This document shows positions 1-64,000 of a stretch of DNA of 64,000 nucleotides, in pieces. Position 1 is the stretch's first letter, and each line of letters begins with the position of its first letter. The stretch covers positions 62,001 to 126,000 of the forward strand of contig CALYLW010000699.1 of NCBI GenBank assembly GCA_944989445.1. Reading direction: 5' to 3'. Position numbers and translations under genes: made by a program. The notes under the pieces were generated by a model that saw nothing but the letters and a program-made list of their open reading frames with translations, did no database searches and was not told the DNA's origin. The stretch comes from Ampullaceana balthica. Lineage: Eukaryota > Mollusca > Gastropoda > Lymnaeidae.

Positions 1-993
1 TTGTGTAAATAAATTCATTTCTTTCTTTTTTTTTAAATATTTTTTTTTATATATAGAAAGTGTAAGTTGATTTAATTTACTTAATGTAGATTTTCGCTGA
101 GTAAAGAAGAAAAATGTAATTAGTTTAATTTAATGTACTTTTAAGGGGTGAATTTGACTACTTATTAAGAAGTTTTTACAGGAAGTTTTATAAACTTTAC
201 ATTCTTTTACTAGGGAGATTAATTATTTCTTTCTACTATTAAAAAATTTTCTATCAATATAATTGATATTTTCAACTGTTGTATAATATTTATACTTTGA
301 TTATGTTGACTTTATCTAATGTATTTACAAGTCACAGTCTGAAAAACATACCAATACTTTTTTTAAAAAAATTTTCTTATCATGGGAAATTATTTAACTT
401 TAAAATGTGTAAATGATGAAAATGATCTTTTAATGAAACAATGACTTTTTGTTTCTTTTAATGCTTGGTTATGCTGTTAAAAAACGACTAGATGCAACGC
501 CAAAGATTGAGATGACTTTCGTCATTGGGCAATGGGAGTCAGTTCCAAATTCATTCATCCATCTGCTTATGCTTTTTAATTTCATTGGATCTTTGCTCTG
601 GTCAATTGTTTTATGAAAAATAAATTCTTTAAAACTTATTTTGTATAAATATAATGTGTTGTTGTTTTTGCCAGGTTTGTAAGTGTCAGCTTTAAATTAA
701 GTTATCTGTGAATGTGAAGTGATTTCAAATGACTCAGCTGATTTGATGATAATGGGAGGAGTTATGATTCATAGATTGCTACCCATCAGAATGCAAGTTT
801 ATATCAACTATTTTATTTTAATTAAAGACTTGTGCAGTGGATTGAGATCTTGTCTGCTTGAAATTATTTAATTTGTTCAACTTGGCTATATCATTTCCAA
901 ATGAAGAGTCTGAGTAAGTTCATTCGGGAAGTTGGAGAAATAGCCTGCAGATTTATACTGCAAATCATCTCTAATTAAATTGATTAATTACTA
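1..993. other. AT-rich DNA, nothing recognised
   Basis: No open frame, repeat array or transposon terminus is visible. Confidence 0.5.
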
Positions 994-2593
994 CCGGTGT
1001 AACAGGCCAGATTAAACCCCTGACCAGAATATAATCTGGCCTAGGCCAGAATATACCCCTTCGATGACATAAGGATATATAGTAAGAAATGAATGAATGA
1101 CTATTTAGACTTTCTATTGGAGTTTTAGCTTTGTCAGAGAAGTTAAACTCATTTCCTAAGTAAGAAGAATGATTTATTTACAATTAAAAAATAATAATAA
1201 AATAATTACTTTTATTACGATGTCCCATAGGACGGTCACTTTTTATCTTAAGTTACAGTCTACACAAGTATAGATGGAATCAGCGGGTTTTATGTTATAT
1301 TTTAAAGTTGACTAATTCAAGCAATACATCAATTGATTATTTTTTAAAATAATTTAAGCGCTATAAGGACTATAGTTGCAGCTTTTCAAACGCTTGCGAA
1401 CATTTATTTCGTGTACCTTGCTTATTAATCAAATCATAATGTTTAATTACTCTGAGTATAACAATAACGATTAGTTTCAGTTATTGAATTAACTTACGCA
1501 TGAATGTTTTGTTTGTTTGTTTTTCTCTCCTCGCATACATTTTAAATGTTACTGGCAACAATGGTTTAGCCCTATCTTCATTTTGTTTTTGAAATAAACA
1601 TATCATGACACCTTTCCTTTTTTTAAATCTATCTGAATATACGCTGACACTGACATGCAAATTAATTTAAAATTTAAAGAATAGGACGACTATAGTGTGA
1701 GAAACATCGTTTGACTTCCCCAATGTTGCTTGACGTATTTCCGAACTTTTATCTGTAGCTCGGTTTGCCTTTGCGGTGTCTTAATAAGACATTCAAAAGA
1801 AACCTTTGTTCCAGTAGTGCAATTAATTTTTATTTTTTAAATCAGCGCAATTCTTTGTTACCTGTGTTAATCTTAAAACAGTACGGTCAACCTTATAGGA
1901 TTTCACCAATGTTGGATTGTCCGCTTTCCATGCATTCATCTATTGTTATGAAGCACGGATTGTGTTCCGTTTAATCTGGATTCAAAAGAACCTCTGACCT
2001 CGTGGCGCCTTATTTTTTTAAACCCTTATTTCTTATGAAAGGCGTAAATATAAATGAGTAGCACAAAGTTGCAAATCGTGCCAACCTTATTGGATTAGGC
2101 CAATCTTTACAGAGTTCACAAATCGGATTTCGCAACTTTAAAAACACATTTTTTTGGTCACTTTATTATAAACTCCAGTATGACCAGAGTGCAAACTTTG
2201 TCAACCATGGAAGACCAACTGTATGATAAGCTTTTATAATTCTACTCTACAACGAAAGTTAAGTACCCCCAGTGGATCCATGACTAACCTTCAGAGAAAC
2301 GGTCAAATGGCAAGTAACAATTTAGGCAAACTGCAAAGCCTTTTGAAGCAAAAAATAGGGATTGATTCTTTACCATGGTGAAAATGAAGTTCTAAAAAAA
2401 AGTCGCCTGCCAAATATCCTGAAGACGTTTCATGTCAACTCAAATTTTGGTGGACATTTTGTCAGAGATAAGACAGCCACAATCTGTGAACAATGTTATT
2501 GGAAAATAATGAAAAATAACGTTCACAAATATATAGGCCAGATTATACCCGGGTATAATCTGGTCAGGGGTTTAATCTGGCCTGTTACACCGG
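994..2593. mobile_element. 1.6-kb element with perfect 35-bp terminal inverted repeats
   Basis: Positions 994-1028 (CCGGTGTAACAGG...) are an exact inverted copy of 2559-2593. A TA dinucleotide flanks both sides (992-993 and 2594-2595), which fits a TA target-site duplication as made by Tc1/mariner-type transposases. Each end also carries a secondary palindrome (about 1034-1049 and 2538-2563). No transposase is recognisable inside, so it looks non-autonomous. Family assignment is inference. Confidence 0.6.
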
Positions 2594-3087
2594 TATCATT
2601 TATTCATTACAATGTAAAAACATTGACTTTTTTAATGTGACACCACACCGGTAACATTTGAGCACAGCATGGGAGATTATCGATGTTAAAGGGGAAACAA
2701 ACCAAGAAAATATTACTTTTTTTACAAATTTATCAATAATTTATATTTTTTGTTACTTACATACTTTTCTTACGTATCATTATTATTTATTTAGACGTGC
2801 ATAGGTAAACAAAAACGTTTTTTTCTTTCTTATTTCTTGCATAGCAGAACGAATTTGCTGTTTTACGTCACAAAAATTGGGAGCCATTAAATTACCGCGA
2901 CTTAATCAATTTTGCGAAATAATGAATCGCAACTTAATGGGATCTATATGTGCGTTATACAAAAATATAATTAATCGAATTTAATCGATTAAAAAATTTT
3001 CCCGATTAATCGAACAATTTTTTTACACATCAGTACCAGCCCTACTTTAAACAAATCACAGCGCAAGTCCTTCTCATCATACATAAT

Positions 3088-3347
3088 GGGGCCGTCCATA
3101 AAGTACGTCACGCTCTAGGGGGGGTGTAAGAAAGTGTGACAGTTTGTGACAGGGGGAGGGGGGGTCCGGCCATGTGTGACGTCATGCTGTTTTATATTAA
3201 ATTTTAATTATTTTGTTAATAAAAAACTAATTTTTTGTTCGAAAGTGTGACGTACTTTGTGGGGGGGGGGTTCCTAGATTTGTGACAGGGGGGAGGGGGG
3301 AGTTCAAAATGGTCAAAAATAGCGTGACGTACTTTATGGAAGGCCCC
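3088..3347. mobile_element. MITE family A, copy 1
   Basis: The element opens GGGGCCGTCCATAAAGTACG and closes with its inverse (GTACTTTATGGAAGGCCCC), with poly-G tracts and GTGACAGTTTGTGACAG inside. AAT flanks both ends. The same sequence recurs at 12225, 14213, 26835 and 57237. Confidence 0.7.
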
Positions 3348-3904
3348 AATCATCCATTTACTTAAATGGCTATTAAGTTTGAAATTGAACTCTGTAAAAT
3401 CATTTCCTGATCAGAATCTATAATGAACAAATACCATATGTGCATTTTTAAAAAGAATGTTGTTTTCTTTCAAAGACTCACTCCGATAATATTTTACCTA
3501 ATCGTTGCATGACTTTGATCCTATAATTGTACTCCTTAGAGACAGCTGGTTAATAGATGCAAAAAGTGAACGGTCATTGATTCTAGCCAGCACACCGTTC
3601 ACCCAGATGTGAGCAGTTCTGACGCGATAAGCACATTCGCCACCCACCCACCCCCTCTGTCCCCACCCACCCACCCCCGTGTCCCCACCCACAGAGTCCT
3701 AAAACCCGAGCTGTAGTATTCAAGCCATCTGTGGCCTTCATTTGCAACAATGGGCGTGCATTGCATTTATCCCCTTTGGCTTGAGTGACTACCATGTTGA
3801 CACGATGCTGTGGGTTCACACGTACCAACATCAATTTAAGTTTACCTGAAGTGTTACCGAGTCCGGTCTTTGCCCGTGTGAGTTAGAAGTAACTCAAATG
3901 TCTG

Positions 3905-4135
3905 GATTAATCTATACTTCACCTATGTGAATTTGGCTAAAGTTTACCCGTGTGAATTAGGGTAACTTAACCTGTGTGAATTAGGTTAACTTAATTTGTG
4001 TGATTTAGGCTAAACTTAACGTGTGTGAATTAGGCTAAAATTTACCTGTGTCCATTAGGCTAAAACTTACCTGAGTCAATTCGGCTAAAATTTACCCGTG
4101 TCGATTAGGCTAAACTTTATCCGTGTGGATCAGAT
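3905..4135. repeat. Degenerate tandem repeat, about 30-bp unit
   Basis: The motif GTGTGAATTAGGCTAAA with a TTTACC/CTTAACC spacer repeats about seven times with many substitutions. It has no coding sense. Confidence 0.6.
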
Positions 4136-4307
4136 TAATCTTGGCTTGCGTTAAAAATAGACACATAATCATTTAAGGATGGGCTATAAGACTAAGATTA
4201 ACCAAATTTCCCGAGCATTAGAAGATGATGAGGAATGTTCGTACACAATAAACAAACCAGTCTACTAAAACATTGCAAAATATTCGGATAGGAATTACTG
4301 CGAGCAT

Positions 4308-4478
4308 CGGGGCTGGGCCCTATACGGCTAAGAATGCGAAACGGATTGCGCGGGGCCCAGTTTGGGTAGGGATAAAGGAATTAATAAGGATAGAAGTGAA
4401 AATTAAGATAGGCGGGGCCTAGGACAGCGCGGGACCCACTGCGGCCGCATAGGTTGCAGTGGCCTAAGACCGGCCCTG
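4308..4478. mobile_element. 171-bp hAT-type MITE
   Basis: A perfect 8-bp duplication GCGAGCAT (4300-4307 and 4479-4486) flanks a GC-rich segment with imperfect inverted ends (CGGGGCTGG / CCGGCCCTG). An 8-bp duplication is typical of hAT elements. Confidence 0.6.
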
Positions 4479-4524
4479 GCGAGCATGAATGTATAAACTT
4501 ATTCAGAAGACAAGGTGCTCCTGT

Positions 4525-5960
4525 GCAAAAAATATATCATATCTTATCTGTTACAGATGCTAATTTAATACAGAAGATTATTGCGTCCCACGCTTATCCA
4601 TGGTCTAGTCCTACGTTCTTATTCAAGTTTTAAATGTTGATATAGTGTTGGTTTTCCTGGTTTCTTCAGGCAACCCATCCACGCCCGAATTCCGGACGGG
4701 AAGAACGAGAATTTGTATGTGTTTGTTCTAACATTGTTCTTGCATGCGGAATAAGAAAAGTGTTTTTATCCTTATATCTATCCGAAGGTTGTATTAAGTT
4801 ATCTTTGTGTTGTATTTCTAAATTAGAATTAATTGCCTTATATATTATTATTATTTTACTCTGGGTTCTTCTATCCTTTAGTGTTTCAAGGTTTAATGAT
4901 TTAACTAATGGTGTTATTCTTGTCAGTTTTGAATATTTTCCAGTAATGAATCTGGCAGCTCTTTTTTGAATTTGTTCTAGTTTATCCATGTTTTCTTTAG
5001 TGGATGGATCCCATACAGAAGATGCATATTCTAGTGCAGGTCTCACCAAAGCGAGAAAGCCTTTTAGTTTATATTCTTATTACATCTGTAAAAGTTTCTT
5101 TTTATAAAGCCTAAGGTTTTGTTTGATTTTTTGATTACTTCATTGACATGGGGATTCCATGATAGTTTCTCATTTATTATGACTCCTAAATATTTTGCAT
5201 GTTTTCTAGGTGGAAAGACATACTCCAGTTAGTTTCCCATTTTATTCATTCATCTAAGTCTTTTTGTAAGATTTTGCCATCTTGCTCTGATTTAATTGTT
5301 CTATAGATTATACAATCATCAGCAAATAACCTAACTTTTTTTCTGTTGACATGTTGTTGGGTAAATCATTTATATAAATTAAAAAGAGTAAGGGACCTAG
5401 CACAGTTCCTTGTGGAACTCCTGAGTTAACCTTTATTGGTGCAGATTTAGATCCATTAATTATTACAGTTTGCTCCCTGCCCAAAAGGAAGTCTTGGATC
5501 CAGTGATGTAAGGAACCTGAGATTCCAAAGTAGTTAAGTTTTTTAAGTAAACTAAGGTGGTGATCTTTGTCAAATTCTTTTGAGAAGTCAAGTAATATTG
5601 TGTCTATTTGATCGTTATTGTCTAAGCCTTTTGATAATTCATCTATTAAACCTATTAATTGTGTTTCACATGATCTGTTTTTTCTAAAGCCGTGTTGATG
5701 TGAGCATAGGGCATTATATTTGTCTAGGTGGCTAACTATTTTACTATATATTATGTGTTCTAGTAATTTACAGGTGATACTAGTAAGTGATACAGGTCTG
5801 TAATTACCAGGGTCTGATTTATCACCTTTCTTAAAGAGTGGAGTTACGTTAGCTAATTTACAATCCTGGGGCACTTTACCCTGGTTTAGAGAGGCTTGAA
5901 AAAGAACTACAAGGATTGGGGACAGTTCATTGCTTAGTTCCTTTAATAACCTTGCAAAAT
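4525..5960 (-). mobile_element. LINE family 1, broken copy (non-LTR reverse transcriptase)
   Basis: Minus-strand frames 5308-5874 and 4666-5049 encode reverse transcriptase pieces: [42 protein letters not shown], then [15 protein letters not shown] and RAARFITG. A frameshift near 5330 destroys the region of the catalytic FADD. The 3' end is at the low coordinate, with a (GATAA)-type tail. It is similar to the copies at 29524 and 48128. The clade (CR1/Jockey-like) is inference. Confidence 0.8.
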
Positions 5961-6355
5961 AGAAAATATAGAAACAAAAATTAAGCTTTCGATAATAAAT
6001 TTGTAAACACCCATTTCTTAGACTGGACTCCTGGAAGGCTTTAAAAAAAATGTGTTACATTTTCGGTTGGCTTGTTTGGGGGGGGGCACAATAAGTGGGA
6101 AGTAGGGCGGATACTGACGACTATCTAACTGTAATATCGGTGGTCCGTTTGGTTTATTGATATCTCTTCACTTTAAGTGGTCAACATATCAACCGATGCA
6201 TGCCCGACCGCTTACCGTCAGAAATAAGTTTTTAAAACAAAACAACTATATCATGAAACGTTCAAATTTTTACAGCAGATTAACTTATTCTTTTGTGACA
6301 GGGGTAAGAATAGCCCCCGTGACTTCATCCAACATAATGAGACCCACTGAACTCA
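5961..6355. other. Intergenic, nothing recognised
   Basis: No open frame with family similarity and no clear repeat structure. Confidence 0.4.
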
Positions 6356-6357
6356 CG

Positions 6358-6522
6358 TGCGTTTGTAAAAGTGGTTTGTAAAAGTGGTTTGTAAAATTGG
6401 TTTGTAACAGCGGTTTGAAAGTTGGTTTGTAAAAGTGGTTTGTAAAAAGTGGTTTGTAAAAGTGGTTTGTAACAGCGGTTTGTAAAAGTGGTTTGTAACA
6501 GCGGTTTGTAAAAGTGGTTAGT
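6358..6522. repeat. Tandem repeat, units of about 14-15 bp
   Basis: The motif GTAAAAGTGGTTT repeats with GTAACAGCGGTTT variants about 11 times. Confidence 0.75.
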
Positions 6523-6808
6523 CACTAACATCGGCTCGCCTAAAATTGTTGAAATAAGAAGTTCATACCCAATCTTTTATTTCTAGTGATGTTGTTCCAT
6601 TCACAATATAAGACTTAAACTGCTACATGTAAATATAACAGCACTTCATCACATTTGTCTTCCACGAGGTTTTCTCTCTATTGGCTTTTGACTGGACCCC
6701 AGGACTAATTTCATTTCCAACAAATTCGGAATTTTGTTTTAAATATCGCCTTCTTCCGTACCAATTTGGAATACACGATCTTAAAATTCCTGAAAGCAAT
6801 ATTAACCG

Positions 6809-6915
6809 GGAATATAGAGTTATTTCACTGGGAGTATAGAGTTATTTCACTGGGAGTATAGAGTTATTTCACTGGGAGTATAGAGTTATTTCACTTGGAG
6901 TATAGAGTTATTTCT
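6809..6915. repeat. Tandem repeat, 22-bp unit
   Basis: ATAGAGTTATTTCACTGGGA repeats in about five copies. Confidence 0.75.
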
Positions 6916-7725
6916 CTCTACGCTTAAAGCGACGATATCTTCTGACAACAGCCCTGGTATGTCCTATTGTCTAGCTGTCTATATATAGCATCTGGAGACA
7001 AATGCCCAGTTGGACGATTGAAACACCTGTAGAACTTGGTTACCTACGTTACAGACTTTAACATTCTCAGCAAGTGCGGTTTGTTTCCATCAATAACTTA
7101 TATACATATAAGTTATTTTTAAAGGTTGACAATTTAAATGACTGAAACTGTACAATTAGAAAGAAAAACGTTCCTTTTTTTCGTTTTTCATTACAAAGCA
7201 TTGTATTAAAAAATAGAGCGTTGATTATTCAAACTGTAACACGTGTTGAAACTTGAATCCTGTTTGATCGCTATCGTTGTTTTAACGGAAAAATAAATAT
7301 GCATGAGCAATAAGCCGTGTACTTCAGCCGCAGTTATGACGTCACACACAGGTCACGTGGACTCACTCGGGGTTTTGTTTTCCAGAGCGTGTAAAACGAC
7401 TCACGGTAACAGGTAGGGAAACCAAAGTTTAACATTACGTGGCCTGTTCTTTCAACTGCGCCATTTCGATGACGCGTGACGGAATAAATGAAAACAGCTG
7501 GTTTAATGTAAGCCGAGGTATGAGTCATTGTAATTGCTGGTCTCAAATTTTATCTAAACTCATTGGGATGGTGAGAGTCGCCAGTATGTTGGTATAAATG
7601 TCGTCATTTACCTCAGTGCCATGGGTAAAGTCGCTGGTATATTGGTATAAATGTTATTTCCACTCATTGCAATTGGTAGAGTTGTCAGATTTTCAGCATT
7701 TTTTGTGTTTATACCTAACTAATTT

Positions 7726-8065
7726 AGACCCCCCCTCCAATATGACGTCACAAAGCTTTGCTTCCCCCCCCCCACTTCACCATAAAATCCGTATTTCTTA
7801 CTTGAAAAATGAGCATGTTTCAAATCACTTTTTTGTCCTTTAAGTTTGTATATTTAGTTTAAAGCTGCACTCTAATATCGTGACACGCGTGAATCCATGT
7901 ACAAAGTCTTTGAATAAATTGTAAACAATCAAATATTTTAGTGGAACTTTCAATTTCAAAGTTCCGCGCTTAGATGTGACGTCATAGTTCTTAAATACCC
8001 CCCCTCTTCACAAATGTGGGATCCCCCTTCCCCCTAGGTGCGTGACGTCATTTATGGACGGTCCC
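7726..8065. mobile_element. MITE family B, copy 1 (left end lost)
   Basis: Contains ATATGACGTCACAAAGCTTT near the left and GTGCGTGACGTCATTTATGG near the right end. It shares its interior with the copies at 11688 and 20206. Confidence 0.6.
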
Positions 8066-9004
8066 ATTTTTTGGTATTTTTTGTGTGGATGGGGTGAGAT
8101 GGGATTACGCCTTTCCCATTAACTCAGAAATATTGTTGGTTCTTTGTTTTGACAAAATTAATTTTTTTTATTGGTGTCTCCCTTATTTTAAGTTTTCCTT
8201 ATCAGATGAATGAGTTATGTATATTTGGTTTCCCCGGGGTGGTGGTGAGAGGGCAGCATCTGATCACATTGTGTATGAGTAAACGTATGATGATGATGAT
8301 ATGTTATGTATGTTGACATTGTTGATGATGTGTTTCGTAAAATGAGATTTTATGTGAATAGAATCTGTATAAGTATAGTAATAATAAATTGGTAATTTAT
8401 ATAGCGCTGTACCCCAGTAAGGAACTGGGCTCACGGCTCTTTACGTAAAAATAATAACATACATATAAGTATTAATAAAAAAAACATTCGTATACTAAAA
8501 ACCACATAAATGACAGTACGGTACACATAAACTACGTTTATCGTTGGAGAAAATGTTGTTTAATTAATACTACAGACGAAAAAGTAAAATCTGATGATGT
8601 CGTCATCACTCTGGGTCCCTGGCGTAAATTAATATCATAGTGTGATGGAACCAAGTCTGAGCAGATTGAACATGTTCTAAATACAAGAGTAGCAAGGCCT
8701 TATCATGACCAGTGTTGGATGGGGCCATATGTTACGATGCACCTATTCAGATAAATAAATATACAACTATCCACAGAAAAGCTTCCTTGAAATTAAGAAG
8801 AGCAAAAATCTGTACATCTAGCATTAGCAGGGGTACGATGGCTTGTCTCACGGTAACTATGGAAGTCGTCATTTCCGGTGTGGCGCTACCGATCTTACTG
8901 ACTTCTGACTGTATCCATGGAGACCTCATTCACATCAACCCTGTTCTTTCATACCGTAATAAACCTACATTATTCCAACAAAAATGTCGCATAAATCTGT
9001 TCAG
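8066..9004. other. Intergenic; short dispersed repeat near 8384-8445
   Basis: A segment reading AATTTATATAGCGCTGTACC and ending in a GGCTCTTTACG motif looks like a dispersed molluscan-type repeat, which I recognise only loosely. Otherwise nothing is visible. Confidence 0.3.
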
Positions 9005-10042
9005 GACTGTCTTTCTCGACAGCTCGCCACCCCTACAGTCCAACTGTCTTTCTCGACCGCTGGCCACACCTACGGCCCAGCTGTCTTTCTCGACCGCTCG
9101 CAACCCCTACATCCTTTCTCGACAGCTCGCCACACCTGCAGCCCAGCTGTCTTTCTCGACAGCTCGCCACCCCTACAACCCAACTGTCTTTCTCGACAGC
9201 TCGCCACCCCTACAGCCCAACTGTCTTTCTCGACCGCTGGACACACCTACGGCCCAGCCGTCTTTCTCGACCGCTCGCAACCCCTACAGCCTTTCTCGAC
9301 AGCTCGCCACACCTACAGCCCAGCTGTCTTTCTCGACAGCTCGCCACCCCTACAACCCAACTGTCTTTCTCGACAGCTCGCCACCCTTACAGCCCAACTG
9401 TCTTTCTCGACCGCTGGCCACACCTACGGCCCAGCTGTCTTTCTCGACCGCTCGCAACCCCTACAGCCTTTCTCGACAGCTCGCCACACCTACAGCCCAG
9501 CTGTCTTTCTGACAGCTCGCCACCCCTACAACCCAACTGTCTTTCTCGACAGCTCGCCACCCTTACAGCCCAACTGTCTTTCTCGACCACTTGCCACACC
9601 TACCGCCCAGCTGTCTTTCTCGACCGCTCGCAACCCCTACAGCCTTTCTCGACAGCTCGCCACACCTACAGCCCAGCTGTCTTTCTCGACAGCTCGCCAC
9701 CCCTACAACCCAACTGTCTATCTCGACAGCTCGCCACCCCTACAACCCAACTGTCTTTCTCGACAGCTCGCCACCCCTACAACCCAACTGTCTTTCTCGA
9801 CAGATCGCCACCCCTACAACCCAACTGTCTTTCTCGACAGCTCGCCACCCCTACAGCCCAGCTGTCTTTCTCGACAGCTCACCACCCCTACAACCCAACT
9901 GTCTATCTCGACAGCTCGCCACCCCTACAGCCCAGCTGTATTTCTCGACAGCTCACCACCCCTACAGCCCAGCTGTCTTTCTCGACAGCTCGCCACCCCT
10001 ACAGCCCAGCTGTCTTTCTCGACAGCTTGCCACCCCTACAGT
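9005..10042. repeat. 1-kb minisatellite, 37-bp unit
   Basis: The unit contains CGCCACCCCTACAGCCCA and CTGTCTTTCTCGACAG; about 28 copies, with some shortened units (CGCAACCCCTACAGCC). Because 37 is not a multiple of 3, all three forward frames are visited and stay largely free of stops, giving long open frames at 8712-9512, 8984-10048 and 9591-10082 that are not considered genes. Confidence 0.9.
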
Positions 10043-10165
10043 GACTGATGTCCCCTTCCTAGTACGTATTATTTACCAGTGAGTGATGTCCCCTGCCCCA
10101 TACGTATTATTTACCAGTGAGTGATGTCACCTTCCTAGTACGTATTATTTACCAGTGAATAATGT
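10039..10165. repeat. Tandem repeat, about 46-bp unit, 3 copies
   Basis: ACGTATTATTTACCAGTGA with a GATGTCCCCTTCC spacer recurs three times directly after the 37-bp array. Confidence 0.7.
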
Positions 10166-11283
10166 CCCTTTTCTTGTATCTTTAATTAAACAATGATTGA
10201 GGCCCAATTATTTCTAAAAATGTCTGAGTAATGTTTGCCCTGCCCTTGTCCAGTTGGTGTTGTATACCAGTGACTGGCACTATTTTCCCCGTTTGTGATG
10301 TACTTGTTATGCCCATTATCGGTTATATACCAATAATTCATGCCGCTGTCCAATCTGTGAATGGTTTCCCCAGTAACGTACCAAGAACATTATCGGTAGT
10401 GGCGAGGTTTAGAGGTCAGAGGTCAGAGTTCAAATTTAGAAAGGAAAAAAAAAGGTTGGGGTGGACTGTAATTTGCCATTCCTGTCTAAAAACAATTTTT
10501 AAAAAAATATATTCACAATTTAGTTTTGGAGTAAAAAAAAATGTGTGACGCGATATTCGTGCTTGATATGACGCTGACGTCGAACTTACCTCGGTCCAGA
10601 GTCGTGGCAGAGTTGGTCTCATCGTCCATCAGTCCATCCAAGGTCAAAATACGGTTCGTAAAGTGAACGCGTTCGACGTTTAATGAGAAAAATATAAATT
10701 CATCTTTTTTAACTGATTGCTCATACGAAACGATTCCCTCCCCCCTCCTGGTTTCGACCCAAACCACGTGTAGTGAATGGGCGGGTGAGAAGTGGGATGT
10801 TCAACAGTGTAGCATATGTTCTGAAGGGTCGCGCCCCATAGATCAACACTAGTTTCCCCGTCAATCGATGTAGAGATGACTAAAAAAAAATCCAATAATG
10901 TTTTAACTGCTGGACTATTAGATCAAATGAGATCAAACTAAAGCAAGAATTCTATTGGACGGTCCCTAGCTGTCACACGTGTGACTTCACGTATTCTTGG
11001 AAGATCGGTCCTCATTTGCTAACATATCTATCACAGCGTAGCATAGTTTACCTAATAAACGTTCGGAATACTTTGAATCAAATCACGTCTGTTGATCAAA
11101 AAGAGGCACATCGTTTAGTCGCTAAACTGAATGACGGCGCGTTCACGATCTAATCATCCCGAGTATTTGCTATTTTAAACTCTAGTCAGTTTTCAAGAGA
11201 TCGGTTTTATTGAAGAAGTGCTAAGACGTTGCTAACGTATTAATTAAAGAGGATGTTGCGACTGGCGTCGTGAAGACCCAGTC
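10166..11283 (+). other. 5' flank of the laminin-like gene; promoter not identified
   Basis: No coding potential is convincing here. The stretch must contain the promoter and 5' UTR if exon 1 is the first exon, although a further 5' non-coding exon cannot be excluded. A TCAGTT match to an initiator lies at 11186-11191, but no TATA box sits at the expected distance, so no transcription start is called. The start codon at 11284 has a G at -3. Confidence 0.35.
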
Positions 11284-11550
11284 ATGTCTCGATTCGCTAT
11301 GAGGAGATTTCACAATCAAAACAGACGCCTAGCGACAGAAATCATGATCCTGTGGACCATCCTCAACGTGCTGGCCACGGTCACCAAGAGCGAGTACGAC
11401 TACTGCTACGATGACGTCACGAACGAGTACCTGGCCTGCCACCCAAACATGTTTGACGTCATGGTTCAAGACGTTGCCAAAGTCCGGGTGGATCCATCAA
11501 CGGCCACTTGCGGGTCTCCTGTGTCTTACTTTCGTCGGCTGGCGCCAAGG
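11284..11550 (+). CDS. Exon 1: signal peptide and start of LN domain
   Basis: The 89 codons end in phase 0 at donor GTAGGT (11551). The first Met is followed by an Arg-rich stretch; a second Met at 11344 (residue 21) begins a hydrophobic run [11 protein letters not shown] ending near residue 36, which is a good signal peptide, so initiation at 11344 is possible too. The mature part reads [14 protein letters not shown] and [11 protein letters not shown], which follows the netrin-G N-terminus (YDLC..YMACQP and LDPPDITCG in vertebrate NTNG1). The base composition is GC-richer than later exons. Confidence 0.85.
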
Positions 11551-14500
11551 GTAGGTCCAGAGTTTGTTTGTTTGTTGTTGTTGTTTGTTGTTGTTTTTTT
11601 GGTCTAGCATTTTTAAAAACTATTTTATGTTTTTAAAATATTATGATAGAGTATGATACCCTGAAGACTAATAGACTTGGAGGGGGGGTGGCGGTCCATA
11701 AATGACGTCACGCGATTTTTTCCGATTTTCAGCCCCTCTCTTCCCTCGTCACACGTCATCACAAAAAAATAGACCACCCTCCAATATGACGTCACAAAGC
11801 TTTCCCCCCCCCCTTTAAAAGCCGTATTTTCTATTTGAAAATGAGTAAATGAGCATGTTTCAAATCACTTTTTAATCTTTTAAGTATGCATTTAGTGTGA
11901 GGCTGCACTCTTGACGCCATGTAAAACGTCATTAAATTAATTGTAAGCAATTAAATATTTAAGTGGAACATTTAATTAAAGTTGCACATTTTGATGTGAC
12001 ATCACATTTCTTAAACACCCCCCCCCCTCTAGTCATACATCGTCACAAATGTGTGACCCACTTCCTCGCCCGCCCCCGTTTTTGAATGTGCGTGACTTCC
12101 ATTATGGACGGCCCCTTGTCGCTGAAAAGATTTATGAAACATTGCATGTTGTCTTTTTTTAAATTTAAAAAAAAATCTTTTTTTAAAAGGACACACTTTT
12201 AACATAATCACTACTTTTAGTTATGGGGCTGTCCATAAAGTACGTCACGCTATTTTTGACCATTTTTAACTCACCCTCTCGTCACAAACTGTCACAAAGC
12301 TTGGAAACCCCCCCCCCTTTAAGTACGTCACACTTTCGAACAAAAATTTTGTTTTTTATTAACAAAATAATTAAAATTTAAAATAAAACAGCGTGACGTC
12401 TCACATGGCTGGACCCCCTCCCCCCTGTCACAAACTGTCACACTTTCAGACACCCCCTCCCCCCCCTCTGACGTACTTTATGGACGGCCCCAATGTCTCA
12501 TATATAAGGGATTTATAGTCAAAAACTTTGTTTTTACAGCTATTTTTTAAAACTTATAATAAAAACTCTTTACAATTCACGTCTGACGCCACACACATCT
12601 TTTATTACCTCTATTTTTTTTTATAACAAACACCGCATAAGCGCCCGCCCAACGTTTTATACCACGGTGATGTGTTCACGTGGTGAACTCATGGATGTCA
12701 ACAAAGCAGACGGGTACCGATGCTTATATAAAGATAAACTAAAAATGCAATAATTTAAATACGGTACATTCAATCGATCTGAAATTTTGATACAATGCAT
12801 TGTCATCCGAGATCTATCTGTGGTAAAATTTTTAGATCTCTAGGACCATCAGAAGTGGTTTCATTTTACGTTTTATAACGTATGACCTGGATGAATACAA
12901 CATACAAACAGTGTGACTTAAATAAAAGCATGTATAAAATGAGTGGTGTTTTCATCCTTCCAAACGTTTTAAATTTTAATATTTAAATTGAAGACTCTCC
13001 TGCTAAAAGTACTTAATTAAGTCGAATTTTTTTTATCAAATTCAATCTAGACAGTGGACTTTTAACCTCTGATTTAGACCAATCTGTATTTTTTTTAAAA
13101 AAAGAATACAATGTAACTGGGTCAAATTTTTTTACCAGCCTAAAAAATTAAAATGCTTTCAACAAATAGACGAAAAAGACATTAAAACTTGATTATTAAT
13201 ATCATCTAATGTTAAATATGCTTTAAAATTTCTTTCTAAAATCTGCATCTTTGATCTATGAAGTCGTAATCGTCTGTTTAGGTTCAGGTTACAGAAAGAT
13301 TCAGATAGTGTCACGAATACAGTCTTTATGGATCTGAATTTACATTTAATGATTTTCGTGTATTTATTTTTGAACCCCAAAGACTCAATTTTAAATTTCA
13401 GTGACCCTTTGGAGGAATTTTTCAATAAGGTTTTGAATTTAAAATCCATCTGCCTACTTCTTAATCTTCATCTTATGAGTAAATTTAAGCCCAAACAAAG
13501 TTCTGTAACTGTAACATTTTTTTACTGACATTATGCTTGCTAAATGTTCTATTTAAATGTACACTGACATTGTTATTTTTAAAACAACAGGGCTTGTTCA
13601 AATTCGTACAATTAAAATATATAGGGATAGGGGAGAGAAGTGATATGCTTTCTGCCACAAAAATATTTTTACAGAAAATACTAAAATCAGGTAAAGAACG
13701 TAGCAGAAAACCCTGACGCTCAATAACACTAGATAAAAAAATGAATATATTTCTATTATATTTTCCCCCCTTTTTAATGACATTTTGTGCTTCACCTCCT
13801 ATTGTTGATATGGCTTTAGCTTGAACTCGGTTATTGAGTGTCGGTAGATGGCGTGTCGGTAGATGGCGTGGCGGTAGATGGTGGTCAGGGAATGCGCTCG
13901 GCGTTATGAACTCTTGACGACTCAATTGCCTCACACGCGCGCAGTTAATGACGCAGAGTGTTCAGCAAGTAAAAGGAAATAAATTGAACAGAAATATCGA
14001 TTTTATGCAACAGCTTTAACGTTAGCATTAATATAATCTGGTAATCTTCTTACCAATAAGCCAATTCACCTTAAAACGTTTTATTTTTCAATAAATAAAA
14101 CTTTTGAAATAGCTAAGGAGGTGGCTGGCATAACAAACTTGAAATCTGACCTGTAACAGTAGTAATAAATTTAATGTAATCCAATGTTTTGTAAGTTATT
14201 AGACGTGTTTAGCGTCCATAAAGTACGTCACGCTCCTGAGGGGGGGATGGGATATTAGAAAGTGTGACAGGGGGGAGGGGGGTCCGGCCATGTGTGACGT
14301 CACGGTGTTTTATATTAAATTTTAATTATTTTGTTAATTATAAAAATTGTGTTGGAAAGTGTGACGTACTTTAGGGGGGTAGGGGGTCGTCCAGGGGCGT
14401 CGAAACGCATAGGCCCGTTGGGCATTTGCCCGGGGGCCCACGAGCATAGGGGCCCCATGAGAATTTGTTTATTTATATATATTATGTATATTTATTTTTT

Positions 14501-17500
14501 ATTCCTACGGGGTATGGGCCCAACACTATTTCTTTGCCCGGGGGGCCCAAAATGGTGTAAAGACGGCTCTGGGGTCGTCGAAGATGTTTGACATGGGGAG
14601 GGGGAAGTTAAAATGGTCAAAAATAGCGTGAAGTACTTTATGGACGGCCCCTAATTGGAGATGGGAGTAGCGGAAAGACATGAAGGGTAGGGTAAGGAAA
14701 GGATGCAAAAATGGGTTGGGGGTCATTCTTGACGTGACCTGCTGCCAGATCTCAACTCGTTGCGATGGCGATGAGGGACAGGATGGTGGCCAAACGTGTG
14801 CTAACAATTGTATGCCCCACACCAGAACTCCTATAACATATAGGAGACACATAGGATGGCATAAAGGATGTTAGATGTATGTCTGCGCTTCTTGTAGTTC
14901 GAGGCCGGCTTCATTGGTTTATGCTTAAAATTTAACTACAAATATTGCCAACATGTTGAACTACAAATATTGCCAACATGTTGAACTACAAATATTGCCT
15001 AAATGTTGAACTACAAATATTGCCTAAATGTTGAACTACAAATATTGCCAACATGTTCACTACAACACAGCCCACATATTTTGATGCATGCTCATTGTCT
15101 GACGAAGCTCGTTTGAATTTCTCAGTGGGTCGCGTGTGGCCTGCAAGCTGACAATTCTCTCCCATGGCAAAACAAAATATCCCCAAAAATCAATTTAAAC
15201 AATTTTTCTGGCCAGTGTTGACCTCTGAAAACTACAGAAATAAAGCCGACAAAGACAGATTTCACAAAAAGTAATTAAAATGTTTTGTCTACTTAATCTT
15301 AAATCATTTGGTTTTATCATAATTAATATCTCGTAAATTAATGATTTAATAACTCGCATCATACTGAAATTTATATATTTTTCCACTTTCTTTTTTTTTA
15401 AATTTATTAATTATTTTATTTTTTTACAAAATTGGAAAACGTATTAGTGAAATCAAAACCACAAAATATATAAGCTGGAATTGTAGGATATTTAATACTA
15501 CTAAAATAATTAAAAGGACATTAAAATAATTGATCAAATGTCTGAAAATCGATGTCATGAAAAAATATTAATAGAATTTTTAAAGAGAAAATAAATATTT
15601 AAGATCCCTATAAAAACTGTAATCTGAACTGAAATTGTTCTTTTTTTTCGTTTGTGGTTTTATTTATACGGGGATACATTATCTCTAGAACTTTTTGGAA
15701 AATTTAACAAACCCACCCTCTCCCTTCCTTTTCAACAATCGTCAAAATTTCAGTAACTTCTAGTAAACTTATATCAATTATCTCATCTTATCTGCTACAG
15801 ACGCTCTTTCCATACAGAAGATTATTACGTCCTAAACTTATCCATTGCTTAAGACTAGTCTTTCATTTTTATTAGTTCTAAATGTTGATAAAGTGTAGGT
15901 TTTCCTGATTTCATCAGTTAACACATTCCACGTCCGAATTCCGGGCGGGAAGAACGAGAATAAGTTTGTGTTTGTTCTTGCAAGCGGAATTTTTTTTATA
16001 TAAAAAAGTGATTTTATTCCTATGTCTATCTGAGGGTTGTATTAGAATTTTAGATGATCTTTGTGTTGTATTTTCTTATGTATTATTACTACTTTGCTCT
16101 TTGCAGGACCGGACTTAGCCTTCGAACCACTCCGTGCAAAAGTGAAAAATTGCGCCCCTTAAAAATTCTTTAAAATGGTATATAGTATATAGTATATAGT
16201 ATATGGCTTTTAATAGTTGTTTTTTTAAAGCAAACATTAAAAAAATCACTTTAATTTGAAATTTAATGCATTAATTAACACAAATACTAAGACTTGTAAT
16301 TATATTTTACAAAAAATGCTTCATTAATTTTTTGTAAACTCAGACACTTTTTAAAGGAACTGTTAGCTCAGAGACTTCTCTAATTAATTTATAAATATTT
16401 AAGCTGTTACCGAGTTCATACTCAACAGCTAATATAGCGATGTTTGACAATCCTGATTGAGATGTTGTTTCCAAAATATTTATTGATTATTTTTAGTTTG
16501 GAAAAATTACCTTTCCCGGATCAGAAGTTACTAAAATTCCTAGAGCAACGCTAAAGCATGAATTTCGAAACTTCCAAATGTTCTAAATATTTTTTCAATA
16601 GAGAATAATTCATTAGAAATTGTATATCATTGATTCTCCATCCTCTAAAAAGTTTTCCAAATCTTTGCAATTTTCCAAAATCACAGAAGATTTAACAACT
16701 TTTAGTTCATATTTATGATACAAAAAACAAAACAGAAGTAACTGTTGTCATGTTGCAGCTAATGAAATCTTTTCTCTAAAGACTTGATTGAAGCGTCAAC
16801 AAAATAATAAATGATTTCAAATTAGTATCTTTTCTGTGCATCCATTGTGGGCTTAACCTGATTTTCATCAAATTGACTCCGACTAACTCAATGTCCTGGT
16901 ATTGAGTCAATTTTTTTTTATCTCCATCTATTTTGGATGCCGATTGCCAGCATCAACAATGATGGCATTAAAGTGATTGTCTAATATCAGATACATTTTT
17001 TTAACAAAAATATTGTGAACTTTTCAAAAGTTTGATACGCTACACAAGTGAAACAGAATTTATGGCCTCATTTTTGGGACTTGTTTTTTAAATTCATTTT
17101 TCGGATCGCTCCTCCACATGTACATAAAATGAATTTTGCGCCCCTCGATTTTTTAAATCCCTTATATTAACTTCGCGGCCGTCTCATCATCTCTCTCATC
17201 ATCTCTCTCTCTCTGTCTTGGGCTCGGCGGGCGGAAAAACAGAAGTCAAAAATGACCCACTTCCCATGATCCGATCGAACTGAAATTTGGCACACGGACC
17301 TGTCTAACCTAACAATGCATCGTATCAAAATTTCAGATCGATCGAACGTACCGTAATTAGATTAATGCATTTTTAGTTTATCCTTATATGAGGTATGTAA
17401 TTTAAATTCACGGTTTGTTTATTGTTTTTTTGCCACGTGAAATTTTGAGCTGACGCATTGAGGCGACCCAACGAAGCGACGGGCGCTTTTGTTTACATTT

Positions 17501-20500
17501 TACGTGTCACTCTGAGCTCGGTCAAGCGAATCGGTGACCAGACTTTTCCCCTCTCCCCCCCCACCCACCCCTCCCCCCCCACTAGGGTTATGATGCAAAG
17601 TTGAGTTAAGACAGATTCAGTCTGTAAATGTTTGAAAATAATCAATACTTTTAGTTATGTCTCATCTATAAGGGATTTATAGTCAAAAACTTTGTTTTTA
17701 CGGGGTTGTTTAATTTACTAGTCTTATATTAGCTTGCTTTGTAAGTTTAATCGGAACCGTCCGTCCAACTATTTGTTTATAATTTTTTCACGTGCCCAGT
17801 TCACGCGTTGACGCCGACCGTCACTGTTCACACCCCCTACGCGCCCAGGGGAGATAAAAACCAGGGGAGATAATTCTGTTTCAGTCTGTAAATGTCGCGT
17901 TTGAACATAATCACTACTTTTAGTTATGTCTCATATATAAGGGATTTATAGTCAAAAGGTAAGCTGGCTTTGCACTTACTGTAAAATGCGTAGACTAAAA
18001 AGTAGAAAATTAGTGCATTTTTAATATAAGACTAGTTTTTAAAAAGTGTTTTTAAGGTTAATTATTTACCCCGTGCATTTGCACGGAAAGACGGAGTTTT
18101 AGTCCGGCCCTGCTCTTTGTTCTTCTATCTCTATCCTCTAGTGCAGTCGTTCTCAACCTTTTTAGGTTCAAAGACCACTTGAAAAATGTGTATCTTAACC
18201 ACGGACCACTACTGAAAACTGTGCTACTGACATAGTGATAATTTATTTATAATTATACTTTGAATATGTCTAGTTACTACATTGTAGTATACATGTTAGT
18301 CAATGCTAGTAATTAAAATTATACTAATATGCTAAGAATTGCGTGCTCCCTAAAATATTGAATGGAAAAAGATTGTAATGGTTTCCCATTTGTAATAAAC
18401 AAATGTCACTTATTTAATTCCTATTGCTTACTATAAAAAACGTTAAGTCATAAACAGTAGTTAGTATTAGTAAGACTGCTCTGCTTTATTTGTTCATTTA
18501 GTACGAGCCTTGCGCTTGCACATTTGTGCACAGCACATCCGAACGAGATGTAGCCTAATACTTGAAAGACCGAATCGTAGTTTATCTTCAACTTCAAGTC
18601 GAGAACGATGTTTTGTCTTGATTGTAACCAATGCAGAAAATCCATATCAATATGCATAATTCCCGTTGGCTGTATGTATGTATGGATGTAATTATAATGC
18701 TGTTAGGTGGCGCTGCGATCGATTTTGTATAAAAATATTATATGACGTCATTGTTTTAGCTTATATTTTAATTTTTGAAAGGGAACGATGTACAAATAGG
18801 ATTTGAGGATTTATAAATTATTATGAAATACGTTGTGTACATTTCAGCAGGTTAAATATTTCTTATTTATCAAACACAGATAAGTTACTTATGTTAATTA
18901 TGTATATTGATTTCCCGTTGTCTGTATGGATATAAGTGCTGTTAGGTGGCGCTGCGATCGATTTTGTATAAAAATATTATATGACGTCATTGTTTTAGCT
19001 TATATTTTAATTTTTGAATAGGGAACGATGTAAAAATAGGATTTGAGGATTTAACACATCTTGATTTCAAATTTTTAAAAAACCGTTACGGTTGAAAGAA
19101 TGATTTGCTTGAATAATTTAATGTAAGTCTCAAAATAAAGCTTATGTGTTTGACACCAGTTTAATGAAAGTTGGTTCATTCCGGTTGTATGTATGGATGT
19201 AATGTTACAGCAGTAATTTTATATTGAACTCAAACCAAAAAAGATTCCGTCATTTTTGACGGGTTATCTCTAGTTAAAAAATAAATGATGTTGCAAAGGG
19301 TAAACGTTTTTTTAAAAAAGCTTTCTTATAAAGTTCTTACTGAGTACTCTACAATTTTATCAAGATCACTTTCTGATGCAACATATTCAAAGTAGTATCG
19401 CTGGTCAGTTCTATGAATTACTTTAATTTCAATGTTGGTACATTTAATGAATCAATGTGCATGCAACGGACTGGAAACACAAGAAAAGCTCTTAACGTTC
19501 AAATCACTAAAGTAGAAATTAACTTGATCCTGCAGTGATTGGATATAGTCAGAAATCAAATTTAACAACAGGTGTTTATTGATTTCAGCATTTTATGGTT
19601 TCTCAGTGAATTCGTACAATTGATCAAATGTGTGAAAGCTCCCCTGAAATAATCTTGTTTTACAAACATCAAGCTTTTTCGTAAAAGCAGACACTTTGTC
19701 ACTGAGAGTAATTAAATGTGTCTGCCTCCTATCAAAGATTAGTTAAGTTTATTAATTTCTTAAAAAATGTCAGCCAAGAAAGCCAGAATAGCAACCAACA
19801 AGCTTGGATTTTTTTTTGTCCAAGAAACTCTCTCACAGCATCACGTAATTCAAATAGTCTGTTGGAAATCCCCCCCCCCTTCCTTGATAACCAGGCTTAT
19901 GGCCTGTGCAGCCTGTATAGCCACCAAAAATGATGCTCTTAAAGCTTTTTCATTGACTTTGGTTTTTTGTCGTATGCAGGACTTCTGACTATAAAGTGAC
20001 TACAAGACTAACAACTGAATGTTTTAGCGCAGAAAGTATTCAAATGGTTTCTCCAAGCAGACATTATGACTAGTTTTCAGATGTCTTCGGAGTTTTGCAG
20101 GTTTCATCGCTTCGTTTGCAAGAATTTGCGAGCATATTACACACTGTGGTCTGGGTTAATCATTTGCTATGACGCATATAAACTCTTCATCTTAATGGCA
20201 ATTCGGGGGCCGTCCATAAATGACGTCACGCCATTTTGGCCCCCCCCCCTCGTGTTGCGTCGTCACAAAAAGTTAGACCCCCCTCTAAAAATACGTCACA
20301 AAGCTTTGACCCCCCCCCCTCCAAAAAACATCTTATTTTCTATTTGAAAATAAGTATGTTTCAAATCACCTCTATTGTCATTTAAGTATTTATTATTTAT
20401 TTAGTGAAGGTCTACATTGTAATATCGTAACCCGCGTGAAGCATTTTTTTCAAAACGTTTAACCGGCCTTCAAAAATCGAATTGTGTTAACATCCTTAGA

Positions 20501-23500
20501 TTATAGACTATTATATTTTAATGAATACAAATTAAACATTGACTATTAATCATCACGGTTAACGTCTTTGTTTAGAAAAAAAATATTTTAAAATTATATT
20601 TTTAAAATGTATTTTTAAAAAATCACTCAATTGACTGACGGGCATCCCGTAAGAAAGAGGTCGGCGAACAGGGGTAAATAGCCTCATCTGGGGTTAAAAG
20701 GGAATTCTTGGGGGTCAATACAGACTCATTTGGGACATATAACATCCACTACAATCCACTACATATATTAAAATACGTGTACGTGTACGTGTACGCTTGG
20801 AACATATGCCCATTATTGAACCGGTTCCTTCAAGAAAATGCATTTTTTTAAAAATTTGACAACTATGTAGATTTCTTACCTACGTACTATACGAAGACAC
20901 CTAAATCCACACTACTTTCATTTATATTGACACGAGTGACAATAATTTTAATCCACATGACTTGACTGTATCAAGTATCCTTTCTGTGATATTTAAAATT
21001 AATGCCTTAAAAACTGAGCTAAGAAGAAAAGTTGTTTTGTGCTCCTCTCGAATTGCAATGTCAAGAATTTGATGCATTAAATTAAGTTAATGAATACTTG
21101 ACAACTTTTAAATGGGGTCATTTATCATTATATCTAGAATGGCCAGGGGCGTTTGACCAAAGACCAACCGAACAATTATATCAAACTTAAAACGTTTCTT
21201 TCAAATAGATTCCACTTATAAAAGAAAAAGGATATTCCGTGTCGTTTTGACTTAAAATATCTACACATAATCCTATTCAGATCCTTTTTAGACACTTGTC
21301 ATGCTTGTAAAACTCACCATTAGCATTTTTAGGGGGAGGGGGGGGGCTAACAACGATCCCCCCCCCAAATCCCCGAGTCATGTGAGCAGTACCTAGAGTC
21401 TGGGGGTGGGGGGGGGGTAACGCACACATAAACTGGTATATTTTGGGGTGACGGGCGAAAAAGTTCGCCGACGGAGCTGCGGTTACATCACAAATGCTTT
21501 GATGTCAACATCAAACGACATAGTGTAACAATTGCATACGTTATCTTGTGAGCTCTCAAACTTAAGGATTATAATTAGATTTAATTTTCGTCTCTTGATA
21601 GCTTACGCCAACCAGCGTCTGATGGCCTACCGACCGGCACATTGAGAAACCCTGATTGTTTAAAAAAAAGTCATTAAATAAATTGTAAGCCACCAAATAT
21701 TTCAGTGGAAGTTTTATTTAAAGCAGAGGCGTCACTAGGGTTGGTGTCACCCGGGGCGGTAGCTCATGGTGTCACCCCTTCATGACTGAAGGGACCGTCC
21801 ATAAATGCGAGGTTGCCGATTTTTACCCCACCCTCCCCCAGCGTCATACTTTGTCACAAAAACTTAGACCCCACCCCTTTTTTACGATATGACGTCACAA
21901 AGCTTTGACACCCCCCCAAGCCGTATTTTCTCAATAAAAATTAGCATGTTGCTAATTATTTTAAAATCCTTTATATTAAGTCGTGGTGTCTGATTGCTTG
22001 CTTGCACCGTTGCGCCCTTGCTTGTCGCCAAAACTTTGGATCAATTTTTAACCCATTTCCTCGTAAGCTAGCGAGCTGAAATTTTGCAGGCAGTTTCGTA
22101 CCGATGATAAAAACAATGTAACAAAATTTCAGATCGATCACATGTACCATAATTACATTATTGATTTTTTAGATTATTTTATTTATTCCTATGTATCATG
22201 TTAATTTTTTAGATAGAGTGTAATGGTGCGCATTATATTGAACAACATTTCTGTCGCGCAGAAAACCAAGTTTTTGACTATAAATCCTTTATGTACGAGA
22301 CTTAACTAAAAGAATGTCAAAAATAACAAAATTGCAGTTTTGTCGTAAAACATGTTTAATATAATGCGCACCGATCAGGAATATGTTTATAAAAAGTGTT
22401 GTCAATAAAATACGCACCTATTGCGCGACAGAAAGGTTGTTCAATAAAATGCTTTTTTCTTCTTTTTTTTCAACTTTTCCTTTCCTTTGTCTTCATAGGA
22501 ATCAAATTAAGAATGCTATCTTTTAACAAACTTAATGAGATACTTCCTTTCTAAAATTGTTTCCCAAATTTCAAGTAAAATAGCGACTTCCAGCTGTTCA
22601 ATTTCCTTTAGAAGTCCTTCTTCAAGTCGAAAGTCACGTGGCTGATTTTCATTTGTTGCTAATTCTTACAGTGCTGCGATATTCTCATGATATGAGTTAT
22701 TAATAGTCCTTACAGCATCTTTTCAGGCTGACCATCTTGTGTCAGACAAGGCTTTGTTAGCATGTATCAATTTCATATGTTTTTGAAGTACCTGTCAACG
22801 ATGAGTAGATGCAACAAGCCGGGTATAAAGATTTTGCAGAAGACAAAAAAATCTGACCGCAGCAGGACAACATGCTGCTCTTTTCCCAACCACATTAAAG
22901 GAATGAGCTTTGCACGGCATATAATGAGCTACAATGAACTTCTCACGAAGAATAGCCTGGTTTCCGTTATACTTCCTACTCATTTGCAGCATTGCCGTAT
23001 GACTGTCCAAGGCATTTTCAGGGATTCGTACAAACATAATGGCCTGTATCTTTATTATACACTATAATTCATAATAAGCTTGGGGTCCTTAAATTATTGG
23101 GGGCTTTAGCCTGTTCAGCACCCCCCCCCTTTTTAATCCGCCATAGGGGGAGTTTCACTCATCTTTGACGATGTGGTACGAGGAGGGGGGTATTTGAGAA
23201 ATGTGACGTCACATCAAAAACGCGCAACTTTAAATAAAAGTTCCACTTAAATATTTGATTGTTCACCATTTATTTAATTACGTTTTCAATGACTTCATGC
23301 GTGTTACGATATTAGAGTGCAGACTTACCCTAAATACGTATTTAAATGAAAAATTAAATTTAAAAAAATTATCATACATATATTTCAATAAATTTTGTTA
23401 TTTCAATTAGAGAAAACAATTCGTTACCTCATGGAAAAAAAACATTTAAAAAATAATTTAAAATACGGAATAACGCGTAATATTATTCTTTATGGGGGCG

Positions 23501-26500
23501 GGTTCGTAACGACGAAACTGCGTAAGTCGGGATGGGACCGTCGTAACCGGAAGACTACCTGTATATAAACATGCATATCTATGCTTTCACGCCTTTAATA
23601 AATATATATATACTAGATTGTTCCGGGGCGCCGTGGCGCCTTCGGCGCCCACTTCTTTTAGGGCGCCTACGGCGCCCACCTTATTCATAAGCAAAAATTA
23701 AACTTGCTGAAATGTTCACAAAGTATTTTTATAGGGGCCGCCACTTTTTTTGTCAAAACCCCAAGTAACTTATCCTTGTTTGATAAATACGAAATATTAA
23801 ACTTCCTGAAATGTACACAAAGTATTTTATAATTATAAATCATCAAATCCTATTTTTACATCGTTCCCTTTTTCCAAAATTAAGATATAAGCTAAAGCAA
23901 TGACGTCATATAATATATTTTTTACAGCGCGTCTTTAATTTGTAATTAATTTGCACACCTTTTGATGCACACCTTGTGTTAAATATAAGATCAACCAATG
24001 ACGTCATATTAAATATTTTTACAGCGCTAATCACCACACGATTTTTTAAAACTGCTATAGACTGTTCTACATCATGAGCGTTCCACATCCAATGAGTGAC
24101 TTGGGCTTTTATATTATATATAACAAAATATTAACTCAAAGACATTGAAATCATAATTTTCCTCAAGAAGAACATCAACAAAGAAAACCCATCTTTTGGT
24201 GTGTTTTTTTTTGTGTTTTTTTTTGGGGGTGGGGTTGGGGGTGGGGGGGATAAAAATCGTATCCCCCACCCCACTGTGGTGGAGGGAGTTGTGAGGTGGG
24301 ATTCGTCCATGCTGTCGGTGTGTCCAAGCCCAAATGGCTTTATATCTTTTAAAACATAACATACTGCCTCTTTCATTCCAGCCGTTTTTTTAAAGATCTG
24401 TCTCCTGCGAATGTTTCTTTTCTTTTTTCCTAATTTGTTTTAATGTTGTTTGTGTGTTGGGACTGTTTTATTATTGCAAGTTAACTGATTTTTTTTTAAT
24501 AAGAGTTTTTGCTTTTAACGTATTTAATTGTATTTCTTAATTTCTTTCTAGATTTTAAAACATTTGTCATCTTCTTTTTTTCTGACATAAAATCGTACAC
24601 AGTAAAATTTTAGGCTCGGGTGTCACCCCCTGATGGGTGTCACCCGGGGTGGCCCGCCCTTCACCCCCTAGTGACGCCACTGATTTAAAGTTACCCTTTT
24701 GATGTGACGTCACATTTCTTCAACCCCCCTCCCTCCCCCTCGTCACACATCGTCACAAAAGTGTGACCCCCCCCCCTTTTTTTTTATAGGTGCGTGACGT
24801 CATTTATGGACGGCCCCTCGTCTTTTTTTCTTTTTTTTTCTCCAGAACTGCATTTTATTCACACACATATTGTGAGGTTGTGTATGAGGAATAATAATTG
24901 ATATCCGACTCTTTATGTTCCCTTTTTTAAAAAATTAGAAATTAATCCATTGATGCTATAAATTTAATTAATTTATTACTTTAATAATTGTAATACTAAT
25001 TTAAGGCTAATTTACTCATCGTTTTCGAAAAAATAATTATGAATTTAATATGAAAACTATTAACATAGTCTTCTAGAATCTAGTGTGACATCAAGTGATA
25101 TTAAGGTTTAGCTAAAAATAAACATAGACTCAACACATATTGTTTTCGGCGCTATGTTCTCTGGATCGTGTGTTTAAAATTAATCAATATATTCTTAATA
25201 TGACAACATTTACACCTTTTCATATATAAAAATGTCATGCTTTGCTCGCTGACCAGCAGGCACACATCCGCGGACCACAGGTTGAGAACCACTGCTATAT
25301 TGTTTCTAGGTTTAATGATTTAACCAATAGTGTTACTCTAGTCAATTATGAATATTCTCCAGTAATGAATCGGGAAGCTCTTGTTTGAATTTGTTCTAGT
25401 TTATCAATGTTTTCTTTGGTGCATGGGTCCCATATAGAAGATGCACATTTTAGTACATGTCTCACCACAGTAAGGTAGCAATTCAGTTTTATATTCTAAA
25501 TTACATCTGTAAAAGTTTCTTTTTATAAGTTTAACCCCTCCCCCCATGATCAAAATCACAGTCTAATATTTTATACGGAAGGATTTTTCTTTACATTAGA
25601 ATATAGATAACAAAGTCTAAAAATAACTTTTAATACATTATTTTAGCTCGTTAAACATATTTTTTTAAAAAAAATAAGTCTTTGAAATTCATGCAAAAAA
25701 ACAAGTTTTTTAAAAATTCTAGTCCTGATCGTCTTCTCATGAGAAGGCCAGTTTCGTATTGAAGCGATACACCCGACACCATTTTTGACAAAATAAACAC
25801 GAAAGTAGTTGGCCATGTTTAACACATTGGAATGTTCTGGATATTTTACTATTTGTTAGATTTCTAATTCCAGACATTTACTATTTGTTAGATTTCTAAT
25901 TCCAAACATTTACTATTTGTTAGATTTCTAATTCCAAACATTTGCTATTTGTTAGATTTCTAATTCCAAACATTTACTATTTGTTAGATTTCTAATCAGT
26001 CCAAACAAAGTAAATCGTAATATGCCTGGTAACATTTGCTTAAGATTTTACCTTTATAAGAGGCTTCAAGTCTGAATAAAATCATTGTACATAACAGTGT
26101 CTTGAGTAGGCCGACCTCTAGCCCAGAGGCGTCACTATAAGGGTTGGTGTCACCCAGTGCCGCAGCTCATGGTGTGTGCCCCCCTCCTACCATCCTCAAC
26201 ACCTAACCTCCTCCGAGTCTGCCAGTGCCAAATAACAAGAGCATAGAAAATTTTACGTCTTGGTGTCAACCCTTGTAATGGTGTCACTCGGTGCTGGTCC
26301 GCACCCCCTAGTGACGCCTCTGCTCTAGCCCAGTAGGATGATGTAAGACTGTATGACTCCCTAGCCAAGAACTCAGCTGGCTTAAGATTTTTTTTGTGTC
26401 ACATAACCTCGTGGTCGTAGGGGCGTTCTAATGTTGCCATTAGAACTTTCTCGGGGCTTGGTAGACCTTGGCGGCGCCCATCTCCTCTCCAGGTCAGCGG

Positions 26501-27861
26501 AGTACTTTTTTTTAGTGATAGTCATTCATCAACATTTTAACGTGGGTTAGATCACACGCACCTCAGCTTTGTGAGGCGAGCGCACTGCACTATGACTTCG
26601 CTATCCAGCCTTAAGATTACCAGTAGTTAATTTATTGTATAAGTAAAAAACAAAACTAGCACTTTGTCGAAATAAAATATGGTCAAAGTCAAACTCATCA
26701 TGTGGACATAATTTATGGTTGTCCCCCTATCCGTTCGTATAACTAAACATATAGAATCTAGATAACTAATGCCTACGAGCCACAACTTATCGAGTTTAAG
26801 AAGTGTATTTGTGTCTCTTTGAAAATTTTATATAGGGGTCGTCCATACAGTACGTCTCGCTATTTTTGACCATTTTTAACTCCCCCCTCCCCCCTGTCAC
26901 AAATCTTGGACACCCCCCCCCCTTAAAGTACGTCACACTTTCGAACAATTTCTTTTTACATTACAAAATAATTAAAATTTAATATAAAACACGTGACGTC
27001 CCACATGCGGACTCCCCTGTCACAAACTGTCACGCTTTCTTACCCCCCCCCTAGAGCGTGACGTACGTTTATGGACGACCCCATATGCTATATCATCTAT
27101 AAGTAAGTTTTAAGTTTCTTTTGTATTTACTTGTTACTTTAAACACACAACAGGGTTCAATCAACGAAACATGTGACGCGTCAAACACTCTGCTCAAACA
27201 TCCGCCAAATTTTATGATAGATGACAACACCACCTCATGGTGGCAGAGTGTCAACATGTCTCCGGGAACTTCAGGTAATGTGGGTACATTGTCATTTCGT
27301 TCATTTGAGCGTACTGTTTCATTATGATTAGTTGTCTGTTTTTTTTTAATGAACGGTTCATCGTGGTGTTCTTTTAAACAGTCCACTGACCTTTCCAACA
27401 ATCTAATATTCTTTCCAACACTACACTGTTATTTCCAACATTCCAATGTTCTTATCCAACAAACCAATGACCTCTCCAACAATCCCACTGTTCTTTTAAA
27501 TAATCCAATGTCATTTACAACAAACCAATGTTCTTCCCAACAATCCAATGTTCTTTGCCCTGGCAGAATTGAACATCGACATCACTTTGTCATTCAACAA
27601 GACCTTCCGGATGAACAGTGACGTCATTATCACATTCAATTCTGGCCGTCCCGATAAGATGATCCTGGAAAAGTCAACTGACTTTGGACAGACCTGGAAG
27701 CCTCTACAGTATTACGCCAAGAACTGTGACGATTTTCAAGCTCAGCTCGTGCCTGAGGGCAGCATTAACCGTTGATAATCCCACAGCTGTCTTATGCACG
27801 AGCATGTAATCATAGTCTTTATTATTTTAACTGTTTGTGACCTCCCTCTCTCACTCTTCTC

Positions 27862-27894
<33 letters not shown>

Positions 27895-30800
27895 ATTATT
27901 CTATTATATTATATCTATTATATTATTAACTCAAAATCGTACAAGAAAACTAGTTAGAATATATAAAAATTTAAATTCAGAAGGGCGTAGCAATTTTTTT
28001 TAAAATGTTAAGAATCCGTGCCCATAGACGTTTGCTATCAGTCCCCAATTTGAAAACCATTTGATACTAATGACACGTGACGCCGTCAATCGTGCAAGCA
28101 GTAGCTCTTTACTTCCGAATCAGCAAAATTTAAAAATAAATAATAAGAATAATTTTATGATTGCAATGCTTATTTCTTTTCCGTTGGGATATCTTTTCAT
28201 AGTGAATACGCCATACAGATGAAAGAAAGAGGGCCAGAGGGGTTACATGACTGAAGAGAAAAGAAAGTGAACGCAAAAGATTTAAAGAATAGAATATTAA
28301 TTATTGAGAGAGTAGCTTAGTGAATTTTTTTTTCTTCAATCTTTTTAACGGAAGTCAATCTGCATTAAAATTTTGAGTCCATTTTAAATCTGAAGGGGAA
28401 TAGAAATAAATTTTGCTGCAATTTTAAACTTTTAGAAATCGAAAGTTTGGGTTAATCAGAAGAAAGGTAACAAAAGCGATATTGGGGAAAAGATCGAAGA
28501 CAACGAGACAGTTCATGCACATGAAAAAGTTCATATTGGTACTCCAGGACCCTGGGGAAAATTAATGGGGGGGGTGTTGATTGGGCTAAAGCCAGGGGCC
28601 CCCAATGATTTAAGGCTTAATTAAGGGCCCCCGAACTTTTTATATTGTATAATAAAGTGGCTGGACCTGGGCCCCAAGTGGAATGGCAGCCAGTTGCCTC
28701 GTGCAATGTTAATCCACCACCGTCAGGACCAATGTTCACTTTAAGCTGCGCGGCTGCGCAGGTATCTGACCAACGTCGCGCAGCAGTTAAAAATTACCGC
28801 GCAACAAATTTGGTAAAATATTGCACAAAAAATGGATGTTGTGCAACTTTGCTCTCTAGTATTTTCATTTTGTACGCAGAGCATCGAACCTTAGAGGGAA
28901 CATTGGCCAGGACCCCTTTCTTCATGTAGGAGCAGGCCACTAACATGATTATATACGTGATCCCTTTTTTTAAAGAGCCGATGCAGAGACTGAAAAATTG
29001 TTTCAATATAACAGCGTTTCACAAATCGTGTCACAGCAGGATTCTTGGCCCTCTGAAGTCCACCCAGCTGAAATTTAGGGACACCCAACAGAGTATTATT
29101 ACAATCATCAACTCACGACAAATGTGCAGCACTCATTGTGCGATGTTTGACAAGAATCAGAATACGAAGTTGGAAAAAAAACAGCTTGATACCATCCGAA
29201 CTGATGCACCATTGTAATCAACACCTCGATTCTCCCGCGATTTCGTACTTTTCTTGATCATGGCCATATTAAATATTCGGGCCTCGCGCACAGTGCCGAT
29301 CCTCTCAGCGGACGGTGATAGTACTTTTGAAAAAAAACGGTGATTCGTATAATAAAAGAATTATGATATTATATAATGATATTATGTAATTCAAAATAAC
29401 TATTTAAAAAAATTAACGGTTCTCGTTTTTTGTGTTCTCACATTTCTAGTACTAAAATATCAGTCTTCCATTATATATTTCGTATTGTCACAAACATGAG
29501 AACCCTTTTATAACATTAGACTGTAATAATTAATGGATCTAAATCTGCACCAATAAAGGTTAACTCAGGAGTTCCACAAGGAACTGTGCTAGGTCCCTTA
29601 CTCTTTTTAATTTATATAAATGATTTACCCAACAACATCTCAACAGGCACAAAAGTTAGGTTATTTGCTGATGATTGTATAATCTATAGAACAATTAAAT
29701 CAGAACAAGATAGCAAAATTTTACAAAAAGACTTAGATGAATTGATAAAATGGGAAACTAACTGGAGTATGTCTTTCCACCCAGAAAAGTGTCAACTGTT
29801 AAGAGTAACAAAGAAAAAGAAACAAATAAATTCAAAATATTACATTCATGGAAAAGAACTGACCCAAACTAAAGATGCAAAATACTTAGGAGTCTTAATA
29901 AATGAGAAACTATCATGGAATCCCCATGTCAATGAAGTTATTAAAAAATCAAACAAAACCTTAGGCTTTATAAAAAGAAACTTTAACAAATGTAATAGAG
30001 ATATAAAACTAAAATGCTACCTCACTTTGGTGAGACCTGTACTAGAATATGCATCTTCTGTATGGGACCCATCCACCAAAGAAAACATTGATAAACTAGA
30101 ACAAATTCAAAAAAGAGCTTCCAGATTCATTACTGGAGAATATTCGAAACTGACAAGAATAACACCATTAGTTAAATCATTAAACCTTGAAACACTAGAG
30201 GATAGAAGAACCAAGAGCAAAGTAGTAATCATACATAAAGCAATTAATTCTAATTTAGAAATACAACACAAAGATAACTTAATACAACCCTCAGATAGAC
30301 ATAAGGATAAAAACACCTTTCTTATTCCGTATGCAAGAACAAACACATACAAGTTTTCCTTCTTCCCGTCCGGAATTCGGGCGTGGAATGGGTTGCCTGA
30401 AGAATCCAGGAAAACCAACACTTTATCAACATTTAAATCTCTAATAAAAATGCAGGACTAAACACAAACCATAGATAAGCGTAGGACGCAATAATCTTCT
30501 GTATAGAAGGAGCGTCTGTAAACAGATAAGTGATAAGATAAGATATATGTAATTCAAAATAACTATTTTAAAAAAGTAAACGGTTCTCGTTTTTGTGTTC
30601 TCACATTTCTAGTACATATCGTCTCATAATCTGTTGTCACAAACATGAGAAACCCTTTTATAACATCAGTGATTTTCAGTGATTCTCAATTTTTATGGGG
30701 ATTTTATAGTTACATATTTCATTTTAAAAAATTCTTTAAAATTCAATTGTCATCGTTATTTTATTGTATTATTTGTATCCAAATTTCTTATCGTAGTCTT

Positions 30801-33800
30801 TAAAAATAGTATCTATTACTTACGTCATCATTCATATTATTACATCGACTTCAGATATAGAGAAACAACACCAAGAGCTGTCCCTGGTCGAGCTGTCAAA
30901 TTTGTAAATGAAGATCGTTTTGATCTTTTCCTTGGACCTCTAAAAATTAACTTTACGGGCTTCTATGAGGCATTGGAACTTAAATTGTTGGACTTCTTAC
31001 TCTTCACTGGTAAACAGAAAACAAAGTTTTAACTTCCTCAGTGTTATTTCAATCTTCAGCTGTCAACTTTTTATTTATAATTTTTAAGAGTAGTTTACAA
31101 TTTCAAAAAAAAATTCATCATACTTGGATATGAGAATGACTATATGTCAAACATAGAATATTTACTGATATTCTTTAGCTTTTTTTTTCAACCACAGATT
31201 TAAGAATCCGCCTTATACAGCCTCTTACTGATGGCAAAGTAACCTATGATATGTACTACTACGCCATTTCAGATATTCAGGCAGTTGCCAGGTGAGACTA
31301 GAATAATAACTTTCAGGATTCTACTGCCCTATGATGTATGACATAAGTTTTTAAAAAAAAATGGAATCAAAATATTTAAATTGATCTACATAAAATGCTT
31401 CAAAAACATATAATACATGACAAATAGGAAGAATTTTGTATGTGTTGTATAGATTGTTCATTGTTTGATCATAATTAAATGCTGCTTAATAAATAATATT
31501 TACAAATTTTCTCATATTTATTTTTAATGTACTGAATAGAAATATTTGATCAGATGAATTTAAGACATTCTTAATTTGATTTTATTGAAGTATAAAGGAA
31601 TTAAGGATTATTTTTGTGTGTTTTAGTTTATTTTCATGAGTGCATTAATTATTCAATCACATAAAACTTAGGGCATTGTACCATTTATATAATTTTTTTT
31701 TAAATCTCCATTTTTTTTCATGTGAGAAAAAATTCTCAAATTTTTAATTTCTTAAGATTTAAAAAGAACATTTATTCTATCAGTTTGAATGAAATAAAAT
31801 ATTTATAAGCTTATACAATACATGATGACTTATACAATACATGATGACTTATACAATACATGATGACTTATACAATACATGATGACTTATACAATACATG
31901 ATGACTTATACAATACATGATGACTTATACAATACATGATGACTTATACAATACATGATGACTTATACAATACATGATGACTTATACAATACATGATGAC
32001 TTATACAATACATGATGACTTATACAATACATGATGACTTATACAATACATGATGACTTATACAATACATCATGACTTATACAATACATGATGACTTATA
32101 CAATACATGATGACTTATACAATACATGATGACTTATACAATACATGATGACTTATACAATACATGATGACTTATACAATACATGATGACTTATACAATA
32201 CATGATGACTTATACAATACATGATGACTTATACAATACATGATGACTTATACAATACATGATGACTTATACAATACATGATGACTTATACAATACATCA
32301 TGACTTATACAATACATGATGACTTATACAATACATCATGACTTATACAATACATGATGACTTATACAATACATGGTGACTTATACAATACATGATGACT
32401 TATACAATACATGATGACTTATTTTTTTGTGTGTGGGAGGATAGATGCTTCTGCAACCTTCACGCAGCAAATTGTAACTACACAACTACAGATATCATCT
32501 GTGATTGTGAACACAACACAATGGGCAAAAACTGTGAGATGTGTAAACCTCTGTATAATGAGAGACCTTGGCAGAAGGGAAGCTACATTCCATACCCTAA
32601 AGGGCAGGCAAATCCTTGTATTAGTAAGTATTTAAATTTATAGAAGTTATAATGAAGACCAAATTTTTTCCAAGTTAAATGTCCTAAAAGTTTAAATATT
32701 TTTATTTCATCTTGCCAAGAATTTTATAATTATTGTATTTCTATTTGAATTTTCATGACTTTATTGTAACTTGAAATAACAATAAATTTTAAATTAAGTT
32801 TAACTAATATTCTGGTTGTTGGCCAAATGCCTAATGCTAGTCTTACTAAATTTGAAGCCGGCAACCTACGGCTAAAAGTACTACACATTAACAAATCATC
32901 AATAACTGTAATTTATATCTTATAAACTAATTTTAATAAGCAAAAACTAAGTTTCCTCAAGCATTTTCAATAGAATTAAGCCATAAGAATGTTAGTTTTT
33001 CAAATAATAAATTATAATTGGGTGCTGTTACAGCTCTATATTCAATAGTTAGCTTAATTTTGATATATAAATTATTGAACTATAAAACATGTAGCAAATT
33101 ATTATTATATGGCTGTTGTATAAACAGTTGAGTGATAAACAAGTACGTTTCTTCCCTCATGGTTTGTGTGACAGGTGGTAAGAAATTCTGTGGGCTCTTA
33201 AAAATAGTTTGAAAATATTAAGTTCCTTTAAATAAAAGTTTGATTTAATTATAAATTAGTTTATGTGTTTTAAGAAGACCGTTAAGCTGTTTAATTTCCT
33301 CCTGGTGATGTAATATAAGAAACATAATTTGAAAATCCAACAAAACTGAAGGCTTTATAAAAAGATAATTTTACAAACTTAATAGGAACTTAAAACTAAA
33401 ATGCTAACTTACATTGGTCAGACCTTTTCTAGAATATTCATCTTTAGTATGGGACCCAATACATAAGACATTAAATTATCACTTGGAAATACAACACATC
33501 AGCAACCTAATATAATAATTAAGTAGACATAGGGATCAAAAAACAATTCTCTTACTCCATTTGCAAGAACAAACACATACAAGAACAAACACACACAAGA
33601 AAAAACACACACAAGAACAAACACACACAAGAACAAACACACACAAGAACAAACACACACAAGAACAAACACACACACAAGAACAAACACACACAAGAAC
33701 AAACACATACAACAACAAACACACACAAGAACAAACACACACAAGAACAAACACACACAAGAACAAACACACACAAGAAAAAACACACAAGAACAAACAC

Positions 33801-36800
33801 ACACAAGAACAAACACACACAAGAACAAACACACACAAGAACAAACACACACAAGAACAAACACACACAAGAAAAAACACACACAAGAAAAAACACATAC
33901 AAGAACAAACACATACAAGAACAAACACATACAAGAACAAACACATGCAAGAGAAAACACACACAAGAACAAACACACACAAGAAGAAACACATACAGAA
34001 GAAACACATACAAATCCTCATTGTTCCCATCTTGCATTTGAGCAAGGAATGGTTGCCTTAGCAAACCAGGAAAATCCACAGACTATCACCATTCAAAACT
34101 CTAATAAAAATTGCAAAACTATACATAAACCACAGATATTTGTAGGAAGCAATAATATTCTGTATCTGTAAAATATAATGTAAGTTGTAGATTGAAAGCG
34201 TTAAGGCAAGGACACCTGCGAGATCAATACCAAAAAACTTCCAACTTACGTCCCAGCAAAACCAGACAGAATACAATAAAAAAACGTAGAACATTTATCC
34301 AAACTAATTTTACAACACCAATTTAGATTAAATCCCCTTTGCATTAAACTTATTGTCTTTGGTTTTACGTCCAAAATAAAACTTGGTTTCAATTTTTCAC
34401 AAGTTTTTAATATTTTTTTTTAAACTACAGAATGTGAATGCAATGATCATGCAGAAAGTTGCACTTATAATGCAACCTATGGCCGTGGAATATGTGATGT
34501 TTGTCTACATAATACAAGGGGATACCACTGTGAGCTGTGCGTTCTCAAGTATTATCCAAATATTTCATTACCTCTAAGTGATAAAGAAAGGTGTATAGGT
34601 AAAATACAATACGTTTTAACTTTTTATGACACTTCTAATTGAGTTCAAAGGAAAAAAAATGTACAAACTGCATGTTTGCCAAAGACTTTGCAACTTAACC
34701 TTTCGAACAGATTGATAGCCTTAATAAGTGAATAAATGAATTTAGATCTGATTAAAATATAAATAAAATTAAAGTATTATAAACTTAAGAGTAAAATTTA
34801 AAAATGATGTATAAAATTTTTTTAATAGTTTTGGAATATTAAATGGACATTTTTATTCATATCAAATGTCTATTAAAAATATTTTTAAAAAGACAATAAT
34901 TTTAGTTATGTGGACCTCATTCCTAGGGTTTTAATTTTCAATAAAATGTAAAGTATTGAAAATATTTTGATCTTTTCACTTTTGGATAGCATTGTATGCA
35001 ACTTGTAAACCTTACACAGTTAGTCATAATTTTAAATCATTAAGCTGTAACAGCTTTTTGAGGTTTGAAATATTGACATACTATTGATTTAGGAATCTAT
35101 GAAACAGAAGGTATTCTAAGTTATTATTTTTATTGAGCAAAATTTTACATTGTTTAAAGTTAGAAACTTATAATTATTGTAATCATCTGATTTTTGAAAT
35201 TGTTATTATTGAACTAATATTTAACTTATTTATAAGATTTCATTGCAAGATAATAACAGTTCATTATGTGTGTATTTTGTCAAATAATTTGATGAACTTT
35301 ATGTCTTGAAGTATTATTAAATTCATGTTTCATGTTAATCAGCATAGGAATAAGAGATTTTACATAATTTTTTATTGATACCTTTGATATAAATAATGCT
35401 GTGCCTTAGCTACCCTTGTGTTATTAAAGTGTCAAAGAATTGTTTCAAGTTTATAAAGTAAATCATGAATAAATTTAATTTTGTAAAAAATACAACACAT
35501 AATATAGAATGTAATCAATAAAATTATTTTTCAATTTAATAGTAATTGAATTTAAAATGCTCTCTGCTTTTCTTTCAAATGCTTAAAAATTTTTTTATTT
35601 TTTTTTAAATCAGCTTGTAATTGTGAGCTCCTGGGAGTTTTGGATCAAAACCTTGTTTGTTCTCAAAGTAATGAAAATGGAGGTCCTGAAATAGGTCAGT
35701 GCATGTGTAAAGCACTTACAACAGGACGTAGGTGTGACGTGTGCAAACCTGGTTACTATGGACTATTGACTGGACCAGTGCCTGGAAATTGCACAGGTAA
35801 AAGAAACAAGATTTTTTATTTACAGAGGTAGTTTAGACATGCACATTTTATTTATAAAATCTTATTGCTTTATATTTTTATACCTGAAATAAATTATAGT
35901 CTACAATGAATTACACAAATATTTGTATACCTGAAATAAAATCTAGTCCACAATAAATAAAAAATATTTTTATACCTGAAATAAAGTTTAGTCTACAATA
36001 AATAACACAAATAGTTGTATACCTGAAATAAACTATATTCTACAACAAATTCTGATATTAGAATGCAACTGTAACCTCGCTGGCACTGTTGGAGAAAGCA
36101 ACACATGTGCTCAAGACACCGGCCAATGTCCATGTAAGAACACAACTGAGCACAGAACATGTGACGCATGTAAAGATGGATATTACTCATTTCCAGCTGA
36201 CAATCACCAGAGAGTAAGATTAAGTTTTATTTATTATTTTTAAAAATGTTTTGTTTGCCATGGAACGGTTTAAAATATATAATATATTTGCAAAGTGAAG
36301 AGAAATACATTTGCAGTGAAGGTAAATAAATAGTTTTCGGTTTTCATCTAAAAGTAAGTCAGCTAAAAAAATATGTTGTAGTAAGGCTGTAGATATCTAA
36401 CACCTTATATAGGTCTTGGAGCATCCCTGTCGTCCCTGTCATCCCTGTCGTCCCTGTCATCCCTGTCATCCCTGTCATCCCTGTCATCCCTGTCATCCCT
36501 GTCGTCCCTGTCATCCCTGTCGTCCCTGTCGTCCCTGTCATCCCTGTCATCCCTGTCGTCCCTGTCATCCCTGTCGTCCCTGTCGTCCCTGTCATCCCTG
36601 TCATCCCTGTCGTCCCTGTCATCCCTGTCATCCCTGTCATCCCTGTCGTCCCTGTCATCCCTGTCGTCCCTGTCATCCCTGTCGTCCCTGTCATCCCTGT
36701 CGTCCCTGTCATCCCTGTCATCCCTGTCATCCCTGTCGTCCCTGTCATCCCTGTCATCCCTGTCGTCCCTGTCATCTCTGTCGTCCCTGTCGTCCCTGTC

Positions 36801-39800
36801 ATCTCTGTCGTCCCTGTCATCCCTGTCATCCCTGTCGTCCCTGTCGTCCCTGTCATCCCTGTCATCCCTGGCAGTAGAAAATCATACCAAATAATTACTT
36901 GATTTTCTATCAAAACGTATACCTCTACCTAATCATTTATCTTTGTAATTAGCTTATCCAAATAGGATAAATGCTCTTACAAAAGAAAATGCTAAGTAAT
37001 ATGATATGAGCCTTCGAACCTGAATCTAGATAATGACAGTAGTAATCGGTAATTTTTATTTATGAAAAAAAAATGAAAATATAATGACTACAATTGAATT
37101 ATATAGCATTACTACTATCTAGGAATGCTTTTCCTGCAACTGTGACAAAGGAGGTTCACTTTCATCCATTTGTGATAAACTAAATGGTTCCTGTACTTGC
37201 AAAACAAACATCAACGGTTTAAAATGTGATCAACCAACACCTGGTAATTTGTTTCCTCATTTAAATAAAGATTATCAAAAGTATTACGGAAGAAATATTT
37301 TCATGCTATATCTCTTAAAATTTATTTGTTCAATGAAAAGTATTAAATTATGAAACATAAATTACACAAAAATACATAACCAGATTGTTAATTTTTATTA
37401 TTTTTATATTCTATCAAAGGATGCTATTCTTGCACAAAAAAATGCCCTGAAAAAAATATTAAGACAAAAATGATATTTTATTTGCTTTCAGCTAAAAGAG
37501 CAACGCTCGTGGGACTGATGATGATAAAACATATTGATTTAAAAATAATATTAATTTCAGGTACATTTATACCAGCTGTTGATGTGTTAACCTATCAGCC
37601 TTTACCTGGTACTTGTAACGTGACCAGTGACCTTTATACAGACCAACAGCCATTTGATGGGACTAAATTTGCCGTTTGTGACATTGGAGCTGGTAGTGCA
37701 ACACTACAATTTGAGAATGTTCTCGGTGGTATGGCTCAGCGGGCTCCCCAATGGTAAGTGCTGTCACAAAATTAATGTTGCATGATTTTTGTATCTGGCC
37801 TTGTGAGGTATATTTTTACTGAAAAATAATTATTAACTTAATTTTTTTCTGGGAAAATTTTTTTATACATTTTCCAAAATTGTTGGAGAATTTACAGATA
37901 ATAAAACTTTTTATATCAGTCCCTTTTGCTTTCATTTTTTTTTAAAACTATAGTTTATTTATCATAACCTTGAGATTTCTTTTTTAAAATCAGTTATAAA
38001 TTATATTGGAATAAAATCATGCACAAATACATTAATTATTTGCTAATTACAAATTTTATTTAAATTAATTCAATTTTTAGGCAACTTTCCACAATTGAAA
38101 TGTAAAGGGAATAACAGATTCATTATACTAAACATTTTATTACCAAATCATTTCAACAAAGTAAATCCATTCTATACTTGTGTAAATAAAGTTACAAAAA
38201 TGACCTGTTTCATAATTTTGTCAACCTGCTCAACTTTCTCATTCTTTTTAAGGCTGTACCTTGTGGCAGTGAGGTACTCTACCAATGTGTCAGCCATCAC
38301 TGGAACAGTGACAATCAGTGCTGTAAGAAACACGACCCAAGACTTGTCAGCATTGAGGATACGTTTAGGTCAGATTTTGACTGAGGGCTGCCCTGTCATC
38401 GGACAGTCCATTCAAGCTGACATCCAGTTAGTTGCAGGTTAGAGATCTTTGAACTTTGTTGAACCCAAAAGACTCTGTTAGAATATTTTTTTTTAAGCAG
38501 TGTTTGTTCACTTATACCCTGTGAGATGTAAGCTACTGTATTTGATAAATAGAGTCCAAATTATACGTACTGTTTCTTTGGTTTTGGACAAAGATTTCTA
38601 TTGCAACTGAGAAGATCTTGTTAGTTTATGTTAATGAAATATTCTCTTTTACTTTAAAGTTGTTTTTAATAAAATAGATCATTTTAATTATTATTTAATA
38701 AAGAAGAAAGAATAAAGAATAAATAATACATTTATCAACATTTAAATCTCTAATAAAAATGCAGGACTAAACACAAACCATAGATAAGCGTAGGACGCAA
38801 TAATCTTCTGTATAGAAGGAGCGTCTGTAAACAGATAAGATAAGATAAGAAGTAACAAAAAAAATTAATGTGAGATATATTGTTTAGATTGCTAAATATG
38901 CCTTTAATGTGAGATATATTGTTTAGATTGCTAAATATGCCTTTAATGTGAGATATATTGTTTAGATTGCAAAATATGCCTTTAATTTGAGATATATTGT
39001 TTAGATTGCTAAATATGCCTTTAATGTGAGATATATTGTTTAGATTGCAAAATATGCCTTTAATGTGAGATATATTGTTTATATTGCTAAATATGCCTTT
39101 AATTTGAGATATATTGTTTAGATTGCTAAATATGCCTTTAATGTGAGATATATTGTTTAGATTGCTAAATATGCCTTTAATTTGAGATATATTGTTTAGA
39201 TTGCTAAATATGCCTTTAATGTGAGATATATTGTTTAGATTGCTAAATATGCCTTTAATGTGAGATATATTGTTTAGATTGCTAAATATGCCTTTAATGT
39301 GAGATATATTGTTTAGATTGCTAAATATGCCTTTAATGTGAGATATATTGTTTAGATTGCTAAATATGCCCTAACGATTGAAAAAAATATGTTAACAGGG
39401 ATATCAGCAGGAATGATCTCAGAATTACAGAATTTGACCATTGACACCAGATGTGATTACAATTTAACACTTCAACTTCACGTGAATATTTCTTCAAGAC
39501 TAAAAAGAGAAATTAATTCAGCAGGCATGTGTTTTTTGGTTGCTGTTTTTTTTTCATTTTTTCTAACATTTTTAATTTCAAGTACTAATAATTTATACTT
39601 TTATTGTTAATTTTTTTCAAATATAATTCACATCAAATGAAATTTTGATATGGTTGCATAAATCCTTTTCAGGTTCTGTTATCACAGTTGATTCAGTGGC
39701 TTTACTTCCAAGACTTTCAACTTTAGATGGCTCTCTGAGCTTTGAAGTTTATGCAAAATCAGAAAACCAAACAAATACACGGGAAACCTATCTTTCATGC

Positions 39801-42800
39801 CTTCAGAAACTGTCATCTTTACTGACACGTCAACAAGCTCTTACCCAGTCTCCTTGTAAAGAGCTCCTGTATTCAGTGGGCGCTGAACTGTTTGACGGGG
39901 CTAAGGGTAAGGGTAATTTTCTCTAAAAAGGGTGAATGGAATTAAAATTAACAGCTGGATAGCAAAGTCAATAGTGTGCTCGCCTCACAAGCTGAGGGGC
40001 TGGGGATCTAGCCCACGTTAAAGCCACAATAAAAATGTTGATGAATAACTATTGCTAAAAAGTCCACCACTGACCTGGAGAGGAAATGGGTGCCACCAAG
40101 GTCTACCAAGCCCTGAGAAAACTCTAATAGCAACATCAGAACCCCCTACGACCACGAGGTTATGGGACACAAAAAAAACAACAGTTATAGAAGCTCACTT
40201 CACAAGTAAATTTAAAAAACCATTTGTGCAAGAGCAGTAAAAATAAAATCATTCTTCATCATCATAAAAGCCACTTAATAAATAAATAATATAAAAATCT
40301 ATTATTAAAAATTAAAGAAGTTTTTTTTACTACGTTTTCTTCTCAACCTTATGAATTATTTTTATAAGATATTGGCATAAATTCATCTTCTGTATTTCTT
40401 AATTCAGTATTGTATATTTCTTCTAGCGTGCAGTTGTAATGAAGTAAGTACCAAAAATGGGTCACTCTGTGAAGCCATTGGTGGAAAATGTCAATGTAAG
40501 CCAGGTGTTTCTGGGAGGGACTGTGGTATCTGCACGCCTGGCTACTTCAACTTTACAGACAGTGGATGTGTTGGTAAGTGCTTCTGTTGTTGTATGCCAT
40601 AATGGCTTTATACAAATAAAATTTTACAAATGAAACAAGAATATAAAACTAAAATGTAAACATAGATTGGTCAGACCTATACCAGAATATGCATCTTCTG
40701 TATGGCAACTATCTGACAAAGAAATTATAGAAATATAAAGTATACAATTATTTTTTATTATTATTAAAGAATCTATAGCTAAATTAAAAAAAGAGCTGCA
40801 AGAATCACTTCTGGTGAATATTCACTACTGATAAGAGTAACTCCATTAGTTAAATTACTAGAAACACTAGTGAATAGAAGAAAAATTTAGTAATAATACA
40901 TAAGGCATTAAATTCTATCTTGGAAATACAATACACCACAAAAATATATTGATCCTCCTTCCTGTCTGAAATTCTGGCATGGAATGGGTAATCTTAACAA
41001 ACCAGGAAAACCAACACAACAACAACATTCAAATATCTAATAAAAATGCAAGACTAGACATAATCCAGAGATAAGCATAGGATGAAATAATCTTCATAAT
41101 AGAATGAACATCTGTAGTGTTAGGATAAGAAGCATGAAAAGAGAGGAATGAAAATACTGAAGCACCTGGGAATGGCTGTGATTATAAGCATGTGTGTTAA
41201 TACTTGTACATTCTTAATGAGAATCAAATTTCATTTTCCTTTTAATTTAAGTTTTAAATGCACACAAATTTATAAAAATAAAGTCAATAGGATAAATCCT
41301 AAACAAATCAAGATGTAACTAATAACTCTGGACTACAGAAAAACATGTGAAGAGCTGACTAAATCTACAAAAGACACAGTTTTTCAAATAGCATTTAAGA
41401 TTTTAAGTCATAATCATAACTGTATTTCCACCCATCACTGAATGGATACCTGCCATTAGTTGTGGAAACAAAGATGGCTGTGCACAGTGTCACAGAATCC
41501 TCTCATAGCCATGGCCTGTGAACGCTGCATCACTTGTCAACAGGCCAGCATGATCTGTGCATTCTTATAAGAAAGTAGGATGCAAGAATCTACAGCACAG
41601 GAGGAGCGTCTGAAATGTGTATTAGTTTGATTTTTATGAACATAGTATTTGAATTTCTCTAGTGGTATTTGTCCTAAATTTTTAGTTATATTTGTGATCC
41701 ATTTATTATGTGTGTGAAGTATCGCTACTAGAAATTTACAATTCCTTTTAAATAAGTTTTTATTTGAACTTCAAAGGTTGTTTTTTTTTGTATCAAAGCT
41801 GGGCAGCCTGTCCTAAAACCACTGTATCATTTTTTGGGATATAAATTCAAAAATATTTAAGAAAAAGCATTAACTTTTTGGATTAAATTACTATTTTGAA
41901 AACAATTATTAAAATTAATGGTCAAAGTATTTACACAAAATTTAAATATTCTTAAAATCATTTATATTTTACAATATATTATTAGAATAAGAAAATTTAC
42001 CAAAGATACAGTGAGTTTTATTATTTTTTTTAACTACCAGGCTGCCCGGCTTTGCCCTGTGAGACAGAGGTTATTGCCCCTAGGACTACAACCACCATCT
42101 TGCCCACCACTTCAACAGCTATTAATACAGCAACATCACCAGCAGAAGTCTCAAATGCCACCTCCACCACAGCAACTACCTCTACAATTAAAAATACATT
42201 GGCACCATCAACATTACCGACAACGGATTTCTCTAATACCACCTCGACAAATATAACCGTTATTGAGAGCAAGGATGAAGGCCTATCTGGTGGATTCATT
42301 GCACTCATTGTCATCTGTGTCATTATTGTTATCATCATTATCATCCTGATCATCTGGTGCAGATGCCGAGGCCCAAGTAAAAGAAACAAAAAGAAGAAGA
42401 CTGTTGCAGATGGTCTGTACACTATAACAAGGTTAGGGCTGGGAAACCCAAATAGTCCAGTCTACAGCAACAGTCTGTACGATCGACATGTCAATTGGCT
42501 CAGTAGTGGTGGCAGGAGTGGTCCCCCTGAACAGATGACAACTTTCACCATCTCCAACACGGAAGAGGGATCAGATAGTGTGTTTGAATCAGCCAATGAT
42601 CATTCCAGCACACTCAATGCCCGGCCCGAATTTTACATTGCCTCCGATGACAACTCAGGTGGCCTTGACATGAAAAAAGCCGCGCAGCTTAATTTGAAAC
42701 ATTCACCTCCCCAAGCTTTAAGATCCACACCTTCAAATCAACTGACGTATTTGGATAGAAAAGATTTAAAATCGCCTCATGGACACACTGTCAGTGAGAT

Positions 42801-43377
42801 TAACTTTGATGCTAACTTTAACAGAGATATCTATCCCCACAAGCCCAGGTCAACGAGTGCAGATGTGGGGGCCAGTGACTCAGCAAACCTGAAAACCTCT
42901 GATCTGTACAATGGGTCGAGACTGCACCAGTGGAGACCCATAACTGATTTGAGGATGTCTGCAGTTGTGCAGGATAATGAAAACAGTGATGACAATCATT
43001 CAACCTCTGATCTCTTTTCAACATTCAAACCGCTGTTAGCAAACGGAAAGCCTAAAACGAAACCCAAAAGTTTTAGAAGACCTTCGGTTAAAAAAAGAAA
43101 AAAATCCCCCCAAAAGCCAGCAAGGCAAAAAAGGCCGAAGCGAAAGTCCAGTTTTGTTGACAGAATTATCCCCCCTCCCCCGATGTACATGGGAGATAAC
43201 CCAGGGTTTGTTCCTGACCCAGACTACGACAGTTATAGTGACAGCCATCCATTCATCCCCTGGCCAGATTATTCAGTTTTTGGAAGTTATGACAATCCTG
43301 TCTTCATTCCTGAGCCCGACTACCCAATTTTTGCTGGCTACGATTCGTTTGACGAGATAAATGGATCCTTAGTCTGA
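11284..43377 (+). CDS. Mosaic laminin-like protein, short transmembrane isoform
   Basis: Exons 1-15 are joined to the alternative last exon at 42041. Exon 15 ends in phase 1 and the acceptor at 42041 continues the frame (completing a Gly codon, then Cys-Pro-Ala), giving about 1299 aa. The product would be signal peptide, netrin-G-type LN, LE repeats, beta-type domain IV, one LE, Thr-rich stalk, one transmembrane helix (about residues 939-960) and a cytoplasmic tail of about 339 residues. Inference: a cell-surface receptor or adhesion molecule. Vertebrate netrin-Gs are membrane-bound through GPI, so a transmembrane anchor would be a different solution. The alternative reading, two separate genes back to back, is discussed in the findings. 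Confidence 0.75.
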
Positions 43378-46300
43378 CTTTGGTTTTTTGTGCCATCCCA
43401 TCCATGATTTTTTTTATTGCTTAACCATGGCTAAAAACTATGGCTAAAAAGTATGACATTTATATATAAAGAATATTAATCACAACATTGAGTATAATTT
43501 AAACAACTGAACATTTTCTTGGATGTTTGGATCTTCCTTTAAATCCATGGATAACTAATAACACTCTTATGGAGTATTAGAGTAATGGATACAGTAAAAA
43601 AATATAATCACGTACATTATGAAGCTAAAAGTTTCTGAGACCAACTGATATTGTCTTCAGAATATTGTATCATTCATGATAGAATTGTGTCATTGGCATT
43701 GCATATGGAATTTAATTTTTTAAAAGGTGCACAACAAAAGATGTAATACAAACAATACTTCATTTAAAAGAATCCAAGAAACAGATTTTTTTTCAGTTTT
43801 AATATGATGGTAAATAATTGTTTATATAAATTATATTACTGTCATTTATTACAAATGTACAAAACTACCTTATTAAATCATTAAAAGATTTTCATTGAAA
43901 ATCATTGAAGATCTTTAAGTGTTTTCTTAGAGTTAAAACTAGCTTAAAGGAGGTCATAAATTCAAGAAAATTACGATAAAATTAATAATGAACATTGGAA
44001 CAAATCAAATTTCAAAAGGATCTTTCCTAGAATTGTAATTATGTTAAAGGTCAATATTTAGTTTAGCCTATTCAACTTTACATTAATAAATTCCACATAG
44101 ATGAATCCATAGTGCTATTCTGCTCAACACTTTCATAGTTGACATAAATTAAAGTTGTCACATTGAAAGTTACTAATGTATTTTAAAAATGTTCAGACAA
44201 TTAAAGAAACAATAGATTTTCTAATTCAAAACAATTTCTTTTCTCCAGCTTGTAACTGCCACCAGAAGGGATCTCAAAATGGAGCATGTGACTTGAAATC
44301 TGGGGCCTGCCTATGCAAGAACAATGTCTTAGCACTTGGGGACAAATATCTTGATAACAGTACTTTTACTGACAGGACATGCAGCAGTTGTAGAACTAAT
44401 TACTACGGTATTAACAATGGAACTGGATGCTTAAATTGTGAGTGCAATAAAAATGGGTCAACCAGCTTGCAGTGTGATGAAACAGGACAGTGTCCTTGCA
44501 AAGATAGTGTGACTGGAAAGAAATGTGACGTCTGCAAGGGAGGTTACTTTGGATTTGGAGAATATGGCTGCAGGTAAATTAAGTTGTATAAATGACTTTG
44601 TAATAACATGTCTATGTGAATACTTACACATATATGAGTACACCCTTGAAAGAAATATTTCAAACCAGTAATTTGACTTTGTAATAATATGTCAATATGA
44701 ATACTGTTCCAGGTATGAGCACACGGTTGCAAGAAACATTTCAAACCAGTAATTTATTTGTGTGGTGTTTTCATAGCTATGACTCAAAGGAAATTATATT
44801 AACTGCTATAATTACTTTTTCATTCCTGACATTGTGCCAGTAATTAAATCATAAATAAATCTTCTTCTAGAGTTATAATCTAAAAAAAATGTATAGTATT
44901 TTCCTTTTACATCTTTGAACCATTTAAAAGAAGTAGATTTATTCAGTAATTAAAAAAAACCAACAAAGCAGTGATTTGTCTATTTCAAAATATCCCATCC
45001 CTTATTTTGGCCCATAGTCTCAAGCATACCTTAATCATATTGTCATAAAAATCCTCTTTATTAATTATTATCAAATTAGAACACAGAAAACATCCAAATG
45101 ACAATTAATTTATTTTTATCTTCCTCAGAATAAATTTGTAGTTAAATCTCAAAGCTATGTTATACACCAGGCAAATTTTTAAATGGTTTTATTCTTTGAA
45201 TGTAATCTTTAGCGCCTGCAACTGTTCGGTCTCTGGAGCCACTTCTGTGTCCTGTAATGTTAGCACTGGAGAATGTTCCTGTAAGAAAAATGTAGCAGGG
45301 ACAAAATGTTCTTTGTGCAAGGAAGGTTTTTTTAATCTTGCTACCTACAACCCAGATGGCTGTCAACCATGTTTCTGCTACCAGCACAGCACCAACTGTA
45401 CATCCGCTCCTGAATTCCAGTCTAAGCTGTGAGTCTTTGGCTTATGTGCTGTATGTTTAAACAACTTTCACATTTTTTTCTTTAAAAAAAATAAAATTTC
45501 ATGTTAATAATTGATTTATTTTAAAAATAAATTCCTCATATGTTCTAAATTACATAACATGACTGTTTTACAAATACATACTAAAATCTTGTATATATTT
45601 ATTGCATCTTTTCATTTCTATTAAAGACGCACCAGAATTTTATTTAATCCTATTCTTATTTATGGTATATGTTTAGTCTTGCATTTTTATATTAGAATTT
45701 AAATGTTGATAGTATGTTGGTTTTCTTGGCACTATCTGTTCCATGTCCACATTCCAGAAGGGTAAAATGAAAATTTGAAAAAAGGCGACTGGGAATAGGG
45801 TGGAACCCTCATAGCCGTGGCCTGTGAATGTTGCATCACTTGCCAACAGACCGGTATGGTCTGTGGATGCAATAATATTCTGTATAAAACGAGCATCTCA
45901 TAATTTCATGAACCTCAACTTCTATTGGTATTGTTATTTTCAGCTAAATAAAGACAAAGTTATATTTTATATTTATATGTTGCATGATGTTTGTGATACT
46001 GATAAATGAATGCAAAAAAACCACTCAAATACAAAATTCTATGTTTCATCAAATAACAGTGTTCTTAAGTTGTCAGGTTTAAGTATCCATTACAAAAAAG
46101 GCGCATTATTTATGATATCCGTCGAGTTCTCTGGAAATATTTTTCATTTATTTAGGCCATAAACACTAAACCCAAAATTGATTTGTGAGGATGGCATATA
46201 GGTTATAGGTTGTGCTTTGGCAAAATCATGTTAGTCATCTTTTTAATAATATTTATGTTTGTTGTGGTGCTCATCATGTTCATAAATTCACAGGTTAAAA

Positions 46301-49300
46301 GTAAGTGAGCCCTTGAGTGATCTTTCTTTGCTTCTTGGAGACCACCATTCTTCTTATGGTCAGATTTTGTCCTTGAGACTTGAAAGTAGCTCTGTCATTG
46401 ACCTAAAAGATTCTACTCTTCTTGTGCTGACAGGAAATGGTAAGTTCCTCCTGGGGAAAATCTAACTACATGTAATTTTATTCTCAAATTGTAAACTTTT
46501 GCAGCAATGAATAGTTTATTATTAATGATTAGTTTAATGATATCACTATTGTGCTTGAAAATATGTCTTTTAATTGCATTCTAGCATACATTTTTCTTTG
46601 ATAGTTATTTCTATTTATCATAAACCCAGTGCTTTTTTTGTAAAAAAAAATTGGTGCCTGTACTCAGTGATGGATTGCCTAACTTTGAACTAGTTTCATA
46701 TTTTATATTTTAATTCTTATATTCAATTTTAACAAATTAATAATATAATAAATTAATAATAAACGTTAAAATACAAGAAAAGTAATCATTTTTTCCCACA
46801 TTGAAAAAGGTGCCGGTACGCCGTACCGGTGCGTATCGTCACAAAAAAAGCACTGCATAAACCCAAGGAATTTAATATTAGCTCTAAATAAACATAAACT
46901 GCAGATGTAAAAAAAATCTCTCCACCCCATCAAATAAGAATTAGAATACAAGTTTTTGTAAGTGCTATGTAATCTGAAGGAACCAATCTTGATTCTCATC
47001 TCCATACCTTATTGTATAAGCCAATTTAATTTTATTACTAAAAATTATTATTTTATTGTTTTTGAGAATGTATTTATATTTAATTATTCAGTAATTTAGC
47101 ATGTTTTCGATATAGTACTAATCTATTGTTATAGGTAAAACCCTATCTCATGTTGTACCAAATGAAACATTTATCAACTCCACATTGATATATGAAATCC
47201 GCTTGCTAGAGCAGAACTGGAAGTTAAATGATGGTCAGAATATTACTATTCCTACAGCAATAAATGTTATAGGTAAATAATGTTTTTCACCCATCTTTTA
47301 GTGATTTTAAACAATATTTTCAAATATTTGAATTTTTAAATTACGAAACTTCAGTAATACAAATTTAGCCTTTTTAAAAAATAAAATTCTTATGTAACTT
47401 GAAGATATAGCAAAGCTTTTTATAATAATTATATCAAATCAAGACATGAAAAGTTTTAATCTTACTATTTATTTAAGCGGCCAGCTTGTATAGCATGTCT
47501 TGTTATTGCTCAATTAATTTTTTCACCAGAAATGAAACATTTTGAAGATTGTGTAACATATAATAAGATGATACCTGAGACTGTCAAGTTACTGATGCTC
47601 TCCTTATTTGAAGGCTTCTTTGTCTTCCTGGTCATTTCTAGGCTTAGGTTACATGGATCTTCAATAACCGTTACCAGCATTGTCTTATCAAAGAGCATTA
47701 AATCAAAATAGATTTTAAAATCTATGGTTTTAGAACACCTGAATAACTCATCCCCTTTATGTTTCTATTTCTGATAGAAATTTTGGCAAACTTGACTGGG
47801 ATCACTCCTGTTTCAAATGCTAAAGGACAACCAGTGAAGGTCACATATCTTGCATTGATGTCAGCTGAAAAATCTAACACAAAAGTGGGAGCCGAAATCA
47901 GTGCAGTTACTTATGTTGAGCAATGTACTTGTAATGAAACCACACATACTGGAGGTAATTGTATCCTCATATGTGGGGGAAATAGTTAAGCATGCAACAT
48001 TTAACACAAGACCCGATGATTTGTTAATATTTTTGGGGACATAACATTTATCGTATTAAGAATTTGTATTCTTATAAATTCCCAATACATCCCAATACCC
48101 ACCCTATTCCCAGTCGCCTTTGTTTAAGCCTCTCTAAACCAGGGTAAAGTGCCCCAGGATTGGAAATTAGCTAACGTAACTCCACTCTTTAAGAAAGGGG
48201 ATAAATCAGACCCTGGTAACTACAGGCCTGTATCACTTACTAGTATCACCTGTAAATTACTAGAACACATAATATATAGTAGAATAGTTAACCACCTTGA
48301 CAAATATAATGCCCTATGCCCACATCAACACGGCTTTAGAAAAAACAGATCATGTGAAACACAATTAATAGGTTTAATAGATGAACTATCAAAAGGCTTA
48401 GACAAAAATGATCAAATAGATACAATATTACTAGACTTCTCAAAAGCATTTGACAAAGTTCACCACCTTAGTTTACTTAAAAAACTTAACTACTTTGGAA
48501 TCTCAGGTTCCTTACATCACTGGATCCAAGACTTCCTTTTGGGCAGAGAGCAAACTGTAATAATTAATGGATCTAAATCTGCACCAATAAAGGTTAACTC
48601 AGGAGTTCCACAAGGAACTGTGCTAGGTCCCTTACTCTTTTTAATTTATATAAATGATTTACCCAACATCTCAACAGGTACAAAAGTTAGGTTATTTGCT
48701 GATGATTGTATAATCTATAGAACAATTAAATCAGAACAAGATAGCAAAATTTTACAAAAAGACTTAGATGAATTGATAAAATGGGAAACTAACTGGAGTA
48801 TGTCTTTCCACCCAGAAAAGTGTCAACTGTTAAGAGTAACAAAGAAAAAGAAACAAATAAATTCAAAATATTACATTCATGGAAAAGAACTGACCCAAAC
48901 TAAAGATGCAAAATACTTAGGAGTCTTAATAAATGAGAAACTATCATGGAATCCCCATGTCAATGAAGTTATTAAAAAATCAAACAAAACCTTAGGCTTT
49001 ATAAAAAGAAACTTTAACAAATGTAATAGAGATATAAAACTAAAATGCTACCTCACTTTGGTGAGACCTGTACTAGAATATGCATCTTCTGTATGGGACC
49101 CATCCATCAAAGAAAACATTGATAAACTAGAACAAATTAAAAAAAGAGCTGCCAGATTCATTACTGGAGAATATTCGAAACTGACAAGAATAACACTATT
49201 AGTTAAATCATTAAACCTTGAAACACTAGAGGATAGAAGAACCAAAAGCAAAGTAGTAATCATACATAAAGCAATTAATTCTAATTTAGAAATACAACAC

Positions 49301-52300
49301 AAAGATAACTTAATACAACCCTCAGATAGACATAAGGATAAAAACACCTTTCTTATTCCGTATGCAAGAACAAACACATACAAGTTTTCCTTCTTCCCGT
49401 CCGGAATTCGGGCGTGGAATGGGTTGCCTGAAGAATCCAGGAAAACCAACACTTTATCAACATTTAAATCTCTAATAAAAATGCAGGACTAAACACAAAC
49501 CATAGATAAGCGTAGGACGCAATAATCTTCTGTATAGAAGGAGCGTCTGTAAACAGATAAGATAAGATATTTAATAATGAAATATCTTAAATATTTTAGA
49601 TACTTGTGTCAATTCTCATGCTAAAGTCAAATTAAAACACATAAAAATAAAGATCAAATTAGGAGGGGCGGTGTCAGCTTATATCAACAAACATATCTGG
49701 GATAGCATTTACATTGATAACATCATCAGCAATATAAAAACTGAGTTGAATACATGGTCAATAATATTATTGCACTTAAAAATAAATTCAATTCACAACT
49801 TATATTTAATATTATTTTAACAATACCAGTGAAAAAATATTATTGATAAAGCATTTTGTTTTAACAAAAAAATAACCTTTATTCTCTATATAACTATGGC
49901 TTATAAATGTATTATTTCATTAAGGTCTGTCATGCCAAAGCTGTGCTACAGGATACAGAAGAGATAACTCCTCCCAAACTTCACCTTATGGCACATGCGT
50001 CGCATGCAACTGTAGCAAGCGTGGGGCAACAGAACCGCCAGAGTGCAATGAACTCTCAGGGGTGTGTCTCAACTGTCGAAACGGCACCCAGGGGGAGCAT
50101 TGTGAGAACTGTGCACCTCATGTAGGTGGTGTGGAATGTGATGTCTGTGACGAGAAGTTCTGGGGCCTCCAGGCTGACGGCTGCAGGGGTCAGTTTCAAA
50201 GTTAATGCAGTGATAATAAATGATTTATAATAACTGGAGGATTGACACCAGGTTTATTAGAAAGTTATCAGTAAAAAAAAATTATGGATGGGAAAACCTA
50301 AAAAAATTGACTCAACAAATTTAGAACATGTCAGTAAGAAGTCTTCTTTTCCTGTACTTTGTGTATACTAATGTCATTAAGAAGTCTTCTTTTCCCGTAC
50401 TTTGTGTATACTAATGTCATTAAGAAGTCTTCTTTTCCTGTACTTTGTGTATACTAATGTCATTAAGAAGTCTTCTTTTCCTGTACTTTGTGTATACTAA
50501 TGTCATTAAGAAGTCTTCTTTTCCTGTACTTTGTGTATACTAATGTCATTAAGAAGTCTTCTTTTCCCGTACTTTGTGTATACTAATGTCATTAAGAAGT
50601 CTTCTTTTCCTGTACTTTGTGTATACTAATGTCATTAAGAAGTCTTCTTTTCCTGTACTTTGTGTATACTAATGTCATTAAGAAGTCTTCTTTTCCTGTA
50701 CTTTGTGTATACTAATGTCATTAAGAAGTCTTCTTTTCCTGTACTTTGTGTATACTAATGTCATTAAGAAGTCTTCTTTTCCTGTACTTTGTGTATACTA
50801 ATGTCATTAAGAAGTCTTCTTTTCCTGTACTTTGTGTATACTAATGTCATTAAGAAGTCTTCTTTTCCTGTACTTTGTGTATACTAATGTCATTAAGAAG
50901 TCTTCTTTTCCTGTACTTTGTGTATACTAATGTCATTAAGAAGTCTTCTTTTCCTGTACTTTGTGTATACTAATGTCATTAAGAAGTCTTCTTTTCCTGT
51001 ACTTTGTGTATACTAATGTCATTAAGAAGTCTTCTTTTCCTGTACTTTGTGTATACTAATGTCATTAAGAAGTCTTCTTTTCCTGTACTTTGTGTATACT
51101 AATGTCATTAAGAAGTCTTCTTTTCCTGTACTTTGTGTATACTAATGTCATTAAGAAGTCTTCTTTTCCTGTACTTTGTGTATACTAATGTCATTAAGAA
51201 GTCTTCTTTTCCTGTACTTTGTGTATACTAATGTCATTAAGAAGTCTTCTTTTCCTGTACTTTGTGTATACTAATGTCATTAAGAAGTCTTCTTTTCCTG
51301 TACTTTGTGTATACTAATGTCATTAAGAAGTCTTCTTTTCCTGTACTTTGTGTATACTAATGTCATTAAGAAGTCTTCTTTTCCTGTACTTTGTGTATAC
51401 TAATGTCATTAAGAAGTTTTCTTTTCCTGTACTTTGTGTATACTAATGTCATTAAGAAGTTTTCTTTTCCCATACTTTTTGTATAATAATTATTTTATGG
51501 GTTGGAGTAACACTAATAGTTTAATGTCATAGATTTTAAAAATGAATTATTGAAGACTTTGCCTTTATAGTTGTGTGTTTATAGTTGTGTGTTTATAGTT
51601 GTCTGTTTATAGTTGTGTGTTTATAGTTGTTTTATCTGTAACCACACTAAATACTTTCTACTAAATTCCAGCCTGCAACTGCACTGATCCAGGTTCCAAG
51701 TCTCCTGTATGCAACAAGACTTCTGGGCAGTGTGAGTGTGCTAGTCATGTGACTGGGAGAACATGTGATCAATGTGAGGAAAACTTCAACGGCCTGTCAT
51801 CAAACGGATGTGTTGGTTTGTGAACATTTAAATATTTTATATTTCAAGAATGGTGAAAGAATAATTGGAATACTATTACAGAAAAGCACAACTATAAAAT
51901 GGGATAGAGGGAAAAACTCCATGTTAAGAAACTAACTTAGAATTTTTTTTTAATTGAACCACAAAAGTGAGAATTACTTCATGAAGTTACATTGTTTTTT
52001 GTTGTTTTTCCATAGTGAAAATTTCATTGTTCTCATCCCCAGAATGTGATTCTTGTTACTCACTGATCAAGACTTCCATTTTGCCACTTCGCCAGCTGGA
52101 GGCAGACATCAGGACCAACATCTCAGCTCTTGAGAACAAGGATATGAACAAAACCTTGGGGCCATTCATGGCCCGCTTCATTGAAGCACAAGCAGCTCTC
52201 AACCAGCTGATTCAGTTTGTAAGTTATTGTTTTAATTTTTTTTTGCAGCACAAGAAGTTTGATATGGAGCAGATTTTTATACTTTGAACTTTACATATTT

Positions 52301-55300
52301 CTGTTTTATTTAATCATTCTATTAAATTAAAACTAACACATTTTTGTAATGTTAAAAGAAATGTAAATTAATGCAAAAGCTGTAATTTTTCCTTTCAGTT
52401 GCTCTTGATGCCTGGGTTGCGTTATTAATAATTCTCAACGTGTCTTTTATTTTTTCTCTAGCTATCATCTGTGGAACAGTCAGAGTCAGCTACCAGGTCT
52501 CAGCTAGAGACATTTAACCAAACATTGACTTCAATAGAGGAACGAATAACTACTATACAAACAAATACAACTGTTAAAATTGAGGGGGCTTTGACGGAAT
52601 CAGAAAATGTGCTGACTTCTGCTAAATTGTTCAAAAAAGAAGTGCAAGATAAAACATTATCTTCAGACAGTAAGCTAGGTAAGAAAATAGCTTAAGTTGA
52701 CAAAATAATCTTGAATTTTTTTTTGAAATGCTGTATCTTTTATCTTATTTAATGGCTTGTTTAAATGTAATTTTGTTTTCCTAAATTGTGGCTTTGCTTA
52801 ATTTTTCCACACACACAAAAAAAAATTAAATAAAAAATTTAACAGTGCTTGGAATTTTAAATTTAATTATTTACAACATTTATTATGTAAGGATTGCAAA
52901 TATTCAGTTAAGTTTACAATCATTCAAAATCCGGTTAGAGCAGAGTTGTTTATTCACTGATAATGAATTTATAGGAATACTTATTTCAATATGCATGCCT
53001 CCGCCCTCCCCCCTCTTAGCTGAACTACAATCTAAACTCTCGGTATTGAAGAGTCTTGAAAGAAACCTCAAGGAAGTTGAAGTTCACCTGATGAATGTGG
53101 CCAATTCCTCAACCACTGACCAGAAGATTGTCAATGACCTCAACACACTTAACACCACAATATCACATGCTAATCAACTGGTCAAGGCAGCAGAGAAGGT
53201 GAGACCAGGAAAGTAGCCTTTGCAAGGTTCAAATGTCTTGATGGTACATGGTTTGAACATTTCCTCACACAGGCTTATGATTTTTTTTTCTAGGGTTTAT
53301 GCTTTTTAAATAAATTAGATTGTTAATTCTATATTGCATACAAGTGAAAATTACTTTAATATTCCTACTTGTAAACACCTAATATCTTTTCTTATCTTAT
53401 ACTTATACATTACGGATGCTCTTTCTAGATAGAAGATTATTGCATCCTACGCTTACGGATGATTTAAGTCTAGTCTTGCATTTTTAATGATTCTATTTAT
53501 GTTTTATAGTTTATAGCCTTGATTTTAAATTATCTTTAAGTTTTATAATTTCATTAATGTGAAATGTTCATCCATTACTATCCTGAATATAAATTTGTAA
53601 TAAATTGAGTAGAGCTTATGTCTTGTTTACTTTTCTTCTACTGTTTCCTCGCAGGTATCTACAGATGTGCGCAATCAAGTCCAAAACAATACATCAATGA
53701 TTTTTGCCATAGAGTCCAGGATTGTCAACCTCATAACACTTGCGATGAGAACCCTGGCCACTGCCCAAAGCCTGGCTAACAGCAGCTTAGACATGCGGAG
53801 CACAGTGAATAAGGAGACTGACAAGTTTGCACAACTCTCAGTTTTTAAGATCGATTATGCCAGCTTTATAAGTAGGACGAGTCAAGCCAAGGTTATTGCC
53901 AGCTCTATTCAGTCACTTGTAAGTTGTTGTTTATTTACACTTTCTTTAAGGATGGCAAGTTATGCGTTTCCTTCTTGTCACTGTAGAGCTCACTTGAAGA
54001 CATCATTACCCTGGAGGAAAGAACACATATTGTAGGAAAATTCAAAATATCAATATCATTTTTTAATTGTTTAGACAAAGTAATATTAAAAAATTATGCT
54101 CATCATGGCAAAGTAAAATAAAAACTATTTCCTTGGGTATTAAATTCAATTCTCTTTGTGTGTGTGTGTAGTTACTTTCTATTGAAACAGTTTTATTCTT
54201 TTTTGTTTTTTCTATGTTATTCGTAAACTCAAAGTTTTGAATGCAAGTTATATACAATAAATATAATTTAATTATCATTGGTGAAGTGCAAGTTGCATAA
54301 AACAGTTGGTATTTAATTTTTAAAAGTATTTTTTAAAATATATTTATAGTTTTCTAATACTTCTAAATTCACATTTTTCATTTTTTAAATACAATAGTTT
54401 TGTTAGTTTGGACAGAAAAAATAATATTAGTCATAAAAAGGATATGCATGTCATAATATTCAATTATAAGAAAATGATTTATGGTTTAAACAGAAAACAA
54501 TTTTTTAAAATTCTATTCTATTTTGGTTATTATTAGGCCTGCAGAAATTAACGATAAATTTCTTGATTAATCGTAAAAAATTTTAATGATTAAAATTTTT
54601 TAAAGCGATTAATCGACCCACCACTTATAAATGTACTGGAAGTCAAAAAGTAAAATATTTCGGCCAATAAATATAAACTAATTTCTGGACAATTACACAA
54701 ACATTTTGGTTTTAAACTATTGACTGACGTGAATGTTCAAAATGTTGATAAAGGTTATTGTGTCCATTGAGAGGAATCGTTTGCCTATCATGTAATGTTC
54801 CCTAAAAATTCTAAGCTTCGTTGGTCCATGTGCAAAGTTAAAATTAACTTGTGTGCAAAGTTGTACAACGTCCATTTTTTGTGCAATATTTTACAAAATT
54901 TGCTGCGTGGTTATTCTAAATTCCTGCGTGGTGTCGTCAAATATCTGTGCAGCCGCGCTGCTTAAAGGGAACATTGCTACCATGGTTCTAACACTTCACT
55001 ACATAACACCTGCAAACTAAACATACACTACAGTATCAGAAACTTCAGCTGAGACAATTTAAAGCTATGTTAACGATTGTTCAGCTCGGCTGGCTATATT
55101 GTCAATAAGACCCGCTTATCACTTGAACCAAATAATGTCAATACACTTGTCATTTTGCATTGTTGGTTAAAAGATGTCATATAAAGAAGACATTGCAGTG
55201 TTATTTCGATTTTCGACAAGTATTTTTTTTTAAATGTTACTTATAACACCATAAATTTCAATTTTTGGCTTTAATCAAAATTAACCAAATTGTTCAAAAG

Positions 55301-58300
55301 TTAATGATTGAATTTAAATTAATCGTTAACAGCCCTAGTTATTATTTCAAAAGTAAAACATTTTATAGTCATTAAGTAATAAAAATATTTTTCAACTAAA
55401 TATTTTTGGGTAAAGTTTTTAAATGACAATAGTTTTAATAATAGCCATATTGTATTTTTACAGTAAAATATTAAAGTCAAGTGTTATTCTCCTTTAATCA
55501 CGCATTGTAAACTTTAATGTATCTAATATATATTCAGTTGATTCTCTGAAATAATTTTCAATAAATTTTTTAACAAATGCATTAATTTAATCTATATACC
55601 TTTGCTTGCCATATTCAACAGGTGACATATGAATCTAATCTATTCAATGCATCTAATGTCAATGCCCTTGCGACTGTGCCAGTTGTTGATGATTTAACCA
55701 ATCAGACAAGAGCAATGGGATCATTGTCTGCAGAATGGAGGAGCAGATCTAACTCTGCACAGCAGAGAGCTGCCATCATACAGAATCAGGCCAACAGCTT
55801 ATTTCAAGATGCTAACAATACTCTCGACACACTCCATAACTTTCAAGCAAGATCACAAAGTAAGTTCCATATTAGATTTAAGGTTCAGTATGGACAAAAT
55901 GCCATGATTTATAGATCAAATTTATTTCAAATAATGTGATTTTTCAAAAAAAAATTTGTATTGCGGGTCATATCACTGAAATATGTCATTTTAAAATGTT
56001 GGAATCATTACAGCTGAAGAATTTAATTCTATCATATCAGTTGAATGTTTTAATTTTTGAAAAAGTGAAACATTTTATGAGGAAAATCTTTAGATTTATA
56101 ATTTTAAAAACGTACTTTTTAAAAATTAAATCTTCGGAGTGGCTTAATGGTTGATAATGTAAAAATAAATGTTTGGATGTTCCTTCTATACAGAAGACTT
56201 CTGTTTGTTCTTGCATACAGAATAATTATTATTAGAAAAGTGTTTTATCCCTATGTCTATCTGAGAGTAGTATTAGATTATTGTTGTGTTGTATTTCCAA
56301 GTTAGAATTAAATGCCTTATGTTTTATTACTACTTTGCTCTTTGTTCTCGTATCCTCTTGTTTTACTAGGTTTACTGATTTAATTAATGGTGTTACTCTT
56401 GTCAATTTTTAATATGCTCAGAAATGAATCTAGCAGCTATTTTTTGAATTTGTTCAGGTTCTAGTTTATCTGTATTTTAAATGGGTCTGTCTTATGTATG
56501 GTAGCATTTTAGTTTTATGTTTTTATTACTTTAGAGGTGAATGGTCTTATTACATTGGTAATAAAAGTAGGGAACCCAGGTCAGTTCTTTGTGGAACTCC
56601 TGAGTTTACTATTATTGGAATCTGATTAATTATTGCAGTTTGCTCTCTGCCCCATTGCAAATCTTGAATCTATTTATGTAAGGGACCAGAGATGCCAAAG
56701 TATTTAATTTTTTTTGTTTGTTGAGTATACTAGAATGGTGGACTTGAGCAAATGTTTTTGAGAAATCTTGTAAAAATGCATCTATTTGATTATTATTATC
56801 TAAATCTTTTAACAAATCGTCTATTAAACCAATTAATAAGGTTTCACATGATCTATTTTTCCTAGAGATTTCGATGTGGGCTTATGACATGCATTTGTCT
56901 TGGCTATTAACTCAACTACTATATATTATGTTCCTACTTATTTTCCTCAATGGTTTAAGGCAATAGGCAGTAGTAGGTAGTAGTAGGCAGTAGTAGGCAG
57001 TGGTAGGCAGTAGTAGGCAGTAGTAGGAATACTATTCAGTATTAAGACTGCCCTACTTGGTCCCTTAATGAAACGTTTCCTCAGTTCTAACAAAAATGTG
57101 TCAACTTTAACACAAATTTGTTGATGATTTCAAATCTTCCGCAAGCATCCATATGCTGCACAGAACCTGCTACACATTTTACCCACCCCTGTTCTAAGAT
57201 AATTTTTTTAACTGTTTTGTAACTTAGGGGCCGTCCGTAAAAGTACGTCACGCTCCAGAGGGGGGGAGGGCATGTAAGAAAATGTGACAGTTTGTGACAG
57301 AGGGGAGGAGGGTCCAGCCATGTGTGACGTCACAGTGTTTTATATTAAATTTTAATGTTAATAAAAAACAACATTTTTGTTCGAAAGTGTGACGTACTTT
57401 AGGGGGGGGGGTTCCAAGATTTGTGACAGTTTGTGACAGGGGGAGGGGGGGGAGTTAAAAATGGTCAAAAATAGCATGACGCACTTAATGGACGGCCCCT
57501 TAAACTACAAAATGTTACTTTTACAGGTGTCAGGGAACAGCTTCTTTTACTGCAGCAAAAAGTGTCACCAGCCCTCAACCAAAGCCAGCAGCTGATTGAA
57601 CAGTCTGGCAATGTGACTAAAACACTGACATTGTTACAGCAGACTGCATCAGCCGCCAAAGAGATGTCCGACCTGGCTCTTAACATCATCACACAAAAAC
57701 AAGAGGTGAGGTTGTTTTTTTATACCTGTTTGAGGTATTTGTAGACTGGAATGGGGCAAAAACTTATTTAAATTGCATGTATGCTCCGACTGTCAAGACA
57801 TTATTTGTGTATATCAAGCCTATCTGTTATGGCACAGTGCTCTTCGATGGTGCCACCTCAGAACTCTTCCAGTTTGTAAAAAAAAAGTAAGTCCCTTGAC
57901 CAATGGTCGTAGGGGATCCCTCATGTTTCCATTAGAGCTTACTTGTGGCTTGTTTATACCTAGTGGGTGCCCCAATTCCCTTCTTTGGGTCAGACGAGGA
58001 CTTTCTTAGCATATCATTTATATTGTGGCTTTGCGTGGGCTCGATCCCACGCCCCTCAGCTTTGTGAGGCGAGCGCACTACTGACTTCGCTATCCAGCCG
58101 CTAGTTTGTAAGTTTCCAGTTTGTAGCGGAGTCAAACAGGGCTGCGTACTGGCACCAACACTCTTTGGTATCTTCTTCTCGGTGCTACTGCGACATGCTT
58201 TCGAGGACTGTTCCGAGGGTGTGAACATTCATACCAGGGCGGATGGAAGCCTATATAACATCAGCCGGGTTTGTGCGCAGAGCAAAGTCAAAACTGTATT

Positions 58301-60459
58301 AATCAGAGAGTTGCTGTTCGCGGACTACGCAGCTCTCACCTCACAGATAGGACTCCAACAGCTGGCCAATAAGTTCTAAAAGGCATGCAAGGAATTCTGT
58401 TTAACGATAAGCCTAAAAAAGACCAACATTATGAGACAAGGCACAGACTGCCTCCCGGCAATCTCCATAGAGGGAAACACCTTGGATGTTGTCGAGGATT
58501 TCGCCTACCTTGGCAGTAACATCACAAGCACACTCTCCCTGGAAAAGGAAATAGAAACCAGAATTGGTAAGGCTGCATCTTTAATGGCAAGGCTAAATCA
58601 AATAGTGTGGAACAATGCGCAGCTCACTGATAGGACAAAAATCAATGTGTACCAGGCATGCGTGCTCAGCACACTCCTTTATGACAGCAAGTGCTGGATG
58701 ACCTACGCCAAGCAAATAAAGCAGCTTAACAGCTTCCACTTACATTACTTGCGTAGGATTCTACACATCCAGTGGCAGGAAAAATTACTTATGTGGAGGT
58801 ACTCAGGAGGAGCCATATGCTGATTATGCACTCAATCCTGAGTGAGAGGCGCCTGCGGTGGTTGGGTCATGTCCGCAGGATGAGCTCGGAGCAAATTCCA
58901 AGAGCCCTACTTTACGGTGAGCTGGCAACTGGTATGAGGAAAAGAGTTCGCCCCTGCCTGCGCTACAAGGACGTCTGCAAGAAAGACATGTCACTGGCGA
59001 GCATTGACCATAAAACGTGGGAGGCCATTGCTGAGGAGCACACCCTCTGGCGGTCAAAAGTGTGTGAGGGCATTCAAGTTGCGGAAGCCACCCTCACAGC
59101 AAGGAATGAAGGGAGAAGAGCCAGGAGAAAGGGGAAGGGGGGAAGAGGAGCAGGAGTCAACGCCATCGTCCCTTGAGGATGGACAGATGCCATTTGTTAT
59201 GGCATTCTTCATTTCAGAATATCTAGGTCAGCACTGAGCTTTTTCTAGTGTTGAACAAATATTCATTTTATTGCTCTAAACAATATGGTAGACAAAACTT
59301 AAATTTGAGGTGAAAGGTCGAGTCACATGCAAACATTGTTCCCAAATAGCCTGACAGGTGTTGGGGACGCGGTGGTCGAGTGGCAGCGCGCTCGACTGGC
59401 GTACCGATGGTCACGGGTTCGAATCCATGTCAAGGCAAGGATTTGTTCCCGGGGCCTAGGGCGTCCCTGAGTCACCCAGCTCCGAATGGGTACATAACAC
59501 TAGTTAGGCGGCTGGGTAATGCGTGGAACCCACAAAGCCGTGGCCTGTGAACGCTGCATCACTTGCCAACAGATCATCTCTCATGGTCTGTGGACGCAAT
59601 TATCTTCTGCATAGAAGGAGCGTCTGTATTGATAAGATAAGACAGGTGTTCATACTTTGATTCAGCTGCAGAATTTATATTAATAGTTTCTAAGAATAGA
59701 AAAGTTTTAACACTTAATTTCTACATTTACTAACAGATACTGAGGGATTTAAGAAAATCTCTCCACTGCTAAGTGACTAAAGCCAAAACTTGGGCTGGAA
59801 AAACAAAGAGTAGTTTGGTTGTTTTAAAATGTGTACTGCAGAATTTTTATGTTACAATCTTACGACCATGGCATGTGCAAAATGTTTTTTTTTATTTCTG
59901 CTTGACTATCAGCCATTAATAATGAAATTTTATGATACATCCAAATGCAGCTACTTCTATACTAGAATAAATTCTTTTTTTTCAGAAAATGAAAACCATA
60001 TTAAATGCAGCAACGACCTTGAGATCTCGTCTGGGAAATGTGAGAGATTTAAGTGGAGAGCGTTACACAAAGCTAAACAACACCAGGACCAACATCATAG
60101 ATCCTGGCACAAATCTCTGTTCAGTCAGCGACACATTTTTCGGCTTTCAATTTCAGCTGTCTACTGCACAGGAAACAGTCGCCACCGCTCTCCAACAGGT
60201 TGCTAATGTCACGCAGCGGGCCAATGAAATGCTAGGGCAATTACGCAGCCTTAATAAAATTGATTCATTGGCAGCAGAAACATTGCTCAAAAATGTTCTC
60301 ACGGCTCAGTCTAACTTAAAAATTGATACATTACGTGCAACTGTTCTCGATCTTCAGAACAAGAGAAATATAAAACAAGCTGAGATTAATAGATTAATTT
60401 CACTGAAGGATGCCTTAAAGGAAAAAATTGTAAGGATACAATCTTTGATCCTCCGATAA
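11284..60459 (+). CDS. Mosaic laminin-like chain, long (secreted) isoform, 29 coding exons
   Basis: This is a spliced gene; coding exons are listed separately. Summed exon length is 5701 nt, which becomes 1900 codons including stop once one extra base in exon 3 is discounted. Predicted layout: signal peptide 1-36; LN domain about 37-291; LE repeats 292-559; beta-type laminin domain IV 560-805; LE 806-1034; type-A domain IV about 1035-1170; LE about 1172-1324; coiled coil 1325-1899. By family knowledge this is an extracellular matrix protein whose coil should join other laminin chains. The LN and first two LE repeats resemble netrin-G, the first domain IV resembles laminin beta, and the second domain IV plus coil resemble laminin gamma. 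No laminin G domains are present. The exon phases chain without gaps, which supports one transcript, but no RNA evidence is available. Confidence 0.85.
11688..12115. mobile_element. MITE family B, nearly complete copy
   Basis: The left end GGCGGTCCATAAATGACGTC and the right end CATTATGGACGGCCCC are inverted matches. The interior includes CAAAGCTTT and AAATATTTAAGTGGAAC segments shared with other copies. Confidence 0.65.
12225..12491. mobile_element. MITE family A, copy 2
   Basis: GGGGCTGTCCATAAAGTACG to ACTTTATGGACGGCCCC. The flank (ACTTTTAGTTAT / GTCTCATATATAAGGG) also occurs without the insert near 17645-17700 and 17905-17955, giving paralogous empty sites that fix the boundaries and suggest a 3-bp target duplication. 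Confidence 0.7.
14213..14651. mobile_element. MITE family A, copy 3, interrupted by a hAT MITE
   Basis: The left end is degraded (GCGTCCATAAAGTACG); the right end ACTTTATGGACGGCCCC is intact. The segment 14392-14571 is a later insertion. Confidence 0.65.
14392..14571. mobile_element. 180-bp hAT-type MITE inside MITE A
   Basis: A perfect 8-bp duplication GGGTCGTC (14384-14391 and 14572-14579) flanks a segment beginning CAGGGGCGTCGAAACG and ending AAGACGGCTCTG. Confidence 0.7.
14933..15060. repeat. Tandem repeat, about 25-bp unit
   Basis: ACTACAAATATTGCC(A/T)A plus CATGTTGA recurs five times. Confidence 0.75.
15781..16103 (-). mobile_element. LINE family 1, 3' part of a copy split by hAT insertions
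   Basis: This matches the 3' end of the LINE on the minus strand (TCTTATCTGCTACAGACGCTC and onward). The same copy continues at 18113-18143 and 25295-25530 after two hAT insertions. Confidence 0.7.
16104..18112 (-). mobile_element. 2-kb hAT element with degraded transposase
   Basis: Ends are CAGGACCGGACT and AGTCCGGCCCTG, with a 7-8 bp duplication (GCTCTTTG) of the LINE on either side. On the minus strand around 16380-16530, frames read [11 protein letters not shown] and [16 protein letters not shown], matching the hAT C-terminal dimerisation domain of the ZMYM-like type (SKLKLIK..LR..MSQERLSGLAILSIE). Several frameshifts make it a pseudogene. Confidence 0.7.
18500..20160 (-). pseudogene. 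hAT transposase pseudogene (BED finger, ZBED5-like)
   Basis: On the minus strand 20060-20135 reads [19 protein letters not shown] followed by RRHLKTSH, a BED zinc finger (C..C...H....H). Further on, 19880-19985 reads [16 protein letters not shown], and 18530-18630 reads [20 protein letters not shown], the C-terminal hAT dimerisation motif. An insertion at about 18657-19270 and several frameshifts interrupt it. Confidence 0.7.
18659..19060. repeat. Direct duplication of a 150-bp segment
   Basis: Segments 18659-18815 and 18912-19055 share GCTGTTAGGTGGCGCTGCGA and a TATGACGTCATTGTTTTAGC stretch. A third, inverted partial copy lies at about 23840-23925. Probably a short element inserted repeatedly. 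Confidence 0.6.
22795..23037 (-). pseudogene. hAT transposase fragment (ZMYM-like)
   Basis: The frame reads [41 protein letters not shown] and ASTHR. This matches the catalytic region of hAT transposases of the ZMYM type (MSGKYNG..A...PC.AHSLNLVG...FF..LQ.LY..S). Neighbouring sequence lacks an intact frame. Confidence 0.75.
23155..23345 (-). mobile_element. MITE family B fragment, reverse orientation
   Basis: GAAATGTGACGTCACATC and a GTTCCACTTAAATATTTGAT stretch are the inverse of MITE B interior sequence. Confidence 0.5.
25295..25530 (-). mobile_element. LINE family 1, continuation of the split copy
   Basis: Minus-strand LINE sequence resumes (TTTCTAGGTTTAATGATTTA) exactly after the hAT and corresponds to 4885-5110 of the first copy. 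Confidence 0.65.
25847..25998. repeat. Tandem repeat, 32-bp unit, about 5 copies
   Basis: TTTACTATTTGTTAGATTTC plus TAATTCCAAACA is repeated almost exactly. Confidence 0.8.
26124..26322. mobile_element. 199-bp hAT MITE, relative of the 2959-bp element
   Basis: Termini CAGAGGCGTCACTATA and CTAGTGACGCCTCTG, with a perfect 8-bp duplication CTCTAGCC (26116-26123 and 26323-26330). The inner ends share GGTTGGTGTCACCC with the larger element. Confidence 0.85.
26385..26612 (-). mobile_element. SINE family 2, reverse copy
   Basis: The minus strand reads a tRNA-like head GGCTGGATAGCGAAGTCATA, then GCTCGCCTCACAAAGCTGAG, and ends in A-rich sequence. Other copies are at 39953 and 57879. Confidence 0.65.
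26835..27082. mobile_element. MITE family A, copy 4, next to exon 2
   Basis: GGGGTCGTCCATACAGTACG to ACGTTTATGGACGACCCC. It ends 71 bp before exon 2. Confidence 0.7.
27154..27274 (+). CDS. Exon 2: LN domain
   Basis: The acceptor CAG at 27151-27153 continues exon 1 in phase 0; the exon ends in phase 1 at GTAATG. It encodes ETCDAS....[11 protein letters not shown] and TSWWQS. The HPP and WWQS elements are hallmarks of laminin/netrin N-terminal domains, and CDAS before HPP is the netrin-G variant. Several N-glycosylation sequons are present. A MITE ends only 71 bp upstream. Confidence 0.9.
27567..27805 (+). CDS. Exon 3: LN domain, with an apparent +1 frameshift
   Basis: The acceptor CAG ends at 27566 and the phase fits exon 2. 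The first part encodes [19 protein letters not shown] and [17 protein letters not shown], very close to netrin-G (VITFESGRPDQMILEKS). That frame hits a stop at about 27773. The +1 frame from 27771 reads [11 protein letters not shown] and ends in phase 2 at donor GTAATC (27806), exactly the phase exon 4 needs and matching the ICTEE segment of netrin-G. One base is therefore extra, or two are missing, between about 27741 and 27770. This may be an assembly error, a real lesion, or an unusual splice. Confidence 0.75.
27836..27895. repeat. CT-rich microsatellite in intron 3
   Basis: A run of CTCTCTATCTCT then (CT)n follows the exon 3 donor by about 30 bp. Confidence 0.8.
27896..28729. other. Intron 3 sequence, nothing recognised
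   Basis: AT-rich sequence with a short C/G-rich segment near 28555-28635; no coding similarity or repeat is clear. Confidence 0.4.
28730..28905. mobile_element. 176-bp hAT MITE
   Basis: Ends CAATGTTCACTTTAAGC and TTAGAGGGAACATTG are inverted repeats. The flanks GTCAGGAC and GCCAGGAC match at 7 of 8 bases. A relative in opposite orientation is at 54793-54976. Confidence 0.65.
29383..29520. repeat. Left copy of a direct repeat flanking a LINE
   Basis: TATGTAATTCAAAATAACTA onward, including GTTCTCACATTTCTAGTAC and CACAAACATGAGAA, recurs at 30546-30666 on the other side of the LINE, with small insertions and deletions. Confidence 0.75.
29524..30545 (+). mobile_element. LINE family 1, 5'-truncated copy in intron 3
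   Basis: The 291-aa frame 29586-30461 keeps the catalytic FADDCIIY motif, [29 protein letters not shown] and [10 protein letters not shown]. It lacks the N-terminal fingers. The 3' end shows GGAGCGTCTGTAAACAG and a GATAAGATAAGA tail. Nearly identical over its length to the copy at 48128. Confidence 0.88.
30546..30666. repeat. Right copy of the direct repeat flanking a LINE
   Basis: Second copy of 29383-29520, with an internal deletion relative to the first. Confidence 0.75.
30855..31009 (+). CDS. Exon 4: LN domain
   Basis: The acceptor TTCAG ends at 30854; its first base completes a codon begun in exon 3, and the exon ends in phase 1 at GTAAAC. It encodes [21 protein letters not shown] and [10 protein letters not shown]. 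This aligns with the netrin-G segment HFEIKDRFAFFAGP..KKLRDFFTVT, not with the corresponding part of classical laminins or netrins. Confidence 0.85.
31198..31291 (+). CDS. Exon 5: end of LN domain
   Basis: Phase 1 acceptor ACAG, ends phase 2 at GTGAGA. It encodes [24 protein letters not shown]. The DLRIRL..P and YYAISDI motifs close the LN domain; DLRIRLLRP and YAISDI are the netrin-G forms. Confidence 0.9.
31806..32420. repeat. Minisatellite, 19-bp unit, about 32 copies, abutting exon 6
   Basis: ATACAATACATGATGACTT repeats almost without variation (a few CATCATG variants). The array ends 24 bp before exon 6, so the branch point probably lies in the last unit. Confidence 0.92.
32445..32623 (+). 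CDS. Exon 6: LE repeat 1
   Basis: The acceptor is GATAG at 32440-32444, just 24 bp after a 600-bp tandem array; it ends in phase 1 at GTAAGT. It encodes [25 protein letters not shown] and a loop [19 protein letters not shown]. That long loop matches netrin-G1 LE1 (RPWSPGSYLPIPKGTANTC) almost residue for residue. Confidence 0.9.
33340..34165 (+). mobile_element. LINE family 1, degenerate copy containing an expanded array
   Basis: Before the array, sequence resembles the LINE (TTTATAAAAAGATAATTTTA, GTATGGGACCCA, GGAAATACAACACA); after it, the LINE 3' end continues (AAACCACAGATA, GCAATAATATTCTGTAT). The copy lies in intron 6. Confidence 0.7.
33563..34012. repeat. Minisatellite, 16-bp unit, about 28 copies, grown from LINE sequence
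   Basis: CAAGAACAAACACACA repeats. Intact LINE copies contain GCAAGAACAAACACATACAA once at this position, so the array grew from the LINE. Long open frames on both strands here are artefacts. Confidence 0.9.
34431..34598 (+). CDS. Exon 7: LE repeat 2
   Basis: Acceptor TACAG, phase 1 to phase 1. It encodes [26 protein letters not shown] and [15 protein letters not shown]. It corresponds to netrin-G LE2 (CKHNTRGQHCELC). The exon is phase-symmetric, so it could be skipped without a frameshift. Confidence 0.85.
34599..35613. other. Intron 7, AT-rich, nothing recognised
   Basis: No repeat array, transposon terminus or coding similarity visible. Confidence 0.5.
35614..35796 (+). CDS. Exon 8: LE repeat 3
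   Basis: Acceptor TCAG, phase 1 to phase 1, donor GTAAAA. It encodes [32 protein letters not shown] and [15 protein letters not shown], a full LE repeat with the typical Cys spacing and the GQC.C motif. Confidence 0.88.
36062..36213 (+). CDS. Exon 9: LE repeat 4
   Basis: Acceptor TTAG, phase 1 entry, phase 0 exit at GTAAGA. It encodes [33 protein letters not shown] and GYYSF. The repeat is completed by the first Cys of exon 10. Confidence 0.85.
36420..36870. repeat. Minisatellite, 9-bp unit, about 50 copies, intron 9
   Basis: CCCTGTCAT and CCCTGTCGT units alternate irregularly. With a 9-bp unit every frame is free of stops, so both strands show false open frames (PCHPCRPCH and [10 protein letters not shown]). 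Confidence 0.92.
37123..37243 (+). CDS. Exon 10: LE repeat leading into domain IV
   Basis: Acceptor CTAG, phase 0 entry, phase 1 exit at GTAATT. It encodes [37 protein letters not shown]. The repeat stops after the sixth Cys and ends in PTPG, exactly as the LE repeat before laminin beta domain IV does (CDCDVGG..C..PAPGYF). Confidence 0.87.
37561..37753 (+). CDS. Exon 11: laminin beta-type domain IV, part 1
   Basis: Acceptor TTTCAG, phase 1 entry, phase 2 exit at GTAAGT. It encodes [14 protein letters not shown] and [18 protein letters not shown]. This follows the beta-chain pattern PGYFxPxLDxxxYE and FAxIGFARxxxGxxLxFTV; it does not resemble the type-A domain IV. Confidence 0.8.
37754..38252. 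other. Intron 11, AT-rich, nothing recognised
   Basis: Bounded by GTAAGT and TTTAAG splice sites; no other structure seen. Confidence 0.5.
38253..38437 (+). CDS. Exon 12: beta-type domain IV, part 2
   Basis: Acceptor TTTAAG, phase 2 entry, phase 1 exit at GTTAGA. It encodes [21 protein letters not shown] and [15 protein letters not shown]. The run LYLVAVRY parallels MEYDLLIRYE of laminin beta domain IV. No Cys-rich motif is present, as expected for a beta-sandwich-like region. Confidence 0.78.
38725..38853 (+). mobile_element. LINE family 1, very short 3' end copy
   Basis: Only the last about 125 bp of the LINE are present (TTTATCAACATTTAAATCTC to GATAAGATAAGA), nearly identical to the 48128 copy. 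Lies in intron 12. Confidence 0.8.
38864..39371. repeat. Minisatellite, 39-bp unit, about 13 copies, abutting exon 13
   Basis: TTTAATGTGAGATATATTGT plus TTAGATTGCTAAATATGCC repeats with few variants. It begins just after a LINE 3' tail and ends 27 bp before exon 13. Confidence 0.92.
39399..39524 (+). CDS. Exon 13: beta-type domain IV, part 3 (GC donor)
   Basis: Acceptor AACAG lies 27 bp after a 39-bp tandem array. The exon encodes [29 protein letters not shown] and ends GCA G before GCATGT at 39525. Only this GC donor gives the phase 1 exit required by exon 14; the nearest GT sites (39529, 39538) do not. NLTLQLHV matches the beta-chain YTIKFEL strand. Confidence 0.75.
39673..39906 (+). CDS. 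Exon 14: beta-type domain IV, part 4
   Basis: Acceptor TTTCAG, phase 1 to phase 1, donor GTAAGG. It encodes [25 protein letters not shown] and [18 protein letters not shown]. The parallel in laminin beta is IYIDSLVLMPRYS..ERYxC..C.PLLxSxSxxIxNGA, immediately followed by the next LE repeat. This gives the strongest support for the beta-type assignment. Confidence 0.85.
39953..40180 (+). mobile_element. SINE family 2, forward copy in intron 14
   Basis: Begins AGCTGGATAGCAAAGTCAAT with a tRNA-like box region (GTGTGCTCGCCTCACAAGC, GGATCTAGCCC) and ends GGGACACAAAAAAAA. Confidence 0.65.
40427..40573 (+). CDS. Exon 15: LE repeat 6, last common exon
   Basis: Acceptor TTCTAG, phase 1 to phase 1, donor GTAAGT. 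It encodes [35 protein letters not shown] and [10 protein letters not shown]. Its donor can join, in frame, either the membrane exon at 42041 or the LE exon at 44249, so it is the branch point between the two predicted isoforms. Confidence 0.88.
40600..41130 (+). mobile_element. LINE family 1, degenerate copy in intron 15
   Basis: Matches include AGAATATAAAACTAAAATGT, GGTCAGACCTATACCAGAAT, AAGAGCTGCAAGAATCAC and AATGCAAGACTAGACATAA. No frame survives. Confidence 0.65.
41480..41620 (+). mobile_element. SINE family 1, degenerate 3' part
   Basis: CATGGCCTGTGAACGCTGCA, TCACTTGTCAACAGGCC and GGAGGAGCGTCTG match the SINE at 59363. Confidence 0.6.
41621..42040. other. Rest of intron 15, AT-rich, nothing recognised
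   Basis: Leads into the T-rich tract and CTACCAG acceptor of the membrane exon. Confidence 0.4.
42041..43377 (+). CDS. Alternative last exon: Thr-rich stalk, transmembrane helix, cytoplasmic tail
   Basis: Acceptor CTACCAG ends at 42040 behind a T-rich tract and keeps phase 1. Translated order: a short Cys-Pro segment; about 65 residues of Thr/Ser-rich mucin-like stalk with NXT/NXS sequons; a hydrophobic run [20 protein letters not shown] (helix about 42292-42357); a stop-transfer WCRCRG..KRNKKKK; then a tail of about 339 residues ending at TGA 43375-43377. The tail contains a Lys/Arg-rich block (about 43048-43150), IIPPPPMY, and three repeats of the type F(V/I)PxPDY with two DNPxF motifs near the C-terminus. 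I recognise no known tail family. Confidence 0.8.
43378..44248 (+). other. Probable 3' UTR of the membrane isoform, then intron before exon 16
   Basis: This AT-rich stretch has no recognisable coding content. It contains ATTAAA at 43872-43877 and AATAAA at 44085-44090, either of which could end the short transcript before exon 16. Confidence 0.5.
44085..44090 (+). promoter_or_regulatory. Candidate poly(A) signal for the membrane isoform
   Basis: This is a canonical AATAAA about 710 nt after the short-isoform stop and 158 nt before exon 16. In AT-rich DNA such hexamers occur by chance, so position is the main argument. Confidence 0.4.
44249..44573 (+). CDS. Exon 16: LE repeats 7 and 8
   Basis: Acceptor CTCCAG, phase 1 entry, phase 2 exit at GTAAAT. 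It encodes [21 protein letters not shown] with an extended loop [17 protein letters not shown], then [21 protein letters not shown] and [17 protein letters not shown]. GFGxxGC is typical of laminin gamma LE repeats. An in-frame ATG at 44176 precedes the acceptor but lacks a signal peptide. Confidence 0.9.
44574..45212. other. Intron 16, with a short internal duplication
   Basis: GACTTTGTAATAACATGTC(T/A)AT recurs about 90 bp apart near 44593-44690, each followed by a GAGTACAC/GAGCACAC motif and AAGAAA(T/C)ATTTCAAACC. Otherwise nothing. Confidence 0.45.
45213..45428 (+). CDS. Exon 17: LE repeat 9 and first half of a split LE repeat
   Basis: Acceptor TTTAG, phase 2 to phase 2, donor GTGAGT. It encodes [34 protein letters not shown], then [19 protein letters not shown]. 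The final piece is the split LE (C.C..H...C) that precedes type-A domain IV in laminin alpha and gamma chains. Confidence 0.88.
45610..45760 (-). mobile_element. LINE family 1, 3' fragment
   Basis: Minus-strand LINE 3' sequence (AGTCTTGCATTTTTATATTA, AAATGTTGATAGTATGTTGG). Degenerate. Confidence 0.5.
45785..45900 (+). mobile_element. SINE family 1, partial copy in intron 17
   Basis: GCGACTGGGAATAGGGTGGA, GCCGTGGCCTGTGAATG and ATCACTTGCCAACAGACC match the SINE at 59363; the tail reads AATATTCTGTATAAAACGAG. Confidence 0.65.
46294..46439 (+). CDS. Exon 18: type-A laminin domain IV, part 1
   Basis: Acceptor CACAG, phase 2 entry, phase 1 exit at GTAAGT. It encodes [29 protein letters not shown] and [10 protein letters not shown]. 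SYGQxLSxxL followed by LxGNG is the defining start of the laminin B (type-A domain IV) family. Confidence 0.88.
46627..46855. mobile_element. 229-bp hAT MITE in intron 18
   Basis: Ends CAGTGCTTTTTTTGT and ACAAAAAAAGCACTG are inverted repeats, flanked by a perfect 8-bp duplication CATAAACC (46619-46626 and 46856-46863). Contains the palindrome CCGGTACGCCGTACCGG. Confidence 0.85.
47135..47272 (+). CDS. Exon 19: type-A laminin domain IV, part 2
   Basis: Acceptor ATAG, phase 1 to phase 1, donor GTAAAT. It encodes [27 protein letters not shown] and [10 protein letters not shown]. The segment corresponds to the VKYVFRLHE..W strand region of laminin gamma domain IV. Confidence 0.82.
47778..47954 (+). 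CDS. Exon 20: end of type-A domain IV, re-entry into LE
   Basis: Acceptor GATAG, phase 1 to phase 1, donor GTAATT. It encodes [23 protein letters not shown] and [17 protein letters not shown]. The L.NLT.I and VE.CTC motifs close a type-A domain IV and resume the split LE repeat. Confidence 0.85.
48128..49570 (+). mobile_element. LINE family 1, youngest copy, 447-aa reverse transcriptase frame
   Basis: The frame 48149-49492 is uninterrupted: [57 protein letters not shown] (catalytic Asp pair), [13 protein letters not shown] and [11 protein letters not shown]. The 5' part (endonuclease and ORF1) is missing, so it cannot be a full element. The 3' tail is GATAAGATAAGATA. It sits in sense orientation in intron 20. 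One codon (Asn) is missing at PNIST relative to the 29524 copy. Confidence 0.9.
49571..49924. other. End of intron 20, nothing recognised
   Basis: AT-rich sequence leading to the TTAAG acceptor. Confidence 0.4.
49925..50188 (+). CDS. Exon 21: split LE second half and LE repeat 11
   Basis: Acceptor TTAAG, phase 1 to phase 1, donor GTCAGT. It encodes [16 protein letters not shown] and SPYGTC, the classic C..C..GYRR...PYxxC ending after domain IV, then [33 protein letters not shown] and [16 protein letters not shown]. An apparently recent LINE sits in the preceding intron. Confidence 0.88.
50329..51485. repeat. Minisatellite, 43-bp unit, about 27 copies, intron 21
   Basis: CATTAAGAAGTCTTCTTTTC plus CTGTACTTTGTGTATACTAATGT repeats. 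Units are almost identical apart from a few T/C changes (CCCGTAC) and two diverged last units, implying recent homogenisation. Confidence 0.95.
51567..51630. repeat. Tandem repeat, 14-bp unit, 5 copies
   Basis: TTATAGTTGTGTGT repeats shortly before exon 22. Confidence 0.8.
51672..51815 (+). CDS. Exon 22: last LE repeat
   Basis: Acceptor TTCCAG, phase 1 to phase 1, donor GTTTGT. It encodes [34 protein letters not shown] and [11 protein letters not shown]. This is the final LE repeat before the coiled coil. No NIDPNAV-like nidogen-binding loop appears in any LE repeat of this gene. Confidence 0.88.
52043..52218 (+). CDS. Exon 23: start of coiled coil
   Basis: Acceptor CCCCAG, phase 1 entry, phase 0 exit at GTAAGT. 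It encodes [20 protein letters not shown] and [14 protein letters not shown]. ECxxCYxLI is the Cys pair that starts laminin beta and gamma coils and that, by family knowledge, links chains by disulfides. Confidence 0.87.
52462..52678 (+). CDS. Exon 24: coiled coil
   Basis: Acceptor CTCTAG, phase 0 entry, phase 1 exit at GTAAGA. It encodes helical, Gln/Glu/Ser/Thr-rich sequence such as [18 protein letters not shown] with heptad-like spacing of Leu and Ile and no Pro or Cys. Confidence 0.82.
52679..53019. other. Intron 24, nothing recognised
   Basis: AT-rich, ending in a strong pyrimidine tract (CCGCCCTCCCCCCTCTTAG). Confidence 0.45.
53020..53198 (+). CDS. Exon 25: coiled coil
   Basis: Acceptor CTTAG, phase 1 entry, phase 0 exit at GTGAGA. 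It encodes [20 protein letters not shown] and further helical sequence with heptad-like Leu. Confidence 0.82.
53390..53500 (-). mobile_element. LINE family 1, 3' end fragment in intron 25
   Basis: CTTATCTTATACTTATACAT, GATAGAAGATTATTGCATCC and AGTCTTGCATTTTTAATGA match the LINE 3' end in reverse. Confidence 0.6.
53655..53918 (+). CDS. Exon 26: coiled coil
   Basis: Acceptor CGCAG, phase 0 to phase 0, donor GTAAGT; 88 codons. It encodes helical sequence such as [20 protein letters not shown] and [17 protein letters not shown]. Phase symmetry would allow clean skipping. Confidence 0.82.
53919..54533. other. Start of intron 26, nothing recognised
   Basis: AT-rich sequence with a short (GT)n run near 54157-54170. 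Confidence 0.4.
54534..55337. mobile_element. 804-bp hAT-type element with a nested MITE
   Basis: Ends TAGGCCTGCAGAAATTAACG and AATCGTTAACAGCCCTA are inverted repeats, with a perfect 8-bp duplication GTTATTAT (54526-54533 and 55338-55345). The segment 54793-54976 is a later hAT MITE. A related half-element (GATTAATCGAAC, CCAGCCCTAC) is near 2965-3045. Confidence 0.8.
54793..54976. mobile_element. 184-bp hAT MITE nested in another hAT element
   Basis: Ends TAATGTTCCCTAAAAATTC and GCTTAAAGGGAACATTG; the flanks CTATCATG and CTACCATG match at 7 of 8 bases. Interior matches 28730-28905 in reverse (GTACAACGTCCATTTTTTGT). Confidence 0.75.
55622..55859 (+). CDS. Exon 27: coiled coil
   Basis: Acceptor CAACAG, phase 0 entry, phase 1 exit at GTAAGT. 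It encodes [20 protein letters not shown] and [18 protein letters not shown]. The pattern ANxLxxDANNTLxxL resembles the domain I part of laminin gamma coils. Confidence 0.82.
56165..56935 (-). mobile_element. LINE family 1, degenerate copy in intron 27
   Basis: Minus-strand matches include a frame 56630-56815 reading [20 protein letters not shown], a decayed form of the [12 protein letters not shown] motif. Confidence 0.7.
56963..57027. repeat. Short tandem repeat, about 9-bp unit
   Basis: AGGCAGTAGT-like units repeat about seven times. Confidence 0.7.
57237..57499. mobile_element. MITE family A, copy 5, next to exon 28
   Basis: GGGGCCGTCCGTAAAAGTAC to CACTTAATGGACGGCCCC with TTA on both sides. 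It ends 27 bp before exon 28. Confidence 0.75.
57527..57705 (+). CDS. Exon 28: coiled coil
   Basis: Acceptor TTACAG, phase 1 entry, phase 0 exit at GTGAGG. It encodes [20 protein letters not shown] and [25 protein letters not shown] ends only 27 bp upstream, so the acceptor tract is very close to mobile DNA. Confidence 0.82.
57780..59180 (+). mobile_element. LINE family 2 (RTE-like) reverse transcriptase remnant
   Basis: Frames read [80 protein letters not shown] and [12 protein letters not shown]. The catalytic motif is FADY instead of FADD, a stop interrupts at about 58378 and a frameshift lies near 58800. A SINE is inserted at 57879-58113. Family name is my recognition of a common animal RTE-like type; not certain. 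Confidence 0.8.
57879..58113 (-). mobile_element. SINE family 2 inserted into the RTE-like LINE
   Basis: A 12-bp duplication TTCCAGTTTGTA flanks it (57867-57878 and 58114-58125). The minus strand carries the head GGCTGGATAGCGAAGTCAGT and the B-box-like GTGGGATCGAGCCC, and ends in an A-run (seen as T on the other strand, A at 57878-57886 on this one is part of the junction). Confidence 0.7.
59363..59640 (+). mobile_element. SINE family 1, complete copy with tRNA head and LINE tail
   Basis: A perfect 10-bp duplication GACAGGTGTT (59353-59362 and 59641-59650) flanks 278 bp. The head has pol III box motifs (A box GTGGTCGAGTGG, B box GGTTCGAATCC). The tail (TTCTGCATAGAAGGAGCGTC, GATAAGATAA) matches the 3' end of LINE family 1, so it probably uses that LINE's machinery. 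Confidence 0.88.
59986..60459 (+). CDS. Exon 29: end of coiled coil and stop
   Basis: Acceptor TTTCAG, phase 0 entry; 157 codons plus TAA at 60457-60459. It encodes coil with one Cys (NLCSVSD) and ends [30 protein letters not shown]. The tail parallels the last heptads of laminin gamma, but lacks the C-terminal Cys that pairs with a beta chain and the third-from-last Glu used for integrin binding in gamma1. Confidence 0.87.
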   Translation, partial: KMKTILNAATTLRSRLGNVRDLSGERYTKLNNTRTNIIDPGTNLCSVSDTFFGFQFQLSTAQETVATALQQVANVTQRANEMLGQLRSLNKIDSLAAETLLKNVLTAQSNLKIDTLRATVLDLQNKRNIKQAEINRLISLKDALKEKIVRIQSLILR

Positions 60460-63400
60460 ATCACTGTTAGTATGCCCAGTTGTTTATCTTTCAGCAAGAG
60501 AATTTTTAAAATAGTTATTGATTTCTAAGTAAGAGCCAATATGTGTATATATTTTTTTTATGTTCTGGCTTTGAATATGATCTCAAATTTTATTTTCAAT
60601 GTTATATTTCGAATTCTTAAAAAATATATTTTAGCACCAAACACACCTTATTGGATGACAAGAGCGTTTGTTTTAATAAATTATTTTGTGTCTTTCTCTT
60701 TACTCTTACATTAAATAGCGTCTGTGGTTTTTATTAAAATATATACTAATTGAGTTTAAATATTTATTTCGCTTCATTCAGTTTAGTTAAACACAAATTA
60801 ATTACTGAAATTGATCACATTTAAATTTGAAACAAAATTCTGTTACGTTGCACCATTACATTGCTACATGATTACATGGGAAAGTTTTTAATCAAATGTA
60901 ATAAAATGGGAGAAATTCAAGGGTCCATAAACCAGCATGATGCCACAGGTACAGCATTGCAGAATAAATTTCTTGACTTCTGTCAGGTATTTTACATTCC
61001 TATGGGAAAAGGTTTTTTTTTATAAAAAAGTTTTGTAGAATTTTTTTAATTTATTTATCGAAATGATGCCACAAATAAAGTTATAAGTTAAAGGACCACA
61101 TGTTCATTTTAAAAAAAAAGTTCATTTAACAAGATCGGCTTTCAAAAATCAAAGACTTTTCTTTCATAAATGTTATCATATAAATTTAGTAATTAATTGA
61201 AAACGAGTAGGCCAATAAATAAAATAAAAAAACAACTAAATATAATAATAGAAATAAATAATGTTAATAATAATAACTTTTTGAAGTAGTGTAATTGTTG
61301 AAGGCAAGACTGCACAGAATAACCAGTTGAACTTCACATGTTAAAAGAAAAATCAAATGTGATAAAAAAATTGGACGCATGCTATGATTTTTTGTAGTGG
61401 GCTATAGAAAAAAAAACTTTATAGTATTTCAAAAATTGGAAATGATGCTTAAAGTGGTGGTTTACTTTTTTAATTTTCTGTAATTTTATCGTCTTCAATA
61501 AATCATTTTCATATTTATTGTTTCCTGATAATAATAACTTTTATTGATGATGATGATCTTGTTTTACATAAAAATGTTAGTTTGTTTTTAAACTAACTTT
61601 TAGCAGCTTTCTTTAAATTATCAATCTCTTTATAATCTTAGTTAATAAACAATAAATTCGCTATTAAAACCACAACAAAAAAAATCCATAGTTATGGTTT
61701 TTTTTAAGAGATTAAAAAAATTACAGATTTTTTTCCAGGAAAGGCCCTTGATAAATTTACTTCACTGTATTATTAGACAAGGTCATAAAAACAGCTAAAG
61801 GAATATGTTCTGGTTGTACTGTTATCATTTAAGACAAATATTCTTAAGTCCAGTGATTTTTTTACAAAAAACTTTGAATATTGATTTACAATTGTGATAC
61901 AAATTTATTGAATAAAGCTATGTATTCTTTTGTCTTAATCCATGTATTTTAATAAACTTAATTTAATTCTGGTTGTCTTATTTTTAAAAATAAATATCTT
62001 TGATTCAAATATTTTTGCTTTACAAAATTATTTAGTAAATAGACTATAATTGTATCTTTCAATTACATTAAACTTTAAAAATTTGTTTAATGAAGACTGG
62101 AAAGCAAATGCATCATTAAAGAAGTATTTTCTAAAATTATATTAAGTTTACATATTTTTTCTGCATTATACAAGAAAAAAAATATTTTGTGACATCTAAA
62201 AATGATGGATATTGTTGACATTTACAGTTAAAATCATTTTTCAGCAATAAATGTACAAGTTTTATGTATGGGAAGTTTGCGTTGTTTTTTTAAATTTTTT
62301 TATTTAAAATTTAGTGGGTTTTTTTTAGTGTGATTCTCTTACATCTGCTACTTTCATGACATCATTGCAACATGATTTAAAACTTTTAAACAGAATTTAT
62401 TGTACACCCAGAGCTAATGAACCATGTAAAGTTAATTTCAAACTTTAAAATTGAAACGAAGTTCAATTTTGAAATTATAATTACGTCACTTTAAATAAAT
62501 TCTATTACTATTTAGTTTTGGTGCAAAACATAAACTTTTAAAATGACATTGAAATTCAACCGAGACATTTGGTAACATCAAATGGAATAATACTTTTTAA
62601 AAATTGCTTTGCCTAGTCTTTGAATTCTTATCTATTTAAAACTTTGCAATTTTATTTATATTTTCAATAAAAAATATTATCCTGAGAAACATTTTAGGAT
62701 TTCTAAACCACCATTTAGAATTTGTGAGCATTTTAAAAAGGATCACATTCTTGACCAATTTGTTCTTTCTTCATTTCACAGAGAGAAAAAAAATGTTATG
62801 TAATAAAAATTCAATGTAATATGCTTAATGTTTTTGTTCAATGTTTTAATATTAAAAAAATCGAGACTTCCTGCAAATTTTCTAGTTTCTTAAAGCTATA
62901 TCCTTGTGGCAAGGTGGTGTAACATACTTTGTTTTAGATGTAGAAAATTGATGTAAATAGATGTTCACTTCAGTGATGAGTTAGTATTAAAGTTAAATAT
63001 TGTTTTTAAGCTATAATTTGATATTCCAGATATTGATTTTTCTCTTAACACTTGTTTTTGTCCTAATACATTAATAGCTGCATTGTGATTTTCTTTTCAC
63101 AGGGACTGCTATTAAATTAATTTTTGACTTGAAATGTAAATTGAATGGTTCGCTTTTTGTAAAAAAAATTTATCTGACGAACAAAATGACATTAATTTTT
63201 TTTTAAATTAATGTCCACGTTATAAATTTTTTCTATAATTGTGGTAAAATTAATTAATTACCTTTTAGCACAATATCTTGATTAGCTAGAAATGGACCTT
63301 TTATTTGAGGCTTTCAATTGGGTGCTTTCCACTTATAAAGATGGATATCAGTTTTAAAAAATACAATGCTTCAAGGGACATAACATACCTGTTTAAATAA

Positions 63401-64000
63401 CAGATAAAACAACTTAAAAAATCCATCATAATTTTACCCTTGAAGAATTTGTTGGACATTATTAAACATGATAAATTTGTATCAAATCTTTTTAATTCAG
63501 TAATTTTTGTTATATATATTTCTAAGTAAAGGCTGAGTCACAGCCTGTGAAGATGCCACATTTTTTGGAGCGGTATCAGTGGTATAATAACATTTGCATA
63601 ATTTAGGAAGTTAATGCAATCTGAACTTTATTTTTATATTAATTGTTCAGTATGAAATTAAAGATTGATGAATTTATAAAAAATAAATTATTATAAAAGA
63701 TTAAGGGCAGAAAGCAAATACATGTATTGTTTTTTTTTACTTTTACTTCAGAGGGTAATTTTGTTAAATCATAAAGTCTTTATAGCTGTCTTTTAAGTTT
63801 AAGAACCATGAACATCTTAATTCTAATATGTTAAAAACTGAAAATGAGAAAAAAAATGCAATGCTTTTTTTTAAACCAATTTTTTTTATTGCTAACAACT
63901 GTCACATTTGGCCTGTAAAATAGGCAAACAAAAAATTCACAGTAAAAAATCATCTATCACAGATGTTATAAAAAAAAATCACATTGAAATTTGTAAGACA
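60460..64000 (+). other. 3' UTR and downstream flank, AT-rich, no gene seen
   Basis: About 3.5 kb with no coding signal, splice-linked LE or coil sequence, or recognisable transposon. Multiple AATAAA hexamers are present. Part of it is probably the 3' UTR of the long isoform. Confidence 0.5.
60675..60680 (+). promoter_or_regulatory. Candidate poly(A) signal for the long isoform
   Basis: AATAAA 216 nt after the stop codon is the first canonical hexamer downstream. Later hexamers could extend the 3' UTR. Confidence 0.45.

What the first reader, a model, noticed from the sequence alone, without database searches (positions are those of the whole stretch)
42041..43377. Alternative last exon turns a laminin-like chain into a transmembrane receptor
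Seen: an exon with a good acceptor continues phase 1 from exon 15 and encodes a Thr-rich stalk, a 21-residue hydrophobic helix, a basic stop-transfer and a 339-residue tail, then a stop and a poly(A) signal, all located between LE exons of a laminin gene. The same exon 15 donor joins exon 16 at 44249 in the same phase. Known: laminins are secreted, and netrin-Gs are GPI-linked. Inference: alternative polyadenylation or splicing yields a membrane receptor and a matrix chain sharing their N-terminal half, letting one gene act as ligand and receptor.
Basis: partly seen in the sequence, partly recalled or inferred. Interest (0 to 1): 0.9.

Follow-up and report, generated by a model that had tools for sequence, protein, structure and literature searches.

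The report
Laminin gene with transmembrane last exon
A snail gene for a laminin-type matrix protein carries an extra last exon that would anchor its front half in the cell membrane with a tail inside the cell, and protein models with the same arrangement exist in other snails, an abalone, a limpet and two annelid worms.

Summary
The exon at 42041-43377 follows the exon-15 donor (40573) in phase 1 and encodes a Thr-rich stalk, one hydrophobic helix, a basic stop-transfer and 339 more residues. Its first in-frame Met lies behind the helix, so the helix needs upstream exons.

It is conserved. Eight further protein models from seven species (Bulinus x2, Bradybaena, Elysia, Patella, Haliotis; annelids Owenia, Capitella) carry CPxxxC, a helix and a tail, seven of them directly after LE6. 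The seven complete tails end DE(I/V)(N/K)GS(L/M)V, a PDZ-ligand-like end. Haliotis rubra isoforms X1 (long) and X2 (membrane) are identical for 666 residues and part at the end of LE6. A transcript-sized relative joins exon 15 to 16.

The chain is neither beta nor gamma: LN-LE5-LF-LE-L4-LE-coil, with a netrin-G-type LN (249 bits; next type 131). In an LN tree, vertebrate netrin-Gs fall inside its clade, with moderate support.

Best reading: one gene, by alternative last exon, makes a secreted chain and a netrin-G-like membrane protein. No RNA junction was read; the receptor role is inference.

The parts
11284..11550 (+). Exon 1: signal-peptide-like start ([14 protein letters not shown]..., by eye) and start of LN domain
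   Evidence: 90% identical to P0003 residues 1-89
27154..27805 (+). Exons 2-3 of LN (27154-27274, 27567-27805); exon 3 has a one-base frame change near 27759-27766
   Evidence: (PF00055 4.6e-19 on the exon 3 frame)
30855..31291 (+). Exons 4-5 (30855-31009, 31198-31291): end of netrin-G-type LN
32445..37243 (+). Exons 6-10 (32445-32623, 34431-34598, 35614-35796, 36062-36213, 37123-37243): LE1-LE5; LE5 as read has only the first six Cys, as in laminin beta
   Evidence: LE5 rule from PMC5338690 (passages)
37561..39906 (+). Exons 11-14 (37561-37753, 38253-38437, 39399-39524 with GC donor, 39673-39906): LF-type (laminin IV type B) domain
   Evidence: PF21199 22.4 bits, below its cut-off of 27; profile link to Patiria P0017, whose same stretch scores PF21199 41.6 bits
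40427..40573 (+). Exon 15: LE6, last exon shared by both isoforms; donor GTAAGT
   Evidence: (PF00053 1.8e-10)
42041..43377 (+). Alternative last exon: CPALPC, Thr-rich stalk, transmembrane helix (42295-42357), basic stop-transfer, cytoplasmic tail ending DEINGSLV, stop
43378..44110 (+). Probable 3'UTR of the membrane isoform; AATAAA at 44085
   Evidence: pattern only
44249..45429 (+). Exons 16-17: LE7 and following LE of the long isoform
   Evidence: P0003 joins LE6 to this exon directly
46295..51814 (+). L4 (laminin B) domain and following LE exons of the long isoform
   Evidence: PF00052 1.5e-10 in P0003
52042..60458 (+). Coil-region exons of the long isoform, to its stop; no C-terminal Cys (coil assigned by resemblance to gamma chains, no coil predictor run)

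Best explanation
This is one gene with two 3' ends. Splicing exon 15 to exon 16 gives a secreted laminin-type chain (LN-LE1-5-LF-LE6-LE-L4-LE-coil). Splicing exon 15 to the exon at 42041 and ending near 44090 gives a type I membrane protein: netrin-G-type LN, six LE and LF outside, one helix, and a mostly variable cytoplasmic tail ending in a conserved PDZ-ligand-like tetrapeptide (GSLV). Shown here: the exon anatomy, the conservation of the join and of the C-terminus across gastropods and two annelids, and two annotated isoforms with one shared N-terminal part in Haliotis rubra. Inferred: that both are made in this species, that the membrane form reaches the cell surface, and that it acts as a receptor or adhesion molecule tied by its C-terminus to a PDZ scaffold while its LN domain binds laminin-type LN domains or a netrin-G-ligand-like partner.
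For: Anatomy. Chance control. Tail conservation: 49% identity to Bulinus; with the last 12 residues removed, the window's cytoplasmic tail scores z 67, 26 and 22 over shuffles against Bulinus, Bradybaena and Elysia. Membrane form in other species: of 74 fetched proteins, 9 have a hydrophobic segment beyond residue 60; one (P0072) is a netrin-G2 C-terminus and the other 8 are this protein. All 9 membrane forms, window included, have CPxxxC at the start of the tail; 8 of 9 end DE(I/V)(N/K)GS(L/M)V (the Elysia model runs on), and of the 74 fetched proteins only those 7 others end GS(L/M)V. Tail bodies of annelids against molluscs are at shuffle level (12 pairs, z -0.8 to 0.8). Exon order in Elysia: one model runs from LF through the tail into LE7. 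Long isoform: P0003 (1887 aa on a 6605-base contig, too small for this about 49-kb gene, so a transcript or processed copy) joins LE6 directly to exon 16.
Against: No RNA-seq could be searched, so the 40573-42041 junction is unseen in this species. In the lists, Physella, Aplysia, Biomphalaria and Lymnaea stagnalis show only long-type models, and the two annelids only the membrane form, so both forms from one gene are documented only in Haliotis, by annotation. A tail-only search (proteins of about 244-777 aa, capped at 7994 candidates) found nothing at E 0.01, so no tail transcript fragment was seen. Exon 3 carries a frame change that would truncate both isoforms if real. The PDZ reading rests on a recalled consensus.
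Confidence: 0.87

Rival explanations
1. Two neighbouring genes rather than two isoforms: an LN-LE-LF-TM gene ending at 43377 and a separate LE-L4-coil gene starting near 44249.
For: Annelid models (Owenia, Capitella) stop after the tail and no protein named as an annelid long form appeared. The downstream part looks gamma-like to my eye (recalled comparison), while the upstream LF is of beta type.
Against: P0003 is a transcript-sized sequence running from LN through the coil. Proteins of 1775-1972 aa with LN, LE and L4 in their precomputed Pfam lists are listed for Physella, Aplysia, Gigantopelta, Patella, Liolophura, Haliotis, echinoderms, hemichordates and Nematostella. Haliotis rubra X1 and X2 share 666 residues.
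Confidence: 0.05
2. The exon belongs to a nested gene with its own promoter in intron 15, unrelated to the laminin transcript.
For: The exon is large and could in principle be a host-intron gene.
Against: No in-frame ATG before the helix (first Met at residue 165, helix at 85-105). In 7 of the 8 sequences, window included, the tail follows LE6 directly; in Elysia's model it follows LF.
Confidence: 0.02
3. The exon is a conserved but rarely used or degenerate remnant, and the gene (with its frame change in exon 3) is decaying in this species.
For: One-base frame change in exon 3; no transcript for the tail found.
Against: The other stretches matched to P0003 and printed (only rows over 60% identity were printed) are 63-97% identical and open; the 62.9% row also covers repeat sequence upstream of exon 6, where its one stop lies. 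The tail frame is open over 444 codons with motif-level conservation. A single-base indel in an assembly is common.
Confidence: 0.06

Closest known systems
Netrin-G1/G2 (GPI-anchored synaptic adhesion proteins)
   Same: LN-LE1 is closest to netrin-G1/G2 among solved chains (249/233 bits against 131 for netrin-1), and the LN tree puts netrin-Gs inside this chain's clade (97/95 for a 27-row clade). Both are membrane-held LN proteins.
   Different: Transmembrane with a cytoplasmic tail instead of GPI; LF and six LE; a long secreted isoform. Netrin-Gs are described as exclusive to vertebrates (PMC4706652, passages).
Canonical laminin beta and gamma chains
   Same: Long isoform has LN, an LE array, an LF-type domain after a truncated LE5 (beta), L4 inserted in an LE (gamma/alpha), and a coil region of about 580 residues (P0003 1309-1887).
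   Different: LF and L4 in one chain; no Cys near the C-terminus in the 11 bilaterian members listed (the two gamma and two beta chains listed have one); has a membrane isoform.
Laminin chain type of Amphimedon, Nematostella and Strongylocentrotus described by Fahey and Degnan 2012
   Same: Probably the same chain type as the long form (title seen in reference lists; the content is recalled, the paper was not held).
   Different: A membrane isoform is not part of what I recall from it.
Usherin (USH2A)
   Same: LN plus LE ectodomain, one TM helix, C-terminal PDZ-binding motif, and a proposed alternative short isoform (PMC7317166, passages).
   Different: Usherin has LG and 32 FN3 domains. Here Pfam listed no FN3 or LG in six members at E 0.01.
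LaNt alpha31 (LAMA3 short isoform)
   Same: LN-containing product of a laminin gene made by an alternative 3' end (PMC9788559, passages).
   Different: LaNt comes from intron retention and has a short unique C-terminus; here a spliced, conserved terminal exon adds a helix and tail.

Membership tests
Laminin superfamily (LN+LE) | LN followed by LE repeats | tested here: met
   PF00055 1.3e-36 and 11 PF00053 stretches in P0003; window stretches map to it in order at 63-97% identity; PF00055 and PF00053 on single window exons
Canonical laminin beta chain | LF domain after a truncated LE5 | tested here: met
   Met, but weakly in the window: PF21199 22.4 bits, E 9.4e-5, below the cut-off of 27; no solved structure matched the domain alone at E 1; a mollusc LF profile found annelid members, Patiria P0017 and Glandiceps P0023 but none of the beta chains among 17 proteins; P0017 scores PF21199 41.6 bits over the same stretch
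Canonical laminin beta chain | no L4 domain; LN of beta type | tested here: not met
   PF00052 in P0003 and matching L4 exons in the window; LN scores 93 bits to beta1 against 249 to netrin-G1
Canonical laminin beta/gamma chain | C-terminal Cys (beta-gamma link; role recalled) | tested here: not met
   last Cys 114 or more residues from the end in 11 of 11 bilaterian members listed; near the end in both Nematostella members
Netrin-G | netrin-G-type LN and LE1 | tested here: met
   AU test against holding netrin-Gs outside p=0.038
Netrin-G | GPI anchor and three LE only | tested here: not met
   TM helix plus 339-residue tail; six LE plus LF before it
Usherin | FN3 array and LG domains | tested here: not met
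   none at E 0.01 in the six proteins; the window's own joined model was not scanned whole
Usherin-like working (PDZ-tethered LN receptor) | TM helix and C-terminal class I PDZ ligand | tested here: inconclusive
   GS(L/M)V end in 8 of 9 membrane forms, window included; PDZ binding itself not testable here, consensus recalled
LaNt-type short laminin isoform | shares N-terminus with a laminin chain through an alternative 3' end | tested here: met
   Haliotis rubra X1/X2; by annotation, not by reads

The most novel reading that the evidence does not exclude
Netrin-G-type LN proteins were never vertebrate-only. They descend from an ancient LF+L4 laminin chain, and in lophotrochozoans the same gene still makes both the matrix chain and a transmembrane, PDZ-linked receptor. 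Vertebrates lost the matrix chain and kept a membrane-held fragment as netrin-G. The matrix chain and its membrane twin may co-polymerise through LN domains, so that a cell could read or anchor its own laminin-like matrix.
Probability: 0.35. Interest if true: 0.9.

Novelty: new variant of a known kind. Interest (0 to 1): 0.8.

Why it matters
Laminins are taken to be secreted only. A laminin-type gene with a conserved transmembrane isoform would give a direct link between basement-membrane-type LN domains and an intracellular scaffold. It offers invertebrate models for the origin of netrin-G synaptic adhesion, a family described as vertebrate-exclusive. It makes a question testable: was membrane tethering of this LN lineage ancestral or gained twice? 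Genome annotation hides these genes under names such as 'laminin alpha-3-like', 'alpha-5-like' or 'hypothetical protein'.

Tried and rejected
Tail homologues elsewhere: a tail-only profile search gave none at E 0.01; low-complexity Thr words may have crowded the capped 7994 candidates. The tail has no PDB relative at E 1. The Pfam TMEM154 hit (26.4 bits, cut-off 30.3; 25.5 bits in Bradybaena) covers stalk and helix and was rejected as compositional. I first took the 5.5e-25 match to laminin beta-2 LE5-LF-LE6 as proof of LF; the LF domain alone has no PDB match at E 1, so that hit is probably carried by LE sequence and is no longer used. Separate-gene and nested-gene readings were rejected as given above. 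An alpha chain (relatives are named alpha-3-like and alpha-5-like) was set aside because LN scores 126 bits to alpha-5 against 249 to netrin-G1 and Pfam lists no LG in P0003. 'Shared phase proves splicing' was rejected because LE exons 7, 8, 9 and 15 start in phase 1.

Literature: searches for transmembrane, membrane-anchored, membrane-bound, membrane-tethered and laminin-like transmembrane laminin gave 4 papers, none on this by title or start of abstract. The listings showed none either and one search returned no paper. Most subscription papers are not held.

An error of mine: the clade tests left out P0003 through a name filter; they were rerun and one search is not used.

Full report
What was checked. 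The finding describes an exon at 42041-43377 between LE exons of a laminin-type gene. I read the sequence, modelled the exons and checked them against a relative's protein. The exon-15 donor, the alternative acceptor, the exon-16 acceptor, the phases, the helix, the 339 residues after it, the stop and the AATAAA at 44085 are as stated. The open frame is 447 codons from stop to stop; the longest in 60 simulated 64-kb sequences was 190. The first in-frame Met is at residue 165, behind the helix at 85-105, so the helix can only be made by splicing from upstream.

The gene. Exons run from 11284 to about 60458. With P0003 (1887 aa, unnamed 'lgn' source, 88.7% identical over 857 residues) as template, stretches of the whole long chain map in order along the window. 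That call printed only rows over 60% identity; the LF exon 39399-39524 is not among them and rests. LN and LE1 are nearest to netrin-G1 (249 bits) and netrin-G2 (233 and 231), then netrin-1 (131), laminin alpha-5 (126), gamma-1 (113) and beta-1 (93). L4 is supported by PF00052 in P0003 (1.5e-10) and matching window exons. So the order is LN-LE5-LF-LE-L4-LE-coil, which is neither a beta nor a gamma chain. The coil was assigned by resemblance, without a coil predictor. Ten echinoderm, hemichordate and Nematostella relatives all carry LN and L4 in their precomputed Pfam lists, and 6 of the 10 carry LF as well.

How firm the LF domain is. Of three LF exon frames tried singly, one gave PF21199 at E 0.0023 and two gave no family. 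The joined domain gives PF21199 at 22.4 bits (E 9.4e-5), below the curated cut-off of 27, and no PDB match at E 1. A profile of mollusc LF domains found Capitella, Owenia, Patiria and Glandiceps members, but none of the beta chains, among 17 proteins. The matched stretch of Patiria P0017 (595-778) is the one that scores PF21199 above cut-off (596-772, 41.6 bits). With its place after a truncated LE5, the rule given in PMC5338690 (passages), I take it as a diverged LF.

A defect. In exon 3 the reading frame changes by one base near 27759-27766. It may be an assembly error or a real lesion; both isoforms share this exon.

Relatives of the membrane form. A search with the tail region (547 residues; capped, 7984 candidates scored) gave 9 proteins; the top two, from Bulinus truncatus, cover 100% and 90% of the region, tail included. 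A search with the LN-LF region gave 72 proteins at 1e-60 or better among 6529 candidates of about 715-2275 aa. Among all 74 fetched proteins, hydropathy flagged 9 with a segment beyond residue 60: P0001, P0002 (Bulinus), P0011 (Bradybaena), P0015 (Patella caerulea), P0016 (Elysia marginata), P0019 (Owenia), P0025 (Capitella), P0029 (Haliotis rubra X2), and P0072, a netrin-G2 with a hydrophobic C-terminus. In the first eight the helix stands where the alternative exon would put it. In Elysia's partial model LE6 is missing, the tail follows LF and runs on into LE7; this looks like a model error but places the tail between LF and LE7.

What is conserved in the tail. All 9 membrane forms, window included, have CPxxxC at the start of the tail, and 8 of 9 end DE(I/V)(N/K)GS(L/M)V; the Elysia end is lost in its model. 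I aligned the window tail with seven others, one per species (P0002 left out as a near copy of P0001). With the last 12 residues removed, cytoplasmic tails align far above shuffles within heterobranch gastropods (z 9.7 to 67, 6 of 6 pairs) and between Patella and Haliotis (8.0). The other 21 of the 28 pairs lie between -0.8 and 2.8. So across phyla only the linker, a helix and the C-terminus persist. The end fits the class I PDZ-ligand consensus, which I recall and did not test.

One gene or two. The residues after the split (Ala/Glu in Haliotis; Ala/Gly in the window) are compatible with a shared first codon base, as a phase-1 donor requires; this is inference from protein for Haliotis and direct in the window. 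P0003 joins LE6 directly to exon 16 on a 6605-base contig, far shorter than this gene, so it is a transcript or a processed copy. Against this, Physella, Aplysia, Biomphalaria and Lymnaea list only long-type models and the annelids only the membrane form; absence from annotation is weak evidence either way.

Place in the family. An LN tree of 46 rows (339 columns) holds the window in a 27-row clade (97/95) that includes four netrin-G rows and one row of unnamed source besides P0003. Netrin-Gs join the deuterostome members with weak support (87/59), and the mollusc and annelid rows are held together at only 54/4. Keeping the 25 non-netrin-G members together without netrin-Gs is rejected only at p=0.038. 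The 29-row clade with Nematostella has 81/99 support. A review gives the view that netrin-Gs came from a beta-gamma ancestor (PMC9788559, passages), and netrin-Gs are described as exclusive to vertebrates (PMC4706652, passages).

How it likely works. Shown: one locus encodes both ends, and the membrane end is conserved in molluscs and annelids. Inferred: choice between splicing to 42041 with polyadenylation near 44090, and splicing on to 44249, sets the ratio of membrane protein to matrix chain. The membrane form would stand on a glycosylated Thr-rich stalk (24 Thr, 3 sequons in 84 residues), present the LN domain outward, and hold a PDZ scaffold inside. It works like usherin (LN-LE, helix, PDZ-binding end; PMC7317166, passages) and shares an LN lineage with netrin-G, but is a member of neither by architecture.

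Verdict. The receptor function is unproved. I found no report of a transmembrane laminin isoform in the listings, and one search returned nothing; the library lacks most subscription papers.

Noticed in passing
27567-27805 (near 27759-27766): One-base frame change in LN exon 3 relative to relatives; assembly error or real lesion.
   Followed up: partly
39524/39525: Exon 13 appears to use a GC donor (CAG|GCATGT) that keeps phase 1.
   Followed up: no
48128-49489 (+), 29520-30458 (+), 58068-59173 (+) inside the gene; 5311-6054 (-) upstream of it: Reverse-transcriptase-like frames of retrotransposon copies; only the 48128-49489 copy was tested (PF00078, 2.2e-38), the others are read by eye from frame translations.
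   Followed up: partly
50328-51490; 31810-32422; 33564-34013; 36422-36870; 38865-39370: Long tandem repeats between exons; the 19-base array at 31810-32422 ends just upstream of the LE1 exon acceptor at 32445.
   Followed up: no
   Followed up: no
C-terminus of the long chain (window about 60458; P0003 and relatives): The 11 bilaterian members listed lack the C-terminal Cys seen in the listed beta and gamma chains, while two Nematostella members keep it; assembly partners may differ.
   Followed up: partly
one search hit list: None of the 72 hits is named as a bivalve or cephalopod; no bivalve canonical beta chain is listed either, so the search may simply miss them.
   Followed up: no
window 43180-43330 (tail residues about 380-430): NPxF and F(I/V)P(E/D)PDY motifs, repeated several times in Bulinus, recall endocytic or PTB-type motifs (recalled, untested).
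   Followed up: no
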